From Pocillopora verrucosa (lineage: Eukaryota; Cnidaria; Anthozoa; Scleractinia; Pocilloporidae): a stretch of DNA of 64,000 bases. The stretch lies in NCBI RefSeq assembly GCF_036669915.1, contig NC_089315.1:18662010-18726009 (forward strand), read 5' to 3'. The stretch's first letter is position 1; each line of letters opens with the position of its first letter. The notes beneath the pieces were generated by a model that saw only the letters and a list, made by a program, of their open reading frames with translations, did not search any database and was not told where the DNA came from. Shown piece by piece: positions 1 through 64,000 of the stretch. Both the position numbers and the translations under genes were made by a program.

Positions 1-1546
1 CGCTTTAGAGAAATCTGAAAAGCACACTCTCAGGTACGTACCAGGTGATTCAAGAGCTGATAGCCAGTTATGCAGCATATCAAGTAGACAAAAGGTGGTT
101 GACACGCCTTTGAGAGAACCATGCTGGACAACAAATCCTCAAACACCTTTGAAAGGCATGCAGTTAGAGCTACTGGTCACAGGTCATTGTCACAGGTGAC
201 AGGTGACGCCTTTGGTATTGGTGATATATAGGCATCTCTCCACGCCGAGGGGAAGTCACCAGACGACAACGACCGGTTAAAGATAGTGGTCACGGGCTCA
301 GAAAGCTCGGACGCAAACAACTTCAGAATTAGATTTGGAATCGCGTCAGAACCACAAGTTTTGAAAGGACTTAGCCTGAGCAGTTTTTTGTAGACTTCCG
401 TGGGGCGGATGACAGGTAACTGGTCCGGTGCGGGTAGAAAGGCAGGGAGCGTTAGGTAATCCAGGGCTGGAACATCAGATGTTACTGAAACAAAAAAGTT
501 GTTAAGCCTATTTGCCAGCTCCAGGCCAGACAATACCTTATTGTCGACCTCATAACTGATAGCACTTGCGCCACTGGATTTACCGGAGAGCCTGTTAACG
601 AGACTCCACCACTTCCGTGGGTCGGTATTTTTCAGATAGCTAACCTTCTCAGAGTAAAAGGCTTTTTCCCTGGCAGCAATCTCATCGCGCACCCTGATGC
701 GCAGCTCTTTCCATCTGCCATTCCTATTAGAATGGAACACACGCTGCCTTTCGAGGATGAGCTGCTTAATGCGAGATGTCATCCAGGGTCTGTCGGTGGG
801 ATGGATTTTCACCGACTTTAGTGGGAAACGAATATCAATTGCTGTTTTCACATCAGTGTTAAACGACCCCGTTAAGCTGTCAACTGAAGCCACACTGTCT
901 AGACCAGTGAACCAATGATGACTAGAAACCCACCTCCCGAAAGCATTAATAGCCGACTCCGGAAACCGTCGTACGCTGCGTTTCTGGGCCTTATGAGCGC
1001 GCACCGTAATATCACGAGATGTTTTAGGTCTCCAAAACACAGCGCCGTGATCTGATGTACCCAGGTTTATCATAACGATTACAAATGTCCGTTAGAATAA
1101 GGTCCAAGATACTATTTCCACGGGTGGGATCGCGAACTATTTGCTTAAGATTATGATGGGCGAGTACGTCACTAAAGGCTAAAGTGTTAAAATCACCGCA
1201 AATAATGACGCCGCAGTCCGGATGCGCAGACCTAACAGAGTCTAGTGTTTCTATCAGGTAGGACACTCGATCTCTATTTTCTGGCGCTAGCGCTTCAGGA
1301 AAGTAAACAATCCCGCATATAATGCCTGAGAGTGGACGTGGTAACCGGTTAGGCCGAAGCCATAACCATATGCATTCGAAAACAGGATGTTCCAGATCAG
1401 TTCTCCACTTACATAGGATTCCTGTGGTGACAGAAGCGCAGACACCACCACCCTCTCTGTCAGGACGATCTCTCCGGTATAGGACGTAGCCCGGAATACT
1501 TATATAAGCACTGTCGTTGTAGCTGTGCAACCAGGACTCCATAATA
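1..1546 (-). mobile_element. Decayed L2/CR1-type LINE, 3' part (endonuclease and start of RT), interrupted
   Basis: On the minus strand this encodes a non-LTR retrotransposon polyprotein in at least two frames. Positions 1542-1024 give the apurinic endonuclease (SWLHSYNDS, GGGVCASV, a GDFN motif and a DLILTD block). Positions 1073-177 give the end of the endonuclease (SDHGAVFW), the linker and the N-terminal RT block (SPFKTCGSDAIP, WRDAYISPIPK). A frameshift joins them near 1040-1075. Just past 177 the frame hits TGA where the inserted LINE has Arg in its RPISL block, then continues as PVALTACLSKVFED. At the left edge a SDFSKA motif (RT motif A) runs out of the window in another frame. The element is therefore a dead copy continuing left of position 1. 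Its 5' half lies at 4754-5400, displaced by the plus-strand LINE. Confidence 0.9.
1542..1546. repeat. Target-site duplication, left copy (TAATA)
   Basis: TAATA here is repeated at 4754-4758. The two copies bracket the plus-strand LINE exactly at the break in the older minus-strand LINE. Confidence 0.8.
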
Positions 1547-4500
1547 TGTATTTCATATGTATGCGCCTTTCAAGGCAGCACGAGGTCTCATCTGCTTCCG
1601 TAATTTTTGAATTTTATTGCCTTAAATGTTATATCTGCTGCCGCAAAATGGTCCAGGTTCGCCCCTCTTTTGGTTTTCTTCGATTTCATGGTGGGAAATG
1701 GCCATCTTATCGCGGTACCAGAGCTGGACGACAAGTGAAGGAGCGAGAAGTTTATCGTCACCGCCATATTGCAGTTATTTCACCAAGGTCAGCCAACCAT
1801 GGCCCCTACCGTTTGAAGTCCAGTCACAAATACTGTAATAACGCCAACCTTCTCGCTATTCCACCTACACCATCTAAAGCCGAACCTGCAAAGTCATCAA
1901 AGCTATTCATGCCGTCGTTCTTTCTCTCCAACGTCATGTCACTGGCGCCGAAAATAGATGAAGTCCGTGAAGTCGTCCATTATGCAGATTTCGACCTTGT
2001 ATGCATAACAGAGACTTGGCTCAAAGACCACATTGACAATAATATTGTCGCTATTTCTGGCTATAACGTGATCCGCCGAGATCGAACTGAAGCAGTGCAT
2101 GGGGGAGTGTGTCTGTACATTAAAGAGTCTATCCAATTCAAGATCATTGAGGACATTATGGATAGGAAGTTTGAAGTTGTTTGGACTCAAATACGGCCTT
2201 CGCGTCTCCCAAGGGGCATTACTAGCATTATTGTTGGAGTTGTTTATCATTCTCCGAGCGCCGCGGATTCGCCTATGCTGGATTATTTGTATAACTGTTT
2301 ATCTTTGGTTGAGGCTCGCTTTCCTGGCTGCGGGATAATTTTACTTGGTGACTTCAATAAAACTCTGTTAAAGAAATCTTCGCGCCTTAGTAACGGCTTT
2401 AATTTGAAGCAAATCGTTACCTTTCCAACTCGCGGCAGAAATACCTTAGATCCGGTGTTAACAAATGTGAAGGAGTTCTATGCCCCTCCGATCCAGCGCC
2501 CTGCTCTCGGTTTGTCCGATCATTTCTCTGTGGAAGTTCAGCCGCTCGTGCGTTCCCAACAACCAAGAACTAAACTTATCGTGAAATCGAGGGACTTACG
2601 GCCTACAACGCGTATGGCTATGCGCACGTATCTTGGAAATGTGGACGTTAAGACACTTATCGATAGTAAAGATTCTTGCAAGGGCAAAGTGGAAATGCTG
2701 GAGACCATAGTTAAGACCGGAATGGACATTCTCCTCCCCCTGAAGTCTAAGTCGGTACAAACCAACGAGCCGCCCTGGGTCAATCAACAATTGAAGGGTC
2801 TCATTCACAGCCGCCAAAAGGCCCTCGCTCAAGGCGACCAGGAGCAGTACCGCACCCTACGAAATCGCGTTAATCGTGAGAGGAAAGCATGCCGTGCAAA
2901 GTTCTATAACTCCAAGGTTGAACATCTGAAGGACTGTAAACCCGCAGTTTGGTGGCGTGAGGTAAAGAAGCTCAGTGGTACGTCAGACGCAGCTTCTAGA
3001 GGCGTTAATCCAGCTACCCTCTACCAACATATTGATTGTGGTCAGAGAGGTTCGCCTCCAAGCACGATAGACATTGCTAACACCATCAACCAGGCGTTCT
3101 TGGCTCCTATGCGCGTCTTCACCCCCCTTTCACCTAACACCTCAACCAACTCTGACCAGGAGAGTGCTTTCCAGGTATCAGAATTCTCTGTTTTAAAGAA
3201 GCTATCCGCCTTAAATCCAACTAAGGCAACCGGTCCGGACGGAATCCCCGGTTGGCTTCTTAAAGAGAATGCAGATTTACTAGCACTGCCTGTGACTGAT
3301 ATCCTTAACTGTTCGTTTAAGGAAGCACGGTTGCCTCAGTCTTGGAAGGACGCTAACATCACTCCAGTACCAAAGCAGAATCCAATACACGATGTAAACA
3401 AACATCTACGTCCAATATCCCTAACTCCCGTGCTTTCTAAGGTTGCTGAAGATTTCGTCGTGGAGAGTTTCCTCAAGCCTGTTGTGTTGGCGAAAGTGGA
3501 TGTACGGCAGTTTGGGACTGTGCCAGGTTCCAGTACGACACAAGCACTAATAAGCATGGTCCACTCATGGCTTAGTGCTACGGATGGGAACGGTGCAACT
3601 GTCAGAACCATCCTCTTTGACTTCCGCAAGGCGTTTGACCTTATTGACCATCAGATCCTAGTTCAGAAGCTCATTTCATACGATCTTCCAAGCGGAATAA
3701 TTGACTGGATAGTGGACTTTCTGTCCTGTCGCCGACAGCGTGTTAAACTTAGTCAGGACTGTTACTCGGAGTGGGGGGCCATCCCATCAGGGGTCCCACA
3801 GGGCACAAAACTTGGCCCCTGGTTATTTACTATTATGATAAACGACCTCATCATCCCGGGTACAGACATGTGGAAATATGTCGATGACTCCACTATTTCT
3901 GAAACAGTCATGAAGTCTGAGGTCAGCAAAGTCCAACAAGCGGTTGACGAACTCGCGACGCAAGCTTCTGCTGACAAGTTCCAATTAAATGAAACCAAGT
4001 GCAAGGAACTGCGCATAACATTCAGTCACTCTAGAAAGAACTTTGATCCAATTAAGGTTAATGATCAGGACTTAGAGTGTGTAGAGCAAGCAAAGATCTT
4101 AGGTTTGCAGATATCTTGCGATCTTACGTGGAATAATCACGTATCCGAAGTTGTAAAGAAAGTAAACAAGCGCCTGTATTTTTTGCGTCAGCTTAAGCGT
4201 GCACAGGTCAAGTCGGAGGAACTTTTGCTCTTCTATTTGACTTGTATTAGACCTGTCACTGAATATGCATGCCCTGTTTATCATCATAGCCTCCCGCAAT
4301 ACCTTTCAGTAGATCTTGAGAGATGTCAAAGGCGAGCTTTACGTATTATCTATCCAGATTGTTCGTACAATGAGGCGCTTCTTTTGACTGGTCTAGTTCC
4401 CTTACACAACCGCCGCGAGTTCTTATGTGATAAGCTTTTTAATTCCATCCTGTCTAATCCCTCGCACAAGCTCTATAGCTTACTACCTCCCAAGAATGAG

Positions 4501-4608
4501 TGCGAAGTCAATTTAAGGAGTCAGCACTCTTTTACTACACGGCGCCTCCACACCATTCGTACTCGAAATAGTTTTATCTATCACTATGTCCATAAAGCAA
4601 TGATGTAA
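1546..4608 (+). CDS. LINE endonuclease-reverse transcriptase polyprotein (intact, 1020 aa)
   Basis: This is an uninterrupted ORF from the ATG at 1546 (another in-frame ATG at 1648) to TAA at 4606-4608. Residues from about 122 form an APE-type endonuclease: PSFFLSNV, TETWL, GDFN at 268-271 and SDH at 324-326. Residues from about 550 form the RT: ATGPDGIPGWLL, RPISLTPVLSK, FDFRKAFD with catalytic Asp692, GVPQGTKLGP, and YVDD at 778-781 with Asp780/781. A KILGLQIS thumb-like block and a Cys-containing C-terminus follow. All the endonuclease and RT catalytic motifs I can check are present, and no stop or frameshift occurs. The protein would nick target DNA and reverse-transcribe its own RNA. The frame is also open upstream of 1546 through flanking sequence, so the native start is uncertain. 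Confidence 0.93.
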   Translation: MYFICMRLSRQHEVSSASVIFEFYCLKCYICCRKMVQVRPSFGFLRFHGGKWPSYRGTRAGRQVKEREVYRHRHIAVISPRSANHGPYRLKSSHKYCNNANLLAIPPTPSKAEPAKSSKLFMPSFFLSNVMSLAPKIDEVREVVHYADFDLVCITETWLKDHIDNNIVAISGYNVIRRDRTEAVHGGVCLYIKESIQFKIIEDIMDRKFEVVWTQIRPSRLPRGITSIIVGVVYHSPSAADSPMLDYLYNCLSLVEARFPGCGIILLGDFNKTLLKKSSRLSNGFNLKQIVTFPTRGRNTLDPVLTNVKEFYAPPIQRPALGLSDHFSVEVQPLVRSQQPRTKLIVKSRDLRPTTRMAMRTYLGNVDVKTLIDSKDSCKGKVEMLETIVKTGMDILLPLKSKSVQTNEPPWVNQQLKGLIHSRQKALAQGDQEQYRTLRNRVNRERKACRAKFYNSKVEHLKDCKPAVWWREVKKLSGTSDAASRGVNPATLYQHIDCGQRGSPPSTIDIANTINQAFLAPMRVFTPLSPNTSTNSDQESAFQVSEFSVLKKLSALNPTKATGPDGIPGWLLKENADLLALPVTDILNCSFKEARLPQSWKDANITPVPKQNPIHDVNKHLRPISLTPVLSKVAEDFVVESFLKPVVLAKVDVRQFGTVPGSSTTQALISMVHSWLSATDGNGATVRTILFDFRKAFDLIDHQILVQKLISYDLPSGIIDWIVDFLSCRRQRVKLSQDCYSEWGAIPSGVPQGTKLGPWLFTIMINDLIIPGTDMWKYVDDSTISETVMKSEVSKVQQAVDELATQASADKFQLNETKCKELRITFSHSRKNFDPIKVNDQDLECVEQAKILGLQISCDLTWNNHVSEVVKKVNKRLYFLRQLKRAQVKSEELLLFYLTCIRPVTEYACPVYHHSLPQYLSVDLERCQRRALRIIYPDCSYNEALLLTGLVPLHNRREFLCDKLFNSILSNPSHKLYSLLPPKNECEVNLRSQHSFTTRRLHTIRTRNSFIYHYVHKAMM

Positions 4609-4753
4609 TATTGTTTTTCTCTTAATTATATATTTTTGTCCTTTTAATTAGTTCTTCTTAGCCATGTATTTTTTGTAGTATATATTTTATTGTAAATCAA
4701 ACGTAATTCAGCCTGTGGCTGCAAGGTTCTTGATAATAAACTATCTATCTATC
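1547..4753 (+). mobile_element. Full-length-looking non-LTR retrotransposon (L2/CR1 group) inserted in an older LINE
   Basis: A 3.2-kb element contains one long ORF, a short 3' UTR, an AATAAA at 4735-4740 and a (TCTA)n tail, as expected for CR1/L2-type LINEs that end in short tandem repeats rather than poly(A). It is flanked by TAATA at 1542-1546 and TAATA at 4754-4758. Removing the element and one TAATA rejoins the minus-strand endonuclease frame across the break (DVGVIMESWL), which proves insertion into a pre-existing LINE. No separate ORF1 is visible, so the copy is either 5'-truncated relative to a two-ORF master or from a single-ORF family. Clade assignment is by motif style only. Confidence 0.93.
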
Positions 4754-4758
4754 TAATA
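4754..4758. repeat. Target-site duplication, right copy (TAATA)
   Basis: Second copy of the TAATA target duplication, directly after the (TCTA)n tail of the inserted LINE. Confidence 0.8.
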
Positions 4759-5400
4759 ACACCGACATCCACGCCGCTCGTCGTTTTTCTTGATCGATCT
4801 GGCGTTAACCATGTAGAAACTCGGAAGTCGGCACGCTTTCGCGGTTTGACCCGCAGACTGGGGGACAATTCTTGTACATGCTCCTCCAAGTATAGGTTGA
4901 ATTTGTGTGTTATTTCGATTTCGAGTCATGCTGTTCTGTGATATTCTAACGGGTATGTTTTTTCTTTCAAAATTAGACGACTCGTGAAGGTGTTGCCTAT
5001 TACAAAAGGTGAGGGCAGAAGTTATTGTTTGAGCGATCTGCCTGACTGCATCCAAGGTGTTGACTTAAATATTTAATGTTGTCCATGTAGAAATATTCAA
5101 ATGTCCCCCATCTTAAGACAGAGAAATAAAATCCCGTTTGGATCTTAATGTACAGGAAGGTGGACCATTAGGTGTAGAAGATGCTAGTAGAATGGGTGGT
5201 CGTGGTAGTTGTTGTTTCCTGAGTCCAGCTCTACATCCCCGTCGCGTTGGCTTAGTTCTTGAAATTTCGAGTTTACACAACATTCCCCAAAGGTCCACAT
5301 GAAGGCAAGCTTTTTGAGAACAAGCTGAAATTGCTCTCAAAGCTTCACCCGAATATCTAGTTGCCATCAAGATAATTCTGCGTTCTTTAAGTAGAGGCGA
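4754..5400 (-). mobile_element. 5' part of the older minus-strand LINE
   Basis: On the minus strand, 5055-4753 ends in RLPSFYMVNARSIKKND, which aligns with the PSFFLSNVMSLAPK start of the inserted LINE's endonuclease. A second frame (5370-5113) carries PTRRGCRAGLRKQQ, resembling the basic segment upstream of the endonuclease in this LINE group (compare YRGTRAGRQVKERE in the inserted copy). The piece is frameshifted (between the IKKND and GVDVGV blocks) and is non-functional. The 5' boundary near 5400 is approximate. Confidence 0.75.
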
Positions 5401-5574
5401 AAAGGTAAAAACTAGTGCAAATTTGCAGAGCGCCGAAATGTGCTGCCGAGTAGGCGCTCATTTACATTGTCATCAAAATAACAAGGCAGAAGATAGGGTT
5501 AGGACTATGCAAAATGTAGACGATGACTGCAGGAGAGGGTACAGCTGATATTAGTGGGTCTTCAATAGCGTGCT

Positions 5575-5660
5575 TCAATCCCGCAATCCCAACTAAAATT
5601 TTTTCTCAATCCCGTAGTCCCGATGGTTTATACTGGCCAATCCCGATCCCGATCATACAA
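5575..5660. repeat. TCCCG-rich degenerate repeat, copy 1
   Basis: Irregular tandem copies of AATCCCG/GATCCCG words occur here (CAATCCCGCAATCCCAAC, CAATCCCGATCCCGATC). They resemble the patch at 7120-7290, about 1.5 kb downstream in the same orientation. They could be termini of one decayed element or independent minisatellites. Confidence 0.45.
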
Positions 5661-7119
5661 TTTTGTCTAAGACCATTTCCTAAACTTAGGAGGGCCTTTT
5701 CGGTAGGTGATGATTTTCTCAACCAGCATTGATCTGTTGAATTCTATGGACACCGTAAGGCGTAAGTTCATCTCTTTTCAACAAAATAAGGATATCGTTT
5801 ATTTGAGAAGTTTTCAAAGTTTTGCACGAATAACCTACGCTAGTCACGGTAACGACTTCCTTCCGTTGAACTTCGATCACGAACAAACGTATTAATACAG
5901 ACAAGTATCAAAGAAACGAACAACAATGTCGACAAGTGCATAAAACACAAAAGATTACGGCAATCCCATAGTTTCATAACAAGGGAGATGAAGGAAACTC
6001 AATTGAACATAATTCTGCTTGTAGCGGCCGACACAAGCGAAACAAATTTTCGACGACAACTATGAGTTTCGCAAATGAAGACAAACTATGAGGCGAGGAT
6101 ATATTTTTGCGCACAAGCCTTGAATCGTTTTATTTAACGTAGTCGAGGAGACCAAGTACTTATCGTGAACTGAAATATGAAAATTATAAGGAAGAAGGTG
6201 AACTAAATTCTAAAAAGGATAAAAGAGAACCCCTTGAATACAAACTATGACAAAAACTATAACCAAGTGGGAAAAACGTGTAGCGTTCTAACGAAGCGTG
6301 AACAACGTAAGCGACCTGTTACAAGGTTGCGAAAACGACCGATAAGGAAACTTGTGTAAAAACTAGGCGAAACTATCAAAATACTAGATATTTAGACAAG
6401 CACAAAGAAAAGGAATAAAGGCACTTACATAACAGTCCCGCTTGTGAGAGCTTAACCAAAACGATCTTCAAGATAAGGTGGGCAAAAAGGCGCCTTTCCG
6501 ATAAACACGTCTTATCGTTAGCCCAAAGCAAGATAACCAACTAAAATGCGGCTCTGGGTAGGACTTAGAAAATCACGTCCCTGATGGACAAATAGTCCAT
6601 AGATACAAAGGGGGACTTCCAACTATTGCCATCCTTGTTTCCTGTCTGACTGAGCGCTGACGCACTGCTGCAACAAATGTTTACACCCAGTCCCCCAACT
6701 TCCATATGCTCTGTACTGTCACCTGTAGAGGTGGTAACGGTTGAATTCCTGGTATGGCCGACAGGATCATGGCACGTCTAAGTACAGGATACCAAGGAGT
6801 TTACATTTGTAAAATAGTATACCGCCCAACGAGTTGTCTTCTTTAAGCCATCTTTTGCTGCATTTCCAAAGTTTCTTGGGTAATCTAACACCGTGGGGGT
6901 TTTCGCGGCCGTTAAGCATTTCAACTGACGCAGCAGTCTTAGATGCCTTGTTACCCTTTGGGCCACTGAGGATTTTTGGCAAATTGGCAACTTCGCTTCT
7001 GATATAATTTTCATTGCCACACAATAACTCGAGTGTCGCTGAACAGCTCGACCGCTTCCTGAATGCTAGAAAGCCTGTTCGCCTGATGCTTTTCTAGGAG
7101 TGAGAAAATAAATTCTCGT

Positions 7120-7290
7120 CAACGGATATCCCGATTCTCGGCTCGTCAAAGTGATTATTTCCCGTATCCCGCTCCTCAAAGTCGCCGATTCCCGAGTCCC
7201 GTTCATGATAGCAATCCTGCATCTCGCTCCTCTCTAACTTTAAATTTCCAGATCCCGGCCTAAATAAGCCCAATCACGGATCCCGAAAAA
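7120..7290. repeat. TCCCG-rich degenerate repeat, copy 2
   Basis: Repeated TCCCG and TCTCG words (GATATCCCGATTCTCG, CCGATTCCCGAGTCCCG, GATCCCGGCC, GGATCCCG) with no regular period. It is the same word type as at 5575-5660. Confidence 0.45.
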
Positions 7291-10200
7291 CCTATCGGGG
7301 GCCCTTATATTAGGCGACAAATAATACAGACCTTTGCATCTCACTTTTCTTTCAAATTTATTGTCTTTTCCCACGAAAACAACTGGTTATGTCTTCGGCT
7401 TTTTCGTTAAGGGAAATTTGGGTAAGTATGTCATTAATGGGAAATTATTATGGACATTACTGTAAATATGTAAAGCATAGGGACATAAAATGTATTGAGT
7501 AGATAATAATTCCCTATACATGACGTACCTACCAGTAGCCTGCTGGTCAAAACATTGCTGGCTCATTTTTTTATGAATTTTACAATTCACGCTATTAAAC
7601 GCCGGCAACACTCGATCGAGAGAGATGTATATTTACATGTAGTAATAGAATGCTTCAAAAAACATGCATACACTTAAAGATCGAAGCAAGCAAATAAACA
7701 GAAATCTGCAGAATATTCTGAAATTGTCACCTAGCAGACAGCATGAACAACGTGCTTGAATAATTCCTACAAAAAGCCGTCGGGTCACGTCACAGAAGTT
7801 AGTTTGGCGGAGTTCTGCACTACTTTAATTTTATTTTCGGAATAGTAGGACAGTTTTTAGTTTGATAGAGCTACTGATATTTCCTCTTAAGCGAGAGCGC
7901 AGAATTTCTCGTCTGTAAAAGCCGAAGTTGTCGCACACTGAAGCTTATAGTAATGTCAACCAATACGCAGCGTTAGACTTTAAATCTCCTAAAATGAACG
8001 ATAACGATGATAAACAGTCAAATCATAGACTAGTGAAAGTATTGTGGAGGTACTTTTTTTGCGGGAAAGAGTCGGTTAGCCAAGTTCGTTCTTCTCTCAT
8101 TTTTCACTAAAGAAGGAGAAGACGTTCCTTTGGTAGTTGGCAGATTATGGCCTTAATTTAAACTTAAACTCATAAGGCTGATTAAAAGGCATTGACTTGC
8201 CAGCAATCTTTACGCGAAAGAAGGCTTTATCCTATTTCAATATACGTCAAACTTGTGCCAGTGATCGCTTTCAGTGAAACGCAATTACAAGGACCAGTAT
8301 CATTGGACATCTGCTTTATTTTCGCTAAGAACACGGACAAAAGTTACGGAGGTTCATAGAAACACAGATGCCCATGCAATTTCGAACTGGTAGTAGTGCC
8401 CCCTTATTTGCAGAACGCGTTGTGCATTTACCTCGGTTTCCTCTTTTCATTTGTTTTTTTGTTTTGTTTTGTCTGTTTTCATTTTGTTCGTATCGACTCA
8501 TACCTCAATATATCAACAAACTACAATAACTTATATCAAATGACGAAGGAAACACCGTTTTCGCATGCTTTTAACAGCAGGGGATTTATGATATTGTTAG
8601 GTGCCGCCAAGTTCTGTTGGCAAAGGACGTCAGTGAAACACGTGTGAAGGCTGAAACTCGTGACATGTTTAATGTTTTCTCTTTCAGAGACTTTCAATGA
8701 AGCAGGTAGAATTTACAATTCCTCTGATGAGCATGGCCAGAATACTCTCTTAGCTATATAAAAAACTACCTAGCGTGTCTGTAAATTCTGTTATCCTGTT
8801 TAAGATAACAGGAAATTGCTTAAAAGTGCTTAAAAGTACTCTTGCGAGACTGTCGGGTTTCCTATAAAAACAGACACAAGTGCCGACGGATCGACTTGTA
8901 GGAAACGAGGAAAGATAAAGGAAGATACTCTCAAAAATGTAGTGATCAGTGCTTTGTTATGCGTTTGTCTGCATCATTAATTGCATTTGTTAGTCTACCT
9001 ACTTAATTGCATTTGTTACCACTGTTGGGGGAAAGCCTTTCAGCTCTATTTCCCTTTGACGACTTTCCTTGGCACAGGAAGAAGATAACGCAAATAATTT
9101 CTTATTCGACACGTATAACTCTTTCTTTTCATTTGTACAACGGCGTTATGTTTAGGCTGGAATATTTTCGATATCATTTCAACACGCTCTGATTGGCTCT
9201 ATTAACTTAAGTCACTCTTTCAACCAATCATATGCCAAAAAAACCTTATGTGATTGATATTCACCGGTTTTTTTGGGCAAATTATAGGCCATGTATGGTT
9301 TGTTTGACGCTCTCGTCGAGTCCATTGTTGTATTGTTATATTGTTTTCCATATCTTTGGTTAAACGAAACATATTCGTAAAGTACTCTAGTTTGTGGTTG
9401 TCAACTTAAAATTGATCTTCATTAATAAATCACAAGCGAAGTTGAAGATTAAGTTGAAGCTTGTGTCTCTGTAACTGATGAAAAATAAACGATTAAGTGA
9501 AACATGGATGAAGAGAAATTAGAAAATTGCTCTTCGAAGCGTTGTTACAAGCGATAAGAGATTTACGAAACGAGAGAGCCTAAATCTTCTTTGTCTGGTT
9601 GAAAGGACTTGAAGCGTGGAACAACCTTGGTTTTCTAAGGAAGGAAGAGAATTCCAGCTACCGGCGCCATTTGTTGTTACATCCGCCAATGTTAAAAATA
9701 AATTGTTCTTCGTCTGAAAGTCAATGGCGATCGACCTTTTGAAAATGTTATTAACGCAATTTGTTTCTCTGTGTTTGTTTATTGATTTTATTTGGCAGAT
9801 TTAATGGCGAGGGTCTGACTGTTGGAAGCTTACACCTTCTATCATAACAAACCACTCCTTTTTGGCCTCAATACAATTTATTATCACCATATCTACCACT
9901 TACACTATTTTATAGTTAACAAGATAACAAACTGAGTGTTAAAACTCATTTAGTTAGCTTCTACTTAATGTCTATACCGAAGCTCAAATGGCCAAAGTGA
10001 CGAGGTTCGGTCAACACGGCCAAAAAATGCATTCTTACCGAGCTTGAGTTACTTTTTTTGACCCGCTCAGTGTGCTACAAAAAAATGGTGACGGTTAAAT
10101 ATTTAGTCACGTACATGGCAAACTTCGGACATTTGGAAGCTTCTTATAACTAAACAATTACTAAAACTTGGTTTGAACCAGACTCTAGGAGTCTATTTGA

Positions 10201-11373
10201 ATTCTATCTTAATTTCTAGCGTCATCTGAAAACCAACTTTTTTTACTTTTCATAATGTGATCTGATATTGTGTGTAGTATGATTAACTTTTCTATCAAAA
10301 ATCAATGGCTATTTTTTATTAAAAAAAATTTTTACCATTATGAAAATTGCCCATTGGACTAAATCTTAGTTACAACAAAAAGTCAATAGTAAAGATGTAT
10401 TTTTTATTTTGCACAAGTTTCACTTGCCGATGTCGTCCTTTAATAAATAAGTGCGTGAATCTGGGCAAGCAAGTTTTTAAATCTTACAGAAGCAAAGGTC
10501 ATAGTAATTGGATGGAGTTTCTGTCTGAAATCAACTTACTGCCTACATATTTTGTTTTGAAACTCATATTTCTTTTTTGTTTACGAGTTGTTAGCGCCTT
10601 TCGGCGTGGAGCAACTACAGATTTGATGGTCTAGAAGTTTATTTCTTACGGCAGCTCACTGCATTTCTTATTGCTTCAAACTCTTTCTCTAGATAGTGCC
10701 AGTGAAGGAAATGATCTTTAGCTACTTAAAACATTCTGGAGCAAGAATTGGAAAGTATCAGATATAAACTCCTAAATATTTATGTACCCTGAGTTATCAT
10801 GTGCTCTTCTGTACTATTACTTCTCTTGAAAAACTCATTTTCGTTACTTGATGTGGCTTCTCCAGCTGACTTTCCTATCTTTTGTAACTACATTGATTTC
10901 ATTTCCCTACCATTGTATTTTTTAGCATGGGCTTAAAATTGCACTTGAAAAGGGCACTTAAAGAGAAGAAAAATGTAGACCTTTGAGGTATAAACAGCAA
11001 TAATCATGCAATTTACATCGTTACTGCTTATGTAATTCAAATGTTTGTGATGTACTTCTTTGCGAGTTTTCCCTGCTTCAGAAAACGTAAATAAAGTCGT
11101 GTTTGCCTTGCTCGTAGATCAGTTCTCGCTAATTCCATGGACAAGATTCTGCATGAACTGATTCTGTAAGCAATCTAGTCTCCATGACAGCTGTTGTGTA
11201 GAAATACCAAAATAGCGTATGAACGCTGTAAACTTCCAAACGAATTTTCCAGTTTTATGCCCTCCTTCTGAAATCCAAAGGTGCTGCGTTGTGCTCCCAA
11301 GCAAATGCAAAGTGTGGTATTTTCTTAGTGTCAATAGCCTCAGCTAATTACATTAGCTTTTCAGTGTTCAGCA

Positions 11374-14300
11374 TTAGACAGAAAGAGGACTGTTCCAAGT
11401 CAGGAACTCAAAGTCCTCGTGTTCTTCAGTGCTAAACTCACAGCTTGCGTATCTTTTCAAATGGCCCAACGCCTTTCTTCTTTGTCTCATTTCTTTCCTC
11501 AAAGAGGTTTTCTGGCAAACTTTCTGTATTACATGGGCTTTGACTGTCGATTTCTTTCGCCTTTCAAAGAAGCATAGTCCACATGCCCACCAAAAGTCTT
11601 CTTCGGCAGTTTTGAATCCATTTGCTCTTCTCCTTCCACCACTTGTGCAAGCCGGTGCCCGATGGCTCATAAGTTTTAACAGATTGGGTAGATCAGGTTG
11701 TTCAACGATGTATCGAGCTCGAACATCGCGGTTGTAGTGTACTGAAACCTGAAAAATGAACAGCAATTTGAATATCTTTACATCTTTGCGTTTTCCTAGA
11801 AAGACGGACCGGTAAGATCATCCGTTTTATCATCGAGAGAATGCGGCGGTGAAGTAAACTGTGCTCTTTTTCTAGTAATGGGTCTCAACAGATGGCTCCA
11901 GAAATTAAAGAGAACGGGTTTCCGATGAGACTTTCACGCGTTGGGTCTTCGTCCTATTTTGGAAGCCATTGATGAGGAGACAAAGTATACAATAAGGGTC
12001 TCGTTCGACGGAAACTTAACTGAGTTCAAAGAGATTGTTTTATGAACATTTTATGAGATTGTTTTCGGAACAACGACTTCTTACTTACTTTTCTCTTATC
12101 GAGTCTCGTGTCTGGTCGAAGAACAACTTTTCCGAGAACGAGTGGATTTGTTGATAGCGTCGTCGACGTTGATCGGGTAAATTCATCATTTAAATTAAGC
12201 TTCGAGAGTTCCTGGCGAAGCTTTAAAGCTACTCTGTTGACAACGGCGTTTGTGGCGTGTGATTCTGCCAAAGAAATGTTTGATAAAACTGCTATAAGAC
12301 CAGTAATCAACCTATTACTCTCAAATTGCAGATGTGGTCTGTGGAAAGAATCCTAACTGAAGACTGTGAAGTTTACAAGCTCGTTATTGAAATCTGTGGC
12401 GTTTCTACATTCTTCTTCAAAATTTATCGGTTATCGTGAAAAATATGATCTGAACAATACCTGATGATGAAAAAGTGCTTACCTACTCCGTCGTTTTCAA
12501 TTTCGGAAAAGGTAAACTGCCTCGGCGAGTGGTCGGATGCAAGTTTGTGGTTAGGTACTTTACAGCATTGCGATGGTAGTCTCAAAGCTTCTTTTCCAGC
12601 GATGGCTGAAAAAAAATAAGCGAATTATTATCCTGCAATTTCAATAATTTTTTGCCGAAGAAAAAATACGCGAAACGCCCTCTTACAAGTGAAAGGAGAA
12701 TGTATGAGACTTATCAATCGGCTCGCGAAAGAACGGAAAGGAAATTATTGCGTCAAGCGTAAATTGATTCATGTGGCTTTGCTTTCCAGTTGTCAGAATT
12801 TGCATCCAAGTTGGACAAATAGCTACTTTATAGATGAGATGAGACCTCAATGCCATGTGAATTCTTTTATAGATGAGCGATTTATGGTTCGTAATTACCA
12901 CATTGGTTTTTCTACAAACATATTTTACGATTATACATTTAAATTTCAATACTGCTCGTATCGTAAAAGACGAAAAATTTCAAGTAAGTGCAGCTAACGT
13001 TGATGACTTTAACTTTGCAATTTCCTCCTTTGGTTTGTTTTGGCTCACGCAGAAAGAGATGGAAGACAATGATAGATATAGGATTAGATGAACGCGGGTA
13101 AAAGTGGAAGACGGAAGTAACAAACGCTTGCTGCTCTGCTGTCCCCCACGTTGGCGTCATTGGTGTGGGCCTTAGAACTTCCTACTAGCCCAAGCACACG
13201 TTTATTCATTTAAAGCTGATGAATTTGCTTTATCACAAAATCGCCTATTATGGAATGATCTTAATGCGTTTCATTAAAAATTTGCTCATTGCAAGACTCG
13301 AGTGCAGTGACCTACGTTAGCTCGTTATTAAGTGAGCACTTAACATATTTTCTCTCACGAAGATTTTTAGGCCCTTTCTCTTACATCCGTAAATTAGCCT
13401 GCGAGAAGATGATGGGTTATTTTCCCACTAAGGCCGTATATCCATCTGTTTGTCAGCCATTAAATACGCCGCTATAACAACTTTCTGCTTCAAGTGATGA
13501 ACATGTAACCTCTGCCCTCCTAGAAAGATGCAGAGACCATTTAGGAAACGATTGCTGGGTTTTCTCTGTCTAAAGACCCTTCAGTTAATTAAGGGACATG
13601 TTTGCCTTTTTTCAGGAAGTGTACGTCTGCGGACACATATTTAGTGTTCTTCTTCTTTTTCCCGTCTATCATATCACACCATGTATGGATAAAATAGGAA
13701 TAAAGTAATGCTTTTTTTATGCCGACTACTAAGACCAAAGGTGTGACCTACTTGATTCATCCTGTACTTCAAGGTTCTTGGCCTTCTGAGTTGCTCTTGT
13801 AGTGATCCTAAAAGGTTTTGACTTAATGGTTGTAACCAATCCTTCATGAAAACCCATCATTATGATGAGCTCCCACTTGTTTCTCTCTATAACATCAGCC
13901 TTCTCAAGTCGGTACACAGAGGATCCCTCTTCTGTTCTGTGCACTGAGCCCAAATCTACCGAAAGGACAGTCTGTGTCTGATCGTGTTGCTGAAAATTAA
14001 CTTGCAGCTCGACGGGACCTGTGGGGACATTTCCAAAGATTGAAGACCGATAATTAGTAACCAGCTATAGCTAAAGAATCATGGCCTTAGGGTCTAGAAT
14101 TCTAAAGCTAGATTCTCAGAAAACAACGCATGCGATAGATATTTTCTCCTAGTTTATTTTATTGCCGGAATATATCGTGGCTTCTATCTTAGATACTGGC
14201 CGTCCGGCTTAAGTTATTTTTTCCATGTTTCTTTGAAGCCCAGCAATGAATGATTTATTACATTAAAGAAATTGTCTCTTGCAAGAGAAGTGGAATCGTT

Positions 14301-17300
14301 TTCCAGTTTAACTCTGTTGAGAAACGAACCTGTTGTGTCGTGAGTTCTTATCGCAGCGTCAGGACATCTTTGAACGTAAACTCGTACTCTCTTAATTTCA
14401 TCGGAAGCACGGGCCACAATAGTTACTTCTGACGATCCCAGTCCATATTCGTATTTTCCGGAGCATTTTTTTGTCTTCTTATCGTAGGTGTCCATTAGGT
14501 TCATAATTTGAACCTCTACCTCAGGTCTTGCATATTTTGGTTGATGTCCTTTAGAGGACAGGTTCGTCTTGGCGCCACAAGGAGGTAGAAAACTGTGATC
14601 GGCTGTTGAAAAAAGGAAGCGGACGTCAAGAAATTTTGCGAGCCCAAAATTCAGAGTAATTGCATCATGTGAACCATAGTAGGATTTTCAAATAGGTGTT
14701 TGTTTTCTTGGACGTTGGTTTACTTCTTTTAAAAATCAGTGACGCATCAACTATTCAGAACACATCAGAGGTGGATTTTCCGCATCTGCTTTGTACGTGA
14801 CAGTATTCAATTATTTAAAGTGACTTCACTGTTGTTTTGTGAAAGAATGTTTTGTACAGTCGGATATTGAATAGTTGTAGACAGATTATTTTAGGAGGCG
14901 GTCCTCGACCTTGACCCAAATTGTTGTTCTACAGTAGACAAATATCGGTCAAGTAACCGATCCATACGTAATTTGTTTAATCGCTGAGCTATATTTATAG
15001 GTCCCCCCAGGCACAGAAGCATTAGCAATTTATTTGAATGCAACGAAAGAATCACGCAAGAAGAATAATCAGTCTGAAGATAAAACTTAAAAGTAGAAGG
15101 GCAATCCTAAGAGGAAGTTGCGAGGGGAAACAGAGGTCACACCAGGCGACGAAGTTGCATTTTGACATAGTTCTTTATCATAACTAGCTGAACTAATACG
15201 GAAAAAAGTCTTGAAAACAACACCATAACCGGACGTAATTAAAATCGCGTGTCAGCTAAGCTTATGTGTATGGAGACAAACATATTTAAAACTGGCCAAG
15301 TAATCAATACATAATACGATACACCGATGTTGGTATAGGCCCATGCACGTTCTAAGAATGTATATTAGGCAGTTGAATAAAATGACTCCCTCTTTCTCCT
15401 GCAGTATCGTTTAGAACGTTAACATATTCAACAGCCCTGTGCAAACACCTTGAATGTTATCACCTGCAGTTCTAAAGGAACAGGTTATTGAACTCATGCA
15501 TTATCTGCAATAATAATGTTTTTTCCGCCGGGCGTGGACAAAAAACTTTTATGCTCAGAACGTTTTCCTATCTCGTCGGTCAACAAAGATATCGATGAAT
15601 CCTCTTTCTCCTATCTTACCATCACAAATGATGAAGTAACACCGCTGCTTCTTTTAGCTCCGATATCAAGCTGTTTTAGAAAATTGAGAGTCAGAAATCT
15701 TTTACTTGAAATAGTATTACATAGTGCTTTCAGGTTATTTAGTCGGTACTAGGTGAACCATTGAGTTGTTGAAGCGAAGAGGAACTTGTTAAGGTTAAAT
15801 AAACAAAAAAGGAAAATGCTAATTCAGTCACGCTATAGATTTTAGGCATCATAGTAACAGAGAATAATACAGCAGTTTGACAGTAGTCTGAGAAGTGAAT
15901 GTTGCACGCTGCTGCTGAATCACTCCATCCTTCACTATACTTTGGTTCTTTAATTACAGAAGTTCTTTGAATGTCAGTGGCGTTTATGAGTCAGTAGACT
16001 CATTGCAAATAACTTGAAGGGGTTTGTCATAAATCAGTTGCCACTTCACTCGGTGACTGAATGTCCTAAAACGCTATTTGACTAACCTTTTCGGAATTTA
16101 CGAGTGGGCAGAATGGAGCATGCGGACAAAATTTATCTTTATCCTAAATAGCCAAAGGGCTCTCGAAAACTTCCTGCTCAATATACGCTTAGAACAGATG
16201 ATACATAACCTAGCTCTTAACATCAAATGTGCGTCAACCATCTTGTTGTAATTAAACCAAATATGAAACTAGGAGACGTAATATAACGTAGATTTGTTCT
16301 TTGCTAAATATTAGGAGTCATTTTGAAATAATTTTTTCTCGAGATGATCGCGTACAACTTGCAAGAGGAATAAAATCGGTGTTGTTTGTGGTACGGTCCA
16401 ACTGTAACTGTAACAGAATGACGCCCGTGGCTTGACAAGCCCCGTTGAATTACGCATTTTAAGTCACGTTTTGAGCGCACATTTCCAGTTGAACGTTTGA
16501 AGTAGACCGTTGTCATTTCGCGATGTTTTGACGCTGTTCAGACGAAGTAAGGATGGAGAAGTTCCAGACAGATCGCTTTTCTCTTTTAAATTATTATTTG
16601 AAAAATAGGCTAACTAACGGTCGCAGAAAACCTTTTAAAATGCTAGAGCTGATAAAGAAGATGTTCAAACTATTCACCTTGTACGTTCAATAAATTTATA
16701 GAAACTTTGCTAAGTAAATATTGGTGTTCTGCCCACCGAAATAATCTTGTCCGTTACGTAACAAACGAAGTAGAACTTATGTCCTTCATTGCCAAAAACG
16801 GTTGCTGATACTCAGCAGGACTTTTTCGTTTTGCACATTCTTCACGACCAAGCTACATCCTGAGAAAGACTTCCACTACCTTTTGGTATTGTCTAGGAAA
16901 AAATGTTCGGAGCATAACAAAGTAGTCTTGCTCGATGCTGCAAGTTTCCGTAAAAATCTACAGCAGATGTACTATTTTCATCGCGAAACTTGATCACCAT
17001 GTTGGCATCGGCCTTAATTCTTTCGCCTTTTTTTAAGCGGATTTCGTTGAAAACGATTTCACCGCCCAAAATAGGGCCGTATCAGAGAAGAATCTTAGTG
17101 TCTAATATTAGCAGAAAGGCCGAAAAGAGGGAAGAAACTGAAAAATAAAGATAAATTTGACAACAACCGCGGTAACTTGTCGGTGCTGGTAATGCTTTCG
17201 TAAAGTAAAATGAAAGACGTAAGACGTTTCAAAGTCTTCAGTTTCAAGTTTATGTTTTGTAAAATAAGGATAAAAGATGAGTCACAGGACGATGCTAAGA

Positions 17301-19700
17301 ACATAATTGTACTTTTACTTTTCACTTGAAACTGATTAAAACGAAACTTGTAGTTCAAGGCATCGGCAGATGTTGGGATGTAATCGCAGAAAGTCTTAGT
17401 GAAGTCTTCTCTTTGTCGGGTGACTGATGTCACCCAAATCGGCGTCGTCATAAGTCTTTTCCATTTCAGTCTACTTCTTATGGAAGCTTACAAACTTTTT
17501 AGTTCTACAAATTTGAAACTTTGTGGAAAGACAGATATCCTCAAATGTATTATGAAATGAATGTTTTGTACTGGGTAAAATCTGAAATCTGTTAAACGGA
17601 ATTAAAATTTATTTATCCAAACCTCAGCTACTCCTCAGGCCCTGTAATGTTGGGTCATTAAAATAGATGAAAATCAATGTTACGTTTTAAGTGCCAGATG
17701 GTGTAACTAAAACACCATAATTTTCATAAAAAATGTTCGTTGGTACCCTTGAAGGTCAAGTGATTTGCGTGTTAGAACGAAGAGAAGTTCCTACCTCTAA
17801 AGGTTAAAGACATCTTCCAGGGAACCTGCTTACTTGTAAATGCTATTAGTGGAACTGAATGAAATGTAGAGCCATCAACATAATGGCTGGAAAAAAAACA
17901 TCGCCCATTTCTTACTCAGTTTACAATTTTCAGAGAAGATTGCTCAACAGTTACAACACCCAACTTAAATATTTATCAAGAATGTATGAATGACCCACGC
18001 TTAAACCTGCAGGGCAAGAAAGCATTTTTTTGCCAGAAGTCACAAGGAGTAACTGTTAACTTTGGATATATTGGCAGTCATTGCCATTAATGCCATGCTC
18101 TGTTTGGTAATTTAAAAACAGTTGGGTCAGTTTCCTCATTCCGGCTTCAGCTAACTTCAGTACGATTTACGGGGGTTTGACTTTGACAGAACAGATTCAC
18201 ATCTGCTTGGTGTCACCTAGATGAACACGACTTAGGTGTTAATTCTCATTTCACTAAACAAATCAAAGGGAGACGTGCATTGTTAGGTAAAAATCGAGTT
18301 AGCCTCACTTAACTAAGGAAATCAAAGGAAGTCGTGCATTGTTGGGTATAAATTTAGTTAGCTTCGTGGTGCTTTTCTTTACTTTACTCGACTGTAAGTT
18401 GCCTGCGGTCCTTTCAAGGGAATTTCTAGATTAGCATAAGCGAGAAAACAGCTGAAATTAAGTGAAAGTGAAATTGGGCCATTTGGAGGAATAGTTGCTT
18501 ATATGGTTATTGTAAAGCTCTGTTGAAAGAGTGTGGTCTCTTTATGTTACTAAAACCAGATTTAAGTATGGTCATCAATATGATGTAGACGAGAAGGAAA
18601 CAGGACTTAATTATAAGCTAACACTCCAACAATATTTGACACCAACTAAAAAAAAAAATTTATTCCTTTACACTCAACACTTACTTGGAAATGTTTATGT
18701 AACATTGGTGTTTGATCTTAGATTGAGAAAATGTTTGAAATCCTATCTCAAACCATTAGCTTCGACTATGATCGCAAATTCTCGGTCGTCTTCAATATCG
18801 ACCGACGCCGCTGCACACATCAAGGGTTGAATAAGACTCAAAGCGGAAAAGTTAGTTTAGTGTCAGTTCAACGATTTTCTTGTACAATCAGGGAAAATTA
18901 TATTCACAAGCGGACGTTGAGAAGCACGTGGAAGAAAAAAGTGCGTTAAGTCCGTTACATGTACACATGTAAAAACCAATATAAAACCAAACGTTTCGGA
19001 ATGGAAGTTAAAATAAATTAGTGAAGTTCATCACGAGAGAGAATGATGCCCCAATTTTCTTGCTTTTAAGTCGCTAACGAAGCAACCAAGGAGGGTTTGT
19101 TTGTTTTGATACTCGTCGCTCTCTAAGAGTCATTTGACAACATTTATTACCTTGTTATTTTAGTTGTATACCAGATGAAACAAAATTGTTGAAATCGTAA
19201 GTGCATTTGGTGATGCACGACCACCAGTCTCAGCTTTTTTGTTTTGTCTGTTACCTTTTGTTGGCCTCTCAAAGTACATGCTATTTTTTCAAACATATCA
19301 TATTTTCTGCAGAAGAAATGAGTGTAAGACAGGAGGCAAGCGAGCTTGGGTTCGAATATGTCATTTTGATAATACCCGAAAGCAATGTCGACGCCTCGCA
19401 GCGAGTGTACTTCGTTGCTGTTTGCCACGTACAACATTCAAATTGTTTGGGTGGTATGCCATTCCATTACGTTCCGCCAAGTCTAAAATTTAGTCAAAAA
19501 AAAAAATAACAAAAAAACTCTGACGTACCCCTTACGTTCCAGAAGCTTGTCTGCATCGGGGCTTCCCCGGTTTGTGAAGGCAAAAGCCACTCGCTCTGGT
19601 TGAACCCGGCAGATAAATCGTCGCCATACTGTGCCCTGATAAATTCATCTATATCATTTAGCTGTTGCTCTAGCTCGGGATCTAAAGCGAAAAGACTCAT
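11374..19700 (-). CDS. Gene A: acidic N-terminus + domain X + C2HC-finger protein (461 aa)
   Basis: Six exons: 19700-19529, 14602-14330, 14018-13752, 12605-12483, 12264-12089, 11748-11374 (stop included). All introns are GT-AG. Phases are 1,1,1,1,0 and the total of 1386 nt stays in frame. Exon 1 begins MSLFALDPELEQQLNDIDEF, an acidic, possibly activating segment. Residues ~85-228 are domain X: YVQRCPDAAIRTHD, GPVELQVNF, SVDLGS, YRLEKAD, RNKWELII, SKPFRITT. The strand pattern recalls p53/Runt-type beta-sandwich DNA-binding domains, without a diagnostic match. The last exon has a C-x2-C-x12-H-x5-C motif (Cys393, Cys396, His409, Cys415) in a very basic context, and an acidic tail. It is a probable nuclear, DNA-binding regulator. 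Gene B has the same exon plan. The exon at 27877-28023 may be an alternative first exon. Exon 4 is the least certain; skipping it also keeps frame. Confidence 0.75.
17095..17451 (-). other. Unsupported 118-codon open frame inside gene A intron 1
   Basis: This ATG-initiated frame lies in the 4.9-kb first intron of gene A, which otherwise shows no coding signal. It is rich in Leu/Phe/Ser/Lys, has no motif I recognise and no paralogue elsewhere in the window. It is probably chance; it is listed because it is the longest open frame in the intron. Confidence 0.15.
18240..18372. repeat. Two-copy tandem duplication, period about 68 bp
   Basis: The words AAATCAAAGGGAGACGTGCA and AAATCAAAGGAAGTCGTGCA are followed by TTGTTAGG/TTGTTGGG and GAGTTAGC/TAGTTAGC. 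Two diverged direct copies lie in gene A intron 1. Confidence 0.7.
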
Positions 19701-20704
19701 CTCTTCAACACCAATCAGTCGAAAGAAGCGTAACGACTCTGCAAGCGTTGTCGTATGCCCTGGGAGGAAGTCGTTCCTTAAATCTTTCTGAAGAGTGAAC
19801 CAAACAGCTTTGACACTGAGTGGGAGTTGTTTCCGGCTAGGATGTCTATTAAACGGAAAATTGTGACGTATGTTCTTTGTTCCCAGGGTCGAGCGTGGTA
19901 TCCGGGTAATTGTTATTCTAGCCAGGGCTGCTTTTATGCAGTGACTAATATTATTTGAAACTCAGTCTCGAAGCTATGATGTATTATAAGTTTATATTAA
20001 TGCACTGAAGGTCGCAGATGGTTAAATTTTTTACCGGTGCTCGTGACATTAGGGGCAACAATTTTTTTAATTACGTCCAACTGTTTTCCTTTTTCGTCAA
20101 GTTTCTGTCTTGCCTACTTTAGAGCTTTAATGAAAAGGGCTAACTTAAAATTGTGTCTGAATAATATCATACTATTCTTTACTTAGTCAAATTAAACTAT
20201 TTTCCAAACATTTTCTAACAAAGTGAATTGCCCTTCATTAAAATGCCATGGAAATTTTTTGTCCGTTTCCTCTTGTAACCGCCTTGAGTTTTTGTGACCT
20301 TTTGAACTGCTACCTTGTAATACATTTAATCGCAGCATTTACGCTTTCCACCCCCTTTCCTCAAAATCACGTTCCATTAAAATTGATTTACTAATGTATA
20401 ATCGTCACACTGTGCTTAGAGGCGTTGCTCGCTGTCTTGTTAAAATCATTATAATCTGATTTTTGTGATCTCAGGGCTACAAACAGATTTCGTTGTTCAA
20501 ATGTTAACAATGAATCCGATCACCCTTTTATGAGGTTTTGAAAGACAAAAACATTTGCTTAATACCCTCATGGTATTGTGTTTAACCTCATTTGTTGAAA
20601 CAAAAACAAAGAAGGTTGTATGGAATGTGCAAATGTTTTTCTTCAGGGTTAGCGTTGTACCTGAAACTCAGTTTTGGCTAAGTACCTTATTTGGATTGCT
20701 CTGT

Positions 20705-20870
20705 CTCTCAGTCACGTCGCGTTACGTTATTGACGTCTTTACATCAAACCTTGCACAATTTTGGCTCGCAATGACGTAAATGCGTCACACCTTCCACGCC
20801 TGCAGCATGTTGCGAAATCCAAAATGGCGGTTTTATGTCACGTCACTGCATGGAGTCGCGTCATGTCGGT
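20705..20870. promoter_or_regulatory. Cluster of CRE/ATF-like and YY1-like sites upstream of gene A
   Basis: Within about 165 bp there are several ACGTC/GACGT cores (TCACGTCG, TTGACGTC, ATGACGTAA, TGCGTCAC, GTCACGTCAC) and a CAAAATGGCGG YY1-type site at about 20820-20830. It lies about 1 kb upstream of the gene A start (19700), between that start and the possible distal first exon at 28 kb. It could be a promoter or enhancer; there is no direct evidence of function. Confidence 0.35.
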
Positions 20871-22527
20871 TTTGCAGTCAAAACAGGCTCAGCTGCCTCA
20901 GTTTCTCCTAATTCAGGCGCCAATAAGTTTTACTCATTGTCATTTTTAAACACCTGATAAAGGTGAGTGAATCAAATGCTAGTCTTTTCTCTAAAAGGTT
21001 GTAGTTGCGCTGCCTACCGATTGGCGCGAGAAGGCTATCGATTTGCTCGGGGAGGTTGTGGGACATAAAAGCTATAAATAGTGATTGTAAATTACTCATA
21101 TATCAATCCAACCTTTCTTTGTATTTTTACTTGCTATAACAAGTTTATAAGTTTATTTTTATTCCTGAAGTGAAGGCCACTGAGCTACAACGCCTTTCGT
21201 CGTTATTATTTTTATGAGGGTGAGGTTAAAGAACACGATAATTAAACAAAGTATGGAAATTTGCTTTATGTGGAGTGTGCCGGTCCTTTAGTGTACAAAT
21301 TGATTAAGCAAGGTAATGAATAAATTTGACATGTCATAACGGATTAGTAATGTACCACGTTGTTAATCTTACTCCAGTTCTTTGTTTAACCTTCTAAATC
21401 TTTAATCCTACTTTGAATCCAAATGAACGTATTTTATGTGTTTATTCTATATCTTCGTTCTTTATGCTCTTTTATTTCGACTAAGGACAAAAGAGGGAAA
21501 TAGATAGCACGAAACGTCGAAAGCAATGAACATCGTTAAGATTTATGACCTAACAGCTGTCAACGCCCCAAACAAAGTTTGAAGATATTTTCCTGGTAAT
21601 AGGATGCTCTAAAACTAACAACAGTCAATGATTAAATCAGTTTTCTCATTTTTTGTAACTTTCACCTTTAGATATTTCCTGCGATACACATCAGCAGGGT
21701 TTCTTACCAAAGATGGAAGTCACATATATATGTTGGCTTATTTCCGGCGTTGCAGTGACAACCTCCTTTTGAGCACAGCACGTACCTTTCCTGATGGTTA
21801 ATTTAGTTAAGAACATTTTGAGTGGCCGTATATAGTAAACGGAAAAAAGAAATAATGGCACGCAAGGGAAGTGTTTGCTGCAAGTCTGTGTCTGCTGTCG
21901 TTGCGGAACTCATTCTCTATGCATGTTGGCAATGATTGATAGCCTATCGTACATGTAGGAGATCTTAAAAATATTGGATTCAACTTCCAATTTGTCAGAA
22001 TCGACTTGACCTCCTTCAGGTGACACTCCATACTACGCGTTTATGACTTGTAGGTTTTCTAGTTTCGAACTTGCTTACTTGATCGTGGCTTAACTCTTCG
22101 CAATCCATCCACGGTCAGCCTTTGCTTTTGTCTTGCGTTATGAATTTTGTTTAGGTCGTTATGCAGTATTTTCTGTTGTCTGAGTTTTTGTTTTCAACAT
22201 CCTCGTTTCATGCTTTCCAAACTCGGTGGGAAACTGTGACTGCCTTGCGTCTCTCAGTTAATACGTCTTGCGATTGTCGATTAAATTTTCACTCGCCACT
22301 TTTATTGCAATTACAGTGATACTCGAGAAAATTCTTTACCTTCCTCGCCCCTGTCGATAGACGTAACACAGTATTGTCTAGAATATTCCAACTGTAATGT
22401 GGTGTTTCGGTTGACATGATAACAAATTAAGAACTTTGAAATCCTAACTGCAGGTTTTTTTACACAAATAAAGATGCAAAAAAATATCAAGGGTTTCCTC
22501 GTCAAAGACTCGGATTTTTTTTGCTTT

Positions 22528-22840
22528 CCAACGCGTTACAAAAAGAATGACAACTTGTTTCACTGAACTCAAGTTGTTTATTTATTATGATTAAAGTAAT
22601 CATGGTCACGCACATTGCCCAAAACCTCAGACACCCTTTTACCTAACTAAGATACGATGAAGATATCAAAACTCCATTGGACTGGGGTCAGTTTTTGTTG
22701 TTTTCCCACGCTCGCGACAAAACTAATGACAACTTCATCACTGAACTCAAGTTGTGTAGTAATTCTACACCTTAGTCAGGCACGTTTCCCAAACCTAGGG
22801 GACTTAATTTTATTCAGCTAAAATTAGATAACTGAAGTAA
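22528..22840. repeat. Diverged two-copy tandem duplication, period about 182 bp
   Basis: AATGACAACTTGTTTCACTG and AATGACAACTTCATCACTG are each followed by AACTCAAGTTGT and then by GTCACGCACATTGCCCAAA / GTCAGGCACGTTTCCCAAA. Non-coding. Confidence 0.7.
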
Positions 22841-25800
22841 ATCAGTCTTCTTTTATTAAATGTGCCACAATAACTGGTGGATCCATACAACTATTTCTTA
22901 CTGCTGAGTTATTTCACTGAGCCTGTTGTTGCTTTAAGGGCTTCCCGCAGCTCACTTTACTACAACATTTTCCTTATTGAAATTTACCTGCCTTGACACT
23001 CCATGTCACTTTATTATTTGGTTAATTATCTATGTTATGCCCCAATTCAGGCAGCTAAACACAGGTGGGTTTTGCTGCCTCAACCAGGATTTTAGTTGTG
23101 TTACGCACTGTTTAAAAACTGTAGAGTTTTGTCAACCAAATCTTAGAGAAATATGTGACCATATCTGTTATCTTCTGTAACCCATCCCTCATAAACATGA
23201 CCTCGTTTACTTCGCTTGAGATAAAAAATATTTTTGGTAAATAAATTGTACCTTTTGTTTTACCAATTGAGAGGAGGAAGTTATGTTCTCATAAGAAAGT
23301 CAAAATTACAGTTATATATTGACGCTGTAGTTGTTTTAAATTTTGCTCGTAGACATCCGTTCCAAAATTCGCAAATATATCATTGAACTGTCAATGGTTA
23401 TGTTTATGTCACAAAACTCCGAATCAATTACGTGTGACACGAATAGCGTTGCCAACTGGCATTATCAGTAGAACTTCTTTCCTCACATACAGATAGTGCC
23501 ATCGCTCTAAAAATGTACGATTTATTTCTTATATTCCTGTTACGTGTACTGGACACCAAGTTTTTCAGAACAATTTAAGAAATGGCCACTACTATTAGAA
23601 TATGAGTAAAAAAAAAAACTAATTTCAAATTTTTCACCTCATGATTTTGAATGATTCTTGTTATTTTCAGTATCTGTCAGTCTTTTCGTGATGTTGAATT
23701 CCTGTGCTAGATAATGCGATCGCGGCATAGATTTTTAACTTAATTTCATTTGACGTTGAGAGAAAGTTTCTCATATTGCCATTGTTTCTGCACCGGTTAA
23801 CCATTGACGCGTGAAGTTTGTCGTTCCGCCGGCTGAATCTGGCTATTTTTTCACCACATCACGCAATACGAATTTATAGAAAACTTTTTAAGAAGCATCA
23901 GAGAAAATTCACGGCCAGTTTTTTTAAATAACAGTAACAGCGAACACTAGGACTAAAACGTATTCCAACGATTAGAAATATAACTACGACAGTTGCAGTT
24001 CGCCTGTGAGTATCATTTTTGTTTTACAGATCAAAATATATTTCAAGTTGAACGACTCACAATTTCATCAGCTGAATATCTAAGTCACAGTTCTAGCTCT
24101 CAGTGAGCCCAGAGGATATCATATGAACTTCTCGCCGGCGGGAGACTTCTCCGGTAGCGTATTGATGAATTTACAGCACACGCGTATAGCAGTCGAGACT
24201 CGATAATTCCATTTTCAAGAGTGTGCTCTTGAAACCATTGGCCTTTTGCGAGATACGGAGCTGAGAGTGGTCGTGATTATAAGGGGAGCACTAAAATACT
24301 TTTTTTTATGGATTAACACTAGTGTGGACCTAACGGAAAAAACTAGACTTGTAATCCATTGTGTGGCTACTAAACTCATGAAGAAAAACGAGAGGATGCT
24401 CTCATGTTTAATCTGACCGGTTACCTCAGTCACACACAGGCTCGGCGAATAGGTTTAAACAAAGGTTTCGTTGTTGAATGTCAATGATTAAACTCTTAGA
24501 CGTTTTAGAGGGGTCACCCTTGAAAATTATATCTTGAAAATACTTCAAGATTCTCGGCTTAAGGATTCAGTTGTTTCTCGGGAGTTTAGGGTTTCAATGA
24601 GTAATTAATTTTTCATAGTGGTTACCTCCGGATTGTCATCGCCAGAGGAGCCGAATAAATTTTTTGTAAATAGCAGGTGATATATTCAAATCTATTATTA
24701 GGTACTAATCGTAGAAGAAGAGCTTGAATTCCGAAAATAACTCATTAGAGAAAAATATGGGAACGCGGTTGTGGTGATTGATGTCCGCCACATGTGCTTT
24801 TTGCGGCCTTTGGGCTCGTGTGGTTAGAACCTCTGTTAAGTCACTTATTTCCGATCACAGAGTCCTCAGGTAGCGTGACAGCTGTCATTGAAATGTATGT
24901 AAAAGGGAATCCATAGTTAAAGTATTTGCTGCTATCATGATCATCATTGTGACCACAAAGTCATTTAATTTCAGTTTGAGTAATCACAGTCCTTCAGAAT
25001 TTGATTGTCTACACGTTTGCAGAGTTAGTATCGTAGTTAGGATCGTGGTTTCCGTTAAGCACATGTTGGAGGTTGTTTCGGTTTATCTGCTAGATGTTAA
25101 CTTCATTAATGATGGAAGCCTCGCTGCACCAGTCCCACTTACCCACCCATCAGTAACAATTCACAATAACGTCACTGGTATTCGCATTTGATTTAAAAAT
25201 CAGTCCCCCACAATCGTCCACGAAGGATCCGAACCTTACTTTACAACCGTCAAACAGACCCGCTTCCTTCGTTGTCCTGTTGTAAATGGGACCGACGAAC
25301 GTGCTTGAGATAATAAGAAAAAGGCGTTATAAATGTGAGGAGCAAAGAATACTATGCTCGAACACAGTAAAACTCGCAAGAAAGCAACCACACAAATTCC
25401 CACGTTACTGGTCTCTGCCTTAGTTAAAAAGCGGGGAGTCGCTTACTAGAAGTTTCAATGCAGGTGGCGCAAGTCTTCATGAAGAATTTAAAAAAAAAGC
25501 ACAAGAACACTTACGTAAATTGCTTACGTAAATCAGCTGGCACCCTACTATCGCGTTTAATTTGATTTTGACGCTAAACTTCCACCGAAAAAATTATTTG
25601 CTGTCTCTCCCTTTAACTTATTTTGCTTTATCCCACCTCCCTTCTCTTTTCAATCGTGTTTATCAGAGACCCTCTCTCCCGGTAGAACACTGGCATGGCC
25701 TATCTTTTTTTTCTTTGAAAATGGGCTTTCTATGGTCGTTGTTAGGTCGTCATGTACAATGACGTATAGCGTATTACCTGTCAGTCTAAGGGCAAATAGT

Positions 25801-27876
25801 CGACTAATGCTTATTGTTTTATATTTACTTAGAAACATAGTATAGAGAGCGTCAAAAGAATTTAAAAAGTTTCGTGTAGTGGACTGATTCCTTTCACAAT
25901 ATGAGATTAGAAAGGAAACATACCTTTCGGATTGAAAAAATCACCCAGGTGACCCGACTTGTAATATTGACGCAATTTCGGAACCTTTCAGCAACTGAAA
26001 TCTTAATCTATCCGGAAGCCAGGACTGTTAAGCTTCCCACTGAAACTCATGATCGATATTACCGAAAGTAAACCTTGTTTGGTTATTTCGGAACACTCGG
26101 TTCAAATTGCGATAGCGAGGTTTAGCTTCAGCCTTCAGACTTTCCTTAAACGTGCACTTTTAAGTTCGCTCACAAATAAGACAAGGTCCAGCTGTTGTTC
26201 CAGCAAAACTTGAAAAAATTAGAGCCGTCTGTAAATAACAATGAAGTCTTCAAGTCCCAACAACAGCACTATTGGCGATTTGACTGAACCCTCTGGATTC
26301 AATTTGTAATACCTGTAGTGCGGCTTCGCCTTAGCTTAAGCGCTGGTGAAATGTCAACTTGACGGAAACCTTCCCTGGGACTTAAAACGGTTTGTTATTG
26401 CCATTTATTGAGTGAAATTTTTTGTCTTGGGATTTGAAGAAGTTTTGTATGCATTTGTATCTCAGTGCAGTCGCTTCATTCCATTTACACTGCATAGCCG
26501 CATGACTGTACATGAACGAAAAACCACTTTAGGATGTTTTTTTTTAACAACGACATCGGACGGAAGGACGTGTTTAGCTTACATTTGGTTAATTGGCGAA
26601 AGAACCATTCAGTTTCAGCGCCATAGAGATATCCATCTGTTGTGAAAGAAACGCGCTCTAAGACGTCAAACACGTATTTAGTTATTAGCTTTTATTTAGA
26701 TCGCATGTTTTTTCATTACAACGACACACTTGTATTTATCCTTTGATCACAGTGTGGCCACACAACAGCCTTTATAACCTCATGACTTAAATACAACCAC
26801 TCAGAGGTATTTTAGTGACAGCAACTGATATAATGCGATTTGGTAGAAAGCCATGTAAAGCTTACACTCAATTCAGTTTCAGATCGCGAGAGAGCAATTT
26901 GTTTCGATATCAATCTAGTGTGCATAATCATACAAATACTATAAATCGGTTACGTTTGTGTTCTTGTTTGTCTTTAGTGCGGTTGGGCAATGAATGAGGA
27001 TAGTTGTCTCAGTTGTGCATATGGTACCTTGCAACACAGCTTAAACTATAGCCTCATGACTCAACTGCGAACCACTATTATTGTCTCCGCCATAATGACT
27101 GAAACGTTAATGTTGGCTGAAAGTCAAGCTCAGTCGCAGCGAAATAGCTGAAGTATGCACGTTTCGAGGCAAATGCTAAATCAACTCTTTGTAGTGAATT
27201 TTCTATGCTGTGCAAAAGTTTTTTGAACTTTTGTCTTTCTAACCATTACAGCAAGGATCTTAAATTTCCCCACTGAGCATTTCTGGTAATTAGTTGACGA
27301 GTATATATAGTCACAGGAAGGAAAAATGAAATCTTTAAAATTTGCCATCACCAAATGATTGTTCCATTACAGTTTAAACCGTTTTTTTTTTTCAGCTACC
27401 CCGGAAAAGGGTCGTGCAGACATGTTCAACAGGAACTGTTAAAACCTCTTAAATAAAAGCAAGAGCATTACTTTCGGATTAAGAAGGAATTTCTTCGTTG
27501 GTACTAGAGCACGGACAGACTTGGCTTGGGCAAAGAAACCACCACTTACAATTCCCTCTGTATTATGGAACGTCCCAAACCCGACAGTAAATAATGGGCC
27601 ATCACGGGAAATTTCATTTGGTTCCTTTTGTTTTGGGATTTAAAATATTTGCTTCACTTTGTATCGTTTTCTGCATTGTGGAGTTGTAGTGGAGCTAGTT
27701 TCAGTCATATATTTGATTACTTTTAGTTTACATCGTTCTAAGGCCAAATAAATTTTCCTCCGTTTTCAAAATGGTAATGTAGGGAGATACTAAACCCGAA
27801 AAGGCGGTGCAAGTTTGCTTATAGTTCATAAACTTATCTTTTCAGTGGCTAATAGAAACAGAGCTGTTGACCTACC

Positions 27877-28023
27877 TAATGATGCTTCTCTGATTTGTGC
27901 GGTCAAAATTCGCTTGGTGTTGTTATACTCAACTGCAACATCGTTTCCACCCTGCTCCATGATAAATTCGTCAATATCGTTTAACTTTCGGTCTAATTCA
28001 GGATCAATAAAGGACAGACTCAT
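27877..28023 (-). CDS. Orphan A/B-type first exon (alternative first exon or relic)
   Basis: Minus-strand reading starts MSLSFIDPELDRKLNDIDEF, closely matching the gene A first exon (MSLFALDPELEQQLNDIDEF) and the FNSDWEETLNDIDEL segment of gene B. It ends in phase 1 at a GTAGGT donor (27876-27871), the same phase as exon 1 of A and B, so it could splice directly to gene A exon 2 (14602). The frame extends upstream to another ATG at 28071. No further domain X exons lie between it and gene A. It is therefore either a distal alternative first exon for gene A or the remnant of a third paralogue whose body was lost. Confidence 0.65.
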
Positions 28024-28724
28024 CTTCTTCAGGACTTTTAGTCCAGATGATAAGAATTTTACTCGGGCCATTTAATGATTTCCTGGCAAGAAACTCGATA
28101 TGTTATCTCAACGCTTCCGTTACGCACTGGAATGGGTTTCCGGTTTAAGGAACTTCGAAATCGAGAGGACGTGATATTATTCTTGCTATTTGCTATACCT
28201 TACTTGATTCCTTTTTTGGGAAACCTTTCCTTCTCCTTTTTTTATACCAGTTTTGATGTATATCGGCCGTATTTCAGGATGGTCCTGACCGATCATTTCT
28301 CAAGTTAATTACTTGAAATATCGAAATAACAGTGCTAGTTGACTGAGGGGGTTTCAAAAACTTACCCTCTCCACTCCCTGAAATTTCCACACAGAGCCAT
28401 TTGTAACCCACCCCTGGATAGGTCGGTGGCTGAGCTGCATGCGGGCACTAGCTATGACGTTAAGCCCCATGCATTTTCTTCAGCCAGGCTGGCTTGAAGA
28501 GGAGTAATGCCCGCCTTCAAGCAAAAATCCAGCCATCAGTTTTTGCAATGTCAAATGAGCTCCTCCTAGGCATGTTTCTTTGGACGTTCCACCACCTTTC
28601 AACCACAGAATGTTCACACACTGCCCGAGCTCTCTAACAGGGTTTGAACCTGAGTGTCAATCTTGTAACATAGCGGGCCTGTTTTTGCAAATCCAATCAG
28701 ACATACTTGCTCGATAAACATCCC

Positions 28725-28851
28725 GGATCAATATCAGTATCTGGGCAACTGCCCATCTACCCCTCCCCTAACCCAACATTAACCTTAACTTGTTGTCAAT
28801 TGAGTTAGGGGAGGGGTAGGTGGGCAGTTACCCAGATACTGATATTGATCC
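28725..28851. mobile_element. 127-bp hairpin MITE with 8-bp target duplication
   Basis: The arms starting GGATCAATATCAGTATCTGG (28725) and ending in its reverse complement at 28851 pair almost perfectly over about 50 bp around a ~25-nt centre. The element is bracketed by AACATCCC at 28717-28724 and 28852-28859. An 8-bp duplication suggests mobilisation by a hAT-type transposase. I recall this palindrome as a highly repeated element in cnidarian genomes. Confidence 0.85.
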
Positions 28852-29029
28852 AACATCCCATGTGACCGCATATACAGCGAGGTCAATGATAACAGAGAGG
28901 GCCCATACTTGCTGACAAAAGTTGAAATTGTCTTAAGAGGTTATCAGAATTTACCACATCACATATGCGAGGAAGTAGGAGCACAACTTGGATTCATGGA
29001 AAATACTTCAAAGAACAGGCAGACGTAAT

Positions 29030-29195
29030 AAGCAATTATGTTTTAAATAATAATGGTTATAGAAACGAGTGGAGTCCAGTTTTGACTGTAATCGACCGAC
29101 CGCGATCGCGAAGCGGGAGTCCGATTTGTGACTATGAAAACAGACCGAATTGAACGACGCGAAGTCGTGTTATCAATTGATCATAACCAATACAG
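29030..29195. mobile_element. Probable MITE-like repeat with partial inverted symmetry
   Basis: GAGTGGAGTCCAGTTTTGAC near the left and a partly complementary CAGACCGAATTGAACGACG near the right surround a CGAAGCGGGAGTCCGATTTG core. The word set resembles an abundant coral palindromic repeat. Boundaries are approximate and no target duplication was identified. Confidence 0.5.
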
Positions 29196-30551
29196 ATTCC
29201 GAACCGAACAAATACCTCTATTTAAGAAAATATCTCTGGTAGAGACATTCCCCAATGCAAAAACTTCTGTTTAAATTCTGACCACATTACGCTAAAGTTA
29301 TACTATATGATGTTGAAAGACGCCAGGCCAAAAGTGCTTGTTAACAGGTCATTTAAAAGCTTAACTTTTCAACATCTTCATAGCACTTTTATGTTTTATC
29401 TCATTAGAGATTTGAATGCTTCAATCAACTTCCTTGAAACCTGAAACTGGGTCAGTGTAGCAAATCAACTCTTGGGTTGACTGAAGCACACACGACATCA
29501 AAATTACAAGCTCTCTTTTCTTGCGAACGAGAATCTGATAATACATGCCTAGTGCTACTATGATTGGCTGGTTTGCTCAAGAAAATCTTCTTGTGGCAGT
29601 TCGCTCTCGCACGGGTCTCCTATTGTTGCTTTCCTCGACAGTGAGTGTCCATGCCTCTGCGTTTTCAATGCCACTATTCCTGCTGATTTATTGTAGGGGG
29701 TTAAGTATTATATGAATGACCCCATATACCAAAGTTTGTAACGCAAGGGATCACGATTGACAAACTTGACTTCGCTCCAAATCTGGCGGTGTCTGTTGTT
29801 GTGTATGTGTTCTGAAATGGCAGAGGTCTGCGTGTCGCAAGGGGAATGTCCCGCTGATGCGAAAACCTGGCTACCATCGTAAACAACTAGTCAACGAAGT
29901 AGAGTACGCTAGTTTGGAATATTTACCGAGCTGGGACGCGGCGAGGTAAATTTCTACTGCTAGCCTCTCACATTGTGGTGAAAAGCTATTTGATGTAACA
30001 GTGGACTTCAAAATCAAAATCAAAAATGAAACAACTCATTTTTCTTGCAACGATTGCAACATTTTTGGGCGAAAATCCCGCGCACGTTGCTTGGAGGTGA
30101 ATAGCAAAGGTCATTTGGAGTTTGAGCAGACTATCAAGGCGCGCCTTCAACACAAACCACTGTTTTAGTACAAGCTAATACCGCATACTCCAAATGCTGT
30201 ATCGTTTCAGTGTTGGGCTAGGCTTCAGAGTTTGACTCTAGTCAAGCAAAATGAAAGCAATGATACAATTGCTTTTAAAACATTGCCCTTCCCTTTTTGG
30301 TCAGAAACTACACATCAGAATACTTTTGCCCATATTCCTTTTAAAAGTGTGTGCCATGAAAATAGGTACACCGTGGGCTGAGTATTCGTCACACATGTCC
30401 AAAACATACAAATAGATTCCATAGAATAAACGAGATTTTCCCACGGAATGAGAAAACTTCTACTTGTAACACCTTCCAAGATTACTGAAATTCATAACAC
30501 GAAAGGGTACCGGAAGTTTGGCGAAAATCAGGTAGGGTACAGGTGTTGACC

Positions 30552-30622
30552 GATGGACTTCATCGGAATCCATTTGTCTGATGGAGTTGGATGGAATCCA
30601 TCGGATTCCAATGAAGTCCATC
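30552..30622. repeat. Imperfect inverted repeat (20-bp arms)
   Basis: GATGGACTTCATCGGAATCC at 30552-30571 pairs with GGATTCCAATGAAGTCCATC at 30603-30622 with one mismatch. A third related word (ATGGAATCCATCGG) lies between them. This is a cruciform-capable repeat. Confidence 0.75.
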
Positions 30623-30659
30623 AGATGTAACCGAAGTCCAGTAGTAAAATATACTATAA

Positions 30660-31060
30660 GACCCCAACTCAGACAAGTGCAGGAAATGTGAAATATGCCG
30701 CGCTTTTTAAGCCACGAAGCGAAACTGTTAATTTCAAGCGAGGAACACTTGAAATATATCTCGTTCTCCAAGCCATGATGCGAAACGGCGCTTAACACAG
30801 ACAAGTACAGCATACGAGAAATATGCCTTGTTTTGGAAGCGATTAAGCGAGACAATTCTTTGCTAGGACGGATCACGTCAAATGTTTTCTCGTCTTTTCG
30901 AGCTATGACTACAGCTTGCTACAAGCGCACAATGTAGACAAGCGTGATGTACAAGTGATATGTCACGTTCTCGAAGTTAGAAAGCCAAACCGCTCACTCC
31001 AAGCGCACGACGCAGACAGTGAGGATGCAATGCTTCCACAAGCAAACACCTATCGTCCTA
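30660..31060. repeat. Highly diverged tandem repeat, unit about 60/120 bp
   Basis: The words CAGACAAGTGCAG, CAGACAAGTACAG, TAGACAAGCGTGA and CAGACAGTGAGGA recur. Between them are GAAATATGCC, TTCTCCAAGCCATGATGCGAAAC and TTTTAAGCCACGAAGCGAAAC type segments. The phase is irregular, which suggests an old decayed satellite. Open frames across it on either strand are incidental. Confidence 0.55.
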
Positions 31061-32623
31061 TTTTTCCTATATACGGTGTGATGTTAGTATTTGTTCTGCA
31101 CAAAGAAGCGGGCTACTCATGTAGTATAACTGGTTTCGTGAAGATGCCTTGAGGCGCTGTTGCTCGTTCGAAGCGTGCTATACTGATAAGTATATCAATC
31201 GTATACAATAAGATAGTTCGGGATTTAGCAACGAAGCGAGAACCATACTTACTGGCGACATACGCATTAACTACCTCACTCCTCTCATCACCAAACAACA
31301 GTTAAACTACAAAGTCGTAAGCATAATTTCCTGTTATTTGATTACGCTTAGAGCCTGGTGTGTTACAATTGTAATCAAGCAGTGAGTAATGTGCGTTAAA
31401 TGTAGGGATATACTAGTTTGTAATTGAGGAAGTTCATTTCATTCGTATTCCTCTCGCGTATCGATTGAGACATCTTACAGTGTATTAGCTTATGACTGAC
31501 TGGAAACGAGTTCGCAGATCAGCATGTTAGTTACTCCAAACTCTTGCGGATGTCTTCAAGAAAACAGTTGCACTGGAAAGAGTACTACTCCAATAAACTT
31601 GAGAAATTATGAATTAGAACTTCCCGTTGGAAACTGTTTATAATTGCTTACTTTGGTTTTTGAAACTTTGAGAACTTTTCGCTTACCTGATTTTATTATC
31701 AAAATAATCAGTAATCAATTTTTATTGAATTGTACTCGCTCAGAATTGTTTACAAAAATAGTGTCGATAATAGTGACTCAATTTGTCTGAAACGATCTAT
31801 TTGGCTTGTTTGGCTTAGTAATAAAAGGAATGGGATAGCAGCTTTGAATTTGGAGAGCGACTCAGGAATCGTGGCTATACCGAGAGGATACGTAGTCCTC
31901 ATATATTAATGTGTGATTGCTTTCTTTAAAATAAATGTAACAATAGGGAGTTTTATACCGTCTATACACGAAACCAATTACGTTTTGTTTTTCTGTCTTG
32001 GTAGTCCCTTAGGGCTACCAATTATTCAGGACTTTTGTTTGATGCTTAATGGAAAAGTTGACCCGGAACTACGGACCATTTCTTGATACGTTGCGAAATA
32101 AAATCCACCCACATAGTTTGGATTATATCATTAGCGGTTTTCCCTTAGGATATGTAATTTAAGCAAACATTCCTTCACCTCAAAAGGGCGTAGGAACTTA
32201 TTAAAATCCATTACCTGCATGGCATTTGATTTTAATTACTCCAACAGTTGAAGATTTTCAAAGTTTGATCTCTACTCATGAGAATATTACGAGAGACTGT
32301 TTTTTCATCTTTTGTTGACCTGTTTTTTCATTTCTTGATGGCGACTAAGGAAGAAATTGTATGTAATGATTCATTAGATTATTGTTCAGAGTAAGATCGT
32401 TATCGTTTCCTGTATTTAAAAGAAATAAATCAAAGTCATATATGAGCTGGATAATTCATGTAGGAATGCTGTGGTCTACACTATATTTAACTAACAATGG
32501 TAAACGGTACTTAAAGGTCTCCCTTAAGTTTTAGTAATTGAAAGGATACCTTTCCGTATTTTGACATGAGCTTTTTTCTTAAAGCTAAGTCATGTAGAAG
32601 ATCAGCAGCTGCAGATCACTTAA

Positions 32624-32816
32624 CCCTTTAACTCTTATGAGTGACCAAGAAAGAATTTCTCCTTACAATATCAAGCGTAGAAGTGATAAGAATAAAGAAA
32701 AATATTAATTAGGGGATTATTAGTTGATCCAACACTAAATTATCCAAAATTACATTATAGGAATTGTACGGCAGACAGTAAAGATAATTACTAATGAGAT
32801 CTTGGAAGTGAAAGGG
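32624..32816. mobile_element. piggyBac-type MITE (193 bp) with TTAA target duplication
   Basis: The left end CCCTTTAACTCTTATGAG and the right end, read inward, CCCTTTCACTTCCAAGATC form terminal inverted repeats. TTAA lies immediately outside both ends (32620-32623 and 32817-32820). A TTAA duplication with CCCTTT termini is the piggyBac signature. The sequence matches, from memory, a very abundant coral short element. It has no coding capacity and would need a transposase in trans. Confidence 0.85.
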
Positions 32817-35800
32817 TTAAACAAGATGCTTACTTGTGCCCCTATTTAAAGGAATGGAATTAGTTCATTTTTTTATCCCTGGGTCATCCAGATCCTCTTT
32901 CGTTTCAGTGTAATTTGATTACTGTGGAGCCTTCCATTTACGCAGAAAGATCATTTACTCAATTTAGTAGCTCCAGTAGACGTATAGTGAAATAGCTGAA
33001 TGTAGCGATTCCCCAACTTCAATCGGGGAGAGTAAGCAAATTGCATCCGCTATAAGTGGGTTTATGTTATACCTGATCGCCACATAAGGGCCATCCTCTC
33101 AACAACTTTGAAATTGAAATGTTGCTGTCGCTGACCACGCTCTGAATTTCACAGGGAAACTCTGTAGGCATTATCAGTCTGTCATGTACCCAGAAAAAAT
33201 TCTGAGGCAAAGCTTCAATGTTTTCCTGTGGAATCACAAACAAAGATCTTGTATTGGTAACCATCAGTCAAAATGTTGTTAATCGCCTTTAACGAATTGG
33301 ATTCCACACCGTCCAGTCTACTTTCCATCTTCTGGAAACTTCTGGCGTTCTTTGAATATTTCTGCTTTTTGTAGCAGACATTACTGAGATTCTAGAAATC
33401 GTGTACACTAGGTAATTCGCATTAGCTTGTCAATAGTTTGGCGCCATTTCTTCATAGGACCTATGAAAGTCCACCAAAATACTCTAAACTTAGCCTTTGA
33501 GCTCTTCATTTCCCCTTTTTCGATGAGTTTTAAATTCCCTCCCATTTTGAAAAACTTTTTCATAATTTACAGTGGTTTACCCAAGATTTTGGGCAAATTT
33601 AAGTTATTTGACCGCAGAACCACATTGCTGCATGCGTCGTACATCATCTTCAAAGTAAGTTGCCCAAAGCAAAACATTTTTGAAATCTTCTAGTGCATTT
33701 GTGATATTGCTACAATTTCGCCTGACTAGAATCAAACTGTGTTCACTTACTTAAAATTCCTTCAAATCGTCCTTCTGGAGTTTATTAAGGACAAGATGGC
33801 GCCTAAATTCCCAAAGAAGTGTTGACAAGGCTAATGTTCACAGTGGGCTCCAGAGAAAATTAAGCAATATGAAAACTTCGATGGAAACGGCGAGACTTTC
33901 CCTTAGCATTCTTAATGTTACAGAAGCTAAAATACCATTCTCTGATATCGATATTGCCCACGGAGTTTAGTTAAGCAATTCAGATAATGACCGGCCACAG
34001 CAACATATAATGCGGCAAAGAACAAATCAAATTAACTTACAGCGGATGCTCTCGGCCCACTCACTTCTATAAACATTAGGTTAACCAGTACAGTCCGCCT
34101 TTTATCTTCTCGCCCGCTGGAACTACCATCCTTAGCGAGAGACACCTAACATAAGCTACATTTACAAGTGGTTTCGGCCGTGGAATTTGTGGAATCAATC
34201 TTCTGCGTAAAAAGGAAGACTCTTAAGCAATGACATTACAATCAAAGAGGTTATGGATAACCTGAGGATGAAAGAATTAATTAACCATCTCCACTGCTCC
34301 AAATGACAACCCCGGAATGGATGAGTATCTTGTTTGATCTATAGCTAGATTGTGGAACTCTTTTAAATGACTCAGTGCTAAGAGATGTTTAGGTCAAAAT
34401 TCACTTAAGAATCCTCACAAGAATTGCTTATCTTAAACTTTAAGGAAGTTCTAACTGTTTATCATGCTCTGTTACCAGTAGTAAGACCAAAACTCCATGG
34501 ACAAATTATCCAGCTTAAGTGACTTTTATTTATCTAACTTGAATTCAAAGATACATAATGATCTTAACCCAGTTTAAAAATAAATTTATTGATTCATTAT
34601 ATAACAAAGCTGATATTTTCCTCCTCCCGGCTCTCAAGAAATTGTACACAAGTTAAATGAGGAAGACATCGATGGCAGTATCTTGATATTCCATAATAAT
34701 GTCATATACCTTTATGTATAATACTTCGATATCTTAAAAACTATCAAATTCATTCATTGGTTGAACTAAGTCTCATGTTCAGACAACTCAACTCTTCAGA
34801 CTATTTTGATGAAAGTATTGAAAGATTTTCGTCAATCTTAAACGACTCTTTTATAATAGCAGTCTTCCGATATTGCATAATAATGTCAAAAGTAGAGATA
34901 GTACATTGAAATTCTTCAAACTCATTTCTTGGATGAACTAAATTCCTTTTTTAATATTTGTAGTGTTACGGAAACGCAAACTGCCATTTTAAATCAAATA
35001 CCAGGTTAAGAATTAGAATAATTTCTTACGCCCTCTAAACGAGAAGGAATGTTTGTTGATAAAACGTTTAACTACATATTTTCAGAGGTAATATCTAATG
35101 GTGCATTCCAAGCTATGTGGGTTGGTATTTTTTTTTTGCTAAAAAAACAAACAAACCTTAAACAAACGTCTAACGTGGTGTGGTGTGTGTGTGCGTTTTC
35201 TATTTTAATAGAAGTACAGAAAATGATCCATTCAGTAGATCATGCTACCCTTCTTGACAAACCCGGACTCAAACAACATTTTTGGTTCACATATTTCGAG
35301 AATAACTTTGGCGACCCGTGCTGCACTACAAGGTTTCAATAAATTTTCAGCTTATATGATTTATTAAACTTGACTGGAAGACATGATGATTATCTTTACT
35401 TTAAACATTAAAGTAAACGTTAACTAATTCAAATCCTGTCAATTGCTCTCCAACAATGCCATGTTTTGAATTTGAGAAGCCCTGTGAAGAAGGAATGTTT
35501 ATCGATGAAATTCCTTGTTAAACAGTCTTTCAGACAAAAGCATTCCAATGTATGTGGGCCGGAATATCATTAGTCACAAACAAAACATAATTTGTGGGTC
35601 CACGTGCAGACAACTCGACTCTTTGGACCGTTTCAAAGCATTGGAAAGTTTTGTCAACCCAAAACAACCCCGTATATCTCAAGAGATTCTATCTATCTAT
35701 CGATCTATTCAAATTTAAGACCACGGTATTGCCTGGATTTCTTGTTGGCTCGCCAAAGCGACTATTTTATTCCTACAACTGATTAGCCTCATATCGATAG

Positions 35801-36153
35801 TGTTTTTGTAAACAATCCTGAACAAGTGAAAATACAGTGGACATTAACAATTATCTCGTTCAGTTTTGCATTATTAGCTTCGTTAGGGAACATTATACTC
35901 AGTTTCAAACAACCAATGGGTTTGTGGGTTTCAATAACCCACAGTTTTCAGTGGAAATTTTAATTTTGACTTTTCTCACTCTACCCACGCTCATATGGAC
36001 TTCAAAACATTAGCGAAATCAACCATGACTTTACCCAGTATTCTGGAGGCACACTTCTGCCAAACGAATTACCTACAACTCCAAACTCTTTCAACAATTT
36101 CTTAATCTAATGTAAAGCATCCAAGTCATTCTTTTTTTTTCAACCCATTATTC

Positions 36154-36382
36154 TAGCCTGCAGAGCAGGCGTAATTTAGGCTAGCCAGTGCTAAGTAATT
36201 TCATAACAAATATTATGGCTGCCATCTTTGATTTTAATGGCAGCGGAAGGCTGGGGAGAGGAAAAATTTATACCAAGGGGGCGGTCGACGGTCAAACTGC
36301 AAATTAAAAATGGCCGGTGGAACAAACGATCGCGAGCTTTTAGCGTTAGGTTGCACTAACAAGACGCCTGCACTGCAGGCTA
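36154..36382. mobile_element. 229-bp non-autonomous element with palindromic termini and ~10-bp target duplication
   Basis: The left end TAGCCTGCAGAGCAGGCGT (36154-36172) is mirrored by the right end, which reads inward as TAGCCTGCAGTGCAGGCGT (36382-36364). Each end is itself nearly palindromic. Flanks CCCATTATTC (36144-36153) and CCCATCATTC (36383-36392) form a 10-bp duplication with one mismatch, a length typical of Mutator-like transposition. Internal sequence is non-coding. Confidence 0.8.
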
Positions 36383-36804
36383 CCCATCATTCCGGCTAAA
36401 AGTCAATTGGAACTTTTTTTCTTTCCAAACCATGCATAGCACAGCCTCTACTCCTGTCTCACGGGAGTATTGAATTATGAAAGTGATGTCTTAGGAAGCG
36501 TCTCAGCAGATATCTTAAATTTATTTGCTTTACTTAGGCCACATTCAGCAAAACCAAAAACGCATACATTACCCACGTTCAAGGCAGATGATGAAACTGA
36601 GACATAACAACAAACCAATAAATTTATTTTCTAACTTTAACATAATTTTTTGCAAAACTGATGTACATTGCACAGTACTGTACTTTTATCAATAATGAGG
36701 ATATACTTAACGTTCTCAGTATGGGCCTCGAGGAAAACACTCAACTCAACATGGAAGTGTTTGCATAGAAAATACCATTCAGAGAAATATAGACAAATGT
36801 CTTA

Positions 36805-36810
36805 TTTATT
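36805..36810 (-). terminator. Candidate poly(A) signal for gene B
   Basis: AATAAA on the minus strand, about 316 nt past the gene B stop codon at 37126. It is the first canonical hexamer I see downstream. Confidence 0.45.
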
Positions 36811-37125
36811 GTGGTGTGTTTTTATATAGTGCTTAAAGGATACTTTTGATTCAGTATGTCATGCTATCCTACTTGACGAACTTAATCATTATGTACCATG
36901 CATTCTGCAAAATAACAAACGACTGGCTTTCAACCTGCAAGACCGGATTCAAACGTACAACACGTTTTGGTTCATATATCTCTGGAATAACCCTAGTGAC
37001 TTGTGGTGAATCATACACAAGCTTCCGCATTAAGCCCGTTGTTGTTATTATTGCTATAGTAGACAAGTATCATGATTTACATTTTTATCCAGAAGTTCAT
37101 ATTTCAGAGGTTTTATACGCTTCCC

Positions 37126-40100
37126 TTACCATGATTTTGACCGCCCTTTGTGTTTTTCGAGGTCAGAATTTTCCAAGCCATTACTTAAAAGACGCCCTCT
37201 TGCTGAAAAGGAACGGCGTTTCTTTGACTTTCGTCTATATAATCTTGATCTTTGACAAACTCCTTGGATCAAATGCGCCCTAATTGTTGATTTCTTGCGA
37301 CGTTCGAAAAAACAGTATCCACAAGCCCATGCGTAGTTTGCATCGAGTAAAGACTTCTTCCTCCTGGTTTTCTTTTCTTGTTTACTGGTTGCACTCTCTC
37401 CAGTAGTTCGCTTTCTCACCAGCTTTAGCAAACCACTAAGCTCAGGTTGTTCCACAATGCAACTGATCTCTGATTTCTGACCGAAATATGATGCAAGCTA
37501 AAAATGCAACAAACGCATTCGATCATCAACTTTTGCAAACTAATGAACAACTGAAACTTTAAGAATTATTTTCATGCTCTATAAAAAAAATTAAAAAAAG
37601 CTTAAGTTTTCAAATTTTTTCTATAGTTTTCCGTCAGTACACACACCCTTAGTGCTTTCCGGCCTTTGAAAACACTCAACAGTCAAGCATCTTTTTGCAT
37701 TATCCCCTTCCCCACCGAAGAACAAAACAAACAAAAACAAACAAACCAAAAATTAAATGAGGTTTTCTTAAACATGAAATGACACAATATATCGACTTTA
37801 AAGTAAACACATCTTCGAGGCCAAAGTTTGTTTTCCATCATCGCGGGGTGTTCCCTGGTATAGGTAACCAAAATAGGGATTGTCAACCGAAATTCAACAA
37901 GTTTGATGAAGGGTTTCGGAAGCATATTAAGATTTTTTAATGTTTCCTGACCGATGTCTTAGCTATGAATTTTTGCGTTAACAATTAACATAATTTAACA
38001 GTATGTTAACATAATTTTGGTAACAAGAAATAAACTTTTGATTCGTAAATGAAAAGTGTCTCTGGTTCCACCAGGTTTCCCTTCCAGGTTTCTATTTCTA
38101 ATTCAGAAGTAACTCAAGGTACAAGTGTTGTTGCAACTATTGTCCTTAGAACTTTTAAGCTAAATGAATTATGTAATCAAGGCTTACACTTGGAACCGTT
38201 CAATTTTCTCTACATTTCGAACATGCAAACTGTTAGACCATGGTTCAAATGGTTCGAAATTTTCCCAAAAATAATGATTAAATATAGAAATTGAAAATGA
38301 AATTTTTTCTTGAGCCATAAAGTTGCCTTCTCTTGTAAGGAAATCCTATTGCCTATTGATACCTTTCACTTCTTACCGTGGGTCTCTGTAGAATTGTGTT
38401 TGGTTGCAGAATTATTCTTTCATGTGCTAGAGGGCTTAGCACTGAGCTTGAGTCATTCACATTGTTCGAAGAAGCTATCGACCACCAGTCATCTGTTTCA
38501 TCGAGTTTAAAACACAATAGATTGTGAGTCAACAGATTATCGTCGTTATCATCCGCCATTGCTCTTGTGTCTTGCATTTGCCTGAAATGATCTGAAAAAG
38601 TGCATGGACCGGAGAGATTTATACAGGTAGCTATGTTATTACTTAAATCAACCTCCCAATTATGGTATTGCGGACTCAGTATTATGGAGAAATTTATATT
38701 TCACTTCAACTTCCCCAATTATTTCATAATGCATTATCCAAAGAGTAAAGTGTAGCTTCCGCAAATCGCGATCACCTGGATACGCTTAGCAAAGAGATCA
38801 CTAGTATAAGGAAAAAAATGGTTGAAGCCAATCTATTACAAACAAGTGGCCTTAGCTTCTAGGACCTTTTTCATCTTTCTAGAAGGTCACAAATAGACAT
38901 TACAACCGAGGAGAAAAAGACAAAACGCTGGTTAATTTAGGGAATGTTTACAAGGAAAATAATTCTTCATGCAGTAAAGGAGACCAGCGAAGCATTGTCA
39001 AGTTCAAACTGAAGGAGTCAGGATTTGCTGTGTCTTTGGCTAAGGTCTCCCTCCCTGGCTCCAACAAAGGTCAATTAAAATTTCCTTCGTGGTTGTTTTC
39101 TTCTCAGGTATGGTATATTAGTAAAAGATCACTGTGAAATATCAGTAAAACGGGTTTTCTACTCATAGGTAATTGAAAAAATCTTCTCTTCAACCTACTC
39201 TTTTCCATTTCATTGCTTTCAAGGAATACATCATCATTAACATGATCATTGTCTGACGAAGTCTGGTTTGATCTCATAACATTGCAAATCAGGTTTTGCA
39301 CTTTACCCACGCTGGAATAATCTGGCAATTGAAGAGAAAATATACCGATTAGTTTTTCTTGAGCTCACTGAAATGCATCACCACTGGTAAGAAAGCATGT
39401 TGGAATTTTTGTCTATGAATTTACGATAGAATGGGGTCAGGAACATCAACAATAAAATTGAAATTTTTGTAACGCTTTCTCTCATAGTAATAACTACTTT
39501 ACAGCTCTAACTGATATACTTTAAAGAACACCTGTCCTAAGTTTGGGCCCCTAATTGTCATGAATAAAACTTGCAGTAGTATCAAAGTATCATGCACATT
39601 CTGACTCTAATAGCACCAGGTATATAGTACTTACTAGATTAACACTAATCATGTGATATATAGACAGTAGAGGATGCCAAATTGTTCAGTTACCTTGGAT
39701 GTTTCTCTTGTAGTTCACTTTCGTCGTTACTCGAAATGGTCGGGATGTCACTCTTGCTGTCAGTCCAGAAACTAAATCTATCTTAAGAGTTACTTCCCAT
39801 TTGTTCCGTTCAGTGACATCTGCCTTCTCCAACCAATAAAAATTGTCTCCATCTTGGTTCTTGTAGACTGAACCGAGATCTACAGAAATGACTTGTCGCT
39901 TCTTCTCCTTTTCCAAAATACTGACTGTAAGTTTAACAGCACCTGATTTTCGTTTGAAGTTAAACAAGGGTGTAATGCTCAGTGAACAAAGTATTTTTGC
40001 TGGAATGGCAAAAGAACTAAACAAAATTTTCACGTCTCAGAAAAATATATGCATCTCATGAAATACACGTCAAATAATACTTATTCGGATCCAATTTCCA

Positions 40101-43100
40101 ACAAATGCAAGAAAATATGATGATTCTTACTTCAGATCAATAAACCATATTCATTTGAGAGGTCTTCCAAAGCTAGCCCTGCCGAGAAATTAAATACAAA
40201 TTTTCGCGGCCAATCATCCTAAAATTACAAAAAAATATCCGGCTTTGAATATGATTTCATGGTGAATAATCATTCTAGAATCTGCGTCTCGTGACCTTTG
40301 CTTTCTATGCTTTCAACCATATCTTATTAATCATGCAGAAATATTTTAATAAGTGCGTGATCATGCTCGAGCAAGTAATTATCTTTAAATTAATGAACAC
40401 AATGTATTCTTTGAAAAGCCTTAAGGCTTCCGCAAACCCTTGCCAATATATCGAAGAAGTACGAGCATACATTTCACACGTAGGCGAACGAATCCTTAGC
40501 AATGTTTAGTGCAATGTTGCAATGTCGGTCGATGAAAAATTGATGGATTTATCAATAGATCGAGTGATATTGTCTTGATGTACTTTTTCAACGAGTGAGG
40601 AATAAGTATAAGAGTTAGTGTTCTTCTTTGGTTGAAACAACATTATAATAATTTGGAAAGACCATAATCTATCCCTATTAAATCATGTTACTGATTTTTT
40701 CCGCAAAACTCAACTTAAGAGCAGTCCATTCTCTTCCACTATTTTTGTTCTTTGTATTCAAACATATTAAAGCCGCTGCTCCAAATCATTGAATCAGCGA
40801 TGCATGTATCTTCTACAATGGCTTTTGTGGAAATGCAAACGTAATCAATCCTCGTAAACAGCATAAGGGTATATACTTAGTGGAGTGGCCGAGGAATATA
40901 TGATGTTTAAAATCTTACATATTAGCCATAAAATTGATCTTACCTCTATTGTCGTGGGTTCTCATGGCAGCTCTGGCGCACCTCTTTACAAATGCACATA
41001 CTTCAGTGATTTCCAGGTCGGCGTGCACCTTTACCATTACTTTTGGGTTTTCAAGGCGATATTCCAGGCCGTTGGGTCCTTTCTTAGTTTTCTTTTCATA
41101 AACATCCCTGAGATCCAAAATTTGCACTTCCACAATGTCCTCATTGTTGTTGTTCACATGTCCAGTAGCCTTGGCTGCAGTGGACTTCTGAGGAGCATGA
41201 ACGATCTTATTCATATTGCCTGAGGATTTTTAAAGAGTTGAAAGGTTTTTAATAGATTGGTGACTAGTTAACTGTAGTTGATGTTTAGCTGAAGACTGAT
41301 TTGGGGATGGAATTCTCCCTCATATTAATACTGTTTTTCTCTTCCAAATTAGCTAGGAGAGTTATGGAGAGTTCAATATGGGGTCTGATCTTATTATTTG
41401 ATCCTCTGTTTGATTCAGAGCGTTTACTTAGGCAGAAAAAAAATAGTGATGTTAACGTAGTAAATAAATTACTGTATATCATGTGAAAAGATCTATTGAA
41501 ATTGATTGCAAAAGGAAATCAACTTAGTCAATTTAAGAATACTAAAGTTAATGTAAACATATGGATACATTTACAAGTTAACAAACAAAAATTGAGTATG
41601 TCAAATCACAAACTACTTTTATCAATGTCAACAGATGTTAATGTCAAGCTAGAGTCGTGGGCAATAGGGTTTTCAATCACAGAAATGGTTTTCCTAAAAA
41701 CCTTTTAGGTTTTCCCAAAAGGCATGGCTCTCAACTGAATTGATAGATCATTGGAAATGGAGCTGGCTCTTCTGTTAAGCAAGTAACCTGTATAGTGCTT
41801 TAGATACAGGGCAAATGAGTTCAAATTTCGAGCTCTATTTTCTGTTGCATATATTGTGAAGAGACTTTACATAATATTTTATGAAGAAAGTTTAAAATAT
41901 GACTAGTGTAAATTTATCATAAGCTTGGTGGTCACAACTTTTTTTGTTGTGTCTAAATTGTAGAGTTCCAATTGGTCTTGCTCGTTGCTTCACACTTTGG
42001 GACAGAGGAATCTTTAGTGATCAATGTGGCAACTCGGATTTATGAAGCTTGAGGATATTCTTATAAGTAAGAGGACATCAGAAGAGAAATTTAGTACACC
42101 GAAACACTTGTGAGGATGCCTTTGAAGTAAATACATGCCTATAATAAAAGAATGGGTTGATTCAAGCTCTTCTTCTCTTGGAAATTAGTGATCTCGAGTA
42201 AGGTAGAGTAGTTGGGGAAAGAAATATAGTTCTTATCTTAACAGGTTCAACAAAAACAAGATGAGAGTTTTAGCAGTTAAGCATCTGTTGCAACTGTTGC
42301 TATCGATTTTGAATTTTGACAAAGCCGACCGATTTATCGACTGATAATATAAATCTATTCTTTGTGAATGAGAAGGGGCGCAAGTCTTCGGCCGAGCTAA
42401 GGATACTTTTATTCGACTAAGCCTTTGAAGGATCAACAAATGTGTCTGTAACACTTACGAAAAGCTTTGCTCGCCGTTAAAGCAATGGTTCTGACTCTCA
42501 TTTAGGGAGTTCCATTTCACCGAATGGTGCGAGCTCTTTCAAAAATTCACTTTTACGTAGAAAATTTCTATCGCTTGCACGTTGTTGCGTAATTTTGTGA
42601 TATAAATTTATTTAAGATATCGCGATAAGTTACTTCCCGAAAGGAAACCCTACGATCTAATCTGATCCAGTCTCTTCATTCAAAGGCGTCTGGGCTTCCA
42701 TTGACGTCAGCCTCGCTAAATTTGTGACCTCGTCTACGGCGACAACATAAATAGAAAATGCCCTCGGCGCTCGGTGGATTCTTACTATCCACTCTTGTCT
42801 GCTTCTTCTCGACACTTCCTTAATGCAAATAAACTCATGTGCTTATTTGCAATTTTCCTTTGCTACAAAACTTTATCATTACTAGACATTCGCCTTTTAT
42901 ATGAGTGATCAGTGATCTTTCAACCGCGAAATGTGACGTCCTCCTGTTGTGTGAGTTAATAAACCTAAAGACGCACCAAATGCAGTTTTTCGATCATTCT
43001 TTGCAGCATGTGGTTCCCGGTCAAATTGAGCAATAAAAGTTATTTCTGATCACATTAGTTGGAATATCCAGCAACAGTTAATTCAACCGTGCCGTTACAG

Positions 43101-43759
43101 ATGGGTTACTTATTATTTCTTTAAGAAAAGAAGAACAACAGAACCGTACGGCTCACCCATGCGTTCATGAATGATAAAGGTGTATTCATGTTGCTGATAT
43201 AAACTTTAAGCAAGTGGCTTCAAGAGATGGAAATTACTTTCAAGGAGATTCATAAAGTTTTTTGGGCCAAATTAAAACTATTTCAATTTGAAAATCGAAA
43301 AATTTTCCCGGACAATTCTAGTCAGAGAAGTAAACAGTAGTCACCTTCCTATGACCGGCAATCCCACAAACTTGCATGCGGTGATTTCTTCAGCCGATGA
43401 GGCAGAACGTACCGTTTGACAAATTTGCCAATGACTTTTAAAGTGACAAACTTACCTGAGAGATTCCATTTCGAGGGGTCGCTCGAGCTCGTCTTGGTCT
43501 TAAATGGCGTATAACTTTCTCGCGATTCAATCTTGTTTGAAAGATGCGCTGCATCATACGGAGAAAGGACTGACAGTGAGCATCCTAGCTCAGACTGTAT
43601 CAGCTCGTCGATGTCATTTAGGGTTTCTTCCCAATCTGAATTAAACTGCATTGGGCTTAATTGCGCTGTCTGGTGCTTCCAGCTGTTGTGAGCTCTCTGA
43701 AAAGCTGTTTCCAGAAAGAACTCTCTGTATAAAATTCTTGGCTCGTTGATAGTTTCCAT
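37126..43759 (-). CDS. Gene B: acidic N-terminus + domain X + C2HC-finger protein (531 aa)
   Basis: Six exons: 43759-43456, 41219-40944, 39999-39694, 39321-39199, 38591-38377, 37497-37126 (stop TAA included). Intron phases are 1,1,1,1,0, identical to gene A, and the 1596-nt CDS is in frame. Exon 1 contains FNSDWEETLNDIDEL, an acidic motif shared with gene A. Residues ~130-290 are domain X: VEVQILDLRDVYEKKTKK, FVKRCARAAMRTHD, SVDLGSVY, YWLEKADVTERNKWEV, SRPFRVTTK. Exons 4-5 are low-complexity, acidic/serine-rich linker (DETDDWWS). The last exon carries the basic patch EKKTRRKK and a C-x2-C-x12-H-x5-C finger (Cys467, Cys470, His483, Cys489), in which CFFERRKKST is shared exactly with gene A, then a basic C-terminus. 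A role as nuclear DNA-binding protein is inferred. No domain is identified to family level. Confidence 0.8.
41220..43455. other. Gene B intron 1, non-coding
   Basis: AT-rich, with short open frames only, none with recognisable motifs. A GC-richer patch at 42660-42800 (ATTGACGTCAG, CTCGTCTACGGCGACAA) is the only compositional outlier. Confidence 0.4.
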
Positions 43760-44237
43760 GGTTTTAAAGGGAGGATTTATTGCGGTCAGGCGGAGAATTT
43801 AAATTTATGGAGGAGGAGTTAACAACCGCTGATCCAGACCCTGACATTGCTGGTATTCACGTGCGAAGCGTTGTCACCGAGTCCTTGGTAAGAAACAGCT
43901 CGTTATTGCTAAATCGTCGAAGGACCAAGTTCGTAGGATACTCTGGAATTAGTCATGAAAACGGTTTGAAGCTGTTAGTCGGAACTGTGATTTTATCAAC
44001 TTAGTTCAAGCTAGACACGTGCGTCGGATTGTACAGAGTTCAAACACTTATAGGTACATGAAATGCATCTCTTGCTCTCAATAACATGACACTTGATCAA
44101 TATTTTTAATACCGAGCAAGTTTGTTTCATTAGTGTGCTATTGAAATGTCCGAAATGCTCCTACACAATCACGGCGGGTGTTACCGGAAATTGTGCTAAC
44201 CTGCTTACTCAAACTGATCAATTTACTGAGGTTAATT

Positions 44238-45825
44238 ATGGTCAACCCACGCGCTTTGTTTGGTAATCCTGTTCAGGTAAGTAATGTGGATCATTGATTA
44301 CACGGTCTAATTTTGGCCACAATACTGCGTTTGATGTGATCTTTGTCCATTTATTTATCGTGGGAAGGTAATCTTCAAATCGAATTGGTTGCGAAACTTG
44401 GCGGCTCAAACGATTATTACATTTGCAATCTTAGACGGTATGATGTTTCTCATCGGGAAACAATTGAGATAATTCGTCCCCGTTTACGACTCAAAACCTG
44501 ACGCCAGCTTGCCGTAAAGTCACTTTCTAACGAGGCCGCAAGTTGACTTCCTATTGTGATTAATTGTTGAAAAATTATGACCTCTCCGTACATAATCTAG
44601 ATGTTATTTACCATCACGCAACCCCGAGTGCAGGGTCTCAAGTATGGACCCTCTTTGGAAGATTACTGACAGAAGGGTTTATTTATAGAATCTGATAGTT
44701 TTTGCTGCTCATGAATTGCCATTTGCTGCACCCGCTCCTCTGATGAAAACTCGGGATAACATTGAAACATGAATAGAACTAAATAAACAATGTAACTATT
44801 TATTACACTCATACTGATCTATTTCAGTTATTTATAGCTACCAACGTAGTATGTACTTGACTCTTGACATCTTCAGCTAAAAATGATCTTTCATCCCTCC
44901 GTGTCTTATCAATCTTATATCGGAAAATTGCGCAAGAAGTATATTTCTTTAGTCCATTACAAAGGACTTTTTCACTAAACCTATGATCTTTTTATCGAGA
45001 CCTTGTTAAACTTCTTGTCCAGGCCCCACGTATAGACGTGATTATGAAGTGATCATACGTGCATGCCGCAAAATGTTTGTTTTGATTTTCAACTTACGAT
45101 AAGAGAGACGATTTACATTTGCACGCTGCTTGAAACAATTACTTCTGTTCTGTTATTTCACAACTCCTAACTCCTACACATTCGCACGTCTCTTAGAGAG
45201 CGCCTCTGCCTTTTTTTTTTCAAATTTTTTAGGCTATGGCAGATGTACATCATAAAAAGTGTACCTCTGAGATGACTTAAGCCTCGAGTTTTTAAACCGT
45301 TAGTGAGTGGGAAGCCTTTGTTTTAAGCATAATTATTTTGTAATTCTCATGCACAAAGCGCAATTTTACAAGGAAGCAATTGAGTTTTTGAACTTACTGA
45401 AACAGACTATTCAGCTTTGTACCTCGTACTTTTAACTGAAGTGACAAGAATCGTGTTGAAACCTGTTTGGCAAAGTATAAAGTCATATTCTTTAGTAATG
45501 TTATAATATTAGAAACCAAGGATTAGGAGATGGGTTAAACTGGGTAATACCTGTGAGGTAAGCACATAAGAATTTCCTTAATTTTTTTTAATGAAAAAGA
45601 TCACGAAAAAATGACCAAAAATGATATGCTAAACTAAAACCGTTTTTGGGACACTGAGAAAACGAACATCAACCACAATAGATTATGTTTCAGCCTACGT
45701 TTTCCATACTTTTTTTTTTTGCATGCTTTTAATCTGTTCGTTGTTTTAGGAAACAGCCCAGGAAAATTATTGTCCAGAAAGTATCCAGTCTTCATCGACT
45801 GGTTTCAGTGTACAAAATAAAATGG
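44238..45825 (+). CDS. Tentative small plus-strand gene (first two exons)
   Basis: An ATG at 44238 opens MVNPRALFGNPVQ and ends at a consensus donor (GTAAGT at 44277). A pyrimidine-rich acceptor at 45748-45749 then opens ETAQENYCPESIQSSSTGFS and runs to a GTAAAG donor (45826). The two exons join in phase 0 and the second ends in phase 1. Further candidate exons (47189-47258, reading SADDHIMVENPNDL in phase 0) do not fit the phase directly, so the 3' structure is unresolved. The gene would be divergent from gene B and convergent with gene C. No homology is recognised; it could equally be a non-coding transcript or chance. Confidence 0.3.
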
Positions 45826-45879
45826 GTAAAGTGGCAATCAGAAATTTGACTGCGAGATGTTGAGGTTCTCAGTGGGTTC

Positions 45880-46065
45880 ACTGTTAGCCGTAAAACGTTT
45901 AAAAAATTGAGCTGTTAGTCGTGTTGACAAAAATGTTAACCTTAAGTCGTAAAAAAATTAAACTGAAAAATCTTTTTTGGCGACAACAAGAGAAAGATAT
46001 TATTCGTGAGCCGTAAATCAGCCATCAGTTTTAACCATTAGCCGTAAAAGCCATCAACCCATTCA
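45880..46065. repeat. Irregular GTTAGCCGTAAA minisatellite
   Basis: The words TGTTAGCCGTAAAACG, TGTTAGTCGTG, TTAAGTCGTAAAAA, GTGAGCCGTAAATCAG and ATTAGCCGTAAAAGCC recur at irregular spacing. I recall this word as a common short repeat in coral DNA. Confidence 0.55.
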
Positions 46066-47457
46066 AACCCTCTATATTGCCTTTAGTTTGACTTCAATTA
46101 TATTTCATTAACCTCTGGCGGAAACAGTAGACTTCTTTTGCCAGAAGCTCTCAGATTAGTTTCTCAGAAGTTCAACTAAGCTGAAAATGAATTTCACTGT
46201 GGTTGATCACTTTTCAAACTGACGAAAACTTGCCCGATTTGGCAGCCTGAGAACATGGTTGACAAGTTGAATCACTCATGGTGCTTTGTGAAGTTTGACT
46301 GGTCAGTAAAGTTTTGATGTCCCATTCTGTCGAATTCTGAATTAAAAAGTTAACGAATATTATTGCCAATGTGAAAGTAGCTTTTTACGCCGAAAACATC
46401 TCAGAGAAACTGGTTACGTTTGGGACAAATTTGAGAGCCAAAACACGGCAAACAAATGTAACATAGTTTGGTGTGCATTTTCGAGAACATTTTAAAACAA
46501 ACATCAAAAGAAATTTCTTGCAGAAGATTTTGTTGCAATACTCAAAAGTGAAACTTTTTTATGGATAATGTTTATTGTGCATTTTATTGCAGACTTTGTC
46601 CTCTTTGCTCGAGCTAGAAGGGGGTCCTCCTGCTTAACCCCAAACAAAAAATCAGCTAATTTTTCTTCATTTCTAATATTTGTTATTTGAACTTAAAATT
46701 GCGAAAGCTTTGAGTTTCAAATATTTCCAAATTGTGCCCACAGACAAAAAAAGTATGAAGTCACAACTGTGTTCTAAAGTTACCAGTTGACCAATAAGAG
46801 TGCACGTACTATCTCGATTATTTCATAATAAAGATTTAATGCACGTAATTAAATTTGATTCGTAAGTAAGGCTTTATATACCCTAATAAGTATGTGCAAA
46901 GTGACTGATGTGTCCGGGAATCCCACCAGTAAGGAGAATAAGAGTAATATGGCCGGTAAACCCTTCTTGACGTGAGTTAATTCAACTGATGCGACCCACA
47001 TTCCCGCCGGTACAACAGAGGATAGTCTTGACCTGTTAGAAGACCTCACTAGGAGATTAGTGAATACGACTGACAGGGAAAAAAATTTCTAACTTTTTGA
47101 CAGAAAAGCCTCTTTTTTTTCATTTTAGTATATAGGAAGTATTTGAAAAATTAACTAATAAGGTAACTTGCATTAACAATACTTGCAGACCAGTGCTGAT
47201 GACCATATTATGGTAGAAAATCCAAATGACCTAATAGAAGCAGCTGCGGAAATCAAAGGTGGGTTCAAATTTTCTAAACCATTTATTAAAGTTTCGCAAA
47301 GTTTCTAGGATTCTTTTTTTTTTTTTAAACTGTATAAATACCTTTGAAATTCATTCAACTGGTATAATACTTTCTAAAATATACGCCAGCTAATTTCTAT
47401 AGACTTGTTTCTACTTTACATAAAATTATTATTCGTGATCATAAGAAAACATGTCAC

Positions 47458-47463
47458 TTTATT
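47458..47463 (-). terminator. Candidate poly(A) signal for gene C
   Basis: AATAAA on the minus strand, about 215 nt past the gene C stop codon (47675-47677). Confidence 0.5.
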
Positions 47464-47674
47464 AGTTTCTAACAGAGAACCTTTTCAGGATAAAATGGCA
47501 TTGACGTTGAAGCTGGCTATGTTTAAAATCCAAGGAACTCGTTACATTAGAGACCCGTTGCAAAAAAATTAGAAAAATTTACTTTCCAATCTTAGAAGCA
47601 GTAAACTTGTTCAAGCTTCCAATGATTTGCCCTCGACAAAGGAATCTTTAGTAATCGCCCTCTATTTAGATAGC

Positions 47675-50600
47675 TCATTCTCTGGAGACTTCTGAGCGTG
47701 TGCAATGTAGTTTTTGGCGTAAATATTCATAATGTTTAACTGACTGGTATATTTTCCAACCTGCGTGGGGCTTATCTTGATAGAAATAAACAGCAGAGCA
47801 GTTACTGTTTACAACGAAAATAATTGGACCACAAATCTGTTCGTTGTTCGAAATGCCAGAAACTGGAGCGGATAGCTTGATTACTCCGCCATAGGCACAG
47901 CGATCCACGTTTAGGTAGTAATGGTGCTTTCCAGGCACTCCTGAAATTCACAAAAATCATTGACAGTTAATAACATTCAATTTGCGTTTCTACATCATGG
48001 TTGTCAACTCAAGTTTGAATGTATGCGCCGTAATAGCTGTAGTCACGTTTTTGGTACTCCTCAATGTTCTTATTTTGTCAAATAAAACCGTTTTGGCTTC
48101 TTACGGAAGCTCTCTAACAGACAAGGATTTAGGGTCTTCATCTAGTTTTCAACTTCAAGTTCCTCCGTCAAATATGAAAACTAATGGAGACCGAGCATTC
48201 TCTTTATGTCCCCCCAAGTTTTGGAACTGTCCTCCCAGTTATATTAAACGTTGCTCCAATGTTACTCATCTCTGAAAACTTATCTTTTTAAACGATATCT
48301 TATACCTTAAGTTATTTTAAGTTTCATTATTTTTTTAAAATCATAGTGAAGTGCTTTGGAACTTTTGTATAAAGCGTTACATAAATAATTTTATTATTGT
48401 TATTATAATTTTCCTACGTTTCCAGGGAATTCACTTTGACATGATTGTGCAAAGCCCCCCCCCCCCCCCCTAGTCGCTAGCATTAGGGTGGCGAGCCAGT
48501 CACAGAGGATGAATGATGTAGTAGCTTGTTAAGTGTGCTGCCTTTAATCAATTAAAAATTTTGAACTTAATTAAATTTGACATCACTGGGCTGGTTTCAT
48601 TGGATTTACGTTCGACCCGTCTGATTTTTGTCCATATTTTCCATTGCTGCCAAACTTTTGGCTTTCCAGTATTTATTTCTGAGTTTTTCCTCAATTATAA
48701 ACCATTTTTTTATCAGGTCAATTGAATCCAAGATCAGTTGCAATGGCCACTGCTTTAATTCTTGCACTCCCGAGATTGGAGAAATAATTGTTCCTCCCGG
48801 ATGCGACATAGTCTTTCTGAATAATTTAGGAGAAGTTTTGTCTAATCGGGCTGACAACAGATACGCTCGCTACACTACTTGCGTGGTCTATTTATTAGAT
48901 CATGATGATATAGATAATTTCGAAGAGTTGAGAGGACATCCTATGGGGAGACACTTATAAAAGCTCCTCTTGAGAGCACTGAGCAACAGAACAGCTAGCA
49001 TAAAACCGCACACACAAACGTTGCTTCAGTCGGACAAGTGGCCTTAAGAACGTGTAAGATTGTTGTACTTACTCTTTGAATCCAATTCGGGAATGTCATC
49101 CAAATGCGGCTTCATTCTCTCTTTAAGTCTATCCCACGTAAATTCAAGGCCAATTGTTGTGCAACGCTGTAATAAAAAATTCAACGAACGTTTCAACAAC
49201 ATTTCTTTTAGGTCTATGGTAATGCAGATATAGTTACCTGAATTCGTTTTGTTTTTGCAGAGGAATTTTCCATAATAAAAACTCGGCGAAAAACTATTTG
49301 ATTTAATGACAAAGCCTGTTTACGAATCTGAAAGACTCGCTGACTGGCTTATTGATTGAGTAACTGAGTGTATTTGACTGCCCTGTGACTAACTTGATGG
49401 ATGACAGATGGACATACACTTTCATACGATTGATTTAACCCGTTTGAAATATATATAAGCCACATATATACCTGTGCCGTGTCACGTTCGGGAATAAATG
49501 TGAAATTGCATTTGGAATCTCCTAAGGAACCATGCTTGCATATCCAATATCGTAAAGCACTTCCCGGATATAAGAATTGGTACATCCAGAAAGCGGTTAA
49601 CGCAAGCGCTAAAAAGGCCACACACAATCATGCGCCGCACTGTGGAAGGAAAAGAACAAATAAACAAAGTTTAAAAAAATTAGTAAAATAAGACATCCTC
49701 GCCTCATTGCTTGACCTGAACGGAGTTTTTAGTCTTCTGGAGTTTTTAGTCTGTTTACTACAAAGTTAACTGGTTAGTCAGTCGGTAAGTCAGTAAGTCA
49801 GTTGGTCCGAAAGTCGATCTGGCAGTCTGTCTGCCGATAAGTAAGTCAGTTGTCATTCAGTTTTCAGTCAGTGAGTCAGTTATTCGATCGTTTGTTCAGT
49901 CAGCCAGTTAATCGCATGGGCCAGCTGGCCTTGAAGCAGTCCACAGCCACTTGGTCAGTCAGTCAGTCAATCAAGTTAGTCAGGCATGTGGGACGTCTGT
50001 CTCCTGGTTTGTCTGAAAGTTTTTAAAAGGAGTGTGTCACTTAATGCAGGTAAAGAAATTAGCTTTCTTTTCTCATGATATAATGTTATACTGATGCCAA
50101 TACAATTGGATCGCCGATGCGTTCTGATATAAAGAGGATCGGAACTGAAGTCGTAGACTTGAATCAGAGACCCTTTAAAAGTCGCCACATATATAAAGTT
50201 TCTTGTACTTACTTCGGCTCGCCTTTCTTCTTTCCTTTCGCAGCTTTGCAGCCACTTCCACGTCGAATCGATTATACATGTTTCCTATTTCTGATTTGAT
50301 TTCTTTATCGCTTACTCCAAGAACCATGCACACAAAACTCTGAACCAAGTTAATGTCATTGAGCTTAGATGCTTCCTTTTCTTCCATTGACATCCCCAAT
50401 AGAACACTGCCGCCACCCAAGATCACACACGGAGGCAAATGGGACTCTGGGATAGCAGTGCCAGGATGATCTGGGCTCACATTAGTATAAATTCGTTCTC
50501 CAGCCCGGACAGATCCCATACACTTTACTTTGATTATTCCAATTACGCAAATAACATCAGTGGGATCTATAACAGAAGAAACACACGAAGAAGGAAGAGA

Positions 50601-53600
50601 AAAACAAAATAAACAAAAAAAAACGTGATCTAATTTAAAAGGAACTTTTGGACTACAGTGACTTTGCATTTATTGAACATGATTTTAGCCTGACGTTTGG
50701 GTAACGCAGGCGAAAGTGGCATTTTTTGGGTGAAATATGCGCACAACGTTCCTGAGAGAACCCAAGCCACGATTAAAGTAACAGTAAAACAAAACAAACC
50801 GTTTTGACTCATGGCCGGAGTGGCCTCTAGGTAGGCTGACCGGCTGATGACTCCTGCCATGAAAGCTTGCTTTCCATTTTGGCTGTCTAAAAGCTGTACG
50901 CATGCTGTTCCATCGTCACTTTTGAAGAACCCAAGCACATCACCTTCCTCAAATTCTTTGTACAAATTAGGATCCTTCACCTTAAAGTGATATCCAATAT
51001 CGGCTCTTCCTTCATTTACTGTCAAGTTGTCATATTTTAAACTTCCAATGTAAGCACTTTTCGCTTCCAAGTGTTCAATCACCCGAAGGTTTTGAAAGGA
51101 ACTAGGAACTAAAGTCAATAACAAAGAGATTTTTTATATGATAGTTTAGGTTGAACTTATGTGCGCGCGTATTAGTTCAAAGGAATCTATAATTTCGACA
51201 TTTCAGTTTTTCTAGATTTGAGGGTAGTATAATGGTAGCAAACAGTAGAACCTGTATTTGACGAACCTCTATATAACGAAGTCCTCGGCATAACGAACCA
51301 TACTCTACAGCCACAGCCAAAGTTACAGTGAAATGTATGGGACAAAACCTCGATGTAACGAACCTCAAAATAACGAACCTCGATATAACGAAATCCTCGT
51401 TATAACGAACACAATCCAGAAGCCCAAACATGTAATATACCCCGATATGGCGAACAAATGTCAACACGTGAAAATTTTTGAAAAAGGATTTAAGAAACTA
51501 AACTAGTGAGCAGCACTCTGCGGACAGTAGTTGTAAAACTTCCTTATTCTACGACGCTTTTCGTCGACTTCTTCAGGGAGTTTTACAAGTTAACATGAAA
51601 CTAAACCGTGGCCCCTTAATTTTTTTCTTACCTTGCTTAAAAATTTTTAAAATTTTTCACAACTTAGCCTGTTTTTGTTCGATTGTAAGTCCAGCCAAGC
51701 CTATATTGGTTGTGGCTTATAAATACAGGCGTCTGATTTAATTTTTTTCAAAAACATTTCTTCATATAGACATTAAAGCACAAATGTTATTTACAGTAAT
51801 CGTTCCGTTCCCAAAAGGCTAAGTAGCGCAATGTCACACCACAAAGAAAAAAAAAAGAAAAAGGAAATCAAATCAAAAAAATCAAACTCACCTTTCTTTG
51901 GGGTTGAGCCTTCTGAAGTGGATTCCACTGAAGAGGAATCTGTTTAGTTTAAAAAGTGATGGGTATAAAGCATCTTTGTTTACTTATTTACTTTTTGCAA
52001 TTTTTCGTATCACTTTGCTTTCAGTTTTGAATGAAACACGGAGATACACAGTTTGGTGGGTTTAAGAAAGTGAACTAAATACAAAATCAAATGTTAGGCA
52101 ACTAAACGAGAAAGACCCCCCTTCTGTGAAGGATAAAAGGTATAGAAAGTACAAGTAAAGTTGAATAATGAACGGGAGAATGCATATTCTCCTAATTCTG
52201 CGAAACTAGCCATTTTTCCTTGAGATTTAAATTCTTCATCACGCCATGACTTGGTTCTTCTTTCTCACTTTTTTGCTTAAAGAGAGGATGAGAAGAAATG
52301 TCCCAAGTGAATTTTCTGTTCGTGCTTGTGGGATCGACTTAACAAAAAATGTCTACTTACTGTGTGTATTCCACTAACCTTCACTGGATTTCCTTTTCTT
52401 AGGTAAGCCAGTTTTAGGTTTACTTCTTAGAAGGAATGGTTTACTATAGAACTCTTGAGTCTCTCCAGACTGTGCGGGCAGCTCCACCAAAAGCTGAAAA
52501 ACGTTTTTCTTCTTCATGTCTCCTTTTTCCAATTTATACAATGGAGGACTCCAGGGGTTCGGGCCATCGTATTTAGAATCCAGATCAACTGAGAATAATT
52601 GCTGTACAAATCATGTAATAAAAGCGTCAATATCATCCACTTCACTGTGTGTAATTGGCTCGTTTGTGTCATAGCAACTATGATGACCCAAAATCTAAGT
52701 GACGGATCTATATGTCTGCCTCTGGCCTTAATATCATTTCCAATGATCTGACTCATCGTCAGTAAAGCGGGTCGATAGATTCCGATGAAAACCTTGGTGG
52801 TTTCTAGTTTCCTATTGGGTTCTAACTATGTATGTTTTAACAAGTGTCTGGAGATGAGGGAAAATCGGGGACCAGACCAGAGCTTTCAGCACTCGTTCTT
52901 AGTGGTAAAGAAGGCTCCAAGGGCGAGAGCGCTGCCTGCCGTCTGCTGTCAAAAGCATTCGCCAGAAAATCGGTTCAAACAGAACATTTCACCTTTAAAA
53001 CCATTCACAGATGGCAAGTGCACGCACAGACTGTACATGCAAACGGTGTTGTTGTTGTTTTTTTTAATAGAAGTATTACTGGAGAATTACTTGTAAAAAC
53101 AGTGACCACGGGTTCACTTGTATCCCCATAGCTATCTACAATATCTAGTTGGATCCTTTTGCTTTTGTCGTGATTAATGAACTCCCTGAGTTAACTTCCC
53201 AATGAACTATGTATAAGTTGATTTGAGAAGAATTTATCTATGTGTGCATAACCTCATCTGAGACACAAGGGAATAATTTGCCACAGCTGCGCACTTAGAC
53301 GCAATATGAGAATTTTTAACCCTTCCTCGCCAGGTGGACCTATGTAAACATAGAAAAGTCCTAAATTTCATTTGTGAAATAATTCTCAGTTACCCACGAT
53401 CCTTACATATCACAATCATATTTCCATACAGACGCCTCAACAATTCTATGCACTCACAGCGTGCATAGATGAGTGTTTACTGCGTAAGTGTAGCAGTTAT
53501 TTTGTGATACAAAATGTAAAAGCAACACCAATCATAATAGAAAAAGAGACAAAAGAAACATTTAAAACGAGTTGAATGATGAAATTTAACTTACCCTTGC

Positions 53601-56600
53601 GCCTTTATGTCCCTCAAACTTAACTGGCAAACTTACTGGTCCATTCCTGTCGTCGCAAAGTTCAGCAGCTTGTTTTTCACGCATTACCCAAACACGTATA
53701 GAGGTGATGTCGAGGATTTTCACGGGAGACCAAGCCTCCAATTGGATGACACCATCTTCCACGCGCTGTCTTGCTCTTCCTCCTTTTCGTGATTCTATTT
53801 TATCAAACACGTCCTTTTTTTCCAGAGTGACGAAGCGAACGTCTGGTTTGTCTTGGAAAACCTCGCTTTCAGTGGAATTGAAAAACTCTGCTACCGTTTC
53901 AGCGACTGTGAATGAGAAAACAGTAGTTTTATGTTAGGTAATTTTAGGGCAGTCCTTTAGTGCACATATGCCACGAACTATTGGTAATAACAACATCATT
54001 TCATTTTGTGGCTCTGTCAATAGGATCAAGTTATGAATGCTGCGAACATAAATTTCCTTTGTCCCTATTTACCGTGTGTAAATGATACGGTTCAACATAA
54101 TTTTTTATCTCTGGAATTACCTTTTAGGGTACAACACGGCCTATTTGTGAACATGAGAGCGCACCTATACCCTTCAGAGGTCTTCACTGACTGCACCTGA
54201 TCCTAAACTGAGTTGAATTGATTCTCACATTTTTCATCATCAGGCCCCGATCACTTGAACAGATGACAGAGGGAAATTTACAATATGTATGTTAGTTTAC
54301 TGTTATAATTAGTTTCGTTTACTCATACATGTTCAATTCAGTCGTTGAAATATGATCAAGAAATCGCACCAATCAGATGAAATGAACGAAAAAAATTGAT
54401 ATGAGAAGAAAGAGCGCAAATCATCCCTTAAAATGAAATACTAATCCCACCATATTTTTTAGACGGGCAGTCTGCACAAAAGATTGGTAAAAAACAGGAA
54501 AGCACATTTGTTTAAAATATTCTACAGACTAATTCGGATCAATTCATAGGATTTGTTATTCATTCATCTAGATTGCTGAAATGCTCACGGTTTTACACAA
54601 ATTCGAAAACAGTGAATTGGATATTATGGTTGAGAATGCATCGTTGAATCATTGAACAGGAGAATCTTGTTCAGGAGAAGTTAGGGGTCTGTATTCCTTT
54701 TGTAGTTTGCTGAGACAAGAGAATTCGAACCTGAATTTTCAAAAACAAGAGGAATAAAGAATGACAAGCAATCACTTTCGTAATTTTCAAATTTTGTAAT
54801 CTGTTTCATGTGCAATGTTTTAAAACAACGACTGGTAATAATCAATCAATCCCCCAAATGTACCACACAAAGGCGCGATTCATGCGGAAATCAGTTGTCC
54901 ACCAATATCCGAGCGTAATTAACTGTCTGCCCTACGATTAGGAAATAAATCTTGTTCTGGCTTTTACACAAAGTGATAAGATTATAATAAGTCCAAAATA
55001 CATTGAGCAACTAAAACGTGACGGTAACGCAAACATTCAGACTGAATTAGTCGTCTTTCTAAAGGGAGCTGGTACTGAATCATTAATCTTCGTTTCCACA
55101 ATAAACAAAGATAGGTTCAAGTATAGGCCTCATGCATCATACATTGAACCTGAGTAAGCTGTTGTTTTCAATTCACTGGCAACTTAAAACAAGCGTTAAC
55201 ACACAAAAGTTCTTACTTTGCATTTATTGATATCTGAGTAAGCGAAGATCACGTTTGAGGCGCAAAAGCACCGAACACTTTTTCCCTGAAACGGAAAAAG
55301 GTGCGAAAATCGCACCTATTGTTTTGCCTTCAACAGCGAGGTTTATTTGCTTCAATAGACCAAAAAACAAAAACGCGAGCCTGACAATAGTCTAAGAAAA
55401 CCAAAACCAACCCGCCTTTCTACACACTCTCAACATCGATATTTTTTTAATATAACCAGAATTTGTGGCATTGAAGTCGATAGTGAGTTCCTCATTGACA
55501 ACGCAATAATGTCGGTTGGTATTTTGTTCGCTTTTTCTTTTGGCTTGCTGTATGGAGCCTTCCAAACAAAAGTCCCAACAAAAAAATGTGCCAGAGTGTG
55601 CTGCCGGCCAACTACGCAACACCCGTCATTGACCAAGCGAAAATGAAACTCTATAAATTTAAACCGCTAATCGTCATAAACTGCTCACCCCTGACGCTAC
55701 TGTTTATATTCCTATCTCATCTTCCATACTGCATCAGCCAATCTGCCGCTCAAGTCCTTTTACCTTGCCTTTCTGTCTGCGTTTGCTGTTTCTGCGCACT
55801 TCAAGCGGAAAAAGTGAAATCAGTCAAACGTAAAAAGGTGCGAAAATAACACCTTTTTGTTTTCTTGGCTTGAATACTCTTTTATACTCATCGCGCTAAT
55901 GGTTGAACATTGACAATGCGAGAAGAAATTTTCAGCAGAATACAATTTAGACTTCTGCGATCAGTCCTTAAGGCCTGCCTGCGTAAACGGGCCTTAATGA
56001 AGACAAATATTGAGCGAACACAGCTTAACTGCGTCCTGTCCTGGCTTATAAGCTCTAGACCGCATTTTCAATCACTCCAAGCTACTCGCGGCCCCTTGCC
56101 GTGAAAACATGAACTGAAAACAAACTATTATGTCACAAGCGGCTGAATTCCAATTTATTTTATACTGACGGCTTATCTTGCCTCTGAAGAAGTCAGAGGA
56201 AGTTACTTCAAGAGAAAATACATTAACGGTCCGCTCGTTTCAAACACTGTATGACAATCGTTACCCTGGACAATTACTGACTAACCCCCTGTTAGTCTGT
56301 TCAAATTTTCCCAAGTAGACTACCGCTGGGGAAAAATGTCATCGCCGACAATTTGCCGAATGAATCCGAATCAAGCAGAGTAAAAGCTCGTGATACTAAA
56401 TAGAAAAGTCCCTTAGGATGGATAACAAAAGGCCAATTGTATTAAAAAATCCCAACCATAACAATAAGCAAAGTTTGATATGTAAAATTGTCTAGCTTTC
56501 ATGCGCGGACGGTGGAACGCCACAAGCTACTATTAGGTACTAAGGAAGTATTGTTTTCCAACAGTGTGATCGTATTGGCAAACAATAAGACCACTTACTA

Positions 56601-56674
56601 AACTGATCGTCGTGTCCACCGGGTAGGAGAGGCTGTGTCAGTTCTTCCAAGTCTTGTCTTGTGTTACCGTCCAT
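47675..56674 (-). CDS. Gene C: membrane-tethered domain X + Peptidase_G2-like protein, with a 2-nt lesion in the TM exon
   Basis: Exons: 56674-56599, 53905-53595, 52601-52379, 51939-51892, 51108-50800, 50566-50213, 49639-49472, 49166-49073, 47940-47675. Order of parts: short acidic start (MDGNTRQDLEELTQPLLPGG); domain X ~46-190 (NGPVSLPVKF, SVDLDSKYDGP, YKLEKGD, YSKPFLLRSK); PKKRK at 196-200; serine-rich linker; Peptidase_G2-like fold ~224-430 (ADIGYHFKVKDP, EEGDVLGFF, MAGVISRSAYLEATP, VKCMGSVRAGERIY); basic stretch; one TM helix (VAFLALALTAFWMYQFLY); Cys-rich tail. The layout parallels MYRF: DNA-binding domain, trimeric self-cleaving chaperone, membrane anchor. The TM exon is 168 nt against 170 in gene D; the missing 2 nt lie in a TG run, so the annotated frame ends at a stop at 49482 before the helix. 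All other phases agree with D. It is either a truncated allele or an assembly error. Confidence 0.8.
48150..48415 (+). mobile_element. 5'-truncated LINE 3' end in gene C intron 8
   Basis: The plus strand encodes GDRAFSLCPPKFWNCPPSYI, the conserved C-terminal block of L2/CR1-type RTs (AFS..AP.LWN.LP). It is followed by a frameshifted or stopped remainder and the 3' UTR words GTGAAGTGCTTTGGAACTTT and ATAAAGCG, then a TTATTATTGTTATTA tail. It is a dead fragment from a LINE family different from the one at 1.5 kb. Confidence 0.75.
48455..48470. repeat. Poly(C) run, 16 bp
   Basis: Uninterrupted C16 (G16 on the transcribed minus strand), in gene C intron 8 just after the LINE fragment. Confidence 0.95.
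49760..49985. repeat. Degenerate (AGTC)n microsatellite
   Basis: Long run of GTCAGT/AAGTCAGT words (GTCAGTCGGTAAGTCAGTAA, CAGTCAGTCAGTCAATC) with point changes, in gene C intron 6. Confidence 0.9.
51240..51460. repeat. ATAACGAACCTCG tandem repeat
   Basis: Many copies of a 13-15-bp word (CTCGATATAACGAA, CTCAAAATAACGAAC, CTCGTTATAACGAAC, CCCGATATGGCGAAC) lie in gene C intron 4. The word type is widespread in marine invertebrate transposons. Confidence 0.8.
51512..51590. repeat. Short inverted-repeat element
   Basis: TTGTAAAACTTCC and GGGAGTTTTACAA face each other about 60 bp apart, enclosing the hairpin CGACGCTTTTCGTCG. It is probably a fragment of a dispersed element, next to the ATAACGAA repeat. 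Confidence 0.6.
55250..55870. repeat. Pair of hairpin-bearing direct repeats about 540 bp apart
   Basis: GGAAAAAGGTGCGAAAAT (55.29 kb) and GTAAAAAGGTGCGAAAAT (55.83 kb) recur. The first forms an 8-bp perfect stem AGGTGCGA-AAA-TCGCACCT (55299-55317). The second forms a shifted 9-bp stem, AAAAAGGTG with CACCTTTTT (55832-55858). Both lie in gene C intron 1. Confidence 0.6.
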
Positions 56675-56829
56675 GGTTGTCTAAGAGCCTTTTGCCTTTT
56701 TTCTTCCTTTTATTCGACAAAAATGAAAAATTTGCACCTCCCCTGTTAACTGTTAATCGACTGCCCTTACCAAACAGGAATCTTAACAACCCGAAAGTCT
56801 CAGATGTAGTGACGAACTATGTCTTTGAG

Positions 56830-57910
56830 CTAAATTCGGGTTTCCCCTTCTGCTCGGAAACGAGGCTTTTAACTTCCTGTTTTGTTGCTTTGGATACGCT
56901 GACCTTGATATCATGATAGCCATATGACAAATTGTAACGCTAAACCTGGCTATTCTTAGTCAAGGATTGCCTATTAACTTTCATAGATGCCATTGGAAGA
57001 CATTTGTGGTAAGCTAGAGCTCATTCTCAGTTAGAAGAGACGGCATATCAAGGTCGAGAACACTTGCGGGCGTGACTGAACAATAGCTCATTATATTGCA
57101 AGTCACGCGTCAGAAATGTGGAGAAACTGGACTTGGTTCGCATACTCCCGAGGAGGCATGATTTACTTTGTTTGACACTCTCCTTTAAGGAAAATTGCAA
57201 TTAATTTTTTCCCCTCTTTCTTTCATAGTTCCCAGCTGCCTTCGATTAGGGATATGAACTTAGGCCACAGTCCATTACCACTACGGCAATGGACTCCTAC
57301 CAGAATCAAATAACTGTGGTGAGGGGTTGACAAATATGGGCCACCAAAATTGATCATTATGGCGTCCAGTGCCAAATTCAAAGATCCTCAGAAGGCGTAA
57401 GTCAAGTGAGTAACAACAATTAAATCTTATGTATATTTAGGTTTTTCCTTCTGCCTAGAATCGGGCTCGCGGCATGTCAAGCATCAGGAATGCAAAGAAA
57501 ATTGATTAGGTTCGAATACTTACGGGAAACCATGATTTCCTTGATATCAGCCTGTTCCAGGCTTTCAGTAAGTAAAACAAAGTGCGATAGTAAACAGCAC
57601 TTTACTATTAGAGGAGTGAAAAAACGAGACAAGTTTATGGTCGGGTCGTGAAACATCCCTCGATTTACCGCCACTCACTATTGTACCTCGTTCTACGTCG
57701 GTAACAGGCTACCTTTATATTACCCTAGATAAAATTGGTGTTGTTTTGTTAGTTTGTCATGCTTCATTGCTGTCTCCGGTTAGGGATAAAGATAAAGCTA
57801 GAAGAAAATATAGGGACATTATTAAAAAAGCCAATTAATTGTGGATTAAAACAGTAATTAGGGGCACCAAAATAGATTATTATGCTGCCTTAGCGTCACC
57901 TTTAAAGTGT
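56830..57910. repeat. Diverged tandem duplications upstream of gene C
   Basis: GGTTTCCCCTTCTGCTCGGA (56.84 kb) resembles GGTTTTTCCTTCTGCCTAGA (57.44 kb). GGTTCGCATACTCCCGAGGAGG...CATGATTT resembles GGTTCGAATACTTACGGGAA...CATGATTT. TTAGGGATATGAA...CACCAAAATTGATCATTATG resembles TTAGGGATAAAGA...CACCAAAATAGATTATTATG. Period is about 430-600 bp. Non-coding, in the C-D intergenic region. Confidence 0.55.
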
Positions 57911-59179
57911 TGCCAAACGCCAAAGATATTTAGAAAATTATGACAAAAAAAAGAATGACTAAGCTGAAAACCTGTATTTCCAAAGTTAAATTTTATTGGT
58001 TTACACACTCGAAATTAACGGAATGATCAAGGGATATAGATGAACACAATTATACATTATTCCAGTTTTAACTGAACAAAACTGGCAGGTCGTCTGAAAA
58101 AAAAAATAGGGAAGTGGTTGTTGATACGAAGAATGAAATATCCTCACGGGGTGTGATTTTTTTTATCTTTTAAATATCAAAGATATTAAACATATGCTTA
58201 GCATATGAGTAAATAAGTGTTGACAAATTTTTGCCTACGAAAATTTAAAAGCAAGAAGCATGAATATTCAGGCACCTATACTTATCTACATCTTACATCA
58301 CAACTTTAATCGAATTACTACCCAATGCCATGGTGATTTGAACTTTGGTTTGGCTTTTATCAACTAGATATACAGCTCAAGACCCCTTCCAAAACGCTTT
58401 GACCATTTCATGCTGAAGGGATGTCGTTTTGTTGTTTGTGAGGCCTCCAACATAAACTTTGATGAAAAGTAGCAATGCTCACGAAAACCTCAATGGCTAA
58501 CCGAAGAAAGATGAAAAAAACCTTCAAGTGAAAATAAGCTCCTGAACAAGAATATTTTTCCATGGAAATTTTCGAATGGCTTGCACAGTAAATAATATAT
58601 GGAATATAAAGGTCAATCAGATTTAGCTCCAATCCCAAAGGAGAGGTATGCCTCATAAATACTTTAGTTCTTATCTCCATTTTATAAATGTACCATAAAA
58701 AGATTACCACGTAGCGCGTTGAGGTTCCAAAGAGTAATCTAAGCGTTTAAATGTCGTTTTTTAATGTGATAAAAAATTTTATATCTATCTATGGACGATA
58801 GAATTTTGGAAAGAAGTCAGTTTCTGGCTACCAAAACACGCAGAACTACAACAAGCCAACCACAACTAACTGCTTGTCTGGTTGTCCCGAATCGAATGGA
58901 ATTTTAAAATGCAGTCTACGTCTTGATTATTTTCATAGCTACTTATAACCAGCAGAGAGGAAAACAAATGTTCTCCAGAATATCTCTTCTCATTTAGAGG
59001 AGTCACGTCACGGTCTGTTAATCTTTTAAAATTTACCCTTAATATTTACAAATTGCACATCTACAAAATCCACATCAATCGTCTCCATCCTCAACTATTT
59101 TCGTTCTTTTTTAGTTTCCATGTTCGTTAGTTCTAGAGACCTTTACATCTGAGCGTCGAAAATCATACGGGATTAATTT

Positions 59180-59415
59180 GGTTTTGCTTTACTTCGCTGA
59201 TTGATCTAGAAAACTCGCGGCAACAAATCATCCAATCAGATGCAGAGCTAAAACAAATCCTAACTTGGTCACACGCGTTTTCCCGCGCTTTAAGAAGGTT
59301 GCCTGTTGTTGCTTTGAGTTCTATTGGTTGATGATGGTGTTAACCTTCGTTCTGATTGGTAGTTGTGATTACTTTGGTGTTGGATTTTCGAACCTCAATT
59401 GAAAACTGCTCTAGT
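59180..59415 (+). mobile_element. CCAAT-rich dispersed repeat, copy 1
   Basis: Word order: TCATCCAATCAGATGCAGAG, CTTGGTCACACGCGTTTTCC, CGCGCTTTAAG, TTCTATTGGTTGATG, TTCTGATTGGTAGTTGTGAT, TACTTTGGTGTTGG, CCTCAATTGAAAACTGCTC. The same order recurs at 62.77-63.06 kb. I recall this as an abundant coral repeat. Alternating CCAAT/ATTGG boxes are conspicuous. Confidence 0.75.
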
Positions 59416-59503
59416 TAACCCGAAATTCATTTTGTGGTTTTGTGAAATTGAAGGTATTTTGCTCCTTACACGTTCAAATCATGACCTCAACTTCGTGTCT
59501 CTC

Positions 59504-62500
59504 TTATATTTTAAATTCCTCTGCAGGTATACATTTAAGATAATCTCGCAAATCTTTGTTTTGTACCGACGTATAATTATTCCAGCCATCGTTAGGCTTA
59601 TCCTGGTAGTAATAAACAATGGAGCAGTTAAAATTTATGGCAAAAATAATCGGCCCGCAAATCTGTTTGTTGTTAGAAATTCCCTGGACTTGAGCAGACA
59701 GCTTGTTCGCTCCACCATAAGCGCATCGATCCCAGTTTAGATAGTAATGGTGCTCACCAGGTACCGCTGAAATCAAATTCATAAATCAAATGAAGTACTT
59801 ATCATATGAAAAGGTTGAATTAATGGTAAAAGACAATTTGGTATTAAAAACAGAGTTGATAATGTAAATTGGCCACCGCAAATGATTTCCAAGGCTAACA
59901 TTTCGAGTGATGATCTTCCTTCAGAGCGACACGCTCGAAACATCAGCTGTAAACCTTTGCAAGGGCCAATCAATGTTATCAACTCAGTTGATAAAACCAA
60001 ATTATTTTGTAATATCGCAACAAACCCAGAACCACAGTTTCTTTCGAAACATATTCCTTCTATTCAAAGGCTTGCAACTTTCAGACATCCCCGTAGAAAT
60101 ATTCATTGTTTAAAAAATACCTCCCTCGTCGCCGTGAGCGGTTTGATCCATCACCATTTCTGCATGACACTTTGTACACAGAAAAAAACAATTCAAGGAA
60201 TTTAAACTCAGCTAACTTGACTAATACTTACCAAACTGCCTTGGAAAATTCTCTTTCTATCAAATCTGTTCTATTTTCCTTATCCTAAGTTGACTCAAGC
60301 CAGGCATTACACGGGTGTTGTTACAGATGGGCTTACCTGTAGAATTTAGCGGAGGAATACCGTCCAAATGCGGCGACATTTTTTGTTCAAGTCCATCCCA
60401 AGTGAATTCAATACCACGGGCATCACAACGCTGCAATTGCAGTTGGATATATTACTTGGAATGTAATCCAGAATTGTTTCAGTTTTGCTTCACCATTTAC
60501 TGTGATTGGTCTACAGTATTCCTAAAACCACTTTTAACCAATGTCATGCCGATATTTAACCGATTGCGACTGGCTCGATCACGTTTTAATTGACTACTCA
60601 TACCACTCCAATCTAATTGCGCATTTTACAAAGCGTATCGTGGTTTCCGTGGTATAAAACAACTAGCACGGTGAGCTATCCCGAGCATTTCGTTAGTCCA
60701 CCGCAGTATCATACCCAGACCTTTTCAGTTCAGAGCATCCACTTTACAGATTACAGAGTCTGTTACAAGGTTCATCTTAGACTGAACGGACCATGAAAAG
60801 TTACCTCCATATTTTATTTTTTTGAGCCATTCTGTTTTAATTGAAATAGTTACTTGCATGTAATGTAAATTGGCCACCGTAAAAAAGTTCTAAAGCTGAT
60901 GTTTAACTTAAGCTTTACGCCACATCGAAGAGTCGAAGGGCTAACTTTCGCTTTAGAAACTTCTTACGCTGGCCACATTATCGACTCAGTTGACAAAACC
61001 CCGCAATAATCGACGCAGTACCATACTTTCTTCATAAACTTACCTTCTTTAATCAATACGTAGATCATTTACTTACGTACCTGATGTATTTGGGACGTGG
61101 GAATATATCTAAATGAAGCCCTGTGACCTGGAATGGATCCCTGTTTGCATATCCAGTATCGTAATGCACTTCCCGGATACAAGTACTCGTACATAAAAAC
61201 AGCAACCAAAATGAGCAGAATGACGAAGCCCCACCCCATCACGCACATCACTGAGTAAGAGAAATATAAAATCACGCTTAAAAAGCTAGATAGGAAGACG
61301 ATTCAACAAAATCAGTCGATTAGCCAAAGGATCAACATTAAAAGCAAGCAAGACATTGATCGAGCAATTAATCGATCGATGGTTTAATCAGTTAGTTATG
61401 CTTGTATGTGTATGTTTGAAGCCTCAGATGATCACTTCCCCGATGAAGCTTTTCAGGGCCAATACGAACAAATTGAAACATTAATACTAAACTAATAATA
61501 AATGTTTAAAAGCCCCTTTTGGTCGGAGGAAAACCAATTGGCTATACATCAAGTGCAGCCAAGGAGTTGAACTTGGGGCAACTGAAAACGAATCTATTGA
61601 TAAACAGAGCGAAGGGCTTAAACCCGGGACTACCAGATTACAAGTCCAGCGTCCTAACCACTCGGCCACACTGTTTCATGTAAGGAGGTCTCTACAGAAA
61701 AAAAGGAAAATATTACTTACGTCTTCTAGTCTTCTTCCTCTCTCTTCGCAGTCTAATAGCCAAGTCCATCTCAAAGTGGTGGTACATGCTTTCTATTTCC
61801 GATGCAATTTCTTTATCACACACTCCCAGCACTATGCACACAAAGCACTGAACCAAATGTACATCATCCAGCTTGGAGGCTTTCTTTTCTTCCATTGCCA
61901 TGCCAAGTAATGTACTTGTTTTGCCGAGGAGCACACTGGGAGGCAGATGGGACTCTGGGATGGCTGTTCCAGGATTGTCCAAGTCCACAGAAGCGTAAAT
62001 TCGTTCTCCCGCCCGGACAGAACCCACACACTTCACTTTGATGACTCCGATAACGCAAACAACATCAGTGGGATCTAAGAAGGAAAATTACCTCCAGTAA
62101 ATTCCCTACCAATTTTGGCAAGCTAGTCATATACATAGCTAGTTAAAAAAAACTCACAGCTCACAACTATAGCATCCAACGTGATTGCAACCCTGCATAA
62201 AAAATTCAGATCGGTTTTAATAAATATGAAATTCTGCTACATGCACTTTTGTTGCCCTTTAAACTTTACTGGATTGTAATGTGGAAATAACAAGATTAGT
62301 TAGGAACAAACCGTCTTCACTAATAGAAGGTGTGGCTTCAAGGTACGCTGATCGGCTTACGACGCCCGCCATGACGGCATCTTTTCCATTTTTGTTGTTC
62401 AGCAGCTGTATGGATGCTCTCCCATCGTCACCTTTAAAGAAGCCGACCACATCTCCTTCTTCAAAGTCTTCACACAGGTCAGGATCTTTTAGTTTGAAGT

Positions 62501-64000
62501 GATATCCAATGTCGGCCTTCCTCGCACCTGCATTAGAGACTACAAACGACAGGTGTTCGATGTGCGCACGCTTGGCTTCCAAGTGGTCAATTACTCGTAG
62601 ATTTTGAAACTCGACCGATCCTCCTGAAGAAGGCAACGAAAAGATGCTCAGATATTAAATATAGCAACATTTTCCAAACAACAATGTCTTGATGGCTCGA
62701 TGAGCAAGGGAACATTGTGCAATCCAATATCTGCTTGACGCTGATGAGACGGGTTCTGAAGGCCTAAGAGCAATTTCAATGGAATGTCGAAAGTAATGCG
62801 GGATTGCTTTGTATTTTCTTCACTTCGCTCTGTGATTGGTACCAAAGACTTGTGCCTCGCTCTCGACCAATCAGACGCAAAACTAAAACCAGTCTTGACT
62901 TGGTCGCGTGCTTTTTACCGCGCTTTAGGCAGTTTGGTCGTTCGTACTATGAGTTCGCATTGCCTCTTGAAGGAATTTACTTTTATTCTTCTTGGTAGTT
63001 GTGATTTCTTTGGTTTCGGTTTTACGACACTCAACGGAAAATACTTTACTTCGTATCTATTTTCTTTTACGTTCGAATTGAAGCCAGATGAGCACTGCAA
63101 ACTTTGTAACAGCGTAGTAATGAATCAAAAAATTTCATGGATTGAGGTGCAGGGAGATTTCAACTCTTGAAATAAATGTTTGGCTCAGTGAACTCAATTT
63201 ACTCAGTTACCATGTTGAGTGCCCTTGAGTTGATAAAAACTTTTATTTTCAAACAGTGTTTTACTGATTGTGCGTTTGCGCGAAGGGAAACCCTGCTTCG
63301 TGCCCATAAGCTTCACGTCCGAAGAGACAGGGCGGGGCTGGGGGAGGGGATTATTCACAACAACTTACTTACCTGTCATGCTAACAGAACTGTCTGGACT
63401 GAAATGAACAGGTGAGTCTGCAAATTTAAAAATGTAAAAGGGAAACAATTGTAGCTGGTGGATATTATCAAAAAAAATTGGCTGACAATTATAATAACTA
63501 TGTACAGTGACCTTACACCCTTGTTTTGATGAAAATGACATATCTTGCGCCGCTCCTATTTTAAACTTAATTGGCGAGACAGTGATGAATAGTAGTTATA
63601 TGAAGGCATTTAAAATTCTTTCTATCCACCTATCTTCATCAATCATACATAGTTTTCTTCCACTTTTTAACTTGGCGGATCCATCGTAAAAAGTCGCCGG
63701 CCCACCGCGCGAGCAGAGAATGATTATTCATTCATGTAAACTTAAGCTTTTATAACTAACTTTCTCTAACTTCTCCGTTAATGAAGAGAGGTTTGACCAC
63801 TAACCTTCTCCTTCTTCTTCTTCTCCTGTGCTGTCTGTTTAAATAAAGATACCAAAAATAAGTGGAGTGAAGCCTAGGTCATAACGTTTATTAGGTACTG
63901 CAAGTAAATTTAATTGGGTGAAAACATAAAACGAAGTATCAAAAGTTATACTTGCTGACGGTGTTCCTTGATTTTATCATGTTTTAGGGAAAACAGATAT
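59504..64000 (-). CDS. Gene D (3' part): Peptidase_G2-like, single-pass membrane protein; 5' end outside window
   Basis: Visible exons: 63834-63805, 63417-63373, 62623-62312, 62074-61721, 61250-61081, 60430-60337, 59766-59504. All splice phases agree and the 422 codons are open to TAA at 59504. Small acidic/serine exons (DSTGEEEEGE, SPVHFSPDSSVSMTG) lead into a Peptidase_G2-like domain: FQNLRVIDHLEAK, ADIGYHFKLKDP, EEGDVVGFFKGDDG, MAGVVSRSAYLEATP, then VKCVGSVRAGERIYASVD and LLGMAMEEK. A helix ending RRERKKTRR precedes one TM helix (GWGFVILLILVAVFMYEYLY). Basic residues on the N side imply N-in/C-out. The outer tail has six Cys and NST, NCS and NYT sequons. In phage proteins, Peptidase_G2 trimerises and self-cleaves. 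By analogy the N-terminal part, which gene C predicts to be domain X beyond 64000, would be released from the membrane. Confidence 0.8.
59834..60006. mobile_element. MITE with long inverted repeats, copy 1 (gene D last intron)
   Basis: The left arm GAGTTGATAATGTAAATTGG (about 59853) is mirrored by AATGTTATCAACTCAGTTGA near 59973; GGCCACC/GGGCCAA and AATTTGGTA/AACCAAATT extend the pairing. The core has GAGCGACACGCTCGAAACAT. It is the same family as the element at 60856-61000, and I recall it as very common in corals. Confidence 0.7.
60856..61000. mobile_element. MITE with long inverted repeats, copy 2 (gene D intron)
   Basis: Left TAATGTAAATTGGCCACCGT and right GCTGGCCACATTATCGACTC are inverted copies. 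Interior words GTTCTAAAGCTGATGTTTAA and CTTTCGCTTTAGAAACTTC also pair. It is a diverged relative of the copy at 59834-60006. Confidence 0.7.
61424..61675 (-). mobile_element. tRNA-derived SINE in gene D intron
   Basis: The minus strand opens GTGTGGCCGAGTGGTTAGGA with a Pol III A box (TGGCCGAGTGG, 61668-61658) and a B-box-like GGGTTTAAGCCC (61625-61614). The head is Leu/Ser-tRNA-like. The body (TTGCCCCAAGTTCAACTCC, CCGACCAAAAGGGGCTTTTA) and the 3' part (GGCCCTGAAAAGCTTCATC) match a SINE I recall as abundant in corals. Its 5' end is 46 bp from a gene D exon. Confidence 0.8.
62770..63060 (+). mobile_element. CCAAT-rich dispersed repeat, copy 2 (gene D intron)
   Basis: CTTCGCTCTGTGATTGGTAC, CGACCAATCAGACGCAAAAC, GACTTGGTCGCGTGC, CCGCGCTTTAGGCAGTTTGG, TGTGATTTCTTTGG and TTTACGACACTCAACGGAAA follow the same order as the copy at 59180-59415. 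Open frames across it are incidental. Confidence 0.75.

Follow-up and report, generated by a model that had tools for sequence, protein, structure and literature searches.

Corals and sea anemones appear to have a family of membrane-anchored proteins that join an Ig-like domain, a nuclear-type signal and a virion-type barrel

The closest described systems are the animal regulator MYRF (myelin regulatory factor) and its Dictyostelium counterpart MrfA, in which a nuclear-type domain, a basic signal, a phage-virion-type domain, a helix, a membrane segment and a C-terminal tail beyond the membrane follow one another. The same order is found in the coral family analysed here, where a trimer is probable too; differences from MYRF include that the barrel is of another kind and that domain X forms a separate Ig-like family. 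In the excerpts of PMC8326128, a Ser-Lys catalytic dyad is assigned to the MYRF cleavage site. According to the available parts of PMC4690869 and PMC3742440, the chaperone that MYRF and T5 resemble is that of GA-1 (3GUD), while that of phi29 (3SUC) is more divergent; the first-pass annotation of this DNA had treated GA-1 and phi29 as one. Excerpts of PMC13294678 describe fungal proteins with NDT80 and a membrane segment as candidate membrane-bound transcription factors; they lack the ICA domain, to which the coral sequences have no Pfam match either, but retain NDT80. A term search of the available text of that article returned neither Nematostella nor coral, and a single occurrence of cnidaria, in connection with acetyltransferases. 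Among the matches listed from the PMC open-licence literature, no account of the coral family was found.

The window, which is the whole stretch of 64,000 nucleotides of Pocillopora verrucosa DNA analysed, carries four genes of interest, named A to D, all on the minus strand (Table 1). Genes C and D are members of a conserved membrane protein family of hexacorallians (stony corals and sea anemones), which would be an undescribed one; P0013 is a member from Nematostella. The layout proposed in the first-pass annotation, with domain X, barrel, helix, membrane segment and Cys-containing tail within a single protein, recurs in all 20 aligned relatives (alignment A1, 20 of 24 matches, with P0009, P0010, P0011 and P0024 omitted as partial or odd; A2, A5 and A6 are 11, 11 and 8 rows out of A1, A7 holds 23 of the 24 matches without P0024, and A4 holds 15 of the 31 matches of the gene B-type search). 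A basic cluster lies between domain X and the barrel in 19/20 members, the only match in P0016 being inside domain X. Hydropathy at the membrane position exceeds 1.6 in 19 of the 20 and is 1.54 in P0001, and nine members have an additional stretch above 1.6 in the barrel. By hydropathy the nuclear-type domain stands on the N-terminal side of the membrane segment, as in MYRF; the topology is inferred. The C-terminal tail is conserved, contains Cys residues and bears sequons (N-glycosylation motifs). At E up to 10 the 20 members match 17 Pfam families, and at this sequence level neither the NDT80/PhoG domain nor the Peptidase_S74/ICA domain is among them. No part of the protein matches any family above the curated cut-off in Pfam, NCBIfam or PHROGs (none below E 0.028 in PHROGs), and sequence searches of the PDB gave nothing useful.

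Table 1. Coordinates of the features in the 64,000-nucleotide window
Feature	Position	Strand	Content and basis
Gene A	11377..19700	-	Type as gene B; six P0051 segments at 87-100%
Gene B	37126..43759	-	Six exons, 512 aa; domain X and C2HC finger, without barrel or membrane segment
Gene C exon 1	56599..56674	-	ATG and N-terminal 25 residues; GTAAGT donor; P0001 1-25 at 100%
Gene C exon 2	53595..53905	-	First half of domain X (Ig-like); splice sites; P0001 26-129 at 98%; fold
Gene C exon 3	52379..52601	-	Remainder of domain X, with basic motif; P0001 at 97%
PKKRK, NLS-like motif	52389..52403	-	Sequence; within gene C exon 3
Gene C exon 4	51892..51939	-	Ser-rich linker; residues equal P0001 by eye
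Gene C exon 5	50800..51108	-	Start of beta-barrel region; P0001 220-322 at 100%; fold
Gene C exon 6	50213..50566	-	Rest of beta-barrel region and onset of long basic helix; P0001 match overruns exon
Gene C exon 7	49472..49639	-	Membrane segment; acceptor 49639 gives a frame break near 49610, acceptor 49608 an open frame
Gene C exon 8	49073..49166	-	Tail; P0001 497-528 at 100%
Gene C exon 9	47675..47940	-	Cys-containing tail and stop codon; P0001 530-616 at 100%
Gene D linker exon	63805..63834	-	Window sequence; D half of P0025 continues upstream into domain X
Gene D linker exon	63373..63417	-	P0025 237-259 at 78%
Gene D barrel exon 1	62312..62623	-	P0025 at 93%
Gene D barrel exon 2 and basic helix	61721..62074	-	P0025 at 98%
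Gene D membrane exon (ends approximate)	61081..61251	-	P0025 487-543 at 96%; hydropathy 2.79
Gene D tail exon	60337..60430	-	P0025 543-574 at 100%
Gene D last exon	59504..59766	-	Cys-containing tail and stop; P0009 406-493 at 75%

Domain X is common to the C/D-type proteins and the gene B family (hhalign probability 99.8, E 2e-28), and all six exons of gene B are matched at 79-98% by P0028, encoded on a 2,321-base contig. In the predicted structure it is an Ig-like sandwich, the general fold of transcription factors of the Rel/NFAT/p53 kind, and its fold matches place it closer to generic Ig domains than to any single transcription factor. No Pfam model was found for it, and domain X is a separate Ig-like domain family of cnidarians. 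The Ig-like fold together with the finger-bearing paralogues makes a DNA-binding-like role plausible.

For the barrel, a structure search with the predicted model gave as the best eight matches capsid decoration or cement barrels of tailed viruses, including the base of phi29 gp8.5 (6QYY) and those of Pam3, HFTV1, Sf11, BB1, Pa193 and TW1, which assigns the modelled barrel to the tandem beta-barrels of the phage-virion decoration type. In gp8.5, according to the available part of PMC6542822, tandem barrels are likewise followed by a stem and the protein is a homotrimer; the coral barrel, in contrast, sits inside a eukaryotic membrane protein. At the sequence level no significant similarity to E217 cement or gp8.5, the two tested, was detected. 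The best member reaches 19.8 bits against PF22758 (cut-off 27), any match being present in just 3/20 members, and the summed pairwise shuffle test was significant for none of gp8.5 (39/300), phi29 G2 (16/200), cement (33/200; the cement profile was built on 4 sequences out of 357 records) and the domain X control (65/200). Among viral_contigs and genome_contigs, 19 and 88 pattern matches were obtained and none was confirmed as a barrel relative, so that these searches yielded no donor of bacterial or viral origin. The earlier proposal that another phage domain had been recruited is supported at the level of the fold, with no donor found. In the viral structure library nothing scored below E 0.001, and among the top seven rows (E 0.02-0.7) are one phage tail protein and one tail-fibre-like protein.

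The first-pass annotation had called the region Peptidase_G2-like and autoprocessing. If so, the barrel would be a true Peptidase_G2 intramolecular chaperone, as in phi29 gp12 and Carin1 Dpo31, which trimerises, cuts itself at the Asp of an ADI(G/A)Y motif and frees domain X; we regard this as improbable. The coral profile does have a short, non-random match to nine phage G2 domains (out of 116 phage records), with a score of 28.5 that none of 100 column permutations reaches (maximum 20.5), compared with 13.8 for the reversed profile, 10.8 for the cement profile and 10.3 and 11.1 for two unrelated profiles, and the G2 and E217 cement profiles match each other at chance level (34/100 permutations). 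In addition, Asp256, present in 20/20 members, aligns by eye with the cleavage-motif Asp of the phage domains (phi29 Asp692), and in Carin1 Dpo31, whose chaperone domain is systematically lost on expression according to excerpts of PMC13317679, Ala precedes this Asp as in the coral barrel. However, the match covers 29 columns only, at probability 27 (19 in the initial comparison), a forced global alignment has probability 1.8 and does not pair the Asp motifs, and the single-sequence tests are weak (hhalign against phi29 gp12 alone; 16/200 shuffles). The Pfam search, predicted to return PF11962, did so for none of the 20 members at E up to 10, while phi29 gp12 as positive control scored E 2.6e-97. 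Furthermore, the Glu three residues past the motif Asp, invariant in the nine phage domains and which we take to be catalytic, is Tyr259 in all 20 members by the by-eye alignment, the next invariant Glu is absent from all of them, and the coral barrel lacks the long insert that carries NPDYDP and ERPEW in the phage domains. Neither 3SUC nor 3GUD appears among the barrel fold matches listed, which as an absence from a list excludes neither fold. The Peptidase_G2 likeness is weak, with a short profile match, no Pfam support and the conserved Glu replaced; the autoprocessing is not supported, as neither the Ser-Lys dyad of MYRF/S74 (P0001 222-429 has no Lys that all 20 members share) nor the phage Asp-Glu pair is conserved.

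Considering the layout together with the inferred trimer, topology and release, we assume that the C/D family probably works like MYRF with other domains, namely as a membrane-held trimeric nuclear regulator released by proteolysis, and give this about an even chance (0.5). The N-terminal part, with domain X and the basic NLS-like stretch, would probably be cytosolic, the tandem barrel and the long helix running into the membrane would probably make a homotrimer, and the short tail would probably lie on the lumenal or outer side. Domain X may contact DNA, and cleavage within the membrane or between it and the barrel could free a nuclear fragment, the self-cleavage chemistry of MYRF being probably absent. 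For the release step we favour, inside this explanation, regulated proteolysis of the ordinary kind known for ATF6 and SREBP. Taken as a reading of its own, in which the barrel is a mere trimerisation clamp and goes along with domain X, it is a serious contender at slightly under even odds: the catalytic pair of neither known chaperone type is conserved, and decoration-type barrels assemble and none is known to cut, but no protease site was identified. It is rather unlikely that the proteins are trimeric receptors or scaffolds that signal at the membrane, with domain X as a protein-binding Ig domain that never acts as a transcription factor and a tail that binds an outside ligand. The conserved Cys-containing tail with its sequons and the nearness of domain X to generic Ig domains would suit such a role, whereas the NLS-like clusters in 19/20 members and the paralogues A and B, in which domain X is accompanied by a C2HC finger and a membrane part is absent, speak against it. 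Tentatively, and somewhat short of an even chance, a second class of trimeric transcription factor held at the membrane may have arisen in hexacorallians independently of MYRF, when a lineage-specific Ig-like DNA-binding domain was fused to a decoration-type tandem barrel and a membrane anchor; its soluble sister genes, which bear a finger, would belong to the same cluster. If true, this would give animals a second and independent example of a membrane-held regulator with a bacterial-virus-type domain beside it, and it would separate the essential parts of the MYRF design (trimer and anchor) from the dispensable S74 self-cleavage. The cnidarian family of domain X and the tandem gene cluster defined here have relatives that are testable in Nematostella.

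Gene C is a chain of nine exons with GT-AG borders. P0001, a 616-aa protein encoded in a single reading frame on a 2,492-base contig, covers exons 1, 2, 3, 5, 8 and 9 at 97-100% in tblastn; exon 6 matches at 88% with an overrun at both ends and exon 4 (16 residues) has no separate match, but both read identically to P0001 when the translations are compared by eye. The long basic helix corresponds to residues 409-464 of the P0001 model. The exon chain, domain X, PKKRK, barrel exons, helix and Cys-containing tail reported earlier for gene C were recovered, and the exception is the membrane exon 7. For this exon, acceptor 49639 gives a broken frame; acceptor 49608 alone keeps it open and leaves a weak membrane segment, with a best 19-residue hydropathy of 0.89 (D, 2.79; P0001, 1.54). 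This break, together with the long branch leading to P0001 and P0002 (0.54 in the tree), could mean that gene C is here a decaying copy and D the sole functional one. We consider this doubtful, as the remaining exons are open and the membrane exon reads through in P0001 (98% identical, 83 member sequences) as well as in the C half of P0025, which makes an assembly error or an allele an equally likely explanation of the break. In gene D, the barrel, membrane and tail exons fall between 62623 and 59504. D had been described as starting at the Peptidase_G2 part, which is probably not the case: two linker exons lie upstream of the barrel (Table 1), and Pocillopora damicornis P0025, which consists of a C half and a D half, has domain X upstream in its D half. 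The upstream exons of D, domain X included, are probably located beyond base 64000 of the window. Over both barrel exons together, D differs from C with dN 0.22 and dS 1.43, and the C/D-type genes are under purifying selection.

Gene C, a minus-strand gene for a MYRF-like membrane protein, is read as nine exons with GT-AG borders throughout and compatible phases, exon 7 being the exception. Its product carries, from N- to C-terminus, an arm, the Ig-like domain X, PKKRK, a Ser-rich linker, the barrel region (a tandem beta-barrel of phage-virion type), a basic helix, a membrane exon and a Cys-containing tail. The first-pass annotation had proposed a single protein, and this holds: all these parts are united in P0001 (616 aa, 98% identical to gene C; contig of 2,492 bases, 83 member sequences), so that domain X and barrel are joined in one protein in relatives. 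The contig is probably a transcript, judged by its length, because the 9 kb of gene C fits open in 2.5 kb only when spliced, and domain X and barrel would then share a single transcript rather than lie in separate ones. Most exons of C and its neighbour D are 93–100% identical to P0025 (pdam_00018281), a public Pocillopora damicornis gene model of 1,165 aa in which D and C are fused, probably as an annotation artefact; the identity is 78% for a 23-residue linker piece, and 71 and 88%, one figure per frame, for gene C exon 7. These matches make a Pocillopora-type stony coral the probable source of the window. P0001 also matches exon 7 in two frames, with the junction near 49610; the acceptor at 49639 is out of frame, while that at 49608 keeps the frame with a poor membrane segment (hydropathy 0.89). 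Intact counterparts occur in P0001 and P0025, and the break may be an assembly error, an allele or decay. Gene D had been thought to start at the barrel, which is merely where the window ends; since P0025 opens with a complete domain X ahead of the D barrel, gene D probably has one past base 64000.

A first homologue search of 5.8 billion proteins (7,999 candidates scored, cut-off E ≤ 0.001) gave 24 gene C-type relatives, and an alignment-based second search, again scoring 7,999 candidates, recovered 23 of them and added P0025. The named members belong to Orbicella, Oculina, Porites, Acropora, Montipora, Stylophora, Actinia, Exaiptasia and Nematostella, and none of the named matches in either search lay beyond Hexacorallia. 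In the tree built from 20 aligned rows, a group of 11 (support 100/99) spans three sea anemones and stony corals, which indicates that the MYRF-like layout is older than that split. The age of the family duplication is less firm, because in the second group of three rows (99/98; Actinia, Nematostella and Montipora) the Montipora row has a long branch whose placement the tree program flagged as unsure. C and D share the same residue in 146 of 220 aligned codons, with dN 0.22 versus dS 1.43; therefore the pair is under purifying selection.

The barrel had been taken for a Peptidase_G2-like autoprocessing domain, which is not borne out. According to two reports, MYRF and S74 chaperones cleave through a Ser-Lys dyad (PMC8326128, PMC3742440), whereas the coral family has no invariant Lys in residues 222-429 across 20 members. 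In phage G2 both residues of the D-x-x-E motif are invariant in nine sequences, and mature phi29 gp12 ends at residue 691 (PMC6542822), which by our sequence analysis directly precedes the Asp of this motif; in contrast, the counterpart in the coral family, judged from an alignment made by eye, reads D-I-(G/A)-Y in 20/20, with Tyr in place of the Glu. Both known chemistries are thus unlikely. If the protein does cut itself, another chemistry may be at work, with the invariant Glu274, Arg309, Ser310, Tyr312, Glu314, Asp326, Cys329, Glu346 and Arg347 as candidate residues. Immediately ahead of the barrel lies a well-conserved HLEAKxAxIxxL segment of low AlphaFold2 confidence, which looks similar to the beta-helix repeats of phage fibres.

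In 19 of the 20 members the helix is followed by a segment with hydropathy above 1.6 (P0001 reaches 1.54). The net charge ahead of it is positive in 19 (0 in P0015) and exceeds that behind in 18, and the tail, with four to eleven Cys, bears sequons in all 20. Complicating a simple count are an extra stretch above 1.6 within the barrel in nine of 20, another at the C end of P0016, and sequons ahead of the membrane segment as well in 18/20. The architecture and conservation of the C/D family are firm, and it is MYRF-like in outline and, by the tests made, not a member of the MYRF family. The most economical reading, a trimeric membrane-held nuclear regulator, has in our estimate roughly an even chance (about 0.5).

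In the AlphaFold2 model of P0001 (20 sequences, mean pLDDT 68, pTM 0.36), domain X is an Ig-like sandwich at residues 43-192 (pLDDT blocks of 60-90 in that part). Foldseek gave no match for it below E 0.001; most of the hits were generic Ig chains, and of the transcription factors NFAT1 ranked 5th, p50-RelB 36th and p53 45th, all with poor rmsd. The modelled fold is one used by several transcription factors, and no more than that. A stronger hint to its role comes from the neighbouring genes A and B, in which a conserved C-x2-C-x12-H-x5-C finger at the end replaces barrel and anchor. Domain X is common to both types (11 C-type rows compared as a profile against 15 B-type rows, probability 99.8, E 2e-28). 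Genes A and B also match transcript-sized contigs (P0051 and P0028). A search with gene B yielded 31 proteins; wherever the organism is named, it is a stony coral. The N-terminal ends of the finger-bearing family carry a conserved acidic motif, LNDIDEFIQSELG, which could be an activation domain.

Coordinates of the features in the window
Feature	Position	Strand	Remarks
Gene C	56674-47675	-	nine exons
HLEAKxAxIxxL segment	50800-51108		ahead of barrel
HLEAKxAxIxxL segment	62312-62623		ahead of barrel
Gene B	43759-37126	-	512 aa; domain X + finger
Exon 1-like stretch	28023-27868	-	46% to P0051 1-52
Long open frame	1483-4608	+	resemblance judged by eye
Long open frame	177-1569	-	resemblance judged by eye

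The exon 1-like stretch resembles exon 1 of the finger-bearing genes and is perhaps a partial duplicate of one, because no further P0051 match was found nearby. The two long open frames, judged by eye, presumably resemble endonuclease/reverse-transcriptase proteins of non-LTR retrotransposons.
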